64,000 bases of DNA from Sipunculus nudus (taxonomy: Eukaryota > Annelida > Sipuncula > Golfingiida > Sipunculidae): the NCBI GenBank assembly GCA_026874595.1, contig CM049319.1, positions 1,619,501 to 1,683,500 on the forward strand, given 5' to 3'. Below, one piece after another: positions 1-64,000 of the stretch (position 1 is the first letter of the stretch; every line of letters starts with the position of its first letter). A program made the position numbers and the translations under genes. Below the pieces are notes generated by a model, which worked only from the letters and a program-made list of their open reading frames with translations, was not told where the DNA came from and searched no databases.

Positions 1-120
1 TTGGGTTTTAGGCTGCCTAAAACCTGTTTTCGGCAGGGCAGAGCCTAAAACATGCCTTTAACTGCCTAAAATAGGTTATAACCTGCCTAAAACTGCCTTT
101 AACTGCCTAAAACCTTATTT
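1..120. repeat. GCCTAAAAC short repeat, left block
   Basis: Imperfect repeats of gcctaaaac and gttataacc. A similar block lies at 1412-1525, and the two may mark the ends of one insertion whose left edge is outside the window. Confidence 0.6.
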
Positions 121-1411
121 ACCCTTACCTATGACTTTTAGTTTAACTATGTTTTATTGTTAAACATCTAAATGCATTAAAGAAATATGCTCAACAAATT
201 ATAATTGAGGATCATTTTATTCAAACTAAACAAATTAAACCATGACACAAAAAAAAGCAACAAATGAATTCAACACTACTTCAGGGATTTCCTTATGAAC
301 ACAGTTCTCCGACTCTCCTACCTCCATTACTGCCAATTTATAAAAAAATGCTCTTACTTTAAGCTTATAACCAGATACTTTTATTGGCTTTTTGATCACA
401 AGGGATTAAATTTTGTGATAAATGGAAAAGAAGTTTTCCTGGATTTAAAATGTTGTTCCATTTACACTGATGAATAGTTCTTTATACTGTAGCTTCACTA
501 ACATAACATGTTTATTTTGTATGCCTTTAGCTTCAATGGCAAAAAGCATTGGATTGGATTTATAAATTATTACATATCTTTTATGCTAGCCATAAAACTA
601 AAAATATGATAATATCTGATAATGAACAAGAATTTCCACTATTTGTTTATTCCCTTAGCTAGGTCATCCCTTGTCAAATTTTAAGATTTTGTGCACATAC
701 TTATCTTCTATATAATGATGGATATACTCTGTTAATTGTATGATGAAATTGTAAAAATGGAACCCTCATTAAACACTATAATTAGTATAAAACTGAAAAT
801 GTGAAAATATTTTGCAATGAATATGTTGCAAACCACAGAATATTCATAATTACTCAGGGGCTGTGTTAAACCTGAAGGCCTGAGGGGCACTGACTGCATC
901 ACTCAGTAAAATGTTTGCTCAAGAACAGTCTTCAGGGCAAGGGCTTTGATTGCATCCTCCTAGTCATGTATGAAAGTTGACATGAACATCTACTAGGACA
1001 CAGTAGTAGGACTTATGACCATTAGGTCTTATGACCCCATCACCCTGATAAATTGTAATTAACTTGTCTAATCAAGTAGTCCTCCCCTCTGATAGTGATA
1101 CCCTGTCTTACAAGGGCAAACTGGAGGCTGTATTACATCATTCAAGGTAGCTGGGCACTCATCAGGAAACCCAAAAGGTCCTGATAATGTCATTACCTTG
1201 GCCAATAAAACTATGTGCCACACAAACATGGTCTCATGTTCAGACACCTATACAGGCTCTTTGAAGACTGCATGGTACCAGCCAACAGGAAATCATGCAT
1301 TTCTAATACTTGATAGCTTCCAGAAGCCCAGCAAAGCCTTGTGACTGCTTCACCCCAGCCAGTATGGTAGTTTTACAGATCTTTAAGTAAAAAATGTAAA
1401 CAAATATAGGT
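121..1411. other. Non-coding AT-rich stretch
   Basis: No gene recognised; only short open frames with no recognisable protein. It lies between the two GCCTAAAAC blocks and may be the body of one insertion. Confidence 0.4.
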
Positions 1412-1525
1412 TTTGGGCACTTTTGGTGCCTAAAACCTGCCTAAAACCTGTTTTAGGCGGGGCGGTTTTAACCAGGTTATAACCTATGGTTAAAACCTTC
1501 ATGCCTAAAACTTGCCAACCCTGGT
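1412..1525. repeat. GCCTAAAAC short repeat, right block
   Basis: Contains several gcctaaaac words plus ggttataacc and ggttaaaacc, matching the block at 1-120 in orientation. Confidence 0.6.
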
Positions 1526-2399
1526 AATTAGCACAATGATATTGTTTGTCCCTCATTCAACCAACAATGTGTATACTTGATTTGAAAAGATGTTTTATTT
1601 ATCAAATTTACTGAATCTTTTATTTTATATCAGTGAATAAAATTAAGCATGTACTGAAAACTCCAATGTGCAAAACTTTTTAATAGTGATTTAAGGAATA
1701 ATCTTGTAAATGCCATGTTGTGGCATTATTTTCCTTTAAATTCTGTTTAAACATTTGTGATTTAAAAATAATAAAATATATGTGTATGCATAATATGACC
1801 CAATATGAGCTACACCATGGATATATAATGATTGCAACAATTCTAATATTTTAACTTATATTTCAGTTTTTTACTCTTGATATATAGTGATTGCAACTTT
1901 TTAATGGAAAAAGTGGATATGCTATAAAAATAGGCTTATATATAAACTTAAATGCATTATTACCATGAAAGTGAAATAAAGGTATTAGTCAATATTGTCC
2001 ACTTGCCTGTCCATCTGTAAATTTTCATATGAATCACAGTATCTCAAAACTTTTACTGTTTTTCTTCATGACAGTCTTGTCAGAGTATTAGTTTGCAATC
2101 ATATATTTAGAACTTTACTATAACCAAGTAGGAGGGCCCCATTCCTCTTAGCTTCTCATATTCTTATATAAATAAAAAAACATTACAATAGAATATTTTG
2201 CTCTTGCAAAAATTTCAAACTTCAGCTGAGCGCCGTGACCCATTGGTCTCTTGTTTTCTATCGAACAATATTGAAGTTGTTTGCTAAAGTAAATTCTAAA
2301 TATAAGTATAAAGTATATTATTACACTGATGGCTTGCTGATTATTTTACACTACAGGTAATCTTATTTTAAAACTTAAAGAAGAAAAAAAATAAAAATA
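1526..2399. other. Non-coding stretch upstream of the start-codon exon
   Basis: AT-rich, no gene or recognisable motif. Presumably part of the first intron of the QSER1-like gene. Confidence 0.4.
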
Positions 2400-2545
2400 T
2401 GAAAATATACCTGGAGTACCTTGTACCAGGTACAGGTACTTTAGTTCCAGGTACAGGTATAAGGTACTTCCTACTCATGACCGGCAGGTACAGATACAGG
2501 TACTCTGAAATGTGTACCCAGGTACAGGTACAAGTACCTGGCCCC
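2400..2545. repeat. GGTAC-rich imperfect repeat next to the start-codon exon
   Basis: About a dozen GGTAC words, many as caggtacaggtac, lie 55-200 bp upstream of the exon at 2598. It contains many AG/GT pairs that resemble splice sites. Confidence 0.7.
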
Positions 2546-2597
2546 ATCCCTGATTCATATCAAGGACCTTAACATGAGTTTTCTCTGTGTCCCACAG

Positions 2598-2764
2598 GTG
2601 AACTGTGCGCTAGTGTCCTCAAAGAATGGATCCGATCCGATGGCATGGACTCGGCCAGTCATTTGGCCATTTGCCTTCTGGATCTCAACTCCCAAACACG
2701 GCCTCATCTGGGATGCCAAGTGGTTATGATATACCCAGCATGACTCAACTTGGATTTCCACAAG
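2598..2764 (+). CDS. QSER1: QSER1-like exon with the start codon (residues 1-47)
   Basis: The exon follows a cccacag acceptor ending at 2597 and ends at a gtgagt donor at 2765 in phase 1. In the coding frame, TGA (2599) and TAG (2611) lie upstream of the ATG at 2626, so the exon can contribute no earlier start and 2626 is the initiator. The peptide starts MDPIRWHG. At least one untranslated exon must lie upstream because this exon begins at an acceptor. Confidence 0.75.
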
Positions 2765-5700
2765 GTGAGTTCAAACACCTGTCATTTAATGGAGATTCCT
2801 GGTATGATAGTAGATTCAAAACTATCTGCATATGTAGATAAAAAAGTGATATGAGCAGCTGGTATAGTTGTAATATCAGGATGATGTAACTCTTTGGTCA
2901 CTTAAATCAGATTTTATATTTTTGTGCATTGTTTGATTATCACACAGAATAAAAAGTCACACATCTGCATGTCATGCTTCCATGTTTTTTAATTTTTTTT
3001 CTGCATGGGCTAGTACTTCTGTAATGCACAATATATTTAAATTTTTAATGCAGGATAATAAATTCCAGAAAACCTTAATATTCAAGTGAAAATGAAATTA
3101 GGCTTTCATTGCCTCAATTTATTTTTTTATCTTGAGGTTTATTTGGATTTAGGATGGAATTTTTCCCTACATTAGCACATGCAAAATCTCTCTTTTGGTT
3201 TCACATAAAAATTATTTCTTTTGGATTTTCACAAACATTTAGAATGATTGATTATGTGTACATTTGTTCAGCATACAATATGCATGAAGATATAACACTG
3301 CTTTAAGTTTGCATACTTTCAGAATGGTGAATTATCTATGCTTAGATTTGCCAATCATTTAGAATAAGGTGTAAGACATATCTGTGCTGCGGCCCTGCAT
3401 TCATCTGGCATTATGTGAATATATTGCAGGGATATCACCCCTGTCCATGCCAGACCTTGCAGGGCAGTGCCCGATGTCACAGGAACAGATGATCGGAGGG
3501 AACCTGGGTCAGAGTACTTCAGGACTTGAATCATTGACAAGTCTTCACTCTCCTTACAAGTCTGTGCCGGTGGGACAGCCTGCATTCAGCCTCGAGTCAC
3601 CAGGTCATATGAACCCATCTTTTTCCCGACACCCCTACGCTGAAGTGGAAGCCGCTGCTCGGTCACTCTCCTACAGCACAGACGTGAAAGGATCTCTCAA
3701 TGACCAGAAAGCAGATTTAGGCCTCCCGGATGATCTGTCTAAAAGCTGGGCTCTGTCAGGTGGTGGTGGTTTACTGCATAATTCCACTCTACAGTTTCCA
3801 TCCAGCAGCTCAGTGCATGAAGGGATAAAATACCCTGCCAGCAACCAGCCTCATAGCCAAGCATTACCAGTCCACTCACAGCACAACGTCATCCACAGAG
3901 ACCAGCACATGGATAAATCAGTAGGCATGTATGGAGATGCCGGGTTATACAAGCATGAATTAGCACCAAGTCTCTCCTTGGACATGAAATATGGATTCGG
4001 GGACAAGCAGCCTCAGCCGTATTCCGACCATTCCTCTGGAGTGTACCAGTCCCCGCCAATCAGCACTGGATTACCTTCACTTAACCTGTTATCACCGTCA
4101 TCCAGTAACGCCTCGTCCCATGTCAGCCTGTTTGGGCAGCAGAAAGGGCTGTCATCCAGCCAAGAACTGCTTGGATCAATGTCATCACTAAGTCAGCCAA
4201 GGTCAGAGGTTATTCGCAGTGGTTTTTTGTCTCCAGAAGTTGAAACTAAAAATAAGACACCAACTAAACCAGTGATTCCAGTACCTGTAAGTCAGGAGCT
4301 GCCCCAGAATAACTTCCCTCTTCCTCAGCCCAACAGATCTGTCCCTCCGTCTCCAAACATCAAAGAAGATACAGGTCCATTTCTGCCTCAGATGTCCCCA
4401 GCTAAGTCAGAATATTCCCCATTTACTTCACAGATTCGTACACCAAGTGGGCAGAGCTTTGACCACATTTTAGGTCAGACTGGTGTGAGGCCCCAAGAAA
4501 GCAGTATACGTAATATTTCACAGGAGTTAAACCAGATACTGGACAGAGCAGACTTTGATGCGGACAGAGCTGGTGTGTCTCTTTCAAATGATGAGCAAGA
4601 TTTTCAGACACTCTTGGCAAGCACCGACTTCGAGCAGGACCCAGAACCTGCAATAAGCAGTGACCAAGACATCAATAACTTGCCGTCAAGCATGAAATTT
4701 GAAGAAGAGTCTTTGCCTGGACCAGAACCTCGGCCAGAAACACAAGAGCTGAAAACACCACCGGAAATTGCACCTGAAAGTGAGACAAAAACGGAGACTG
4801 CCACTGATGACTCCCCGGCCAATAAACCTGGCGATTCAGTGCTGATCAATGAGAAAGAAACTGAGGACCTTGTCTCATCAGAAAATGTTGTTTCATCTGA
4901 AGCTGACGATTCACAGGACAGCACCAACAGACAGGTAAAGTGCACTCTGGTGGAGACAAAATCAATGCTGAAAATAAAGTTAGACCGAGGAGTGGTGGAG
5001 AATTTCAAAGCACAGAAACAAGAAACAACAGAAGACTTGATCAAGTCTGATCAGGATGAAGAGTATACTCCAGGACGAAGTGTTGCCAGAACCTCCAGAA
5101 GGGGGCGTGGTGGTAAAAAGAAGAGGGGCGGCAGAGTTGGACGACCACCTAAACAGCCAAAAAAAGAAGAAGCCTCCACGGCTGATTTAATTGCAGAAGC
5201 TGACCGCAGAGCACAAGAAAACCCAGGATTGCAAGCCGACATGTTTGGTTTAGAGTCAGTTGAACATGGGCTTCCAGATTTTGAACGTGATTCAAGTTGG
5301 TTCTCAGTTAGAATGTATGGAGGTGGTCCAAAGACCAAAGCTGAACAGAAACAGATGACCTTTAAGCCCAGCAAGGTCACTGTCGCAGCAGTCGATGACG
5401 ATGATGATGAGTTTGCCCATCTTAGTGCTCCACCAGATGTAACGGCATTCCCTCCAGTTGTAGAGAAAAAAGCGATTAGCGATGACGAGTTTGCTGGACT
5501 TGATGAATGTGTGGTTGAAGATACCACTCGTGTTGCTGCAAAACCAAAAGCAGAGATAAAACCAGCATTTGATGCGTCTTTCCAGAGCTCATTTTTGAGT
5601 TTTATCCAAGGAGATAAACAAGAAACTTTGGACAGTGTAACAAACAGCCATGTTGACAGAAAGCCCATCCTGCCAAAATACGTTCCTGAGCCACAAAAAC

Positions 5701-8700
5701 CAAAACAGGTCTTTAGAAGGGTTAACAAACCAAAAGAGATTAAAAATCCCATTGATTCTGAGGTAGCTAAAGAGCGTGCCAGTCCAAAATTGGTGTCTGG
5801 CACTGTTAGCCACTCAACAGCACCATCTAGTGTGGAGTTTTCTGATGATGAAGCCTCTGTGGACAGTAACTTACAAACACAAGGATTAAGTAAAACTGTG
5901 GAGAGTGTGATTTCTAGTCTTGGTAAAGATGATAGTAGTGAGGTCTCAAGCAATCCACCATCCGTGAATCCTGGTGCCAGCTTGGAGAGTAAAGAAGAAG
6001 GCATGGAAAGACCAAATGGAGTAGTGGCGCCATCTAATGGTGAAAATACCAGGGAACAAATCGTGGAGAAGGCGGAACATTTTACCCCAAGAGGGAGAGG
6101 GAAAGGAAAACGGGGAGGAACGGCCCGGCGAGGTCGTAAACCGAAAAACCATCACTTGCACTGGAAAAAATTTGAGAGTTCTACAGCATCATCAGATTCA
6201 GAGAACTTTGAGATGGAAGTGGAAGAAATCAAGGAAGAGAGGCCAGTTATAGAAGAGGTTGAGTCAGATGGGGAGGGTATTCCCACAGCAACCACAACCC
6301 CGGTGAGAAGATCTGCTCGAAAAGCATCCAACAAGATGAGGGAGCACACTGTAAACCTGCTGGAGGGTGAGTTATATAATGTTGTATAATTGTTACAGGC
6401 ACTTGATAGTTGTGTAAAATTACTTATTGTTGGTCTCATACGATAAACTGCCCTTTTACATGTAAATATAACTAAAAATGACAAAGATAATTAAATACAA
6501 CCTTCATAGTTTACCAATATGTTCATTGTCAGGAGACTGGTCTTTTCAGTAGAAGATTTGAAGAGAGAATGTTACTTGAGATGGCTCCAAGAAGCTGAGC
6601 ATCCTCAATTCAAAGTCCTATTTCTCTATTAAAAAAAAAATTTCTCTAAATAATTTATTTTTTTTTTTATATGAATAATGTAAATGAAAAAAGTATGAAA
6701 TTGTTCACTGACCAACCTCTGTTAAAAAGATTTGAAAATGGTCTTGGGAGCCATAACAGTGATTAAACCAGCAATCTGTTGACAGTATTGAGTCATGATG
6801 TGGTCTTATTCTCATCCATTAAGACTTAAGGATATATGTATGAAATAATTTAAAATCGGAGAATTATTTCTTTGCTATGCATGATTTAAGTATAATCATT
6901 GAGCAGTAGTAAACCAATGATATGAAATTCAAAATAGCAATAAATTGTAAAAGCCCTTGTGTATTGCAAAAGATCCTGAATGTTGAACCAGGTGATATAT
7001 GTAACACTGTTTCCATATTTTTTTCCATTTTATTTATATTTTAAAAAGTTCAGTAATAAAAAATATCACAAATAAAATTTCCTCAATTAAGAGGAACTGT
7101 CAGAGAAGTATTAAAAACCTATTACCAATATGTATACATTTAATTAAACCAATATGACAAAATAGGGACTGCCATAATCACATGATGTACAGACTGCAAA
7201 CATACCTTGAAGGAGTCCAATAGTAATGTGATAAACAAAGTTTTAATGATGACTAAAAACAACTTTCACTAGACAAGATCTGTAAGACCTGTGCAAGTGT
7301 GACAGTTAAAAGAGAAATTTAAATGTAAGTCGTTTAATGTAAATTAGACATGTCAAAATAGTTTAAATGTGATAATGTACAATTTTATATTAACATTTTG
7401 CTCTTGAATTTTGATACAACATCATTTGATTGAACATCATGTTATTTATTTATTTCCCAGAGTCCATTGATATAAAGAAGGCTCTGAAGGATGAAGTGGA
7501 GGTTGCCATGAGCACCGAGTCTGACGTTGAATCAATCCATGAGGCTGACTCCGATAGCGACCCGTCATGGATGCCTCAGGGACATGGACCTGTGTCTGTA
7601 TGTATCTTTTTCATGTCCAAGCCTTATATAGCTATGTGGAGTGTAAAATATCACATCTTTCAAAAGGTCTGATTAGGCTAGCTTTGATTAATCTAGCCCT
7701 GGGCCAAGAGTGTGTATGAGTTCTTAAATATCACTAGTGCTTATCTATGTATTCCCAAAAGCCTTAGTTAATCGTTACATTGTCAGCCAGGAGAATTTGT
7801 TTAAAATTATTTTTATAATTTTGGCACTTATCATTATTTCCCTAATAGTATGCAATCTCAGACTAAAATTTCAGTTACTAGATTTTTAGATCTCATGTAT
7901 TTAAATTGTTGTGCCTTCATTAATTAACAATTAAGAAATTCAGAAAAATAATTAAATTATGGGACTATCAGATTTAATGTTTGGTGTAGTAATTTTCTTT
8001 TAAATTTGATAATCATCTATATGTAATACTTCATTGTACTTTCTTCATCAGCGACGACTCCGAGCAAGCTCTGATTCAGATGAAGATCGTAGAGAAAAGA
8101 ACCGAGTGAAAAGAATGCGCGGCAGCGGTCATAGAGGGAGGTTGGTGCATATGCATGTCATTGTCCTCTGTTCGTGATTAGTCAGTAGTGTTTCATGATA
8201 AACAAACTTCCTTAGAAAATTCCTGGAATGTAATAGTTAACCATTATACACCATGGCATCATTTGCCCTTCCAGCTGTTCTGCATTTAGCAGAAAGTCTG
8301 GTAGCTGAGTTCTTTGAGGAAATGTTGGGTCTTGGATTTGAAACCTCATTAGAATGAACTTAACTTTTATTCTCATTAAACAATGTTCAAATTTTCAGTC
8401 TGCTCTTTGCGACCTTGATCAGGTTTTCTCAGTGGCAGTCCTTCCTGCCAGAACACACTTCCTGCTCTAACCTTTTTGGGTATAAAGGGACACCTTCCTC
8501 CCCTTACATACTATAACTCTGCCAATGCCTCTTCCTGTCTGTTGGATACCAAGTCACACTTTTAAACTCGATGTTGCAAAAATATATTTCACTTTAAGTC
8601 CTGTAGCTATTTTGTAGGGGCAGAGGGTCAAGTTCTATCGTTATTTTGTGTCCAATTTTTATTTTCTGCTTAAATAGAACAGGAAAGCTAGCTGAAATCA

Positions 8701-11700
8701 ACTCTTCTGTTCCAGAAACACACAATTTTATTTTTAAAAGTAGGCATTTTTAATATATAAAATAAACCATGACCCTTCCCCCCCCCCCCCCTCAGGCAAA
8801 TAGCCCCCAGTATGCATAGAGGGTTGTTGAAAAGGGTCTGAAATGTTTCTGCCTTAAACAATTAAATAAATGGCTGTATGCCAAATTTTCACTAATTTGT
8901 AGGTCAGTAAGATTATTTATTACCATGAACAAAATTTTCGTTCATGTGTGCTTTTGCAGATAATCCACAGTAGGGCCATTCTGCCTCTGGCTTTTCTGGT
9001 TTAATATTAATATTGATTTGATTGTGGTATATTTTAAGAATACTACAGATCTGTTCCAAGGTCTGATTTAGGAGCGTCACCAACAGTATCATAAACATTA
9101 ATGGGCGACCAACAGCTGACACTGCAATACAATGTGAATACTTTCACAGTGCAAAAATTGCCAGGGCAGGAATGTGTGTATTCATGGCCTAACAGTAAGG
9201 GCATGAAGCACTCCCTTTCTCATTGATCTTCCTGGGTAGGACCTCCTTTTCCAAACTCCTGAGATAATTTTTGCATTTACTGATTCTGTTTTTCCTGACA
9301 TGACCACAGAGTCAACTGTTGTCTCTAAGTACAGACATAGCTGTAGTGAGGAAGTCATTGGTGATCATGCACAATGCCATGTCAAAGGTAGAAGCATAAG
9401 CTGTGGGAGACAAAATTGTAGTACGTATATTGAACTTTTAATAAAATAAATACAAAAAAATATTTAAGGTCAGATATCTTTGTTTATGGCTAAATACCTG
9501 ACACGATGTCTTCTTGTTTGTGTGACAGCGCCAGCTGTTACCTTTTTACAGACTTCCTCAGAATGTGCCGTGTACTGCTGGCCAGCTGGTGGTGTTATGG
9601 CATGCCTGGCTTGCCCAGGTGTTATTAAATGGCCATGTATGATATCACCCAGATACAGAGTCTGGCATGCGTGTAGGCTCCGCATGCAGCAGTTGTACAC
9701 CCGAGTCGTCCTAGATCTCTTTTTGTGCAACCCCTGCTTTGTGTCAGATTTGCTCTCACTGGTCTGATAACACCGGGACATAAGCTCTGAGCCACAACTG
9801 GTGGTATCAGACCAACAAAAGTGGATGTCACATGTTTAAAATTTGGAGCTGGATGCACATTGTGATACCACACTCATTGGTCTGATTACACTTCTTTGCT
9901 CTGTGCCCACCCTGGTGTTCAGACCCAGAGAATCTTGCTATGCAAACAGTGGATACAGGATAGAGATCTGGGATCACTGCAGTATCTAACCGCGTTGTGA
10001 GGAGCGTGGCATGCCTGATACCACACATCACTCAAGGTTTATATCAATACCTGTGGACGATATGGCTTATACATTGATTTAATACAGAGGCCTCATATCA
10101 GCCCAGCATTCAGTGACTCAAGGCCTCAGAATGAAATTGATCAATGTCAAAATTAATGTGATGTCAGTGTGCATTGTGACTCATCACCCTTGAATGAAAT
10201 TGACAAGCAGCATAGGGCATGTGACATCATTATGCTGTGACACACAGGTCAGGAATGAAACTGACGGAAAGTTGTCTCAAGTGTGTGATGTTGTTGGGGC
10301 GCCTGCCTTTTGAAGAGTTTTGTTTAAAATAGGGTGAAAATAGGGTGACTATACCAGTACCCAGTGGGTTGTGCTGATAACATGCGTGGCCATTTAATAA
10401 AAATATTATGAACCGGCTTGTTAGAACCAGATTGCCTTTTTATTTGCCAATACAAAGGTAATACAGGGCCAGCTGGTTAATGAAATATCAATATTGCCTT
10501 CCTGGCAGGCGTTAAGGATCTTTCATTGTAACACTGTGATGTGACACACCTTGGGAACAAGCTGGTCAGTAATTACACCAGCAGCAGTGACGGTCAGACT
10601 GATTAGAGATGAAATATGAAGATCTATCAGTGTGTCTTCATGTGACAAGAAACAGCTATGATAATGCTAAAACAACCAACACTTGATAATTGAGAGAGCT
10701 CTAAATGTGCACATCACTTACCATCAAGAAACGTTACATTGAATAAGTTACATAAAAGCAGAGTTACATAATGCCAGTTTTGTCCCTCCATGTTACTGCT
10801 GTTGTTATTTTAAGGGTATACACTCTTTGTAAAAGCAGTAAGCACTTGTCAGATTAAAACCTTTATGGCAGCAGTAAATTTGTACCGAGAAATAAAAACT
10901 GCCACATTAGAGACAGACATGTTCCTGTGTGGAATTTTTGGCGTTTCATGTTTAATACTTTACTGGTCATAGAAGTTTGCACATTAAAGGTTACATGGAC
11001 CACATGAAAATCTCTTTATTCCATCTCCCTATTAATTTCAACTGTTAATCTGGAAAATATTATAAATTTCGTAAGTGGAATCCATCATTTTAACCCTGAT
11101 TTATAGATAGGTTTTGCCTTCATTTGAATGTTATTTCTAATGTTTTAATTCATTACTAGTGAAAAGTCAAACAGAGCGTATGATGTAGCTTTCAAAAATG
11201 AAGTGGTACAACATGCAAGGAAGTCAGGTAGCAACAGGAAAACAGCAAGACATTATGGGATTAATGAAAAGCAAGTGCGCAGATGGTTAAAACAAGTTGA
11301 ACAGTTTGATCAAATTGACAGTTCAAGAAAGCGTCTCAGTGGTGCTGGTCACCCTGTTCAGTACAAAGAGTTGGAATCAAGGCTAATGGCTTGGGTCATT
11401 GAAACGCGCAAAAAGGGGCGACCTATAAAAGGTAAAGACCTGAGAGTACAAGCGCTGCTTATGGCGTCAGGCTCATCCTTCAGGGCGTCTAACGGCTGGC
11501 TAACACGTTTTATGAAGCGCTTTGGTCTGACTGTTAGCAAGCTCAGATCCACATCGCAAGATTGGGATTCTAAAACAGTGAAAAAAAGTACTTTCCAAGA
11601 TAAAAATGGCAGTGGACTCATGCTTAAAGGGGAGGAACAGTTGCTTCCCATTTCAAATTCAAATACCCCAGTGCCAGGTAACAGTACTAGCCAAGATGAC

Positions 11701-14700
11701 CTGATTCTGAGGTCTGATGCGGGGGGACAGATGAGCATTTTAAAAAAAGAGGCAGATTCAGTTTTAAAGTCTGACACGCACACCTCAGAACTGCCTTCTC
11801 ATACTGGTCAGACTGAAAAACCAGAGGTCACAAAACTGGTTCCGGAGCAGAGTGAGGAGGAAGAAGTGATAGTGTCCATGTCAGACATAGATGATCATGA
11901 AATAATTCCTCAGGAAACTGTGTCTGCTGTATCGGCCTCAGATGATGCAAACCAAGTCACCCAATTTGCTCAAAAGGAAGACCTACTTTCTAGGTTGCAA
12001 CAAAGTTTCAAAGACAGGGTTCAGAATTCTGTCCAAGGTACAGAGGAACTGGTACCATGGTTAAAACAAAGACACTCACAGCAGGATAAAAGCTCAAACC
12101 AAAATGAAGGAGAGGTTCTGAGTTCAATCATGAATACACCAGAGCTAGTGACCAAGTCAGAGCGGCCACATGTACCAGAGTCAGTCCAAGATGATCCTGA
12201 AGTGGTCGGGAAATCAGTCCAAAATCAGGAAAGACAAACTCCCTGTAATAGGCAAGGAGACCAAGGTCCTACGTCAGACCGTGATACACAAGGTCCTCCG
12301 TCAGACCGTGATACACAAGGTCCTCCGTCAGACCGTGATACACAAGGTCCTACGTCAGACCGTGATACACAAGGTCCTACGTCAGACCGTGATACACAAG
12401 GTCCTCCGTCAGACCGTGATACACAAGGTCCTCCGTCAGACCGTGATACACAAGGTCCTCCGTCAGACCGTGATACACAAGGTCCTCCGTCAGACCGTGA
12501 TACACAAGGTCCTCCGTCAGACCGTGATACACAAGGTCCTCCGTCAGACCGTGATACACAAGGTCCTCCGTCAGACCGTGATACACAAGGTCCTCCGTCA
12601 GACCGTGATACACAAGGTCCTCCGTCAGACCGTGATACACAAGGTCCTCCGTCAGACCGTGATACACAAGGTCCTCCGTCAGACCGTGATACACAAGGTC
12701 CTCCGTCAGACCGTGATACACAAGGTCCTCCGTCAGACCGTGATACACAAGGTCCTCCGTCAGACCGTGATACACAAGGTCCTCCGTCAGACCGTGATAC
12801 ACAAGGTCCTCCGTCAGACCGTGATACACAAGGTCCTCCGTCAGACCGTGATACACAAGGTCCTCCGTCAGACCGTGATACACAAGGTCCTACGTCAGAC
12901 CGTGATACACAAGGTCCTCCGTCAGACCGTGATACACAAGGTCCTCCGTCAGACCGTGATACACAAGGTCCTCCGTCAGACCGTGATACACAATTGCAAG
13001 GTCCTACAAGTGAAAGAGAACAAGGGGAGAGTGTCTCCTCATACCATGAATCAGGAGATAAGGCAAACCAGCATCCAGTTAAAGGTGTCCCACCCATGTC
13101 TGACCAGGATCCAGCAGTCCAGAAGGACCAACATCCAGTTACCAGGTGTGATATATCAAGCAGTTTTGAAGTAATAAATGATAGGTTGAAATGATTATAC
13201 AAGCTTAAAACTAAAATGTAGTTTTCTAGAAAAAAACAATAAAACGGGGGAAGCACTGAATTTTTTCAGATATGCTGTTTTTAGGAAACTACAATTGACT
13301 TTTGATCTGGTTCTTTGTTTCTTATCTTTGCAACTTAGCAGGTCAATTTGAATGTACCTCCCAGTGATCAATTGATCTTTAATACAAATTTTTGTAAAAA
13401 ATGTTCATGTTTATATATTTGCAAATCTTAAATTCTGAATACAGAATGTCATCCTTTGGGAATAACTATTTGGAGTATCTATACCCTGATCATGTATCCT
13501 TAAGAATTTTGGCTATTTATTTGTTATAACCTCGTAATCTTTTGATTGTAAACATTTACTGTACATACTTTGTTCAAGTTATTGCAAGACTACATGGCCC
13601 CAGGCCTGATTTTGTGTTACATTGTTTTATTTGATAGAGAAAAAATGAAGAAACGTTCCTCCTTTGATGTTGCTTTCAAGTGCCAAGTCGTGGAACATGC
13701 TAGGAAGTCTGGAAGCAACAGAAAAACAGCTAAGCATTATGGGATAGATGAAAGACAAGTGCGCATGTGGTCAAAACAAACAGAACAGTTTGAAAAATCA
13801 AAAAGCTCTGCAAAACGCCTGAAAGGAGGTGGTAGACGTGTTCATGATAAAGAGCTGGAACTGTCGTTAATGGACTGGGTGATCACCAAGCGCAAAAAGG
13901 GGATACCCATATCAGGCAGAGCACTCATGCAACAAGCTAGGCATTTATCGACCGACTCGTCTTTCAAGGCATCCCCAACATGGCTGAGACGTTTTAAATC
14001 TCGTCACGGACTCGGAGGGGACAATATGAGGTTCACCTGGGATGAACAGTTTGGGGTGTCAGATGGAGATCGTGATGATAACAAAGATCTTATTAAAAAA
14101 CTGGCACTTAAAGACCAAGAATTGATTTCCAAAGCAGCACAGCAAAGGAACGAACAGATGCCTCAGGACCAACAGGAACAGAATCAGAAATCCCCGAACA
14201 ACCAGGATGTGAAGCGTGAAGTGAGTGACGAAGAAAGCACGAGACCAAGGTGTGCCACAAAACTTCTTCATTTTAACGGAAATTTATTCTTCTGATGTAA
14301 AATGTGTTTAGGTCTGATTTGTTAAGTAAACAAGAAGAAATTTGTGTATATCGCAAAGAATTTGCAAGGATTGCCCTCTTACTTTTGATAAGTGTTAATA
14401 TCTAGAATAGAAAGGAATATTGATTGTTGAAATGGTACTAATATACGTAAAATTTACAAGGACAAATGTATCTCTCTGTATTTTGATTTAAATATTGTGC
14501 TGTGAGCTTAGCAGACTACCAGTCATGCTGAGTTATAGCGATTGATTCTGTCATGTTCCTTCCAGCCAGCCAGCCATTAGCAAAGCACCAGTTATAAGCT
14601 TTAAAGGTCCAAAAAGTTCCTGTATGATGAAATATTGTTAGAATCCCCAAAGTCAATCTGTAAGTTTGTTCTACAAGTCATCAGGCAAAACAGGATATAA

Positions 14701-17700
14701 GGCGCCTTGAACATCAGATTCTCCATAACATGACTGAAAAAACATTTTGCATTAGATCATAAATTAATATCAGGCTTTTCAGTAATACATATATTCTGTG
14801 GTCATACTAAGTTTTAATAAAAGGGATCTGTTCATATACCAGGTATGTTAAATATACTTGGAGCAAAGTGTTTTTCGTTAAAATATTATTGTATCTCCTG
14901 ATATTTGTTCTAAAACTGTTTGCTTTCTCCTGTACACAAGTGGAAATAAATTGGCACTAGGCATGATCAGTGGCACAAAACATAGTGCATGCTGCCTGCT
15001 GGTCATACTGCGCAACTTCACAAATCTAGATTTTTCAAGTTTCCAAACAGTGTTTCTTCTTCCATATTTCCTCTTGTCAAGCATTCAAAAGATTGGACCT
15101 TGGGTCAGTCTTGTTACGGTAAACAGTCGCACATGAACTGTGTTTATTGGGTACTCACAGAACCATAACAAAGTGAAAAACGTGAAGTATTGATAGTGTG
15201 TACCGAAATAGTTTTGTTTGGAAACTTTTGTATTCAGGCAAAATGAACTGTTACAGTGAGAAAATACACATATTTTTGTGTTTATATGTACCTTTAATTC
15301 AAGAGAATCATTTCTTAAAAATGTCATTAACTGTCATGAAACTTTACAGATTTGGCCAGTTATAAATAGATTTACAAGACATTTTACATTTATGGTTGCA
15401 TTGATTGCCTTTGAATTTGATATGCATTCAACTCTAATCTTGGATAACTTTGTTCTGTAAGCACCTGACACCACCTGTAATTTCTACATTTTATTACCCA
15501 AGTTCAATGGTAGTTTTGAGGCTGACAACACTTCTTAGTTCCAAGAATAAGCTTTAGATAAATTTATTATTCTTAAAACAAATATGAATCCCTGAGGTTG
15601 ATAAATGTTTGGTCATTAATTTCTTTTAAAAAAGTATAAATTTTCTTTGTCCATTATAGTTGATAAATTCATGCATTTTGTTGCAGTTACACAAAGAAGC
15701 CTGCACATATCACCAGGCCTTAAAAAGTCTTATTTTTTTATTTTGCATTTTTAAAAGCTTGAAAAGGCCATAAACGAAAATCCTGACACAGGTCTTAAAA
15801 AGGTCTTAAATTTGATTTTACCATCCTGACGTAATGAACGTGCACAAACAGTTCAGTGGTTGAACATAAGCTTGAGACAGTTTAGGAGACGTTGCCGAGG
15901 TTACTTGTCGAAGAAAGATCTCTGTAAATTCTCAGGACACACTACCATGAGACCAGATCCAACTTGTAGTGATCACCATTTGGGATCTTCAGTCGTTTTA
16001 AAGCATGGAAGGGCCACTAAGGAATTTATGTATAAAAGGGTCTGAAATTTTCTGTCAGCTGGTCTTAAAAAGTATTAAAAATGTCTTAAATTGGCTTTGC
16101 CAAGAGGTGCAGGATCCCTGATCACAGTTAATTTTCAAATGTGTCTTGTTGAATCAGAGACTTTTTCAGTTTTATAAGACTAGTGGTGCCACCTACATTT
16201 ACTTAATTTCCTAATTATTTTCTAAAAATACTTGCATTTGTATCTTAATTTTTTGTTTGATCCACTTTAACTAATGGTGTACCAAATCAGAAAATGGAAA
16301 TGATTTGCTTTACCCGTACCTGTATCTATGTCTTCATTTGAAGTCGGATATACAACAAAAATACCAATTCTTCAGTTTCAATGCATAGGCTAAGGTGAGT
16401 CTCATATTCAAATAGGTAATCTCGCTCTTTCTCTAGTCGTACTCCTACAAACTATTTCAGAACGATTTAAAACAATTTATGTACAGATTTTATCTTTCCT
16501 AAAGTAAGATTCATATTTATACTTCCTTTATCTCAGATCTGAAGTTTTCATTGGTGTCACGTCATTGGGTGACTGGCTGTGCTCACCAGCTGAGTGTCAT
16601 GACCCATGGGTCATTTTGTATTTCTTCATGTGTCTGATTCATGTTGTACCATGTGTTGATAGTGAGAAATCAAAGAGAGGCTCCTATGATATAGCGTTCA
16701 AACGACAAGTAGTACAGCATGCCAAGACATCAGGCAGCAACAGGAAAACGGCAAAGATCTTTGGAATATGTGAGCGCCAAGTGCGTGTGTGGTCAAAACA
16801 AGTGGACAAATTCGATGAGATGGAAAATTCAGCCAAACGTGTTAAGGGAGCAGGACGGCGTGTTCAGAATGATGAATTAGAGGCAGCCCTGGTGGAATGG
16901 GTAATCGCTAAACGTAGACAGGGGATTCCCATCAAAGGGACGCAGCTAAAGCTTCAGGCTCATCTGATGTCAAAAGACCCATCCTTCAGAGCTTCCTCTG
17001 GATGGTTAAACAGGTTCAGAATCCGTCACGGTCTGACGGTTAGCAAGCTCAGACGCACCTGGAATGAGGAGACAGCAGCTAACATGGATGTTAAAGCAAA
17101 GGAACAGACAAACAGGTTAGCTCCGAGCTAGTCCCAGCTGTTATGATCAGCCCTAATTCTTATATAACAATAGTTTATTGTGATTGGGTGATAGGTACAA
17201 GCCAGTTAGTTCACTTGTATTGACGATGAGTATACTATACCTCTACACACAGCACTGATCAGCAGCAGACATACTTTGTTGATTTTAAAGTTTGCTCATA
17301 ATACTTTAACATATCATGTTAATAGAATAGCTTTTGGTGAGGATACTGAGGCATGCATCAGATCTGACTTGCTATGACCTGATAAAAACAAGAATTGACA
17401 ATTAATGTTATCTCTAAGGTCTCGCCTGCTAAAGTTCGTTCCACTACTCTGTCCACCTGTTTTTTGGTAAGTCCAGGATGTCAAAACTTTTTACATGAAA
17501 GGCAGAAAGAGTAAAACGTATAATTAAATATTATGAAAATATTAACATACCTCATGTCATTTTCTGTAAAGTTTTATAACAATCTTGTGTGAAACTAGTT
17601 CATTCTGTATTGCTATCAGACCACAAACTATATGAAATGGACTTTGTAGAGATATTGCGCATAAAAGACATAACTACAAGACCAATTTATAAAGATATTA

Positions 17701-19898
17701 GACCCTATTTACAGAGAGGTTTGTCCTCTCATGCACACACTTCATTGTTACATCACATATTACATCATAACCATATCTCTGAAGAACATACAATGATTAC
17801 CTATTAAGAATGCCATGAATCACAGACATGCAACAGACAACTCAATTAGGCCGTAAAGTGAATAATAATTATATCAAAAGCAGGTATGATACAAAAAATC
17901 ACACATTTTCCTCTTTTTCTGCCATTGGTGCAATATTTTTTGTTGGCAAGGTTGACTAATCTTTAAGTATTTAAGAAAAAACAGGTGAACAGGGGTGGTG
18001 GAACTGAATTTAACAGGTGCCATGTAGTAAGTAGGTTTTCCTTCTATATGTCCATCCATCCTTCACACATTTTTCTTGCACTATCTTAGCATATTTCTTG
18101 CACAGTCTCAAGAACTATTTGAAACATTGCCATAAAAGCTTATTGGAGATAGGTACCCATAAGTTTCATGACTGGAGTCCAACATGTCCACTATGCAGTT
18201 ATATTCAGACTTAATTTAAACTCATGAATTATCTCAAGAACCATTTGAGCTTGGCTCTGAATTTTTTTCTCTGAAGATTAATGTGTTAGAGAAAAATGTG
18301 TGCTTTCATTCAGCCAGTGTGGTATGCATGGGGTATGTTGGGGCCCTGATTTAGGACCATATCCTATATGAACATTTAACATTCTGAAAATTTTAAGCTC
18401 TCCATTGTGTTTCTGAGAAAATAAAAAATACAAAAATGTCTTATCAACCCTTTAATATATAACATTATTTTATCTTTTTAAACAAAGACTTAGACCATTA
18501 TAGCCTTAGGTCTGAATGCTTTGTCTGCTTCTGGTGAAAAGTTTGATGTAGACGTGTTCTGTTTTCCTCACTGTATTGAAATGATGGGCTTGTAACTGAC
18601 CCAGAACTAACTTATCTGTGGATTTTATGACATGTTAATTTGATAATGATATTTGTTTGAATAAAAACATGAAGAAATCATCAGGATATTGTTATCAGTG
18701 GGATTTTTTAACCTTGGATTTTTTATAGACCCATGAAATGACTCGTGAAACAATAGGAATTTTGCTAAGCTCCATGGTTTAGGTACAGAATTTTAAAAAC
18801 AATAAATTTTGGTCTTGAACTCACCAGGACACAAGTGGTGAAATGGGAGTGGTATTCCTTAAAATACATATCACATTATGTTGATGGATTCAGCTTATCT
18901 TGCTTTATATCTTGATATTTATTTCTGTGTTGGGTCTAGAAATATGCATGCGATTGCACTTACAATCAGTATCCAGATTGAAAAACCACAACATCTGTGT
19001 GGTTATAACCCCCCTTCCCCCCTCTCAAATAAATACTATGACATAATAATACTGGTTTTGGTACTGGTCTTGCTGAAACAAACCTACTCCTAAAAAAACA
19101 AGGATTTATTCAGTTAGACAGCTCACACACTGGTAACATAGGAATTTTGCCCATGATAAACTAGGTGGCAAACATTCTTTATGGCAAACATGCTTTTTTC
19201 AGCACGTTTTACACTTCTAATTGTTAGATGTTTTAGATGTTAAGCCCCACAGCTGAAGACACCTTGTCTGATCCCAGCACAAAATTGAAAATTTGGATGG
19301 TGGAAGTGCACTTTGATATTTGAATTGCAGATCATATCTTTTGGATTGTTGCTAGCCTTGTGTGTTCTTTATTGTATTGTTTGACATTCATTCATACATT
19401 GTGGTTGTTAAAATAATCAAATACAGAGTCACTGATAATTTTTTACAAGTATAATCTGTATATATGTTATTATATATTAAACGGACACTAATTTTATAAT
19501 CCTGTAAAGTAATTGTATTTGACCATCTTTGTCAATCTGTATCTTCTCTATCTGTATTGCATGTTTGTGTGAAGTCCCCAAAACACCCAAAATCGCTCTA
19601 ATTTGGTACCTGTTACAAAACACCCACTGACCCTCAAATTAGGAGCCAGCACCTAGTATAATTTGATAAATAAACAAATGTTGAATATATTTATGCAGTA
19701 TTCTCATCTTATTTCATATACAGAAAAAACATTGAGTGTCATAGAGGTTTAGTTTTTAAGAAACCTTGTTGATTAATTGTATTTATATAGTTATGTCATA
19801 ATACTACATCTATATTTAACAGGCATTTATTTATAAATTGATGCTAGCTTTTGGTTTCACATTTGGGATTGTTTTTACCTGTCTTTCTCCTGCACACA

Positions 19899-19943
<45 letters not shown>

Positions 19944-22900
19944 CTTTGTTTTATATATTGTAAAACCTTGTTCTGTCAAACTGGTTGAATTTTCAGTAAC
20001 CCTTTTGCATTCAGTTTACTTGTCCCTGAAAATTCAGTTAAATTTGTTTTCAAGTAAATCCAGTGATTTCATTCAGACCTAAAGAACAGTGGAACCCGTC
20101 TCAAAGACCACCTGCCTGATGAGACCACCTGTCTACTAAGACCACCTGTCTAATAAGACCACCTATCTACTAAGACCACCTGTCTAATAAGACCACCTGT
20201 CTACTAAGACCACCTGTCTAATAAGACCACCCTTCAGTGACCCTGACACGTTCATGTTGATTATAACTGACCTAACAAGACCTCCTGTTAATAAGGACCA
20301 CTTTTGTTTTTTTTTTTTTACACAGCTTTCACTGTATATTTCACCATTTCTGAGAGTCCCTTTGGTTAAGGCTGAACAAGGTATTACATTATATAAATTT
20401 AAAATTGTATGACATCTTTACCTACAACTACTTCTGTATTTTTCAGGGGACGTGGACGAGGTAGGGGACACACAGTTACCCATGCAGTACAGCCCAGTCC
20501 CATACAAACAGAACAGACAGAGGTCAGTTCAGAGAAAAATGTTGAGAATTTATTGAGACTTGGGGAATCACTACTCCTAAGTAAATTAGCATCTTTATCA
20601 TAACGTCTTTATATTTGCTACCAAGTATTATAAAAAATGTGACACCTTCTTCTGGAAATTTGGTTGATTTCAAATTAATACACTTTTGTTAAAACAATTA
20701 CTGAAACCTACTGGTATTTATGGAAATGGCATCTTACTAATAGCACTGTCTGAATGGCCTCTTGATTTTGGTTTGTTGCTTTATCCCCAAGAATTGAAAT
20801 TCTGAGTGGAAAGGAAGCTGCACATTGATTTGTTTAATTAAAAAAGGAAGACAAGTCTGTATATTTGCAAATATAAACTATAATGTGAATATACACAATT
20901 ATGCCACAACAATTGATAAAACTATAAAAGATGACTGAAGCATTGATTTGGATGAAATAGGGAAATGTTCTCAAGGTAATGTACAGAACTTTTGATTATA
21001 TAATTGTAGGCTTTACCTGAGTTTGCTTCTGTTCTTTTGTCAGATAATATGTGAGTGATATGACCTCGAGGTCATTCTCAGTGTAGCATACCCTACAGGG
21101 ACTTCTTTGACGGTCCTCCTATACAAAACATCTTATCAGCTACATAAGAATAATGGAAGTGTGTTCACATCAGAAATCAGCCCTGTGTGACCTAGTTTTC
21201 ATTGCAGAGGTGCAGTGGGATTAAGATCAGTTTAACTTATACCTTGATAGATACTTTGTTAATAGACCACTAGATGGTGCTACATATCAATATAGGGCAA
21301 GTTTACTGTGAATATGTGAGCTGTTTCTGTGAAATCAATACTAGATGGTGTTGATTTCTATTCAGAGTGCGTTTTATGCTGGTCAGCACTCTGTTCTGAA
21401 GTTATTCTTTTAGAAGGGCAGAAAATGTATTATATTACTTTATTGTTTCTATACAGGAGGTGAAGAGGAAGGCGATAGTGGGCACCCCTATCCCTGTAGC
21501 CATCGTCAATAAGCCAGGCACCCCAGGACCAAGCTCCACTCATACCACGGATAATGAAGAAGTGTCAGAGATTCTGGATGGCGATGAATCCAATCCTGTA
21601 CACAATTATCAGGTAAATCAGTGATGCCTTTTGTACATCAGCCATCTACACATCTACTAAGTAATATTACAATACTAGTATCCTCAGAAATTTCTTAACT
21701 GAAGATATTACCGTAAGAATCTCAATAGAATACGCCTATTATACTAGGATAATGTCATTAACAAATTGGAGAATTTTGTATGAACTCCACCTGCTTTTTA
21801 TATTTGAGGCATCACTGTGAATCTGATCAGGAGCAGCATGAAAAATGACTAAAGAGTGAGTGATAATAGAAGCATTTAATGGAAACTCTGAAATTTTCTC
21901 TATTTTCTTAAAATCATCATTCTAGTTTCTATATAAAAGGCTGATATTTATGTATAAACTACTTTTAGTTTAAAAGTGTTTCCAGTGGAAGAGTTGTAAA
22001 ATATATGATTAACTTATCATCACTAGCCAATCACATACAGCTTGGCATGTCACATGATTTCAGCAAGCACATCAGTGTTAGTACAGGCACAAGGTGGTGC
22101 AACTCCAGCAGCTACATTCACTACCCTCGGCAGCAAATATTTTTCAATAGCATTTACTTAGTACAGCACATTGTGAAAGAGTACCTCTATTTAAATATTC
22201 ATTTCCAGGCCTCGAATTTGACGACCGACAACCGGCAAATGCTGGTTAAAATGGCTGGTTGCCCTCAGCCATGATCCTGACTGCCAGCAAGCTGTCGGTC
22301 AAATAAATTCCTCACTACGTCCTTCTTGACTGTACACAATCTTAATCGCAGCCACTCCATATGCTTTTTAATTGAAAAAAAAACTTAGTGTTACTGGTTC
22401 CCCGTTTAAGAGGAAACTGGCCTGGGAAACCAGCAAATGAGCCGATAGTCTCTTACAGTGACACACGGTGGCGCTAAGCTAGCCACCATTCGGATCTACT
22501 CAGGGAAAATTCAGGGAACATTTCAGATAAAAAATGGCTACCCGTCTGCAAATCAGAAAAATGATCTTTTATGACCGGCTGTTATCAGCCAATCATAGCT
22601 AAGCATAGAGGTTAAAGCAGCTTGGGCTACACGTCTACATTATGTTACGCGTTATCCGATTGGTTCGCTGTATAAGGATATTGGTAATACAGTTTCGCGG
22701 GAAACTTCATCGTATCCATGCTGTGTTCAGTTGTAAAATCCTGCATATCTGGTGTTTAACATATATAGTATATATATAAATACTGGGAACACCATTAATA
22801 TATCTATTATAAGGTCTATCATCGTCCAAATTAGGCCAGCTATTAAATTATGACCTGGTAAAAAAATTATTCCCATTTCCCAGCCCCCGTCCTTGTCTCC

Positions 22901-25900
22901 ATTACACCCACCATTGTCACAATGAATAAAACATACTTGGATATGTTTTTTTCTTTTTCTTATTTAGACTTTATTCCAAATAAAATAATGCAAACAAATG
23001 AAAAAAATTAAAACTGCCTGTCAAATTTCTTTGTTGCCTGTCAAGATCAAATTTAACAGGCACCAGTAGCTTGTTATTTCCAAAAATGAAATTCGAGGCC
23101 TGATTTGGCCCCACTGTATGTCTTCTATATGAAAGAATACCTCCAATTACATATTCATTTGGGTCCTACTGGATGTCTTCTATGTGAAAGAGTGCCTCCA
23201 ATTAAATATTCATATGGGCACAACTGGGTATCTTCTAGCTTGGCACATATACACTTCAAATATTTCCAGTGGGGGTCATGAAAAGTAATACAGGTAAAAT
23301 ACGGCAAGATACATACATACAAGTATGCATTTTTTTCATGGCTTAAAAATTACTGCCAGGCAGGCATTGACACTTTCCATTCATTAGCTGGGCGACAGGA
23401 AAAGTAGAGGGTTTGAGCTAAATTTGGGAGCGTATTCTGTTAGGGACTTTAATGGAAGAACTGTGTGTGCATCATGACTAAACATTCTGAGCAAAAACCA
23501 GGGTGCTTTTTCCAGTGAGGCAGCGTAATCTGTTGAGAACTTTACAGTAGTTGCACCAAAGTGAAATTAAGGGATCTATGAATGTGACAAGCAGGAGAAA
23601 AACAATTGTGGTTTAACATATTGATAATGTTGGCAAATGTTCGATCTGCAAGAAATAAAGGTTTGGATATATGCGAGTATATTTTGTCTCATGACCTGGA
23701 TTTAATGGTAATGACCGAGACTTGGTTTAAATCGTATGATGAAGCAAAGCGAAATAAATGTGAACCGGATGGCTATACCTTGCATGATTTTCCAAGGAGA
23801 GACCATGTAAATGGAGGTGGGACTGGTATTATCACGAGAAATAATGTTCAAGTCAAATTACTAAAAGCAGAAGATGGGGAAATCATATGAATATTCTGAG
23901 TGGTCGCTGACGTATGACAAGCATGTCATTCACTTGGTTGTTCTCTATCGGCCTTGTTACTCGAAGAAGCATACAGTCACAGTGGGTGAATTTCTGGGTG
24001 ATTTTTCAGAACACTTACAAGATTTACTGATAATTAGTGATCGGCTCTTAATTTTGGGAGATTTTAACATACATATAAACAATCCTTTTGATATTGATGG
24101 GCAACACCTCCTAGATATGTTAGATAGCATGAGTTTGTCGCAACATATAAATTTTCCTACGCATATACATGGTCATTCTTTGGACTTATTAGTCACGCGA
24201 AATTTCGACACCTCTGCTGCGAGTAATGTTCAATCGGACTATTTGATTAGTGATCATTTAACTATTTTGTTCAATTTAGAGATGCCAAAACCACTAAAAG
24301 AGATGAAAACCATCAACTTTAGACCTTTAAAAAATTTAGACATCGCAAATCTTGGTGAAGAGTTATCCAGTGGGTTTGAAGAGGCGATTTCTTGGATATA
24401 CATGATGCAAATTTATTGGCTATTTTGTACAATGATATTATAGTGAATGTTTTGGATAAAGTTGCGCCTGCAAAAACAAAAGTTATTAGGACGCAACATT
24501 CTAGATGTACATGAATTCTCAGAGTGTCCATCCAGCAAAGCGATGCTACCAGAGTTTCAGCTAAGTACACATGAGGAAGTTCGAACATTAATTGCACAGT
24601 TGCCAGATAAACAGTGTTTCTCCGATCCAATACCTACTTCCATTGTAAAAAAGTGCTCAGATGTTTTTACAGGGATTATATCACATCTGATAAACACTTT
24701 GTTAAGCTCTGGTGTGTTCCCCGAGGTATGGAAGCAACCTATTGTGACGCCTTTGCCTAAAAAGCAAGGCATTTGTGAACTCTCAAATTTTCGACCAGTT
24801 AGCGGACTGCAGTTGTGCAGTAAACTAACAGAGAAAGTGTCAGTGTTAAGACTAAATGACCACATGTCACATTACTGTCCATTACCTGACCACCAGTCAG
24901 CATACCGTACCGCACACAGCACCGAAACGGCGCTTGTTAAAATTTGTTCTGATATATTCGACAGCATGGATCGGCAGGAGCTGGTTCTCCTCGTGCTGCT
25001 CGATCTTTCGGCAGCATTCGATACTATTGATGCTCGATTATTGGAAACTTTGCAAAAGGACTTGGGCCTTTGTGGCACAGTAATAAATTGGTTTAAATCA
25101 TATGTTTGATCGGACCCAAAGAATTAAAGTAAATGGAACTCTGTCTTATATATTTGAACTTAAGTATGGGGTTTCCCAGGGATCCTGCTGTGGGCCTGTA
25201 TTGTTTTCTGTGTACTGTCGGCAGTTAATGGGAAATAGTCAAAGGCCATCTTCCTCAGGTACATGGATATGCTGATGATCATCAGCTGTACCTGAGTTTC
25301 CGTCCTGGAAAAGAAGAAATCGCTGTACTGGCTATGGAAAACTGTGTCAGAGATGTACGTCACTGGATGCTACAGAATAAACTGAAAATTAACGACGGAA
25401 AAACTGATGTTTTAGTGTTAGGCACCAGACAGCAATTGGCTAAAGTTAATTTAGATTCTATTAGGATTGGAGAGGATATAGTCAAATGTTCAGTGATGGC
25501 ACGAAATTTAGGTTTTTGGCTGGATTTAAATATGGGTATGAACGGACAGATTAATGCCACATGTAGCAATGCTTTTCATAGTCTTTATAATATCAAGCAG
25601 ATCAGGAAGTATATAACAGATGATTCGGCGAAGACATTGATACATGCGGTTGTGACTAGTCAGTTGGATTATTGAAATGCTTTGTACATTAATTTACCTA
25701 AATGTAAATTAAAGAAATTGCAACGAGTCCAAAACACTGCAGCTCGGTTGATTTGTAAAGTATCTAAATTTGATCACATTTCACCGGTGCTTAAGATGCT
25801 GCACTGGTTACCAGTCAAATACAGATGTGAATACAAAATATTAATTCTTACATTCAAAGCTTTGCATGGTTTAGCCCCGATTTACATCAGTGAGATGCTT

Positions 25901-28900
25901 ATACTGTGTGATCATGCTTGATACTATTTACGTTCAAACAATGCCATCACTTTGAGAGTACCACGAACAAAAACGAAAACAGTTGGTTGTAGTTCACTTC
26001 GATACGCAGCTCCTATATTGTGGAACAACCTACCAGTGCATCTGAGACTCGTGGATAATTATGAACGTTTTAAGTCCGATCTGAAGACATTCTATTTTAA
26101 AACTGTTTCTGAATTTAGATATATATAAATGCTATGCTATGTTTTACTGGTCATATATCATGTGCATATGTTTTAATATCATAGTCTGTTGTATAACTAG
26201 TGCAGTAGAGATCTGTTTATGATGATTAGCGCTATATAAAAAATAAACTATCTATCTAACTATCTAATGTATTTTTATATGAAGTCTTGTTTTTTGTGAT
26301 TTTTTTCCCTGGTTTTTTATGATTTGTATAACAATGGATGATTTTCTTCTCACTGTATGTAAAATGAGCCTCTTTATCCCCATGTTGGTGTTCTGATGTG
26401 ATGTCCCTAAATGATTTCACATAAAAGAGTTGGATGATATGCCTTTAGATGATATATATAGCAGTAATTCATTTGATATAGATGATATTCAATATATATT
26501 TTGGTATTATAATATTAGTTTAAACTGTTTACATGTTATTGTATCCCCAGACAAAGTCGGGGGATACTATGTTTTCATGAAGGTCCGGCCGCCGCAGCTG
26601 CATATTAAATTTGTTGGCGCGATAACTCAAAAAATATTTCACGGATCTTTACCAATCTTGGTATATGTAAAGATATGGGTGAGAGGACGACGCCTAATTA
26701 AAATGAGGTCATGACCTTTTCTAGGAGAGTGTCCTTGACCTTGAATAGATCTAATTTTGGAGAACATCACACAAATTCTTAAATATCTCAAGAAATCTTG
26801 CATGGATTGATCCCAAAATCAAGTTTATCGAAGATCATGGATAGGGTTGTCATGTTCCAGAAACTGTTGGCGCCACCTATTATTATTAACTTGTTTTCGT
26901 GCCTTTTAATACCCCCAAAATTTGCCACTTGACAGTACTGTGAGCATTATAAGTAAAAAATTAATGGACGGATTTCTTTTATATTATGCATTTACATAGA
27001 TATGGGTTATGGGATGATGTTAATTTAAATTGGGGTCATGACCTTTCCTATGAGAGTGGCCTTGACCTTGAATATTCCTATATTTGGTAAAATTCACACA
27101 AAATCTTTAATGTCTAAGTAACGGATACATGGAATGATCCAAAAATCAAATTGACCAAAGATCTTGGATAGCCTTGTCTTTTGCAGAAGACAGGTGGCGC
27201 CACCTCATGTCGTTTTCTTGTTAAAATGATGTTAACGCAATAACTTTGTAAGAATTTGAGGTACAGTCACTTAACCCACAGGTTTGATGCATCTTATCAA
27301 TGACTAGGTCAAGTTCGAACATGGTTGACTTTGATGCATTTTTTCAAGGTCACAGCAGCGATTATGCTAAGATGTTATTAGGACAATAACTCAAAAAGAA
27401 TTTGTGGTACAGTCACCAAACCTACAGTTAAGATGCATCTTATCAAGGGCTAGGCCACGTTCGAATATGGATGACCTTGATGCAATTTTTCAAGGTCACT
27501 GATGCGAAAACGCTGACAAACCCACAAGTTTGATGCATCTTATCACCGGTAGGTCAAATTTGAACATGGATGGCCTTGATACATTTTTTCAAGGTCACAG
27601 CAGCGATAATGTTAAAATGAAATTACAACAATAACTAAAAAAAAAAAATGTTTGTACAGTCACCAAACTTACAGGTTAGATGCATCTTATCAAGGGCTGG
27701 GGGAAGCGGGGGGGGGGGGGGGGGGGTTTAATTGTCTGAGGATACTATGGCACCTGTGGGTCCAAGAAATATCTAGTTTTTAAATGAAATTTGTATGCAG
27801 TCCTTAGTATGCAAACTGTTTTGTGGCACTTTATATCAATGTGGGAAAAGGAAACTACATTATAATACTAAATTCTATTATTATCAATCCTCTGTATTTC
27901 AGGTGTTTGTGTGCATAGTGTAGCATTCACACAGAGTTAACAGAGGGAATTTTGCTGTGAAGATATTTGGTCTTTGTCAGGGATGGAGCTAAGAAGCCTT
28001 CAGCCCCACAATCCTATGCCTTAACCAATAACTTGTATGATTAATTTTTTATTTCTCTTTATTTGCAGAAGGGAGACTTCCTGATAGAGAAAGCAGAGAT
28101 AGAAAAACGATCAGATGATGAACCATTCCCCATTTGGCGCATTGACTCTGCCAACCTGATCCAGAAGTTTGACCCATTTATTAAAGAGGGGAAGACTCTG
28201 CACAAAGCATCGGCCATGGTACGTCCTGATAGGATTGTGAATTGATATATGAAAAAAAGATATTATAATGTAGTATTTTGTAGTTTGTTGGTATTTATAA
28301 AGCTTCTTTAATGAGTTGCTGGACCGACTTAACAAAGTTTTGTTAGATCTAGCACTGCTATCAGATCATTACAGTTGTAATCCTAGCTAATATTCTGTTC
28401 TCCTTTAGTTGTAAAGTGTTAAAAAAATTTGCTCAATCAGACCGGAACGGAATTGTTTTTTGTATGATATAAGTTAAAGTGGCAGGATGCACAGAGAACA
28501 ACTGACAGCTGTGCCACCAGTGAGTGTCACCTGTACCATTGTTAAGGCAGGGCCTGTAGGGAGAGCCCACGGGAGCTGGAGCTAGACGTAGCCATGATCA
28601 CATAAGTAATCATCTGACCATGACGCTGTCAACAGTAGGCTAATTAAAGCTAAGGAAGTAATCACATTCACACCAGTATTCCTCACTTTGGTCAAGTTTC
28701 TTTGTAAGTGATTAGTGTTTCATGGGTCATTTCCCCATGAAAAAATATACCATGGCCCTAAGGGTGCCTAGATGCTACCACATATAGCGCCATCTACCAA
28801 CTAACAATGGTATTAAATGATGTCAATAAGAGATGTGGTCATGCATATTCTAGTTGGCATATCATTAGTTCTCTGGGGTTGCAAGCAATATAAGAGGTAT

Positions 28901-31900
28901 ATATGAAGTATTTTGAAATTAAAGCAATAAATAAGATCAAACTTTATGTTATCTAATTGAAAATTAAACCAGTACTGTTCATTTACTTAAAATTCCTTTA
29001 TTATTGCTCTACACTGGCTGATATTTTTGCGGTCTTCGGCCTTCCAAACGATGTTTCAGTGCAGCAGAAAAGAGTTGAGGAAATTATAACTCCATGTTTA
29101 ATACCATCTAGGTTTTAAGTTTAGATTTTATGATGAAAAAATGATGAAGGGAAGACTATAGTCTCTTGATAAAGATATTAAAGTGCAATATGGGTTAAAT
29201 AGGTTATCATAACCCCATATAGTCTCTTGTGAATATTAGATTTATATAATGCCTTGTTAATATGTTGCTGATGTTTTATCTTTGTCTTCTCTTTTGTCAG
29301 TATTCCAACTGGGCATTAAAGTTTAAGAACAAGTACATAACAACGAAGATCCACATCGTGGACTGTACGCGCAAGAAGGAGGTGGTGGAGCTCAGGTCCA
29401 GCTTACGTCCAGTCGGGAAGATCGATGAGGAGTAAGTGAAAATTATCATCATCCACAGGAGTTAGTCAGCATCAGTATCTACTATGTCATCTATTCAGTA
29501 TCAGCTTCTACAGTATTATTTAGTTGATATCAGTATCTATTTCAGTTACACAATTTTCTTAAATATCTTGATAAACTCTCTCTATATCTGATTTGCAGTG
29601 TTATCTAATAAATCTGTGCTTAAAATCCTGATAGTATTTTTGTCAAGCCATTTGTTTTCATGTTGATTCTTGCCTGAGCCAACAATATTCATATTTATTC
29701 TTGATAAAGGTATCAGTAACAATATAGGTAAAGCTGCATGGATGGATATATCAGTGTATTGCATTAATTTACATAATTTGGTCATGTGTTATTCATAACC
29801 GTTTGTTTTTGTAGATTGGAAGCCAAGCCAGTCATGCAGTCATTTAACATTTTGATACAAGCAATGCTGAGCCAGGCGCTGGACAGCAGGTTCCTGAAAA
29901 CAGCACGCGAGGCAGAAGGTAAGAATCATGCATTAGCCCACTCCTTCCTTAGGTCGTGAAGGAGTTATGCTGCTGAGGTGGTGCTATCAGATGGGCAGGT
30001 TGCACAGATTGCTGGTCTATCGGTCAGTTTCAAATATAATTATTAGCATATCAGAGTGATAAGCTTTCTGGCATTAGATTTGTCACAAGTTTAATGTGGG
30101 AAGTTTGGAGGTTTATCTCACCATGGCTCAGGAGATGACAGACTGTGTGATAGGCATGAATGTTTATACTGGGAGGAACCAGTGACTTACATGTATGTTT
30201 GAATCTGAGTACAAGATGGTAGAGGACCAGGCTGTCAGTTCTCTGAGAGGACTTCTGTATATTATAAAGTGGTGGTTACCTTCACTAAAGGTTCTTCAAA
30301 GGTATTACCACCTGTCATTATCCACCTTAACTGAAAAAATTAAACTAAATGCCTTAGAACTTGCTTGTAGGAAATTTATTTTCTTGTACATTATTCTCTG
30401 CAAAACAAATGCATCAGAACTGGTTATATACGTTCAGTTTGGTCATGTTAATCAAATCAATTATCATTAAAATTCCAAATATAGAGTCTGTGCATAGTGA
30501 GGCTTATTGAAGTATGTTTTGTATTTACAGAGCAGTATCTGTTGTTTTGTATTTACAGAGCAGTATCTGTTGTTTTGTATTCACAGAGCAGTATCTGTTG
30601 TTTTGTATTCACAGAGCAGTATCTGTTGTTTTGTATTTACAGAGCAGTATCTGTTGTTTTGTATTTACAGAGCAGTATCTGTTGTTTTGTATTTACAGAG
30701 CAGTATCTGTTGTTTTGTATTCACAGAGCAGTATCTGTTGTTTTGTATTCACAGAGCAGTATCTGTTGGATCCATTGAAGGAGTTTGAAAAAATAATAGA
30801 GGAAGGAAAAGAGAAAGCCATAGCCAACATCCAACTGGTTGCAGATTTCAAGGTAAGATTTATGTAGGGGTGGAGTGTGGTGCATTTATTAAGCCATGAT
30901 TATACAATTCCCCTGGCAATAAACATGCACCTTAGACCACACTTGTAATCATAATTTGATGCCTTGATGGACTGATTCTCTTCCCACAAACCTGTCCACA
31001 AGTCACAAAAATCTTATGATAACATGGTGGGTGCTGTTAGATATTAAACAGGGCCCAGTTTATTATACGCCTGTCTTATAGACCAGTCACATTTTGGTAT
31101 GGGCAGCAGCTGTCCATCCAATATCTGTTTGTTAACCTTTTGTGTAGCTACAATGATTCACCATGAATATGATGGATTTTTATGAAACTTACTAAGATAT
31201 TTACCAAAAAAAAATCTTGCCAGAGTTTATTCTTGAGAAAAACACACAGAGGTCATCAGACTTCTTTACAGTCTTGATGTGATAACGTGCAAGGAGTTAG
31301 ATTTGGAGAAAAAAAACTTACTAAGAGTATTTATTAATCAGGTATCTCATCAGACTTCAATTCTTGACAAACTCATCAAATGAGGTCAGAGGTCACAGTA
31401 TTAACAGTTATGATGGGTGCATTGTTACCGTCCTCTTGTTTTATTTTTTCATAAAATATTTAAATGGCAAGTGATTTGTTTCTAGCTAAAGATTCCACTG
31501 TCGCTTTTACATTTGTTACTTAAGCTCTGTATATTATGAGTTGGTCAGACTGCCCTGATGTTTGTGTAAACTTCACCCAGATGTTGTGTGGCAGACTTTC
31601 AATGTGAAGGTGCTTAATCAAATTTGAATTTGTTAAATCTTTAATTTGGTCTCATAGTTATGTAACCACTGTAATTTCTATATTATCACCAGCTCTGTGA
31701 GGTAGAGGCATTAACTTTTGCCATACATATAAGCTCTTCCTATGGCACAACATCTGTCCATCTTCTGCTGTTTGTCTTTTAGCAGCTTTTCTGAGCTATG
31801 GGTAGAAAGATCCGCATAAAATTTTCTACATGTATGTATGTTATGCAAACTCTGAAATCCAGAAGACTAGGTCATTAAATAAAGAAGTCACTGTCCTGCA

Positions 31901-34900
31901 GCAAAGAAATATTTGTTGACAGCTCAGTGCCCTGTTCATTAAAAAAATTTGTCACTAAAAATCTGGATTGTGATATAACAAGTTGCTTCAAAAACTATTA
32001 CCAGTTATTACCATTAGGCAATAGGATTTTTTGTGTGAAATTATCAAATATTTGCATATTTGGTTGTGCAGTTTTTTAAGGTGTGTATGTTTTATTTTTT
32101 AGATATAATAATATTTAGATGTTTTAATGATGGGATGTTTTAATGTTGGTATGTTTAATATATATCTGTTTTAATGGTTATAGATGTTTTAATATTTGTA
32201 TGTTTAAATAATGGTATGTTTTAATGTTTAGATGTTTTAATGTTGGTATGTTTAAATGTTGGTATGTTTTAATGTTTAGATGTTTTAATGTAAGTATGTT
32301 TTCCTGTTTACAGAAGAAGCTTGAGATGTACCCACACCTAACAGAATACGCACGCACACACACCACCATCATGTGTCGGGTGAGTTACTTTCACAGAGAG
32401 ATCGCTTATCTCTACAATATCAGTATATGGATTGAAATAAATTATCTCAAAAGAACATGAGTAAGAGTATTTAGAACTTATAATTTTCCATTTAATGTTA
32501 AATTAAACATTAAATGTTGCTTGTACAAGATAATATAGTGTATATAATTAAAAAACAAGTCTGTCCCTGCATATATTTTTTAGCTTTTTTATTTTGGACC
32601 TTTAGTCAAGAGATAAAGGGATTGACCATGATAGTCATACAACAACAACACATGCTATAAACAGTAGATACAAATTAATCATCTTGTACAAAGTATAACA
32701 GAACATTCACTCAGACACATGAATTTTGCATTTTGTGCATCTCATTACCTATGTTATACATGTTTTTCAGGTAACTATGAACCCAGTAGATTCAATTGAA
32801 AAGTTGATCAAGCTACATGGAAAGTCCTACGATCCATCCTCATTTCAGGAAACTGATGAAAACAAGCACATAGGGCTGGTAAGAAAATGAACGTTGTTGT
32901 TCCCTGATTGATATTAATTGACAAATTATTTTGAAGAAAATTTGTGATAGTCCAGGAGAACTGTTTGGGATAAGTTTCTCATTTTAAATTCAATACTTCA
33001 AACCTGTTTTAAACAGATATAATTAGAAAAAAAACTTAAGTATCTATTGATTTGATTAACTTAAATCTGGACTTATGATTTAAGGAGTAATATTAATTTG
33101 ATCTTGATCTCGGCAAAAATTTGTAAGTTCATTTCATAAGCAGTTACTGAATACTTAAGTGGTACTTACATTGTCAGAAAGTTTCAAATAATATCTGAAT
33201 TCAAAAATAATATTACTCATTGGTCTAGTTCGGTTGTTTAACACTTATCCACCAGAGGACAGCTTTGTCATAACAATGTTTATTTTAGATGTATTCATAC
33301 TAGTACATTCCTTTCTTTTGCTTTTTCTTTCTTTAGGAGTTCTTGGTCAGCAGGAAGGCAGCTCACTGCTCGAAAACCTACCATAACCTCCATCACTTCT
33401 TCTATCACTCATTCCTCAAAAGTAAAGATAAGGTAAGAAACATGTTAGATGGTGTTCAGACAGAGGCAGTGTAAATTGTGTACATCATCCCTTATCCATA
33501 ATGTTTCCCCTTTTGAAAAAGGTTGTTATATATAGGTAACATTGTCAGTGAAAACCCAAAGAAATGAATCTGCCTGTCATAAGAAGCTGAAGAGAACTAC
33601 AGTGAAACCTCATTGTGTTTAAGTCAAAGGGACCCTCAGAAAATTTCGACAAATCCAAGGTTCAACACAAGCGGGTTTTATTTGGTTATAATATAACTAG
33701 AGTTATCCGGAATATCAAGTCTGTACGTCAACATAAGCGGGGTATTCGACTTAAGCGAGTTGGACACAACGAGGTTCCACTGTATATTGTGGTATAATAT
33801 TTAATGGATAGTTCTTCTGTATTTGGATTTCAAGTGTTGTTATGCTATGCACAGGGTCAGGAATAATCCAATATTTTTACTTGTCAAGTGCAAATCTTTA
33901 TTGTTCTATCTCCATACTATCTGTCACAGCCAGATCACCTATTAATACAGCACTTTTACCTGTTGTTTATGTTCAAGTATATTGTCAATGTAGTACTATT
34001 TAAAATCACAAGGTGATAGCACAAGTAGAACCAGTAAGGTTGTGTACATTTCCCACAGATATCTGGTATTAATTGAGTCATTTTGTGCTTGCAGATGCAA
34101 ATATTGCAGAGAAAGGACCCAGACATTCAAGGAACAGAACTGGTGGAAATGGCGCTCAAAGATCGACTCTGGGTTCAAGAGGTTAGTAAGGTTCATGTGT
34201 AGAAAAGGATGCGAAGGCTTATTATTGGGGGAAGGGGGGGGGGGGGGGGGGGGGCATTCAACAAAACAACAATATGTAAGCATTTAATTTGATTTCATAC
34301 AGTGATACATTTCCTACTAGTCCTTAACTAAATTTATTAATAGGGCCATAACTACTGCACGCAGCAGACTTGGCTTTCAGTGATCTGCCTCAGTTCAGAC
34401 TATGTGTTGCCAGTTGCCTTCCTCTCGTCTTCAGCACATCTTCATCAAGTTTTCCTCAGTTATCCAACTTTCTTTTACCCCTTTGGGTTCCAGTCTAACG
34501 TCTGCCTGGTGATGTTACTTGGCAGTCAGTGGAGCGTGTGGCCAATCCAACCCCATTTTGATGTTTGGTTGGCTTTCTCCCACAGTTGTAATTGTATCCG
34601 CCAAAACGAAATTTTGCGTATACTCTGTTTTTGACCGGGTTCCGCCGCCGTCGCGTTCGTTTCCGGAGAACTCCTCTGAGACTACTGGACGGATTTTTCC
34701 GAAACTTACACAAATTATCGGGTCACATGTGAACTGTTGCCTAACCAAGTGACCTTGACCTCTGACCTTTCCTCTCTGCCCAGCGTCCGTTTGTGCGTCT
34801 GTTCCACACATAAACCCACATATCTCGAGAACCGTTTGACCGATCAGGAAAATTTTTTTACACAAATGTAGCCCGGGGATAGCTTTATAACATACACAAA

Positions 34901-37900
34901 AAAAGGTGGCGCCACCTGCAACCATGATTGCACAGTGTCCATCTGTTCATCTGCCTTGGGTTAAAATCACTCATATCTCTGCAGTGGTTTGACCAAATTA
35001 CCTGAAATTCGGCATGCATATACATCCCGCATAGCTTTCTTGATTTTATGACAGGTGGCGCCTACTACATTCACGTTCACGCTGCAGGCATTAATGCTTA
35101 TATCACTGGACTTGTTTGACCAATCAGGAAAAAAAATTTACACAAATTTAGCCCTACGATATCTTTATAACATACACAAAAAATGGTGGCGCCACCTTCA
35201 GCCATTTTTGCACAGCGTCCATCTGTTTGTCTGCTGTGGGATAAAATCACTCATATCTCTGCAGTGGTTTGACTTTTCCACATGAAATTTTACATGTGTA
35301 TACATCTTGGATACTTTGTCGTTCAAATAACAGGTGGCGCCACCTACAATCATGTTTATGTGGCAGAGATCCATTTTAATATGTAACATATGTAACTCTA
35401 TTTCCCCTTGCCACTCAATCCATGCCTCACTTCACCCGTCCTTCTCTGATTTTATCGGATACACGTAGTCGCTTGTCGACTACCCATATTCTAGTTTAGA
35501 GATATTGTCCTGCCATTAGATCTTGAGAATGAAGCGTAGACATCTGTTGGTAAAAATATGCAGACTGTTAGATATGGCCTTGTCCTACTTGTCCTTGTGA
35601 GGCTCACAATGGTACCATTAAATTTGACCATGGACTCTAGTAAGGCTATTAGGCTCAAGTCTCATGATGGTACCATTAACTTTGACCATGGACTCTAGTA
35701 AGGCTATTAGGCTCAAGTCTCACGATGGTACCATTAACTTTGACCATGGACTCTAGTAAGGCTATTAGGCTCAAGTCTTACGATGGTACCATTAACTTTG
35801 ACCATGGACTCTTGTGAGGCTATTAGGCTCAAGTCTTACGATGGTACCATTAACTTTGACCATGGACTCTTGTGAGGCTATTAGGCTCAAGTCTCATGAT
35901 GGTACCATTAACTTTGACCATGGACTCTAGTGAGGCTATTAGGCTCAAGTCTCACCATGGTACCATTAACTTTGACCATGGACTCTAGTGAGGCTATTAG
36001 GCTCAAGTCTTACGATGGTACCATTAACTTTGACCATGGACTCTAGTGAGGCTGTTAGGCTCAAGTCTTACGATGGTACCATTAACTTTGACCATGGACT
36101 CTAGTGAGGCTGTTAGGCTCAAGTCTCACGATGGTACCATTAACTTTGACCATGGACTCAAGTAAGGCTATTAGGCTCAAGTCTTACGATGGTACCATTA
36201 ACTTTGACCATGGACTCTAGTAAGGCTATTAGGCTCAAGTCTTAAGATGGTACCATTAACTTTGACCATGGACTCTAGTGAGGCTATTAGGCTCAAGTCT
36301 TAAGATGGTACCATTAACTTTGACCATGGACTCAAGTGAGGCTATTAGGCTCAAGTCTCATGATGGTACCATTAACTTTGACCATGGACTCTTGTGAGGC
36401 TATTAGGCTCAAGTCTGACGATGGTACCATTAACTTTGACCATGGACTCAAGTGAGGCTATTAGGCTCAAGTCTCACGATGGTACCATTAACTTTGACCA
36501 TGGACTCAAGTGAGGCTATTAGGCTCAAGTCTCATGATGGTACCATTAACTTTGACCATGGACTCTTGTGAGGCTATTAGGCTCAAGTCTCACGATGGTA
36601 CCATTAACTTTGACCATGGACTCTAGTAAGGCTATTAGGCTCAAGTCTCATGATGGTACCATTTACTTTGACCATGGACTCTAGTAAGGCTATTAGGCTC
36701 AAGTCTCATGATGGTACCATTAACTTTGACCATGGACTCTTGTGAGGCTATTAGGCTCAAGTCTTACGATGGTAGCATTAACTTCGACCATGGACTCTTG
36801 TGAGGCTATTAGGCTCAAGTCTTACGATGGTACCATTAACTTTGACCATGGACTCTTGTGAGGCTATTAGGCTCAAGTCTTACGATGGTACCATTAACTT
36901 TGACCATGGACTCTTGTGAGGCTATTAGGCTCAAGTCTCATGATGGTACCATTAACTTTGACCATGGACTCTAGTAAGGCTATTAGGCTCAAGTTTCACG
37001 ATGGTACCATTAACTTTGACCATGGACTCAAGTAAGGCTATTAGGCTCAAGTCTTACGATGGTACCATTAACTTTGACCATGGACTCTAGTGAGGCTATT
37101 AGGCTCAAGTCTCACGATGGTACCAATAACTTTGACCATGGACTCTAGTAAGGCTATTAGGCTCAAGTCTCACGATGGTACCATTAACTTGGACCATGGA
37201 CTCTGGTTTGCACATGCCCTTCTGTCAGCATGTCAAAGAGATTGATACTCGTTTTAATAAACAACATAGTTAATTATTTTTTGGTTAAAAATGTGTATTG
37301 GCTGGATCTGTCCTTGAGCTGGCTTTGTGAGTCAGTATAATAGTTATACTAAAATTCCAAGTTAATTGATTACAGTAAATTTAGTATCGTCATCATGAAA
37401 TTTAGATAATAATATTGTTTTGTAACAGTTTAACCTGTAAAGTAGTTTACTTTTTCATTTTAGTTACTTAGTCATTTTTACTTAGTCATTTTCCTATGAT
37501 TTAATCAGAAAGAAGTGGTTTTTTTTTTTTTAACATCATTCATACTTTGATGGGGTAAAGGTGCGTTTGATATATCAAAGAGGGAACACTATCCAGAATA
37601 TGATTAAATTTACATTTTAAGATGCTGTGCTGCTTTTATTACAGTTTACAAACAGAGAAATATATTATTCTTTATTTGTACCATATTATATAAAGAAAAA
37701 ATTGGTCAAAATTTTGAAGAAAGATACAATTATTGGAATTCAGTCATTAACTCTTTTAATTTAGTTTAGAAATGAATCATTGCATATATAGAACAACTGC
37801 CCTCTTTAATATATGGATTTATGAAGTGCTTCTCTGTCTTTTCAGCAACTGCGGAATTTTGACCGGCTGGTGAAAGATTCCGGTATGGAGTCTGTGACCA

Positions 37901-37905
37901 GCTAG
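2598..37905 (+). CDS. QSER1: QSER1/PRR12-like nuclear protein, whole gene model (15 coding exons, 1477 aa)
   Basis: Joining exons 2626-2764, 3430-6366, 7461-7597, 8052-8140, 20447-20522, 21457-21612, 28069-28218, 29301-29431, 29815-29918, 30755-30852, 32314-32379, 32771-32878, 33337-33432, 34095-34181 and 37846-37905 gives 4434 nt, divisible by three, with all GT/AG sites and phases agreeing. The protein is Ser/Pro/Gln-rich to about residue 480, then acidic. Basic AT-hook-like patches lie near residues 602-622 (core GRPPK) and 933-953 (core GRKPK). An acidic stretch follows at about 1030-1071, an RG box at about 1101-1108, and a DUF4211-like C-terminus at about 1179-1477. Vertebrate QSER1 and PRR12 share this layout. 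QSER1 is a nuclear DNA-binding protein reported to act with TET1 to keep bivalent promoters unmethylated; carrying that role over here is inference. Vertebrates have both paralogues, so this is probably a co-orthologue of both. Any 5' untranslated exons upstream of 2598 were not located. Confidence 0.85.
2765..3429 (+). other. QSER1-like intron
   Basis: Bounded by gtgagt and ttgcag. AT-rich with nothing else recognised. Confidence 0.7.
3430..6366 (+). CDS. QSER1: QSER1-like giant exon (residues 47-1026)
   Basis: The acceptor is atattgcag ending at 3429 and the donor is gtgagt at 6367 (phase 1). This single 2.9-kb exon encodes the low-complexity, Ser/Pro/Gln-rich region, an acidic middle and two AT-hook-like patches, around 5100-5165 (GRPPK core) and 6090-6150 (GRKPK core). 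A large low-complexity exon followed by small C-terminal exons resembles the vertebrate QSER1/PRR12 genes. The open frame extends upstream of 3430 into the intron, but joining to 2764 requires the acceptor at 3429. Long minus-strand open frames under this exon are shadows of its codon usage. Confidence 0.85.
6367..7460 (+). other. QSER1-like intron
   Basis: Bounded by gtgagt and ttcccag; non-coding, AT-rich, no elements recognised. The neighbouring intron 7598-8051 is likewise plain. Confidence 0.7.
7461..7597 (+). CDS. QSER1: QSER1-like exon, acidic linker (residues 1026-1071)
   Basis: The acceptor is tatttcccag ending at 7460 and the donor is gtatgt at 7598. The exon enters in phase 1 and leaves in phase 0. 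It encodes a Lys/Glu-rich then Ser/Asp-rich segment ending in a SDSDPSWMP-type motif. Confidence 0.8.
8052..8140 (+). CDS. QSER1: QSER1-like exon immediately upstream of the HTH-module intron (residues 1072-1101)
   Basis: The acceptor is cttcatcag ending at 8051. The donor at 8141 is gttggt, a weak match to the gtragt consensus, and leaves phase 2. It encodes an Arg/Ser/Asp-rich stretch ending RGSGHRG. Splicing to 20447 completes an AGG (Arg) codon and continues an RGRGRGRG run. Splicing to 11160, 13638 or 16663 is also in frame. Confidence 0.75.
8141..11159 (+). other. QSER1-like intron segment before HTH module A
   Basis: Holds a 14-C run (8778-8791) and a more GC-rich stretch at about 9480-10030 with overlapping open frames on both strands and repeated ggtctgata/tatcagacc words, probably an old interspersed element. 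No domain recognised. Confidence 0.6.
11160..13145 (+). CDS. HTH module A: Brinker/pogo + CENP-B-type DNA-binding cassette exon with 27-fold repeat (phase 2-2, 662 codons)
   Basis: The acceptor (cattactag) ends at 11159. The block is open from 11160 with no in-frame ATG at its start, as expected of an internal exon. Codons 1-50 form a BrkDBD/psq-like helix-turn-helix containing SGSNRKTARHYGI and QVRRWLKQ. Codons about 65-130 form a CENP-B/Tc5-type helix-turn-helix with SFRASNGWLTRFMKR. This pair is typical of POGK/Tigger-like pogo transposases, but no DDE domain follows. An acidic Ser/Thr-rich tail and then 27 copies of a nine-residue GPPSDRDTQ repeat follow. A phase-2 donor (ccag|gtgtga) lies at 13146; if skipped, translation continues to TGA at 13192-13194. 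Inclusion in the QSER1-like transcript is inferred from phase and orientation, not shown. Confidence 0.7.
12264..12992 (+). repeat. 27 copies of a 27-bp coding minisatellite (GPPSDRDTQ)n
   Basis: An exact 27-bp period lies inside HTH module A, encoding nine residues per unit, with only a Pro/Thr variation (cct ccg versus cct acg). The array has 27 units and no indels, so the frame is preserved. Homogeneity points to recent expansion. Other frames and the opposite strand are also open only because of the repeat. Confidence 0.95.
13238..13243 (+). promoter_or_regulatory. Candidate polyadenylation signal after HTH module A
   Basis: An AATAAA lies 44 nt after the TGA that ends the read-through form of module A. 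This spacing would suit an alternative 3'-terminal exon. It may be chance in AT-rich DNA. Confidence 0.35.
13638..14249 (+). CDS. HTH module B: Brinker/pogo + CENP-B-type DNA-binding cassette exon (phase 2-2, 204 codons)
   Basis: The acceptor (ttttatttgatag) ends at 13637 and enters phase 2, completing an AGA codon after the exon ending at 8140 or after module A. It encodes the same two-HTH unit as module A (SGSNRKTAKHYGID, QVRMWSKQ, then SFKASPTWLRRFKSRHGL) followed by a Gln/Asn/Lys-rich tail. A phase-2 donor (ccaag|gtgtgc) lies at 14250. Reading through reaches TGA at 14295. No transposase catalytic region follows. The upstream open stretch from 13570 has no HTH similarity and is probably intron. 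Confidence 0.68.
14296..16662 (+). other. Intron segment between HTH modules B and C
   Basis: Non-coding. It contains the dispersed repeat at 15118-15300 and a diverged repeat at about 15700-16110 with recurrent gtcttaaaaag words. No transposase remnant between the modules was recognised. Confidence 0.6.
15118..15300. repeat. Dispersed repeat, copy 1
   Basis: Shares order and many words (ggtaaacag, ggt.ctcacagaaccataaca-like, tgtttggaaactttt-like, caaaatgaactg, gtgagaaaat, cctttaat) with 49568-49755, in the same orientation. Diverged, no coding sequence, class unknown. Confidence 0.5.
16663..17115 (+). CDS. HTH module C: Brinker/pogo + CENP-B-type DNA-binding cassette exon (phase 2-2, 151 codons)
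   Basis: The acceptor (tgtgttgatag) ends at 16662 and enters phase 2. The exon encodes the two-HTH unit (SGSNRKTAKIFGIC, QVRVWSKQ, then SFRASSGWLNRFRIRHGL and TVSKLRRTW) with almost no tail. A phase-2 donor (aacag|gttagc) lies at 17116, and the in-frame TAG is only 13-16 nt later at 17129-17131. It is the shortest module and closest to a pure DNA-binding domain. It could instead be a terminal exon, or a transposon relic that is never spliced in. Confidence 0.68.
17132..19900 (+). other. Intron segment after HTH module C
   Basis: AT-rich non-coding DNA with no DDE-like frame and no terminal inverted repeat paired with the region before module A by eye. Short open frames (for example 17589-17807) resemble nothing known. 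Confidence 0.55.
19901..19940 (+). repeat. (CT)20 microsatellite
   Basis: Perfect dinucleotide run preceded by a short (CA)n. Long pyrimidine runs can bind PTB-like splicing factors; the run lies in the HTH-module intron. Confidence 0.95.
20104..20290 (+). repeat. Short minisatellite (taagaccacctgtc)n before the RG-box exon
   Basis: Alternating ctactaagaccacctgt and ctaataagaccacctgt units of about 19 bp are repeated seven to eight times in the intron 160 bp upstream of the exon at 20447. Confidence 0.85.
20447..20522 (+). CDS. QSER1: QSER1-like exon, RG box (residues 1101-1126)
   Basis: The acceptor (gtatttttcag) ends at 20446 and the donor is gtcagt at 20523 (phase 0). The exon completes a phase-2 codon and gives GRGRGRGHTVT followed by a Gln/Pro/Thr stretch. 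Arg-Gly boxes are common nucleic-acid-binding or methylated segments. Confidence 0.75.
21457..21612 (+). CDS. QSER1: QSER1-like exon (residues 1127-1178)
   Basis: The acceptor (tttctatacag) ends at 21456 and the donor is gtaaat at 21613; both junctions are phase 0. It encodes EVKRKAIVGTPIPVAIVNKP and then an acidic linker ending in HNYQ, just before the DUF4211-like region. Confidence 0.8.
22205..23102. mobile_element. Non-autonomous terminal-inverted-repeat element (about 0.9 kb)
   Basis: CAGGCCTCGAATTT at 22206-22219 is the exact inverse of AAATTCGAGGCCTG at 23089-23102. ATTT occurs directly outside on each side (22201-22204 and 23103-23106), a likely 4-bp target duplication. The flanks together restore a unit of a local tandem repeat (compare 23140-23200), so the insertion is nested in that repeat. 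No transposase frame is present inside. Confidence 0.65.
23107..23240. repeat. Short tandem repeat of about 57-65 bp split by the TIR element
   Basis: Units sharing cttctatatgaaagaatacc and an attcatttggg-like segment occur near 23118, 23176 and 23228. A further partial unit lies left of the TIR element at about 22160-22204. Confidence 0.55.
23600..26270 (+). mobile_element. Decayed Jockey/CR1-like non-LTR retrotransposon in an intron
   Basis: An apurinic-endonuclease-like part begins near 23625 (VRSARNKGLDICEYILSHDL; TETW; later LILGDFNIH and ISDHLTI). A reverse-transcriptase part lies about 24550-25700 (FRPVSGLQLCSKLTEK; LLDLSAAFDTID; GVSQGS; ADDHQLYLS). The C-terminal motif RLICKVSKFDHISPVLKMLHWLPVKYR common in CR1/Jockey-type elements follows, then LRYAAPILWNNLP. 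The frame is broken by shifts or stops near 23890, 24440, 25109, 25675 and 25921, so the copy is dead. It ends in a short ATCTA repeat tail (26249-26270), typical of this group. No ORF1 is seen, so it is probably 5'-truncated. It lies in the host gene's orientation within the 21613-28068 intron. Confidence 0.85.
26540..27780. repeat. Interspersed element with tandem sub-repeats
   Basis: Begins near cagacaaagtcgggggatac and ends near tgtctgaggatactatgg. In between, units sharing gatgcatcttatcaagggct and tttttcaaggtcac recur at about 27240-27700. It contains GGTGGCGCCACC at 27193-27204 and a 19-G run at 27708-27726. Non-coding. Confidence 0.55.
28069..28218 (+). CDS. QSER1: QSER1-like exon, start of DUF4211-like region (residues 1179-1228)
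   Basis: The acceptor (tttatttgcag) ends at 28068 and the donor is gtacgt at 28219; both phase 0, 50 codons. The segment DEPFPIWRIDSANLIQKFDP is characteristic, as I recall it, of the conserved C-terminal region of QSER1 and PRR12. Confidence 0.88.
29301..29431 (+). CDS. QSER1: QSER1-like exon, DUF4211-like region (residues 1229-1272)
   Basis: The acceptor (cttttgtcag) ends at 29300 and the donor is gtaagt at 29432 (phase 2). It encodes YSNWALKFKNKYITTKIHIV and then a Cys/Arg/Lys segment with strong conserved-domain character. Confidence 0.88.
29815..29918 (+). CDS. QSER1: QSER1-like exon, DUF4211-like region (residues 1272-1307)
   Basis: The acceptor (gtttttgtag) ends at 29814, in phase 2, and the donor is gtaaga at 29919 (phase 1). 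It encodes an amphipathic helix-like stretch containing MQSFNILIQAMLSQALDSRF. Confidence 0.88.
30517..30768 (+). repeat. 28-bp array repeating a 3' splice site nine times
   Basis: Nine copies of the junction tttacagagcagtatctg (or ttcacag variant) end their AG at 30530, 30558, 30586, 30614, 30642, 30670, 30698, 30726 and 30754. Each copy contains a T-rich tract, an AG and the first 14 nt of the exon at 30755. The period is exactly 28 bp. Confidence 0.95.
30755..30852 (+). CDS. QSER1: QSER1-like exon preceded by nine repeated acceptors (residues 1307-1339)
   Basis: The exon begins agcagtatctgttggatcc and completes a phase-1 codon to give EQYLLDPLKEFEKIIEEGKE. The donor is gtaaga at 30853 (phase 0). 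The first 14 nt of the exon are part of the 28-bp array that fills the preceding 230 bp, so eight more copies of the acceptor plus exon start lie upstream. The copy ending at 30754 is the one that leads directly into unique coding sequence. Confidence 0.85.
30853..32104 (+). other. QSER1-like intron
   Basis: Non-coding. A segment near 31130-31400 looks like an old interspersed element. Introns 20523-21456, 28219-29300, 29432-29814, 29919-30754, 32380-32770, 32879-33336 and 33433-34094 hold nothing further that I can identify apart from the repeats listed. Confidence 0.55.
32105..32310 (+). repeat. Short-period intronic array (gatgttttaatgttggtatg-like)
   Basis: Repeated gatgttttaatg and ggtatgtttaa motifs with a period of roughly 20-36 bp run up to the acceptor at 32313. 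Units are imperfect. Confidence 0.7.
32314..32379 (+). CDS. QSER1: QSER1-like exon, DUF4211-like region (residues 1340-1361)
   Basis: The acceptor (ttcctgtttacag) ends at 32313 and the donor is gtgagt at 32380; both phase 0. It encodes KKLEMYPHLTEYARTHTTIM plus Cys-Arg. A T/A/G-rich short-period array directly precedes the acceptor. Confidence 0.8.
32771..32878 (+). CDS. QSER1: QSER1-like exon, DUF4211-like region (residues 1362-1397)
   Basis: The acceptor (tgtttttcag) ends at 32770 and the donor is gtaaga at 32879; both phase 0, 36 codons, encoding VTMNPVDSIEKLIKLHGKSY and a polar tail. Confidence 0.85.
33337..33432 (+). CDS. QSER1: QSER1-like exon, DUF4211-like region (residues 1398-1429)
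   Basis: The acceptor (tttctttctttag) ends at 33336 and the donor is gtaaga at 33433; both phase 0. It is His/Phe/Tyr-rich (KTYHNLHHFFYHSFLKSK). Confidence 0.85.
34095..34181 (+). CDS. QSER1: QSER1-like exon, DUF4211-like region (residues 1430-1458)
   Basis: The acceptor (ttgtgcttgcag) ends at 34094 and the donor is gttagt at 34182; both phase 0. It encodes a segment with KDPDIQGTELVEMALKDRLW. Confidence 0.85.
34340..35520. repeat. Interspersed element with tandem sub-repeats and a terminal hairpin
   Basis: Sub-repeats sharing tttataacatacacaaaaaa, the palindrome GGTGGCGCCACC and cactcatatctctgcagtgg recur at about 34860-35345. GTAGTCG...CGACTAC (35465-35483) can form a hairpin near the right end. 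It lies in the last intron of the QSER1-like gene. Confidence 0.55.
35595..37206 (+). repeat. 58-bp minisatellite, about 28 units
   Basis: The core gatggtaccattaac recurs at an exact 58-bp period from 35666 to 37174 (27 units), with a diverged unit before it at about 35608. Variation is confined to a few positions (ctctagta/ctcttgtg/ctcaagtg and cttacg/ctcacg/ctcatg). It lies in the last intron of the QSER1-like gene. Each unit carries GGTACC and CCATGG palindromes. Confidence 0.95.
37846..37905 (+). CDS. QSER1: QSER1-like terminal coding exon (residues 1459-1477)
   Basis: The acceptor (ctgtcttttcag) ends at 37845. The frame gives QLRNFDRLVKDSGMESVTS and then TAG at 37903-37905. It continues in phase 0 from 34181 across a 3.7-kb intron that contains the 58-bp minisatellite. 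Confidence 0.8.
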   Translation, partial: QLRNFDRLVKDSGMESVTS

Positions 37906-38013
37906 CAGGACCACCTTTATGTATGAGGGTGTGATCACAGCTGTTCATTACACTAACGTCTTCATTTACTCTATGACGGAGCCCTGGGTCTGTCAGGCAG
38001 CACTGTGGGGATA

Positions 38014-38019
38014 AATAAA
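38014..38019 (+). promoter_or_regulatory. Candidate polyadenylation signal of the QSER1-like gene
   Basis: An AATAAA lies 109 nt after the QSER1-like stop. Further AATAAA hexamers occur farther on (for example near 39311, 40468 and 41250), so the true 3' end is uncertain. Confidence 0.25.
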
Positions 38020-41000
38020 TGATTAATCCCTGCACTTAGTGAAGGTGTACTCACCAAACATGCCTGAGAGTCAAGTGCTGCCAAGTATTGCCAAGGACTT
38101 CCTTTGAATACAGTGAGCAAATGTGCACCCCACTTGGGATAGTTGAGGGTCACATATTGCCAAGGTTTGCCATGAACTGCCAAGGAGTACAAGAGAGTTT
38201 GAGATATGTTATTTATCCAGATAAAGGAGGATATTTTGTTATTTACTGAGGTTTTGTACATAGAAAAAAATGTCAACTCTTATATTTAAGATGACCAAGC
38301 TTTTTTTTCAATTTAAATATATATAGACTGAACTGTACCAATATGGTTTTAAAGAGTGCTGTCTTTTTGTCAGATTCATTTCTTATTAAAATCAGCCAAG
38401 GATATTGATGCCATAAACACTATTTTATGTTGCATATCTTCATGGAACATGCTTTTATACAGTGATAAAACTGTAGAACTGAATATCTCTTGATCTGTCC
38501 TCTCAGTTGTTGCTTTTGCATTGATAATCCTTTGCTGTTTCATTTCTGGAGATTTGATCATCAAATTTGATCATCATGGCACCCTTTTATCACGTCAGCT
38601 TCACTTCTTCAGATTTCAGATATGTGCGGATATCTGATGGTTGCTGATGGTACACCTCTGCTAGCCAGAATGCAAATTGCAGATACATGTGCTAAAAGAA
38701 CCAGATTTTGGAAACACACCAGGTTAAATATAATTACATGGGATGATCTTTAGTTAAGTAAAAAAAATGAAATCTAATATGATTAAATACAAATTCTGAT
38801 ACCTGAAACCTTTTCAGAACGCAAAATGCTAGTAACAGATTCATTAAAAAGTAAAGCAAAATGAGAAAACATTTTGTTTAGCAAATGAAAGTTCTTTTGA
38901 TGGTCACAGATTATATCCTTGCAGATTTCACAAATAGCCAGGGATGATGGGGTCAGATATTTGCTTACTAACGTAAATTATTGGCTGCTGCTTGCTGTTG
39001 CTTAAAGGTATATCTGCTACATAGGCATCTGTATGGTAAATTCTTTCAACTGACCATAAATGTTAGTTCTTTAAAAAACGCTCTGGATTTTGAGCTATAT
39101 TAGTATAGCAAGCATTATGTTCTTGAGGCTGTGTCAGTCCAGCATATATTTCACTTACAGTGCTCTGGTTCAACCACTGCCTGCATTGATAAATGTTCCT
39201 GAATTCAGGCTCTGGATGGTGAAGGTTGTGGGCTACAGCACCGTGTATGATTGATTCAACTGTGCATAATCCAGTGTTCATTTGCAGTTTAGTGGAAAAG
39301 CAGTATGCCAAATAAACCCAAATATTCAGCTATGACTTTGAAATTCAACACTTTCTGTAGGCCAGCACAAAAGGCTGATGCTTGCATAGCTCTTCAGTTC
39401 TCCACTTGTCTTGAATGAAATATGGTAGATCCATATTTTCTACTATCAGCTGATCAGCTCAGCCAGTCATAAAACCTGCATTGCAAACTCAGTTTTCTCT
39501 GAATCATCAAAGTCTAATTTGGTCCAGCTTTTCATTCTGACCTTTTGTTGCCAAACCCAGGAAACAAAGCCAAAACAAACACAGCTCTGGAAACTAAGAT
39601 ATAATCTCTAGAAAATATTGTATCTTATTTTATAGGTTGTGATATTTAAAGTGTGCTGATATGAAGCAGAATGCAGAAACATGATTAGCTTATTGGTCAG
39701 TTCAGCACCATTTTCAAATGAGTTTCCAGGGTATTATCTATTCTCAGTAATGCCATATTTATATATTCATGAATGCACATCCATGATGATAAATGCAGTG
39801 GGAAAGGTATCCTGAAATAAGGCGACTTCAGCCATGTTATTTCTGTTTGAATAGACGATTCTTACTCTTGTTGGTAGCTTTGCTGTCGCCCTGTTTACAT
39901 CTGAGGTTCAGGTCTTGAAATCATAACTGTAACCTCATATAAGTGGGATTATGTACTCACAACAGATAAACAAACAGCTGGATAGAGTTTACTTCTTAGG
40001 GCTCTCACATGCTGGAGCCATCCCAAGAAAAAAGCAAGAGGTGCCTATTATTAAGAGGGTTCAGATGTGGTTGCCAGACTTGGATGGCTATAAGTGTCCT
40101 GTGTTATCAATCAGTTACAGACAAACATACTTTAAATCATAGAACAGCTATTGTTGTTCAGAAACACTGCCTGCAACATTACAAACAAGATAACAAAAGT
40201 TCAGATCCATGGCTTCTGTTATGAATTTGCAAATATCCTGTATCATTACTGTCATGACCAAAGCCAATTCAACCCATGTTAAATATTCAAAACAATTAAA
40301 ATTTAATTAGAGAATGAGAAGGTCTTGTTTAGTCAGTTTGAAAAGTTGTTTGCACAAAAAAGGTTGGACAAGTATTATAATTAGATGTAACATAGCAGAG
40401 AAACAGCACAAAAACAACTTACATAGTTGCTATATAATTGTTTAACAATTATAGAACTGAATGATTGTAATAAATAGAAGTTGAATGTATTCTTACATAA
40501 TTTAGCATTTGCATAATTTGTATTAATTTTCACATTGTGAGATTAAGTATCATCGTGATTTGTTGATGTGTGTACATTGTCAGAGATGCCGCCATGTTCA
40601 GTGTGTTGTGAGCTTTTAGTGCATTGATGGATACTTAAAGGGCATACCTGAAAAAAAACATCTGTAATGCTTACCTGAAGATAAGCACAGAATCAGACTC
40701 ACAGATTGATCAGGTACATTTGAGGGCATGGTCTCACCAAATATTTCAGTATTTCAAAATGCCAGTTTGACCACCTGTAGTGTGATTTACAGCTTAGTGT
40801 AGGAAGTTTCTACTCCAGATAATTGAACATAAATGCTGATAACTCCTAAATTATCATTTTCTGTCAGGTTAACAACAAATTTCTTGTTTTATACTCTAGT
40901 TAAAAAAATGACTATTTGATACTATACACTGTTCCACTGCCCCTGTCCATGTGTTTTTGGTCATCAGTTTTATGCACACAGTTAACCTCAACACAAAGGG

Positions 41001-43428
41001 TAATTAAATGTTAAATGCAATAAAAGTGAAACCACCTTGTGAAAAGTCCAGGGCTGTGAAAGATCAACACTTTGAATTTTTGCAAGTTTGACAGGTCATG
41101 CTATGAATATAATTCGGCCCTCACAATGAGTGAGATGGAATTCTATTCTGTATTGAGGTAGAGATTTGTATAGTTCCTGTAATATCACTCCACAAAATGA
41201 GGCAGCTCACCTTACAAAGGATGCCGTGAAAAGAGACAGTCTTTTAAAATAAATATTCTTTGCCTATACATATGCTGTTACACAAAAGTTTTAAAAATAC
41301 TTTCATTTTGAATCTCCTAATATTTATATTGATTTTGGTTTCCAAAACAAAGTAACTAAAAATCAAAGGACAGGGGTAGTTTGTAAGGTAAAATGAATTC
41401 ACAGCCACCTGAGAGGTATGTTAGTGAGAACTCTTACATGCCAAAGAGATATAAAGCTAAATGCTTGCACATAAAGCTGATGGTGGTCATAGTAACCTGT
41501 GCCTTAGGGCATTAAGAAGGTTATGGTATAACCAATGTTTTATGGTGCGTTTGTCTGTTGGCATAATTACACAAAAACTACTGAAATGATTTTCATGAAA
41601 CTTTGATTAAGGATGGAACATGGACCAGAAGTGATCTCATTAATCCTTGGTATGGATCGAGGTAGAGGGAGGTGCCTTAACCTTGGCAAGGGTGTGCACA
41701 CTTTTGAGTGTCATTCTGGTTTATGTTTGTGAGTAGTGGACCACTTCTCATATTATAATTTAAGCTTTTAAAAATAGTAATTTTATGGCTAATTCATTTG
41801 TTAGAATGTTTTTGAGATGTGCTCTTCACAATTTCTTTGACCAGAATTTTTTTAGACCTGGTAAGGTGATTTTTGTTATTTCATATTCTTGTAAGTGTTG
41901 TCTGTGGATAAGGTCAGGTTTTGTCTTTATTATAAAATTAAAGGCACAAACGTTTATAAACAGTACTTGATGAAATTTTAAGTGTATTTGGCACTTGTTT
42001 ATAAAATTTTCGTTTAACATACCAAATCTTGAATTGGAAATAACATGGATTCAGTTATATATCATGAACATGTAAAAATGTGTCCCAATAGGTTTGCCAT
42101 ATTATCTGATAGTGAAATAGATGATTGTGTAATTGGTTGACTAGCAGTACAGAATACATTTATACTAATATATTTTGGCACCATCTTCCTGGGATCCAGG
42201 TGTCAAGCTCAGGTTATCAGAAACCTTGCTTCAGTGAAAGCCAAGCGTGTTATTTCATGAGTTAATAAAAAGATAACTGAATAAAACATGAGATGACTCA
42301 TGAACAGCCTGTCTAGGAAGTGGGGAAAACTTATTGTGAGATCAACAGTCAGGGTATGGGAGACGTCATGCAGAATCTGACCAGATATATAAAGGCTTGT
42401 AAACCTGGTGAGTTTCTGGTGCATGTGTTCTTGTTGATAAGGTATGTAACAGTTTTGTGTACTGTTTACTACTGTAAGGATGGATATTATTGGTCATTAT
42501 GATTTCTGCCCCATTACACCCACATCTGTTCAAAATTCATGATAAAGTAAGTTAGGAGGCCTCCTGACCAAATCCAACTATGGCATAAACAACTGTGTGT
42601 GAACTGATCTTGATAAAATAAGTAAATAAGTATCTTATTCCTACAGAGTGTATACACATTTTGTTATTTTAAAAATAATTTCATTAATATTGTCAACAGC
42701 ATTTCAGTATGAAATATATTTTTTTTAAATATTTCTAAAACATTTTCTTGATGAGCCAGCTTCAGTACCACTACATGTACGTTTGCACCAAAACAGGACA
42801 AATAAAGGGATTCAGGTTAAAATGCAACACAGGTACCTCTAAAGAGCTGACTTAGTCTTAAAGTTGTTCATGCTTGCTTATATCTACTGATGTGTATTTA
42901 TGTTTATTATTAGTTAAGGCTAGACCTAAGTTTCCAGGGTTTATCACCAGTAGGTGGCACACCGCACTCAGTTGATGTTAGCAAACTTTGTGGGTGGTAT
43001 TCTATTAAAATAGTTGCCAAGGTGATTAGGGTTGTTATTGGAAATGAATCTTTACTCAGCTTGAGCTATACTCACTCAGTGGATCATCCTACCATTGACA
43101 GACTCTTGATTGACATCAGAGATTTTGTATGTCAGATGTGTCAAGACTTAGTACCCGTATTCTCCACCATGTATAACTGACTTGGCTCTACACCATGTAT
43201 AACTGACTGGGCTTGTCAGGGGAAAAAAACTATTCTGATTCCTTAGTTTTAACCTACTCAGTCCTGATTTACTTTTGCTGGCTTCAGATAGACCACTGCT
43301 GTGTGGTGCTGAACAATCACTTAAATATCCATGTTACACAGAGCAATGTCACTAAAGACAGGTGTATGTTACTGGGACGTGTCCTAAGTTTAAGGTTTTA
43401 CTGTAAACTGCTATAAATCTGGAAATGA

Positions 43429-43560
43429 TTTGATATAAACCATACACCTTAATTCCTATCATCTCTTGTGGATGGGTGTCTGACTGTATGTATCTTTGAT
43501 ATAAACCATACACCTTAATTCCTATCATCTCTTGTGGATGGGTGTCTGACTGTATGTATC
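43429..43560. repeat. 66-bp tandem duplication
   Basis: Two identical consecutive copies start with tttgatataaaccatacacc at 43429 and 43495, followed by a partial continuation. Very recent duplication in intergenic DNA. Confidence 0.9.
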
Positions 43561-44144
43561 TTTACAGATTTAGTAACATATTGTCCAGTTAACAGTAATT
43601 TACTAGAACTGTTCAATAAATGGTTAGCATTGGCCCGGAGTCATTGTATTTGATTTGGCTGAAAACATAAAAGTACAGAATCTGTTGGGTGCTTCCACTG
43701 CAGGTAGGAGAGTACTAATGTATTTTCTTTACTTTTCTTTTTTTTTTTTTAATATGAATTACTTGGTGTTCTGTTCCCGTGATTTTTACTACATTTTCAT
43801 TATTGCATGTCATCAAAATGTACAGTGTACAGAACTTAGTGGTAGTTGATTATCTGCTGTCCGTGATGGTTATGATGATTATGATGACTACGTAGGATGA
43901 TTAAAAGCTTATATCAGACCAGTTGTTTCTGTTGTGTTTTTGCAGAATGAGCATCTTCACAAATCAGTTGGTGTCACAGAAACGCATAAATTCCTGTTAT
44001 GTATCTCCATGTAAAAATGTCATTCGTGCCCCCCACCCTCCTCCATTTGCTCGGTGGTGAAATTACATGCCCTTCATCAGCTGGGTTGGAGTAAGAGTAT
44101 TACTGGTTATAATATAAATAATTTATATACTCATGGAATACTGG

Positions 44145-44230
44145 TAGGAGAGCCGCTTAAACATCACTATACTTCAACAACTTCTGATGAGAGTCACTTA
44201 AACATCACTATACTTGAACAACTTCTGATG
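44145..44230. repeat. ~40-bp direct duplication
   Basis: The segment cttaaacatcactatactt.aacaacttctgatg occurs twice in a row. Confidence 0.75.
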
Positions 44231-44742
44231 TTCAATGAAAAAGAGAACTTTATTATAATCATTTGTAAGTACTTGTTCCATATATAAACAATCTTTTATG
44301 AACAATATGTGCATAAATATGAGTCGCAAACTGACTAATTAATTAGCACAATTGACATGTAAAACAGCATTTTAGTGTTATAATAAATATAGATTGTATA
44401 TTAAAACATACACAGGTATATTTATCACATTAAGGCATGGTAACCACAATTTTCTTTTTTTTTTTCCATAAAAGCAGATTACAATAAAAGATGTTATTTC
44501 TAATTAAATTATCTGATTAACTACAGAACTGCCATATAATTCATGACTAATATGAGGTGTAAGGGACTGGCCTAAATGTTGCATGACCTGAATCTTTGGA
44601 ACAAATCTAGCATATTGTACTGTTCTGTGTGTAATTGCACTTAAATCTGTTGGAACACTCCATGCAGAGAAAACAGAAATGGCTGAACCATCTATCATAA
44701 ATATATACACCTCTGTTTCATTATGATGGAATAACCCGCCAA

Positions 44743-45185
44743 CCCCCCCCCCCCCCTTTCACACAGTATGCTGGAAGTCCACCAATGACAATTGATTCTG
44801 GCTTCACCATCTCCCCCCCCCCCCCCCCCCCCAATATCACACAGTATGCTGGAAGTCAACCAATGACAATTGATTCTGGCTTCACCATCTCCCCCCCCCC
44901 CCCCCCAATATCACACAGTATGCTGGAAGTCAACCAATGACAATTGATTCTGCCTTCACCCCCCCCCCCCCCCCTTTCACACAGTATGCTGAAAGTCAAC
45001 TAATGACAATTGATTCTGGCTTCATCACCCCCCCCCCCCCCCCCCCCCCATCAAACAGTATGCTGGAAGTCAACCAATGACAATTGATTCTGGCGTCAAC
45101 ATCCCCCCCCCCCTTTCACACAGTATGCTGAAAGTCAACCAATGACAATTGATTCTGGCTCTACCATCTCCCCCACCCCCCCACC
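44743..45185. repeat. Tandem ~70-bp units separated by long poly-C tracts
   Basis: C runs of 11-22 at about 44743-44756, 44813-44832, 44891-44906, 44959-44974, 45028-45049 and 45103-45113 alternate with near-identical spacers containing cacagtatgctggaagtcaa and caatgacaattgattctgg. It lies between the convergent QSER1-like and F-box genes. Confidence 0.9.
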
Positions 45186-45582
45186 TCAAGGGATCCACTA
45201 GTGGAACTCCACCCTGTGACCCCTGACCTAAGTTCCCTATGGCTAGTTACTGGTTCTACTTTTGCCCCAGTATGTCTCGAGGTAAATTCAATGCTGTCCA
45301 GCCTCAGGTGATAGATTTCACTGAAGGAGATAAGAATGCATTAATTTTAAGGTAGGTTATTTAGTTTAGGTAGTTACAAGGTTTAGCTAAAGTTCTGGCA
45401 GTATAGCATGTTTCAGCTTCAAAATAACATTTATTCCAAATTTGGACAGATCTTCTGATGAAAAAGATATCTTGCAGGAACGTTGTTCTTGCTGTTCAAA
45501 GATGAGTTGCTGTTTCACTATTCTTTGATATTTATTTCTAAAATCTTATTCTTTCTGAGGTGTATTGGTCCACAAATACAGA

Positions 45583-45588
45583 TTTATT
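45583..45588 (-). promoter_or_regulatory. Candidate polyadenylation signal of the F-box/LRR gene
   Basis: AATAAA on the minus strand 233 nt past the stop codon; another lies at 45531-45536. Either could end the transcript, before the poly-C array. Confidence 0.3.
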
Positions 45589-45820
45589 TTAATCCGCAGT
45601 CTTATTGAAATTTTAACAACACTAAAATCCCATTTAGGGAATTTACATATTTGACTAAATCAGAGAGGTGCTTCAATTTACAAACCATGCAATGCCCACT
45701 TACTTGTACTTCAGAGAAACCTTCTTAATGTTGTTTTAATATGTAATTTCTGTATCCATGCTATTGATCTTGCTGGTCAGATAAGAACATATGAAAGCAT
45801 TCTTACTATTGATGCTTTAA

Positions 45821-47638
45821 TTAACAAATACCAGGCACAGACTTTAAATATTTGACAGGAGTAAAATGGAATTCGACAAATGTGCTCTCCTCTCCATCCC
45901 ATCTGGGCTCTCTGTGAACCACACAGTGTCCTCCGTGATGTTCTTTGACCATAGACACCAGCTCTTCCTCAGTGACATTAACCTTTGCAAGGTCAAAGCT
46001 CACAGACTTCAGGGAAGGGCAGTCGGAAAACATTTTACTCAAAGCTTCCTTTGACAGGTTGCCTACAGCCTCACTGAGAGCTAGCTTTCTGATTTTTGTG
46101 CCATGGGTGCACAAGCCATCTACAAAACTGTCATCCAAGGTGTGCAGGAATGATATGTCAAGAGAGCGTAGGTTTTCACTATTTTGCAAGATCTGCACTA
46201 AGCTTTTGACCGTAATGGGGACACCTTCCCTGAGGCTCAGTGAAACAAGGTTAGGACATAGCACAGTCAGTAGTTGCATGAACGCTCCTCCAACGCCCTG
46301 GACATCTATGATTTTCAGAGCGTTTGGCTTGTACTGGAATCCATCTTCATCTATTTGACTGTAAACTTCATCAGCAAGAGGCACCATGTCTTTATAAAAA
46401 GCTTCAGATTTGTTAAAGAAAACGAGACGTTGTAAATACGGGCTCTCTAACACCAGATCAACTATCCCTGCAGGTGACACATCACAGTGCATGAGCACTA
46501 ACGATTTTAAGAAACTTGTGGTTTTCAAGTACTTGAGCCCATCATCACAGATTCTTGGACACTCATAAAGCAGCAGACCCTGTAGATATGGACAGTGCTC
46601 GTGGATGGCTTTCACTGACCTGCTGGTGATGTTTGAACTTTTAAAAATACTCACATGTGTCAGCTTTGGACAGTGCTGCATGAAATCTTTGATGACATCA
46701 TCAGTGAAGTCTTCCTGCTTTGCTGCTTTATTCAGATGTAGCTGTGTTAGATTGGAACAGTTTTCTGCGAGATGCTTTATCCCTACATTGGTTATGTTGT
46801 GGCACCTGGCTATTTTTAGGTTTTCCAACTGACCTAAGTGTTTCGCCCATACAGCGATCCCGGCATCTGTCATGCCAGTAGAACTGTCCAGTACCAGACT
46901 CTTTAGGGGCCCTTCATGTGTAGCAAAGAACTTTTTGAGTCCATCATCTCCAATATCACAGTAGTATAATTCTAACTCAGAAATCTTTGGAAACAACTCT
47001 GCAATAACAGAGACAGTATTATCGTTAACATAGCTCAGGCCGCGCCGGCAGTGGTAGGAGTTGATATCAGGGCAGCGCTGTGCAAGGGTTTCCAAGTTCT
47101 GCTGCCAGGAACGACGCTTCTTGTCATTTTCAAGTTCGGCTCTGAATGCCCGTAGTCTTCCATGAGTGGACACTGGCTTATCATGGACAACTTTCAAACA
47201 TTTAAACAAACTCTGGCAGACCACAGGGTGACATGTATCATCTTCATTTGCACGGACATTTTCTACATTCTCCAGCAACGGACACACCTGAGCAAGTTTT
47301 CTGTACACATGGTCAGGGTATGACCCGGAGATGGGCACAGCAAGATGCTTAAGTCGAGGAAACTTGTACTCTCCAAGTCCCTCAAACGCTGCAACTGTTA
47401 GATTTTCACATTGGCTGCATTCAATTCCTTCAACTACCTTATTAACTTGACGCATCAGCATCAGAAAACGAGTGTCAGAAAAATGGTGGGGGATCCCAAC
47501 GTATTTCCACAAGGCTGCATCATGGGATATAGATCGGAACCTGTGGCATGCCATCCGCACGCCGAGGCACAGCTCCTCATATGGCAGATGCTGAAAGATC
47601 TCCAGCAGGATGCTGTCCGGTAACTCCTCCAGCTTCAT
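45821..47638 (-). CDS. F-box/leucine-rich-repeat protein (FBXL family, 605 aa)
   Basis: A single uninterrupted 605-codon frame. Residues about 2-47 are an F-box (LEELPDSILLEIFQHLPYEE and a downstream W), the segment that binds SKP1. The rest is a series of Cys/Asn-type leucine-rich repeats of about 25 residues (for example LKIARCHNITNVGIKHLAEN), the usual substrate-recognition surface. The architecture implies a substrate adaptor of an SCF (SKP1-CUL1-F-box) ubiquitin ligase; the substrate cannot be named. The start is the ATG at 47638, 11 nt inside its exon (acceptor ttcttgcag ends at 47650 on this strand). An in-frame TGA lies in the proposed upstream exon, so no N-terminal extension is expected. 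It is convergent with the QSER1-like gene. I cannot assign a specific FBXL number. Confidence 0.9.
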   Translation of the reverse strand: MKLEELPDSILLEIFQHLPYEELCLGVRMACHRFRSISHDAALWKYVGIPHHFSDTRFLMLMRQVNKVVEGIECSQCENLTVAAFEGLGEYKFPRLKHLAVPISGSYPDHVYRKLAQVCPLLENVENVRANEDDTCHPVVCQSLFKCLKVVHDKPVSTHGRLRAFRAELENDKKRRSWQQNLETLAQRCPDINSYHCRRGLSYVNDNTVSVIAELFPKISELELYYCDIGDDGLKKFFATHEGPLKSLVLDSSTGMTDAGIAVWAKHLGQLENLKIARCHNITNVGIKHLAENCSNLTQLHLNKAAKQEDFTDDVIKDFMQHCPKLTHVSIFKSSNITSRSVKAIHEHCPYLQGLLLYECPRICDDGLKYLKTTSFLKSLVLMHCDVSPAGIVDLVLESPYLQRLVFFNKSEAFYKDMVPLADEVYSQIDEDGFQYKPNALKIIDVQGVGGAFMQLLTVLCPNLVSLSLREGVPITVKSLVQILQNSENLRSLDISFLHTLDDSFVDGLCTHGTKIRKLALSEAVGNLSKEALSKMFSDCPSLKSVSFDLAKVNVTEEELVSMVKEHHGGHCVVHREPRWDGEESTFVEFHFTPVKYLKSVPGIC

Positions 47639-47649
47639 CTGTAATTCTC

Positions 47650-49000
47650 CTGCAAGAAAAATCAGTCTGTTAACATTAATTATATTGTTAGCTTCATTCT
47701 TTATAGTGTTAGCATCAGTATTATAGCTGGAGTATCAATTGTCGGAGGATTACATTACATTTGCATTCATTTTAGCATCAGAATCAGTCATTATAGTAAT
47801 AAGTATTCTAATCAGATTGCTGACCTACTTTCATTAACTTCAAGAATAAAGTGTATGACACCTTTGGGGAAACTCTTCTGTTCATATATTCAACTGCTTG
47901 ACTAAATGTCCTTTAGTATTCCAACTTCTTCATAATTATATTTAAATAGCCCACTTTCAATTATGCACAGCTATCTTTTGAGTTCTTTTGAGTTTTAGTG
48001 AATTCACGTCTGATTATATCACCATAGAAAAAGTGCAAGTTTTAGTGAGAAATCAAGACTCAATCACTTTTACATTTCAGCAAATTAATACATCAAACAA
48101 CATTTAAGTTATCACTCTTTATTGTTCTATGGTTATTGATTAGATCTGTACCTGCAATTAAAAAAGGTCCTTTCACTTTCAAACTGCAACATCCAGTAAG
48201 CATTATATAATTAACACACTCTGGTCACATATATAAAATTTATATATACATAAACATTTATTTTACATTTTTCAATGCTGTGCATACAATTGTAATGTCA
48301 TTTACACAAGTGATGCAAGCTCTATTCAGCTATTACGTTATAGCTATGATTTGCTCAAGTACAGCATGTGCTATCCAATTTTGCAACTGTAAATCTAAGA
48401 AAAAATACATCACTGCCAGATAAGTATCAGTGTACTGAGAAAGGAAGTCTGAGCAGCAAAATTAGTTTCTTGGTAAATAAGGAGCAGGAACAAAGTGGAA
48501 GTTTAATATGACCTTTTTTTAAGAGTACAATTGTAATGGAGTGGATTGATTCAGACCGAACTGATATAAAAAATAATAATTTCCATAAAGTATTAGCTCC
48601 CTGTTTGTCTTTTACCATGACAATCATGGATTCACTGTAGACGTAGTGTAGGAATGTCAACACATACCTGAAAATTGAGTAAAATTTGAGTAAATTAGAG
48701 TTATTGAACCAAGAAACACGTAATTGGAGAATCTCCACATTATATGCGGAGCAACTTCGGTTGTTGCAAGAATCTCAAACAAAGACTGTACTATTTCATT
48801 ATTCTGACTATATGACCCTATAATTTGTAGCTAATCTAATAATTAATACATATATTAGCACTGTAGATGATAACTCGTTTTACAGAAATCTTTAATGAAA
48901 TGTTAATATGAATGTTATTGTTAGATTTACCTGTATTTAGTACGATTTTCCAAGAAAATGTAAGTATAGCACTCTACGTGTCTCCTGTTACAGTACCTAC
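47650..49000 (-). other. Proposed 5' intron of the F-box/LRR gene
   Basis: Bounded on the minus strand by gtaggt at 49000 and ttgcag at 47650. A second minus-strand donor-like site (cag|gtatgtg at 48668) might mark an optional exon. No coding potential. Confidence 0.45.
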
Positions 49001-49050
49001 CAGCGGCCAGCACGCGTCCTGCTAGCTGGGATGTTCTTCAGGTGAGCTTA
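49001..49050 (-). other. Proposed 5' untranslated exon of the F-box/LRR gene
   Basis: On the minus strand a strong donor (ctg|gtaggtac) cuts after 49001, and the only coding exon begins at 47649 after an acceptor. Read through the join, this segment has an in-frame TGA and no ATG, so it is untranslated. A TATTTATA sequence on the minus strand at about 49075-49082 could be a TATA-like element roughly 30 nt upstream of a start near 49045. The 5' limit is a guess. Confidence 0.4.
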
Positions 49051-49567
49051 CATAGACAGCAAACCCCGTACAGCTATAAATAGATACAACACCAACACAT
49101 ACCCTCACTGATTCACGCCACGTGACTTTGACAGCAGTTTGTTGTTACTTGAGGTCAAGGCCAGCTTAAACAACGAAATATCAAGTCTTCGTGAATAAAT
49201 GAGTACCAGACTGCTACCTGCAACTCTCATTCTTTTAGTCTTGGCATCCTCACCCCCTTTGCCTTATTATACTGGTCACTCCAAAAAAAAAATATTGAAA
49301 CGAAAAAGCTAAACTGCTAAAATATAATTAAATTTCAGATGTAATTAATTTGTTATATGAATGCCAGTCAAATTATTTAAATCTGAAAACTCCAGGACTC
49401 AACACTGAATAAATGAAATCACAACTATAAATTTTAAACATATTTTAATATTTCAATAAATTATTGAGCACAATAAGAAAAGAACACATATTTTTATATG
49501 TCTTTCAGTAATTTCTATATGATATGCTCTGAGGTCACTATCAGACCTCTGGTCATGTGGCCTTTTT

Positions 49568-49755
49568 ATGGTAAACAGACACACGTGGACAGTGTTTACC
49601 TACACGCAGAGCCATAACAAGGTGTAAAACAGCCATATGCGGTACTGAGACTGTGTGCTGGGTTGGTTTCACTGGGAAACTTTATATAAAGCAAAACTGA
49701 ACTGATAGTGTGAAAGAATAGGCATAATATAGCTCCTGATTATGTCCCTTTAATG
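49568..49755. repeat. Dispersed repeat, copy 2
   Basis: Second diverged copy of the element at 15118-15300; it ends in the same gtccctttaatgtt-like edge. Confidence 0.5.
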
Positions 49756-50064
49756 TTAAAGTTATTGATTCTAGGCAGTTTTATTTAAGTTTTCCTTCAG
49801 TAAAATCAAGCTACCCTTACTTTCAGGAATTATGTTGTCAGTTGATATACTAGGTCAGAGGTTCTTCTCACCTTTAGGCAAATTTAGGTTAACCTATAAT
49901 TCTGAACAGATTTTGTTGAAATATTGTAGAGGGTAAGGAAAACACCCAAGGAAAAATCCAAAGAATTTTCAAAGAATTCTGTCCCATTTTTACAGCTGTT
50001 TCAGTAGAGCTATTGATCTGTATTAGTGGGTGGCTTTGTACTGGAGATGACTTGACAACTGACT

Positions 50065-50270
50065 GGGTTGTTAACCATTACAGGTGTGTAGACCTATGGG
50101 TTGTTGAACCATTACAGGTGTGTAGACCTACGGGTTGTTGAACCATTACAGGTGTGTAGACCTACGGGTTGTTGTACCATTACAGGTGTGTAGACCTACG
50201 GGTTGTTGCACCATTACAGGTGTGTAGACCTACAGGTTGTTGCACCATTACAGGTGTGTAGACCAACACA
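50065..50270. repeat. 34-bp minisatellite, six units
   Basis: Units with gggttgttgaaccattacag and gtgtgtagaccta recur at 34 bp (33 bp for the first). Confidence 0.9.
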
Positions 50271-50687
50271 GCCAAGTTTCATGAGGATCATGCTGGCAGG
50301 GGTTTGAGGTCTCCAACAACAATTGATAAAGTCTAAAACAACTTTAAAATAAAGTGGATTGCTGTGGATAAAAGTACAGGGTTGGATAATAATTAAAGAA
50401 AGCTCAGTTCCAAAGCTTAAGATCCAGTTTAGCTCTTACCTGAACCACCATGATACTGCTGGGGCTTTTGAGAAGCTAGTATTTAGAACTGCCTTCATTA
50501 CATCAGTCACAAGTAGATCCTTTAGCTTTCACAAGACAATCAATAGTAACAAGTTGAAACCATGTAAAACCTTTCACAGTGAGTGTGCTTGCCTTTTATG
50601 GATAGACATAAAAATATACTGCAACAGACCAACAACAAACAATGCATAATGTACAACAGAAGATCAGTAACAGTATTTGAAGCATAT

Positions 50688-53600
50688 TTTATTCAACAAA
50701 TATTCAGGAGATCATTTTATTTCTCCCTTTATAATTATTATGATTGTTATTATTGCATAGAGGTGGGATTGTGGAAATGATGTACCTACAAGTGTACATC
50801 ACAAACTGAGCATGTCATAAAGGCTCCTATAAGCACCTGTTTAAACAAGGTTACACACACAAAACAGCTGACAAGACCTCGCACAGCTTTACTCTTCAGT
50901 CATTTAACAATTAAATAGGAACTTTTCCTTCACTTTATCATTAATTACAAATTACAAACTGAATTATTTTAAGGTGCCGCTCCTTAACACTACACCAAAT
51001 CTAACAACACAACACAAAATCTACTAGAACTGATTTCAGAATACTTCAATATGTTCATATTTAATGCGCTACTTTAAAACATTTTGATAAAAGTTGACAT
51101 TTTTCAATAGATGATCAGATTTAAAGAAGTTTTTTTCAGAAAGTTATGATTTAATATTATTATTTTATAAAAAGAACCCGAAATAATGAAAAGTATTTTT
51201 CTTGTCTTAATGAACAATTGCTACTCATCAAAGTTGCTCTATACATGTAAACTAGCCGTGCAAACTAAAGAAGTTGGATCCTACTCTACATGACAACACA
51301 GAGAACACTTCAGTATACTATGGCATATGTAATTTTTTCATTTTTAACTGAATTAATTTATTAAAAATAATAAGATTAGAAGCACTTGTGTGTTAACAAC
51401 CACTTGCAATATATAGTGAAGTATTATTACCAACTTCCTAAAATATGTGGCATCTGATGTTAAAATTAGTCTGGTTGTTTCTTTAGAAAAGATGAGCAAA
51501 CACTTAGTTTGCATATCCATATTAAAAGTTAATAAAGTTAAAAATAAAATAAACTGCATAAGAGTTTATTGCAGCATAATCTGTATGCACATGGAGAGGA
51601 AAATATTTTTAAGTTTAAGGATAAAATCCTGGCACAAAAACAAAAACCTATATATTGTGACAAAAATAATTTTGGCAACATAATTTGCATATGGTAAGAC
51701 ACCCAATACCATGTGAACTGCATTGGCTTAAAAATAAGGGTGTAATTGCCTGCTGAGCAATAAACCAACAGACATGCCTGGTTATGCAAAATATACACAG
51801 CTAGTATAGAACAGACATTTGATCCTTAATCAAAACTTAAACACAAAGGTAATAGTTAAAATTAAAGGATCCTAAATAATACAAAATACATGGAACCTTT
51901 TTAATCAAATAATGCTCTTTCTGTGCCTCTATTTGCCAACATAAAAAATGTCTGACAGATTAGCTTGTTTCAAGAGCATTTCATGGGATATGGGACATTT
52001 GATCATTGGCATGTTATGACTGCATTTTTTTTATTGTAAATCAAAATCTAGCAGCATACCACAATATCTACTGTGATGTCATGACTGACATGATAACTGA
52101 TCAAGGTTTCCCACTTGAGCATTAAACATGACTGAGCCACTCCATTCAAAAATGTTTTTCAAAAATGCAATGCTTAACCAACATGCAGCAACTATGATTT
52201 TGTTGCTTCTACAGAATGTATAACCTAATCCTAGTATAATCAAAATGGACTTACTTGCTCATAGCTCTAAATGTTTAATAATTTATGTAGACGTTACCTA
52301 TCAAGTCACAAGCCAGAGCTGTTTTTATATATTATACCTTATAAGTTACACTGATACTGAGATAAAAGACCAGTAGTACTGATTACATCTATGGCCATCT
52401 TACAATGCTAAGATCTGAGTGTGAAGGACCCCAGCATGAACGCTCCCTGTATATCCCACATACATCTCACAGAAACACTACACATAAGGTGTGCAGTAAA
52501 TGCAAAGGTTCAGTCATGGATTGGACTGTTTTAGTCTGAGAACATGAAGTTGCATTAAAGGATCTAATTATGATGCCACTGTATAAATACTTCTGGTACA
52601 AACTTGTTCATTTGGCTTGTGATTGTTTAAATCCTTGTGGAAACTTCTGACATGATATAATATGAAAATAAAAACAAACTTGAAGAATTACACCTGTTCT
52701 GTGTAGCAGATTAAAATTGTACACAAGTTACTGATGTAAATAAAGTATACCAAGTTCAAATAATTACCATTCTTTACCCCAGTTTAAAGTCAGCACCCTA
52801 GTACTCATGTTGCCCAACATGTTAATACATATATTGTACAGTCAGTTACACAGTTATTAATTATTTGGTACTACATGTATAAATTTTTCATAATCAAATG
52901 CTTTGCATACCTCGGACAACCGTGAACATTTTGAGTTGATTGATTGCACAAGGCCACAGTGGGGTTAATATGAACATAACTTGGACAAGAAACTCCTGCC
53001 CTCATCACTAAATGACAATCCTCCCCTACAAAATAATAACATAGGTACCCGGATGTTCCAGGCTGCTGGTAGCCCTTTAAAAACACACACATATCACAAT
53101 GTGACCATCATAAATTGTTCATACACAGCACAGTTGCTGGCATGTTTGGCTTTGACAGATTTGGCTGTGATTCCCTCGTCCAGTAAAATTGGCTTATGCT
53201 ACATATTCACCATGTTTGTTGGTTTGTGTGTTTACCCACACATGATCTTGATACATGCTACATTAATTAAGATGACACTTTGTGAGAGTGTTACTTTTTT
53301 AGATTATTTAATTTAAGAGACATATCTGGATGCTGATCTTGCTGAATTTACCCCTTTCGTCCTCTTACATCCTGATTGGCCAAAGTTCTCTATTTATTGC
53401 AATGAAACTTTATGGAACAGCGGGTCATGGGCAAAGGAAGAAGTGGTTACATTTGATGGTGGGTTGGTTTAATTTTATGGTAGCGCTAGTACTGGCACAG
53501 GTGTGCACTCCAATAAAGCTATGACAAACCTACTCAGTAGGCATTAAAATTACCAGCCTTACTGGAGTTGAGATACAAGTCACATCAAGGTACATTGCAG

Positions 53601-55859
53601 TGGTTTCCATCATGTTGCATTCATATAATGATAAACAGCCCATAATCTTACCATTAGGCTACGAATGATGAATTAACGCAAAAGAATACATGTGAACTCA
53701 CAACCCAAACTGAATCTCCATCTCTATGGTAACAAGTCATTTCCAGTATTGCGTACAAGTTGGCTGCCGTCCAGTAATCTGTGTGGGCCATGCTTGAATT
53801 CATACAATCAAAAAATCAACAAACATGCAGAGGGATTTATCAATATGCTGAGTAAAAATGGAACTTTTTTCGCTTGTGTTAGGAGTTGTTAGAAAGTATA
53901 CTAACTAAGCTAACGATTGGTCTGGTTTTAATTATGTCAAGTAACAGGGTACTTGAAGGCCATGAGGCGGCATCAGAAATGATGAAAAAATTTGCAGCCT
54001 CATTGCACCTTGAAGTGCATTCCTTGCTGAATGATGTAACAGCACTCTGACAGCGAGAACACTGGTTGTAGACACTTTTAATTTCAGAGGGCAAAAATGG
54101 AGCTAACACCAATAGTAATCACATCATCAGTTCAAACTAGGGATATCTTAGTAATTCAGCATTTGAAAAAGACCAGCGTTTAGATGTAGAAAAAAAGACA
54201 CATACTATATTTGGCCATTACTTCTATTCTGTATAGTAAATAGGGCCAGCAACCATCCTCGGTCTATTATTTTCACAATGATATTTAAAATAAATGGACA
54301 ATGAACCATTCTTACATGGTTGTCACATGTGCAAATGAGTATATATGTTCCAACTCCAGAACTGTATATGAGGAATCTATTCTGAAGTCAAGAGTCATAT
54401 AATACACAACTAGCCTCTTGCATGTATATGTACATCATATTTTATAACCACAGAGAATTTTTAATGTTATACATGATACTGCAATGATAATATCATCATG
54501 TCATATTAATTGGGGAACTATATATATTACACAACATTCAGTACATAGAAAACTAAAAAATATTTAACAGTTATATTCTATAATACGATTTGTGATAATT
54601 AGCACATCCTTTGGCCTGGTAAAGCTATTTCCATAAATGTAATTTTTAAATTTCCATTATGCATTTATTTTGACCCAATTAATACTGTAAGTACCATTGA
54701 GGGTGTACAGAAAGCCATTAGCTTAAAAGATTAATCCACTGAATTGACATCTAAAGGTGATAGAAAACTTGGGATAATTTGCACTTAATTAAAATCATGT
54801 CCTTCTAAATAAAGTCATAAACATCATGAACTACTGAAGTATGATTTGAATAACATTTTGCAGTCATCATTTATACACATATACAAACATGGAGAATCAA
54901 TAGTGAGATATAAAAATTGTTTATTGATCCTTACCAAAATTAGCTGAACATTGCATTATATTTGACATTACAGCTGATTTCCTAGAGATATCCGTCAAAG
55001 ACATAACAAAAACTGATTAACAGTCTACTTTCACAAGCTTAATTCAAGTAGGTTGTTTTCAATGCACCTTTAAGGCTTCAAACTACCTACACAAAACTTA
55101 AAACAAACTGTACAACAAATGATGAGCTCTATTTTGTCAAAGAACAACAAAAAAAATAACCATTCCTTGACTGACAGACATCATCAAAATTGTTCTTTAA
55201 TTTATAGAAAAATACATGTAAAGCTAAATAAAAAAATATAAAAACACCAATAAAATGTGCTGCAACCACTTGTTCGATAAACTGCATTTGTAAGAAGAAA
55301 AAAAACCCAAACACACAGAAAAATCCAATAAACTCTTTCGTTTTTAAGTAACTACCAATGCAAATTCAGTGAGCTTTGTTAAACTGTGACACAGTGTGTA
55401 ATGGATAATGCAAACAAAACAATTTTTCTTTGCACCACTTCCCTGTGATACAAAGAAACCACTCCCCATGATTAGTTTTTAGGAGGTCAAACTTTACTTT
55501 TAGTTCTACCATCAACTAACAAATGTCAAGTTCTGTTCATACCAAAGTTCTGGATCATGGAATAATTTACAAGGTGACAGCATATACGTGATTAAAATTA
55601 AATGAAGCCCAGGGAGGAGACCAGTAACCTGTAAACATGGCCGGCAAATAAGAAATCCTAAATGACGTCTCATACCAAAACACCAAAAAAAAAGCAAGAA
55701 AATGCACACACAACCAATCACTGGAACAGCTTAATTGGACAATGCTTTAAGGAGAAATTTATGTATCACAAATGTAGATGTAAAAACATGGTATTTGTCA
55801 GAATTCAAAGGTATCTACCAGAGTAACAAATTTGAAATTACAGGAGTAAAATAAGATTT
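50688..55859 (-). other. Possible long 3' untranslated region of the p24-family gene
   Basis: No coding sequence is recognised on either strand across these 5 kb. The only gene upstream on the minus strand is the p24 exon, and minus-strand AATAAA hexamers occur at 50688-50693 and 50716-50721 among many others. Short open frames here (for example 52981-53316 on the plus strand) look like chance. The extent of the UTR is speculative. Confidence 0.25.
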
Positions 55860-56096
55860 TCATGTTCTTGATTTCATGATTTTTGTAAAATGTCCCTTTT
55901 CCTCAAAAAGCCCTCTGATCATGAGTACTTGGGTCACAGCGACGGTGATCATAACGAAGAGTTGCACTCCTGACCAAAAGTTGACTCGAGTAAAATTATC
56001 TTCCGCTATACTTCTGTCCCTGCTTTCAATGTTACGCAGTATTGTCATAGTGGAAAAACTGTCTTCAAGGCGGACCTTGATGCGGTCAAAAGCACT
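55860..56096 (-). CDS. TMED5: p24-family cargo receptor, last coding exon (TMED5/TMED1-like, partial)
   Basis: The acceptor (ttatttcag on this strand) ends at 56097 and the exon enters in phase 0. It encodes 78 residues and ends in TGA at 55860-55862. Residues 1-45 are the membrane-proximal helix (ILRNIESRDRSIAEDNFTRV). Residues about 46-65 are a transmembrane segment (NFWSGVQLFVMITVAVTQVL). A short cytoplasmic tail ends KSRT. p24 proteins cycle between ER and Golgi in COPI/COPII vesicles and select cargo through a lumenal GOLD domain. The GOLD and signal-peptide exons were not found in the window and should lie to the right of 64000 or be hidden in the repeat-rich intron. TMED5 versus TMED1 is judged from the tail and is not certain. 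Confidence 0.82.
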   Translation of the reverse strand, partial: SAFDRIKVRLEDSFSTMTILRNIESRDRSIAEDNFTRVNFWSGVQLFVMITVAVTQVLMIRGLFEEKGHFTKIMKSRT

Positions 56097-57099
56097 CTGA
56101 AATAAAAAAATAACATTTTTATTTGTCTTTAATGATACCTGTTAATGCACTTATTCATCAGTAAATTTTAAGGACCCACTTATATTACTCAAGGACATAA
56201 TTTACAAAATACCTCTATTAAGAAGGTTATGTTTTCATCTATGTTCACTTGTTTGTCTGTTAGCAGGATTATGCAAAATCTACTGAACTGATTTCCACAA
56301 AATCTTTAAATATATCCAGGGAATATCCCATTCAATTTTGCATCAGATCTGTATATATGGACAGATCACAGAGGAAGGACTTTTGCCTTGGTGGAGGCAT
56401 GCAAACTTCTGAGTGTCATTCTAGCTCACATGCTGGTTTGATATATTTTTTTGTATACATTCCAGCCTTGCTTAACAAAATATAATACATGAAACTACCT
56501 TCACATGTCAACCAAAAACCAAACTACATTCCATCTTTAGACCCCAAGGAGGTCTGTGTAAAGGTAAAAGTTGTACAACAGTTATAATTGATCAAATGCC
56601 AGGATCACCTAAAAAAAAGTTGGGGGAATTGTACAGAATATGATAAAGGTTTTTTTATTACATGTACAAAATTGGATGAAATCCATTCGGATGAATTAGG
56701 AAAAATTGTGATAGTGGCACCCTGCTTCAAATTTAAGGGTTGTTCAAAAAATTTGTCAATGATTTTTTATTACAGGTTTGACCTATGAGAATTTTTTTAA
56801 TGTTTACAAGAACCAGTGCATCGATTGTACTTTTATCAATGACAGTGGGAACATTGTTCTGATTATCAGAAAGAAGTCAGTATATTTTATTGCTGACATC
56901 TAAATGAGATCTAAATACAGATCCCTGACCATCACTTCCCTCTCCCCCAGTATACTTGTCTAAGGGAGAACCAGAGTCCGTCATATCAAGGGATGCCCAT
57001 TATTTTTTAGAGATTTATTTTAAAAGTCAAATTATTTTAAAAATTATCTGTCAGTAAATCAGTCAGGTATTTATTTATACAGAAGCATCCACCACAGCT

Positions 57100-58200
57100 T
57101 GTGAATAATTTGAGGGGAACAAATTATTTTAAATTGGAGACTAGATGTGTCGGAACGACACGAATGCCCCTGCCTGGGGCAAATTAGAAACATTTGTTAA
57201 ATTTTGTAAAATTTTTTAAGTTCAGGAAGTGTTGTATGGTCAAAAGTAGGTCAACAAGGGCAAAATGCAAACTCGATCTGTAAAGGGTCATTATCAAGCA
57301 ACACACCAAAAATCAGGCCAGTATCTGCAGGCATTGTGAAAAAAAGTCCATATATGTGCATTTTTCATGAAAATTTCTGTCTTTCATGAAATTTTCTATG
57401 TTCAGGATCTGTCATATGGTGAAAAATAGGTTAACTGGGACGAAACGCGAACTCGATCTGTAAGTGGTTCATTATGCGCCCACAGACCAAACATTATGCC
57501 AGTATCTGTAAGCATTGCATTGCGAAACTAGAATATTAGCAAAAGTTGATAATCATTTATAAATTTAAATTGGAGAGGTATATACCATTTTTCATAACAA
57601 TCCACCAAATGCTTCCTGAGAAATAAGCTCCTAAGTTTTTTTCTATACTAAGCTCTGTGACCTTGAAAAGTAGGTCAAGATCACCCATCTTTGAACTTGA
57701 CCAAGATTTTGTAAATATAATGCAATAGCACTGAAGAAATGAAGTTCCTGTGTTGAATACCTTTGGAGATATCCTGCACAAAAGGCCAAATTGAAAAAAT
57801 CCGATAAAATTTCATTAAAAAATCAGAAATTGCAGGTGGCGCCACCAAAATTGTGCAGCACATACAGACCATCAGTCCCAATGATCATAGTAAGTTTTGT
57901 GAAAATCCACACAATGGTTCCTGAGATATAAACTTCTGAGTGTTTTTCTATAATCAGCTCTAAAATGTAGAAAAATGGGTCAAGGTCACCCGTCTTCGAA
58001 CTTGACCGAGATTTTATCGATATACATCTTCACTGACAAAATAAAATTCCAACGGTGAATCCTTTTAGAGATATCCCGCTCACAAGGTAAAAGTTAACAG
58101 ACGCGGGACGGACGGACGGACAGACACCGGACAGACAGATGGACAGACGGACAGCTTGGGTGACGACAATAGCCCATCAGCCTATGAGCTGAGGGCTAAA
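57100..58200. repeat. Interspersed repeat cluster ending in GGAC tract and hairpin
   Basis: Contains diverged copies of the segment gtaggtcaac.ggacgaaacgc, one GGTGGCGCCACC (57835-57846), a ggacggacggac tract near 58108 and a terminal hairpin at 58170-58198. Confidence 0.65.
58170..58198. repeat. 29-nt terminal hairpin 4
   Basis: TAGCCC...GGGCTA outer pairs and TCAG...CTGA inner pairs with one bulged A. Followed by AAA. A related form with different base pairs. Confidence 0.65.
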
Positions 58201-58390
58201 AACGGCTGTACATGTGTATTTTTCATGAAAATTTCTATTTTTCATGAATTTTTCTCAGTTTAGGAGCCGTAAAACGGTCAAAAGTAGGTCAACCGGGACG
58301 AAACGCAAACTCTATCTGTAACTGGTCATTATCTGCCCACACACCAAAAATCAGGCCAATATCTGCAGGCATTGCAAAAACAAGGGACCT

Positions 58391-59689
58391 ATGGGTCACG
58401 ACGCTCAGCTGTTATATATGATAAAAAAATATTATTTAGAAATGAGGCACATGCTGGTTTTGTGTGGTAATAAATATAAGCTGTATTATCAGTTGTTGTT
58501 GTTTAGCTTATGTATGATTTTGATAGTACCTTTGGAGACAGGGAAGAGGATTGATTTCATTTATTTTATTAACAAATGGAGTACTATTGTCACACAGATT
58601 TTGACTTGGCCATATAACTTATAAGCAGAACATATAATATAAGAGTTTAACTATTTATTAAAAAAAATTACAAATATTGTCCCAAATATAATTTTTATAA
58701 AAAATAATAAGAGAATCATATGATTTTTTAAAATGAAATATAACTGATTTGATTATTAAAATAATATTAAAGAATATATTCATGAATGCATTCATGAATA
58801 CATTTTGAAAGTATTTGCACGAGTATTCATATACTTTCATTTTTACCTGAATTCCTATTCTTTATGCAAGAAATTTTATAATGGAGTACATAATCATATT
58901 CGTATTTAAATACAATTACAAAGTATTCGCACCATGTCTGGTATTTATTCAGTTTCACCAACCAATGATGTTGAGAATCCAGAATATGGAAAATTCATAC
59001 ATTTAAATAATGATCATAAGTACCTGGTTTTATGGCTTTTATTTATATTAAAAAATAACTGTAAAAAATTCATTTTGGACTAATTTCACATCAATGTACA
59101 CACTAGACACAGTAGGAATCTAGATTAATATTATCAACTGCATCTTTGTCTATCATTAATTTCCTTCATATGATCCCTAATGATTAGTAATGAATAATAT
59201 GATTTACTTCTTTATCATTAAAATTGAACTGAAAAATGTCATAGGTGACTGCATGGTGTTATTTGGAATATGTGACATTCTACCCATCGATACAAGATTC
59301 TTATATCATCAGTAACTGCAAGTTAATTTCCTGTTATTATAAACTAACAAATTCCTTTTCTATTTTTCTTTAATTTGTTATTAAAAACCAATAAAAAATT
59401 ATTAATTTATTGTTTATTGTTATGTTGTTGGTTAAAACTACTAGATGAGTTGGGTTGGACACCTGGATCAACTGTGGCTGGCCATAAGCTGCCTGGATTC
59501 TGTGTATGCCTCGCCTCAAGCGTGCATAATTTGATGAAAGGTCAACAAGGTCAACATACAGGTGACTCAAGAGGGGCTGGAGAGAGCCAAAGTCTGACAG
59601 GGTCTCATAAAAAACATTAATAAAAGCTACATAGTTTGGCCAATTTCTTTCAGCTTTCTAAACTAAAAAGCTGAAATCCTAATGTGTGC
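58391..59689. other. AT-rich non-coding stretch
   Basis: No gene recognised. An open frame on each strand at about 59440-59620 has no domain or splice context that I can identify. Confidence 0.4.
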
Positions 59690-59699
59690 ATGATATGAA

Positions 59700-60986
59700 A
59701 ATTATATCAACAGTGCTCACAGGACACAAACGTGCCATGGTCACAGTTGGGCAAAATTTAAGGTACTAATTTTATATTTATACTAATAACTTATAAAATT
59801 TGAAAATTCAGAACTAATTTTGGGTATTCAATTGAATCTTGATTAAATAATGTTACATCCCTGACAAAAAAATCTCTAGCTTCAGCAATGCCCTTGTTAA
59901 GGGAGTAAATATATTTCTTGATTTTTTACAAAGTGCATTATGTTTGGGCCCATAACTTAAAACAATTCACAATACTGACATCATTCTGGCATGTGCATAG
60001 AGAATGAAAAATATGTATATTATTTATGATTAAAGTCAGATCAGTGGTTTTGATATTAGGCAGTCTTGAAGTGTATCAATGGGTTTTTAATGGAAAAATG
60101 AAGTTTTTCATTAATATCTCGAAGGTATTAAGTCCTAGTGACCAAATTCTTGGCATGGTAGGGGATTTTGGAGACATCTAACTGTATGCCGAATTTAAGG
60201 AACTAAGAGCTGAAGCTGGGGAGCTGAGCTCTTGCAAACTGCATAACACTAGCTTGATGTAAACAATATGTTACATGGTGCTTGAAAACTTATTAAAATC
60301 TACAGTTTTTGATCAACTGGTTTCAAATTTTTGGTGTTAACAGTTGAAATACTAACAAAAACATGCTGTGAAAATTAAATCCACAGTACTTACAGGAAAA
60401 AAACGTGCCATGGTCAAAGTTGGGCAAAATTTAAGGTACCAATTTTTTATTTTTATTAATATTTTGGAAAATTTAAAAGATTTTCATCTAATTTTGGGTC
60501 TACAATTTAATTTTGATTAATTAAAGTTATATTACTGGAAAAAAGGTCAATAGCTTTAACATTTTTTGTGTTAAGTGATCAAATATCTTTCCTGATTTTT
60601 TACAAAATGCATTATGTTTGGGCCTATAACTTTTTTAAATCAAATAATACAGACATAATTTCTGGCATGTACATAGGAACTATATAGAGGAATATTTATG
60701 GTAAATATGAGGAAAAACAAATGAGTGGTTTTGATATTAGGCAGCCCTGAAGTGTGAAAATAGGTTTTTCATAAAAAAATTGAGGTTTTTCCTTAATTTC
60801 TCAAAGGAACAAAGTCGCAAAGACCCAGTTTTCGGCTTGGTAGGAGATCTTGGGGACATCTAACATTATGCCAAATTTTGGATTCCTAGGTCTTACGGTT
60901 TCAAAACGTGCCACATCTACGGACGGACGGACGGACGGACGGACGGACGGACAGACGGACGGATGACGGACAATGGACCACGACTA
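59700..60986. repeat. Two tandem ~670-bp units plus (GGAC)n tract
   Basis: The segment aaacgtgccatggtca and gttgggcaaaatttaagg occurs at about 59728 and 60399, with parallel downstream sequence (tttgatattaggcag, ggacatctaac). The unit ends in a (GGAC)n run at 60921-60950 and the hairpin at 60987-61017. Confidence 0.75.
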
Positions 60987-61017
60987 TAGCTCAGATGACT
61001 TATAGTCAGCTGAGCTA
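60987..61017. repeat. 31-nt terminal hairpin 1
   Basis: Arms TAGCTCAG-A-TGACT and AGTCA-G-CTGAGCTA around a TAT loop: 13 pairs and one mismatch. Followed by AAAA. Confidence 0.8.
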
Positions 61018-61020
61018 AAA

Positions 61021-61600
61021 AGTCTGTACATGTGTATTTGTCATAAAAATTTATATTTTTCATGAATTTTTCTAAGTTTAGGAGCCGTAAAACGGTCAAA
61101 AGTAGGTCAACCAGGACGCAACGCCAACTCGATCTGTAACTGGTCATTATCTGCCCACATACCAAAAATCAGACCAATATCTGCAGGCATTGCGAAAAAA
61201 AATCCGTACATGTGTATTTGTCATGAAAATTTCTATTTTTCATGAAATTTTCTAAGTTTAGGAGCCGTAAAACGGTCAAAAGTAGGTCAACCGGGACGAA
61301 ACGCAAACTCTATCTGTAACTGGTCATTATCTGCCCACATACCAAAAATCAGGCCAATATCTGCAGGCATTGCGAAAAAAAGTCCGTACATGTGTATTTG
61401 TCATGAAAATTTATATTTTTCATGAAATTTTCTAAGTTTAGGAGCCGTAAAACGGTCAAAAGTAGGTCAACTGGGACAAAACGCGAACTCGATCTGTAAC
61501 TGGTCATTATCTGCCAACACATCAAAAATCAGGCCAATATCTGCAGGCATTGCGAAAAAAAGTCCGTACAACTGTTTGATTTCGGAATGACGGAATGACG
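61021..61600. repeat. 180-bp tandem repeat, three units
   Basis: Starts at 61021, 61201 and 61381 with the same order of tacatgtgtatttgtcat, ggagccgtaaaacggtcaaa and aatatctgcaggcattgcga. A single related unit lies at 58201-58385. Confidence 0.9.
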
Positions 61601-61616
61601 GACATGGGTAAAACTA

Positions 61617-61647
61617 TATGCCCCGGCCACTTTGTGGCGGGGGCATA
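61617..61647. repeat. 31-nt terminal hairpin 2
   Basis: Arms TATGCCCC-G-GCCAC and GTGGC-G-GGGGCATA around a TTT loop: the same 8+1 mismatch+5 geometry as the hairpin at 60987 with unrelated sequence. Followed by AAAA. Confidence 0.8.
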
Positions 61648-62279
61648 AAAATTGCTGGGTACCCCCCAGTGGTATGTTCCATAGTGGAGGGCATGCAGCA
61701 GCATCAAAACAACCTATTTAACATCAATAGAAAATCAGAAGTTTTGGGCTTTTCTGGCTACTTTACAAATGAAATCTTGTATAAAAATTTTACCCTGAGA
61801 ATACCTCAGTTCAAGATATCAAGGACCAGAAAACAGGGTTTGTTTGACTTATTCTCAAACCTCTGGAACAGGTCAAATCACCCTCTCCAGTCAGTCTCTG
61901 ACAAGCTTTTGCACATCATGTCTTTGACTGAGCACACTCCAAAACACATTTGAACAAGTGACTCATGGGTCATGACGCTCAGCTGACTGACATGTTGATA
62001 ATGTCCTTGCACAGACAACTTATTAAGATAGGTGGCATCATTGTTCATGCATATTAGCTTAAGTTCATCAAGACCCATAAGAACAACAAATTTGATGACA
62101 ATCAAACCAGCCTTTCATGAGGAATCTGACAATTTGTGTGTATTTTGCATTATTTCTGGGGTGCTCAAACATACCCCCAAAACTCTGAGAATATAGGTCA
62201 CTGTGACCCAATTTCAGATTTCTGGGGAGAACTTCTGAGGAAGTCTCAGGATGTTAAGTAAGAAGATTCTGGGCCCCAC

Positions 62280-63544
62280 GGTTACGATTTGTGCCCCTCT
62301 TTGGTATCGAATTTTCAATTATTCTGGGGGGGGGGGGGGGAGGGGGGTACTCCAGAGCCCCATAGCTCAGACAATATGAGTGACAGAGACCTAATTTCAG
62401 GTTTCCAAGGAGACTTTTCAGTAGCCTCCCAGCATGTCAAGAAAGAAGATTCTAGATCTAGCTGTTACCATTTGTGCCCTGTTAATAGATGACCGCATCT
62501 TTTAAGGTCTCAAAAATAGACAAAAAATAGTTAAAAATCGAAAAAATACAGGTGGCTCCACCAGTCTGCAGAAACTGATGAAACACTCCATGATCAATAG
62601 CCATGCAAAAAATCATGGTGATCAATACATTAGTTGTTCAGATATTTGAGCTTTTGTATCAAATTTTTCATTATTCTGGGGGTTCGGAGCCCCATAGCTT
62701 GAAGAATATGGGTAACAGAGACCTAATTTCAGGTTTCCAAGGAGACTTTTCATGGGTCTCCCAGCATGTCAAGAAAGAAGATTCTAGGTCAAGTCATTAC
62801 GATTTGTGCCATGTTAATAGATGATCACATCTTTTCAGGTCTCAAAAGTAGATTAACAAAACAGTAAAAATTCGAAAAAATACAGGTGGCGCAATCAGTC
62901 TGCAGAAACTGATGAAACACTTCATGATTAATATCCATGCAAAGAATCATGATGATCAATGCATTAGTTGTTCATATACTTTAGCTTTTGTATTAAAATT
63001 ATTCATTATTCTGGGTGGTACTTTGGAGCCCCATAGCTTGATGAATATGGGTAACAGAGACCTAATTCCAGGTTTCCAAGAATACTTTTTGTGGACCTCT
63101 CTGGATGTACAGTGAGAAGATTCTAGGTCAAGCAGTTACCATTTGTGCCCTGTTAACAGATGACGGCATCTTTTAAGGTCTCAAAAAATGAGAAAAAATA
63201 TCATAAAATAAAAATTTAAAAAATACAGGTGGTGCCCACAGTCTGTAGAAACTGATGAAACCCTCCATGATCAATATCCATGCAAAAAATCATGGTGATC
63301 AATGCATTAGTTGTTCAGATATTTGAGCTTTCGTATAAAATTTTTCATTATTCTGGGGGTACTTCAGAGCCCCATAGCTTGAAGAATATGGGTAACAGAG
63401 ACTTAATTCCAGTTTTCCAAGGAGATTTTTCATGGACCTCTCTGGATGTAAAGTAAGAAGATTCCAGGTCCAGTGGTTACGATTTGTGCCTTATTAATGG
63501 ACAGCCGGCCGGATGGCCAGACTACAGACAAAGAGTGATCGCTA
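62280..63544. repeat. ~330-360-bp tandem repeat, four units, ending at a hairpin
   Basis: Units share ggagccccatagctt (or variant), gacctaatttcaggtttcca, caggtgg.gc and ctgcagaaactgatgaaac, repeating near 62320, 62660, 63005 and 63350. A G-run lies at about 62327-62346. The array runs into a short ccggccggatggccag stretch and the hairpin at 63545-63575. Confidence 0.85.
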
Positions 63545-63575
63545 TAGCTCAGATGACTTACAGTCAGCTGAGCTA
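63545..63575. repeat. 31-nt terminal hairpin 3
   Basis: Same arms as the hairpin at 60987 with loop TAC. Followed by AAAAA. Confidence 0.8.
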
Positions 63576-63719
63576 AAAATGCTGTTGGTTTTATTTGAGA
63601 TTATGCCAAATATATATTAAAATCAAGTAATGGAGCCTTATCAAAGCCAAAAGGTCTGAGCTTCAGGTTATTCATCAATCTTAAATAGTCAATTTTAATA
63701 AAACTTGTTTCATTCATAT

Positions 63720-64000
63720 TAAAGGTACAGCTTTAATATATCACCATCAATATCAGTCTCAGCTGACTTTATCTTTGAGTTCCTCATCTTTCAGCCCTTT
63801 TAGTACTTTAAATTTTCAGGCCTTTTACCCAAACACAAAACCCATACAGCTGGAAGACAGTCAGTGACCCATTCACTACTGCGGGGAAAGGGTGCAATCT
63901 TGTGGTAAAGAATTTGACCAGGGGTTTTATGATGGGGGACAGTCTAAACAGGACACAAACCCACAACCATTATCCTTGTGGTCACAAGTCCAGTGTCCCA
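63720..64000. other. Right-edge non-coding stretch
   Basis: No gene recognised. The phrase order around 63850-63990 (gtgaccc, ctgcgg, gacacaaacccacaacc) looks like an interspersed repeat cut by the window edge. Confidence 0.35.

Follow-up and report, generated by a model that had tools for sequence, protein, structure and literature searches.

A QSER1/PRR12-like gene with three modules in one intron

The 64,000-nucleotide window of Sipunculus nudus contig CM049319.1 analysed here (positions 1,619,501 to 1,683,500, forward strand) includes a gene with a long intron that holds three open blocks encoding transposase-type DNA-binding domains, and the locus raises the question of whether these blocks are exons of the surrounding gene, genes in their own right, or remains of transposons. 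We consider it probable that a DNA-binding exon was captured, tandemly duplicated, and kept as a set of cassette exons of a host-transposase fusion.

From its sequence, the gene with the module intron looks like an animal chromatin gene related to QSER1 and PRR12. When five exon pieces from the downstream region (28069..32883, + strand; boundaries placed by eye) are concatenated, a Pfam profile search matches DUF4211 (PF13926) at 29.9 bits against a cut-off of 27; on the unspliced genome the DUF4211 profile search gave no match, and its 14 controls were equally silent. Upstream, a large exon (3375..6366, + strand; 3375 marks where the open frame begins and the 3' end was placed by eye at a GT) lies within a 1004-aa open frame at 3375-6389 and contains AT-hook-like basic motifs recognised by eye; no Pfam domain was found in it at E<=0.1. 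A genome search with the translated stretch 3465-5900 listed a single match; hit counts of such searches, here and throughout, are lower bounds. The module intron (8141-20446) is flanked on the 5' side by an exon (8052..8140, + strand) in which the host frame is open and which ends in ...KRMRGSGHRG in phase 2, and on the 3' side by an exon (20447..20522, + strand; 3' end by eye) that begins RGRGRGRGHTVTHAV... in frame, its acceptor lying at the 99.6th percentile among AGs of this intron. Joined in silico, 8140 and 20447 give a host-only product with no stops (...GSGHRG-RGRGRGRGH).

Within the intron, all on the host strand (+), are module 1 (M1, 11160..13145, 1986 nt), with a long tail that includes a 27-nt tandem array, module 2 (M2, 13638..14249, 612 nt), with a charged tail ending in DVKREVSDEESTRP, and module 3 (M3, 16663..17115, 453 nt), with a short tail; the spacings between them are 492 and 2413 nt. 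All three are flanked by AG on the 5' side and GT on the 3' side, are in phase 2 at both ends and have lengths divisible by three, and each, when joined in silico to the 8052-8140 and 20447 exons, gives no stops in the host frame. The coordinates, lengths and matching phases that the first-pass annotation had assigned to the modules were thus reproduced on recomputation, and its description of the host as QSER1-like agrees with the DUF4211 match. The array in M1 (12262-12993, 732 nt) contains 27.1 copies of its unit with 99% matches and is open in several frames because 27 is itself a multiple of three; a 231-aa piece of the M1 tail lists one genome match, itself, again as a lower bound.

The modules encode Passer-type DNA-binding domains

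In all three modules both BrkDBD and HTH_Tnp_Tc5 score above the curated Pfam cut-offs, as the first-pass annotation had proposed. This pair is described as characteristic of Passer-type pogo transposases, from which POGK derives (PMC7386202); the link to pogo and POGK made in that annotation therefore stands, and its assignment to Tigger gives way to Passer. No DDE domain is among the Pfam matches of the modules, and tblastn of the intron for DDE gave, beyond the DNA-binding part, only chance matches (E 1.7 or worse); a pogo-type element elsewhere in the same genome (L009) has DDE_1. Lacking DDE, the modules are derived from a Passer-type pogo transposase rather than members of that group.

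The predicted helices of M3 form two helix-turn-helix units whose best structural match is the CENP-B-DNA complex 1hlv, and the first recognition helices are nearly identical across the three modules. Retention of a fold is no proof of DNA contact, and for the F-box A2 proteins of Caenorhabditis the HTH domain has been proposed to act as a protein-binding surface (PMC12062965); by that precedent, the captured heads might likewise bind protein and have lost DNA binding. We think this unlikely, as the closest solved relatives of the modules are DNA-bound CENP-B and Brinker domains.

Descent and constraint of the modules

Pairwise identity among the modules across the domain is 58-60% (137-139 codons). 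The nearest element in the genome is a low-copy pogo-type element with about 53% identity over the first half and up to 60% in short pieces, and the next full-domain matches belong to a commoner pogo-type element at 38-41%. In a tree of 23 rows, built from sequences of this genome only (L005, L006, L018 and L022 were left out as partial or broken, and L020 for want of a domain match), the modules fall on one side of a branch, with low support for a single clade (78/36). Scans of contigs from viruses and prokaryotes for sequences related to the modules gave 62 and 94 pattern matches respectively, none of them confirmed, and are uninformative on animals.

These relationships point to a single capture as the probable origin of the three modules, with tandem duplication afterwards. 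Three independent captures, or unspliced intronic transposon remains, would fit the weak clade support and the finding that, over the first half, short element pieces come close to the similarity between modules (pieces of decayed elements are 54-60% identical to M3 over 43-46 residues, against 61-65% between modules in that half). We nevertheless judge either to be quite improbable: all three modules share the same acceptor pattern, all three lack both DDE and the intron found in the nearest elements (ELDK|ALI in L001, ELEK|ELI in L002), and under neutral decay stops would in most cases have arisen. In neutral simulations at 0.6 substitutions per site, M1 without its array stayed stop-free in 0 of 3000 runs, M2 in 0.03% and M3 in 0.27%; at 0.2 substitutions per site the values were 0, 0.8% and 3%. 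Against this, the domains of L001 and L002, two of the nearest elements, are stop-free as well.

Pairwise NG86 estimates between modules give dN of 0.33, 0.29 and 0.32 and dS of 1.64, 2.93 and saturated, and differences fall far more often on third codon positions than on the first two (Fisher p 3e-5, 5e-11 and 2e-11). By these measures the modules look constrained, consistent with purifying selection on the captured domain; if the captures were separate, part of this constraint could date from transposase life. Recent transposon debris was considered and is ruled out, the modules being stop-free and dS saturated.

Splice signals and possible use of the modules

Scored against a splice-site consensus, the module donors are at the 99.1-99.7th percentile and the acceptors come out weak, at the 73rd, 92nd and 73rd percentile of intron AGs. 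Beyond the domain, all three open reading frames have their top-scoring donor in phase. The acceptors share the pattern TAG|N GAR AAR, which splits a codon at, or about one residue from, the position of the transposase start Met. Coding-like composition drops at the proposed module ends, with a switch at both ends in M1 and M2 and a less clear one in M3. Within the domain, codon composition gives the reading frame hardly any advantage over the other two in M1 (0.09 vs 0.11 and 0.01) and M2 (0.10 vs 0.09 and 0.09), and in the short M3 tail another frame scores as well (0.46 vs 0.51). For M3 a higher-scoring acceptor, likewise in phase, lies at 16537; a longer M3 starting there is held unlikely, the added stretch not being coding-like.

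Whether the modules join the host at all can be approached from their start codons and surroundings. Separate nested genes, with their own promoters and small first exons and never joined to host exons, would be compatible with the strand and intron position, and the third residue of M2, ahead of its domain, is a Met. In M1 and M3, however, the first in-exon Met is at residue index 75 and 52 respectively (counted from 0), so that translation of the complete domain requires a start codon further upstream, and the only Met ahead of the domain in the M3 open reading frame lies upstream of the exon in a non-coding-like stretch. The phase moreover fits the host at all six ends, and the intron outside the modules has no other + strand ORF of at least 100 aa, a length that a short first exon would not reach; we therefore regard nested genes as very unlikely.

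We place equally little weight on the modules being alternative last exons, in which the open reading frame would run past the donor to a nearby stop and give shortened host proteins that end in a DNA-binding domain. This accords with M1, where the stop ends at 13194 with AATAAA 44 nt on and another AATAAA at 13173, but the first AATAAA or ATTAAA past the stop is 521 nt off in M2 and 392 nt in M3. Coding-like composition in M1 and M2 also ends at the donor rather than at the stop (a matter of only 15 and 14 codons), and in all three modules the best donor is the one in phase.

If the modules are internal exons, they could be constitutive, giving a single protein in which the three DNA-binding heads invariably follow one another, with nothing chosen. 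Phase 2/2 and lengths in multiples of three allow joint inclusion in one transcript, the donors are good, and the 492 and 2413 nt spacings do not force exclusion. We see this as unlikely given the weak acceptors and a host-only join that is itself seamless. Since the acceptors are weak and the host join is complete without the modules, optional cassette exons are the most likely reading; as each module could be spliced in the host frame, a single gene may give rise to several protein forms with DNA-binding heads.

We accordingly favor a scheme of captured and duplicated cassettes in which a QSER1/PRR12-like gene would have acquired a Passer-type BrkDBD plus CENP-B/Tc5-type domain as a symmetric phase-2 exon, leaving the catalytic DDE part behind. 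The exon would then have been tandemly duplicated within the same intron, the copies acquiring different tails. Each module could be spliced between the basic RG/AT-hook region and the DUF4211 region, so that the number of transposase-type DNA-binding heads in a host protein could be zero, one or more. A further step, which we offer only tentatively, is that the three are exchangeable heads from one duplicated exon, such that splicing re-aims the chromatin protein, possibly at the remains of the donor transposon family.

Comparison with known systems

POGK is derived from Passer and combines KRAB with BrkDBD/HTH_Tnp_Tc5 and DDE_1 (PMC7386202); like the modules, it joins this DNA-binding domain pair to a host regulatory domain, but as described there it keeps DDE, whereas here the DNA-binding domain alone is present, in three cassette copies, in a QSER1/PRR12-like gene. 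Among tetrapod host-transposase fusion genes such as KRABINER (Cosby et al. 2021, summarised in PMC8616336), a transposase DNA-binding domain is joined to a host gene by splicing; at this locus the frame matches and splicing would do the same. The locus differs from that summary in having three tandem exon copies in one intron of a host gene with a single genome match listed. QSER1 and PRR12 have AT-hooks and DUF4211, and mammalian QSER1 counteracts DNA hypermethylation (PMC11050278); the gene described here shares DUF4211 and AT-hook-like motifs, and differs by its three modules from that account, whose portion on these proteins mentions no transposase-derived DNA-binding domain.

Transposase capture is a known kind of event, and among the matches listed in the literature searched there was no QSER1/PRR12-transposase fusion and no triple-cassette case, in line with the first-pass annotation, which knew of no described QSER1/PRR12 protein with such modules. 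Known captures have each yielded a regulator through a single fusion; at this locus it is apparently the acquired exon that has been multiplied into a small cassette set, within a QSER1/PRR12-family gene. If this holds, a host could widen the range of sequences to which one chromatin protein is directed without gene duplication, and binding of the heads to the termini of the pogo-type elements that the genome still contains becomes a testable proposition. In Drosophila, lola, Broad-Complex and mod(mdg4) combine a shared protein body with alternative DNA-binding zinc-finger exons. The modules would resemble these only if alternative splicing holds, and they would do so with internal transposase-derived cassettes in place of zinc-finger exons.

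Frame and edges of three modules in a host intron

Three blocks, M1 (11160-13145), M2 (13638-14249) and M3 (16663-17115), lie on the + strand within intron 8141-20446 of a QSER1/PRR12-like chromatin gene, with coordinates, phase 2 borders and lengths (1986, 612 and 453 nt) as described in the first-pass annotation. The accompanying claim, that modules can be spliced in without breaking the frame, holds in silico: the host frame stays open in all three joins from exon 8052-8140 through a module to the exon starting at 20447. The host-only join of 8140 to 20447 translates as GSGHRGRGRGRGRGH, and the joins into the modules read Ser-Glu-Lys for M1 and M3 and Arg-Glu-Lys for M2; AG closes the host exon as well as every module, and Arg therefore arises at each junction with 20447.

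The host assignment is accompanied by a DUF4211 match assembled from exon pieces at 28-33 kb (29.9 bits versus a Pfam cut-off of 27), a domain that an extract of PMC11050278 describes as common to PRR12 and QSER1. An 812-aa part of the large host exon has itself as its single match in a search of the genome (1.43 Gb, 153 contigs), whose genes and size point to an animal. By eye, a later host intron holds a broken LINE-type retroelement with endonuclease/reverse transcriptase-like frames (23640-26130), and a 637-aa open frame for an F-box/leucine-rich-repeat-like protein lies downstream of the host gene on the opposite (-) strand (45821-47734).

Scored with a donor consensus, the module donors fall at the 99.1-99.7th percentile among intron GTs and are the best in their own ORFs (of 7, 2 and 1 candidates above zero). 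The acceptors are weak, at -1.6, 1.2 and -1.6 compared with 5.7 for the host acceptor; M3 has a stronger one at 16537 (5.3), also in phase. A codon log-odds score, with two coding stretches from the window as its training set, is negative upstream of the acceptor and downstream of the donor in all three modules. The M1 and M2 tails score clearly in frame, their DNA-binding parts barely favour their own frame, and in the 17-codon M3 tail another frame scores equally well. A poly(A) hexamer lies 44 nt past the M1 stop, so that M1 could instead be used as a last exon. The M1 tail carries a 27-nt tandem array (12262-12993; 27.1 copies, 99% matches), in frame as (DRDTQGPPS)n, which is probably young and length-variable between individuals. 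Two other arrays have units of 58 nt (35603-37204, 27.6 copies) and 332 nt (62343-63498, 3.4 copies).

Encoded domains and predicted structure

As had been proposed, BrkDBD and HTH_Tnp_Tc5 both exceed Pfam cut-offs in a profile search of each block, a pair that an extract of PMC7386202 gives as characteristic of Passer, the pogo family from which POGK derives. A three-module profile searched against solved chains recovered human CENP-B (1hlv, E 9.8e-8), Drosophila Brinker (2glo, E 0.0083) and one further, chance-level match. The M3 structure, predicted from a three-row alignment (mean pLDDT 72, pTM 0.38), contains the helices of two helix-turn-helix units. With this model, none of 123 Foldseek matches reached E < 0.001; the CENP-B-DNA complex ranked first (E 1.4e-3, probability 1.00) and Brinker appeared at E 1.2 (probability 0.87). 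We interpret the TM of 0.40-0.45 and rmsd of 8.7 to the complex as a different placement of the two units in the model and in CENP-B.

Constraint

Module pairs share 58, 60 and 58% amino-acid identity over 137-139 codons, with NG86 dN of 0.33, 0.29 and 0.32 and dS of 1.64, 2.93 and undefined through saturation; differences at codon position 3 far exceed those at positions 1+2 (Fisher p 3e-5, 5e-11 and 2e-11). Set against 30 control intron pairs, the 100- and 300-nt flanks were in no case more similar than the most similar control, M1-M2 coming nearest (at 100 nt, 0.58 versus 0.58 for the highest control). After simulated neutral change of 0.6 per site (3000 simulations per case, M1 without its 27-nt array), 0, 0.03 and 0.27% of M1, M2 and M3 frames were still open. 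Among six neighbouring copies of pogo-type elements, the domain is interrupted by a stop or frame break in L003, L004 and L005 and free of stops in L001 and L002; L006 is a partial match only. The triple-block feature is real and constrained.

Relatives and origin

Among at least 107 genomic matches to M3, the modules take the top three places (100, 57 and 60%), followed by L001 and L002 at about 53% over the first half; pieces of 43-46 residues in L004, L005 and L006 match at 54-60%, and a commoner group matches at 38-41% across the full domain. Identity between modules is 61-65% in the first half and 50-61% in the second. With the L001 first half as query (at least 50 matches), C8:71186895 matches at 76%, C3:83072093 at 63% and the modules at 52-56%. 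L001 and L002 have an intron, between ELDK and ALI and between ELEK and ELI respectively, which is absent from the modules. Their second exons run on beyond the Tc5 domain, although Pfam reports nothing but Tc5 in them. The second exon of L001 aligns to elements that carry DDE, among them L009; this member of the 38-41% group has a single 465-aa frame with BrkDBD, Tc5 and DDE_1. DDE is absent from the modules: tblastn with three transposase queries found the DNA-binding parts, and all else was at E 1.7 or worse.

In an ungapped comparison by eye, the acceptor split codon of M3 falls where the elements have their start Met, those of M1 and M2 are a single residue away from it, one on each side, and all three modules read TAG, then N GAR AAR, across the acceptor. 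This shared edge is our main argument that the modules probably arose by a single capture followed by tandem duplication. In the tree they group together with weak support (78/36).

Elsewhere, L010:3-4082 (G000:C6:25791500-25797500) is a 1432-aa open frame with two pogo-type transposase units, two stretches each of Tc5 HTH and DDE_1 by Pfam, and several AT-hook-like GRPRK motifs between the units; it has the look of two transposases fused into one and perhaps domesticated. Four module-domain matches without stops, clustered on a single strand in some 16 kb (G000:C4:52274356-52290777), may be a domesticated family.

Proposed working and known systems

We envisage a host body, with a basic RG/AT-hook region before the heads and DUF4211 after them, that would be spliced to none, one or more heads, each of which would contact DNA sequence-specifically through two parts. 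Of the recognition helices, the first (ERQVRVW, ERQVRMW and EKQVRRW) show few differences and the second (SSGWLNRFRIRH, SPTWLRRFKSRH and SNGWLTRFMKRF) vary more, so differing DNA targets are possible, not strongly indicated. The tails are wholly different from each other, and the heads may therefore vary more in partners than in targets. The M1 (11740-11900) and M2 (14200-14249) tails contain putative SUMO-like motifs (EEEEVIVSMSDID; LKKE; VKRE).

The literature searched, which included few subscription journals, yielded no QSER1/PRR12 protein with such modules, in agreement with the first-pass annotation, and no description of a triplicated transposase cassette. For tetrapods, Cosby et al. 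(2021), in the summary given by an extract of PMC8616336, described 106 host-transposase fusions via splicing that trace to 94 events, and a captured transposase HTH may, according to a portion of PMC12062965, serve protein contacts as well.
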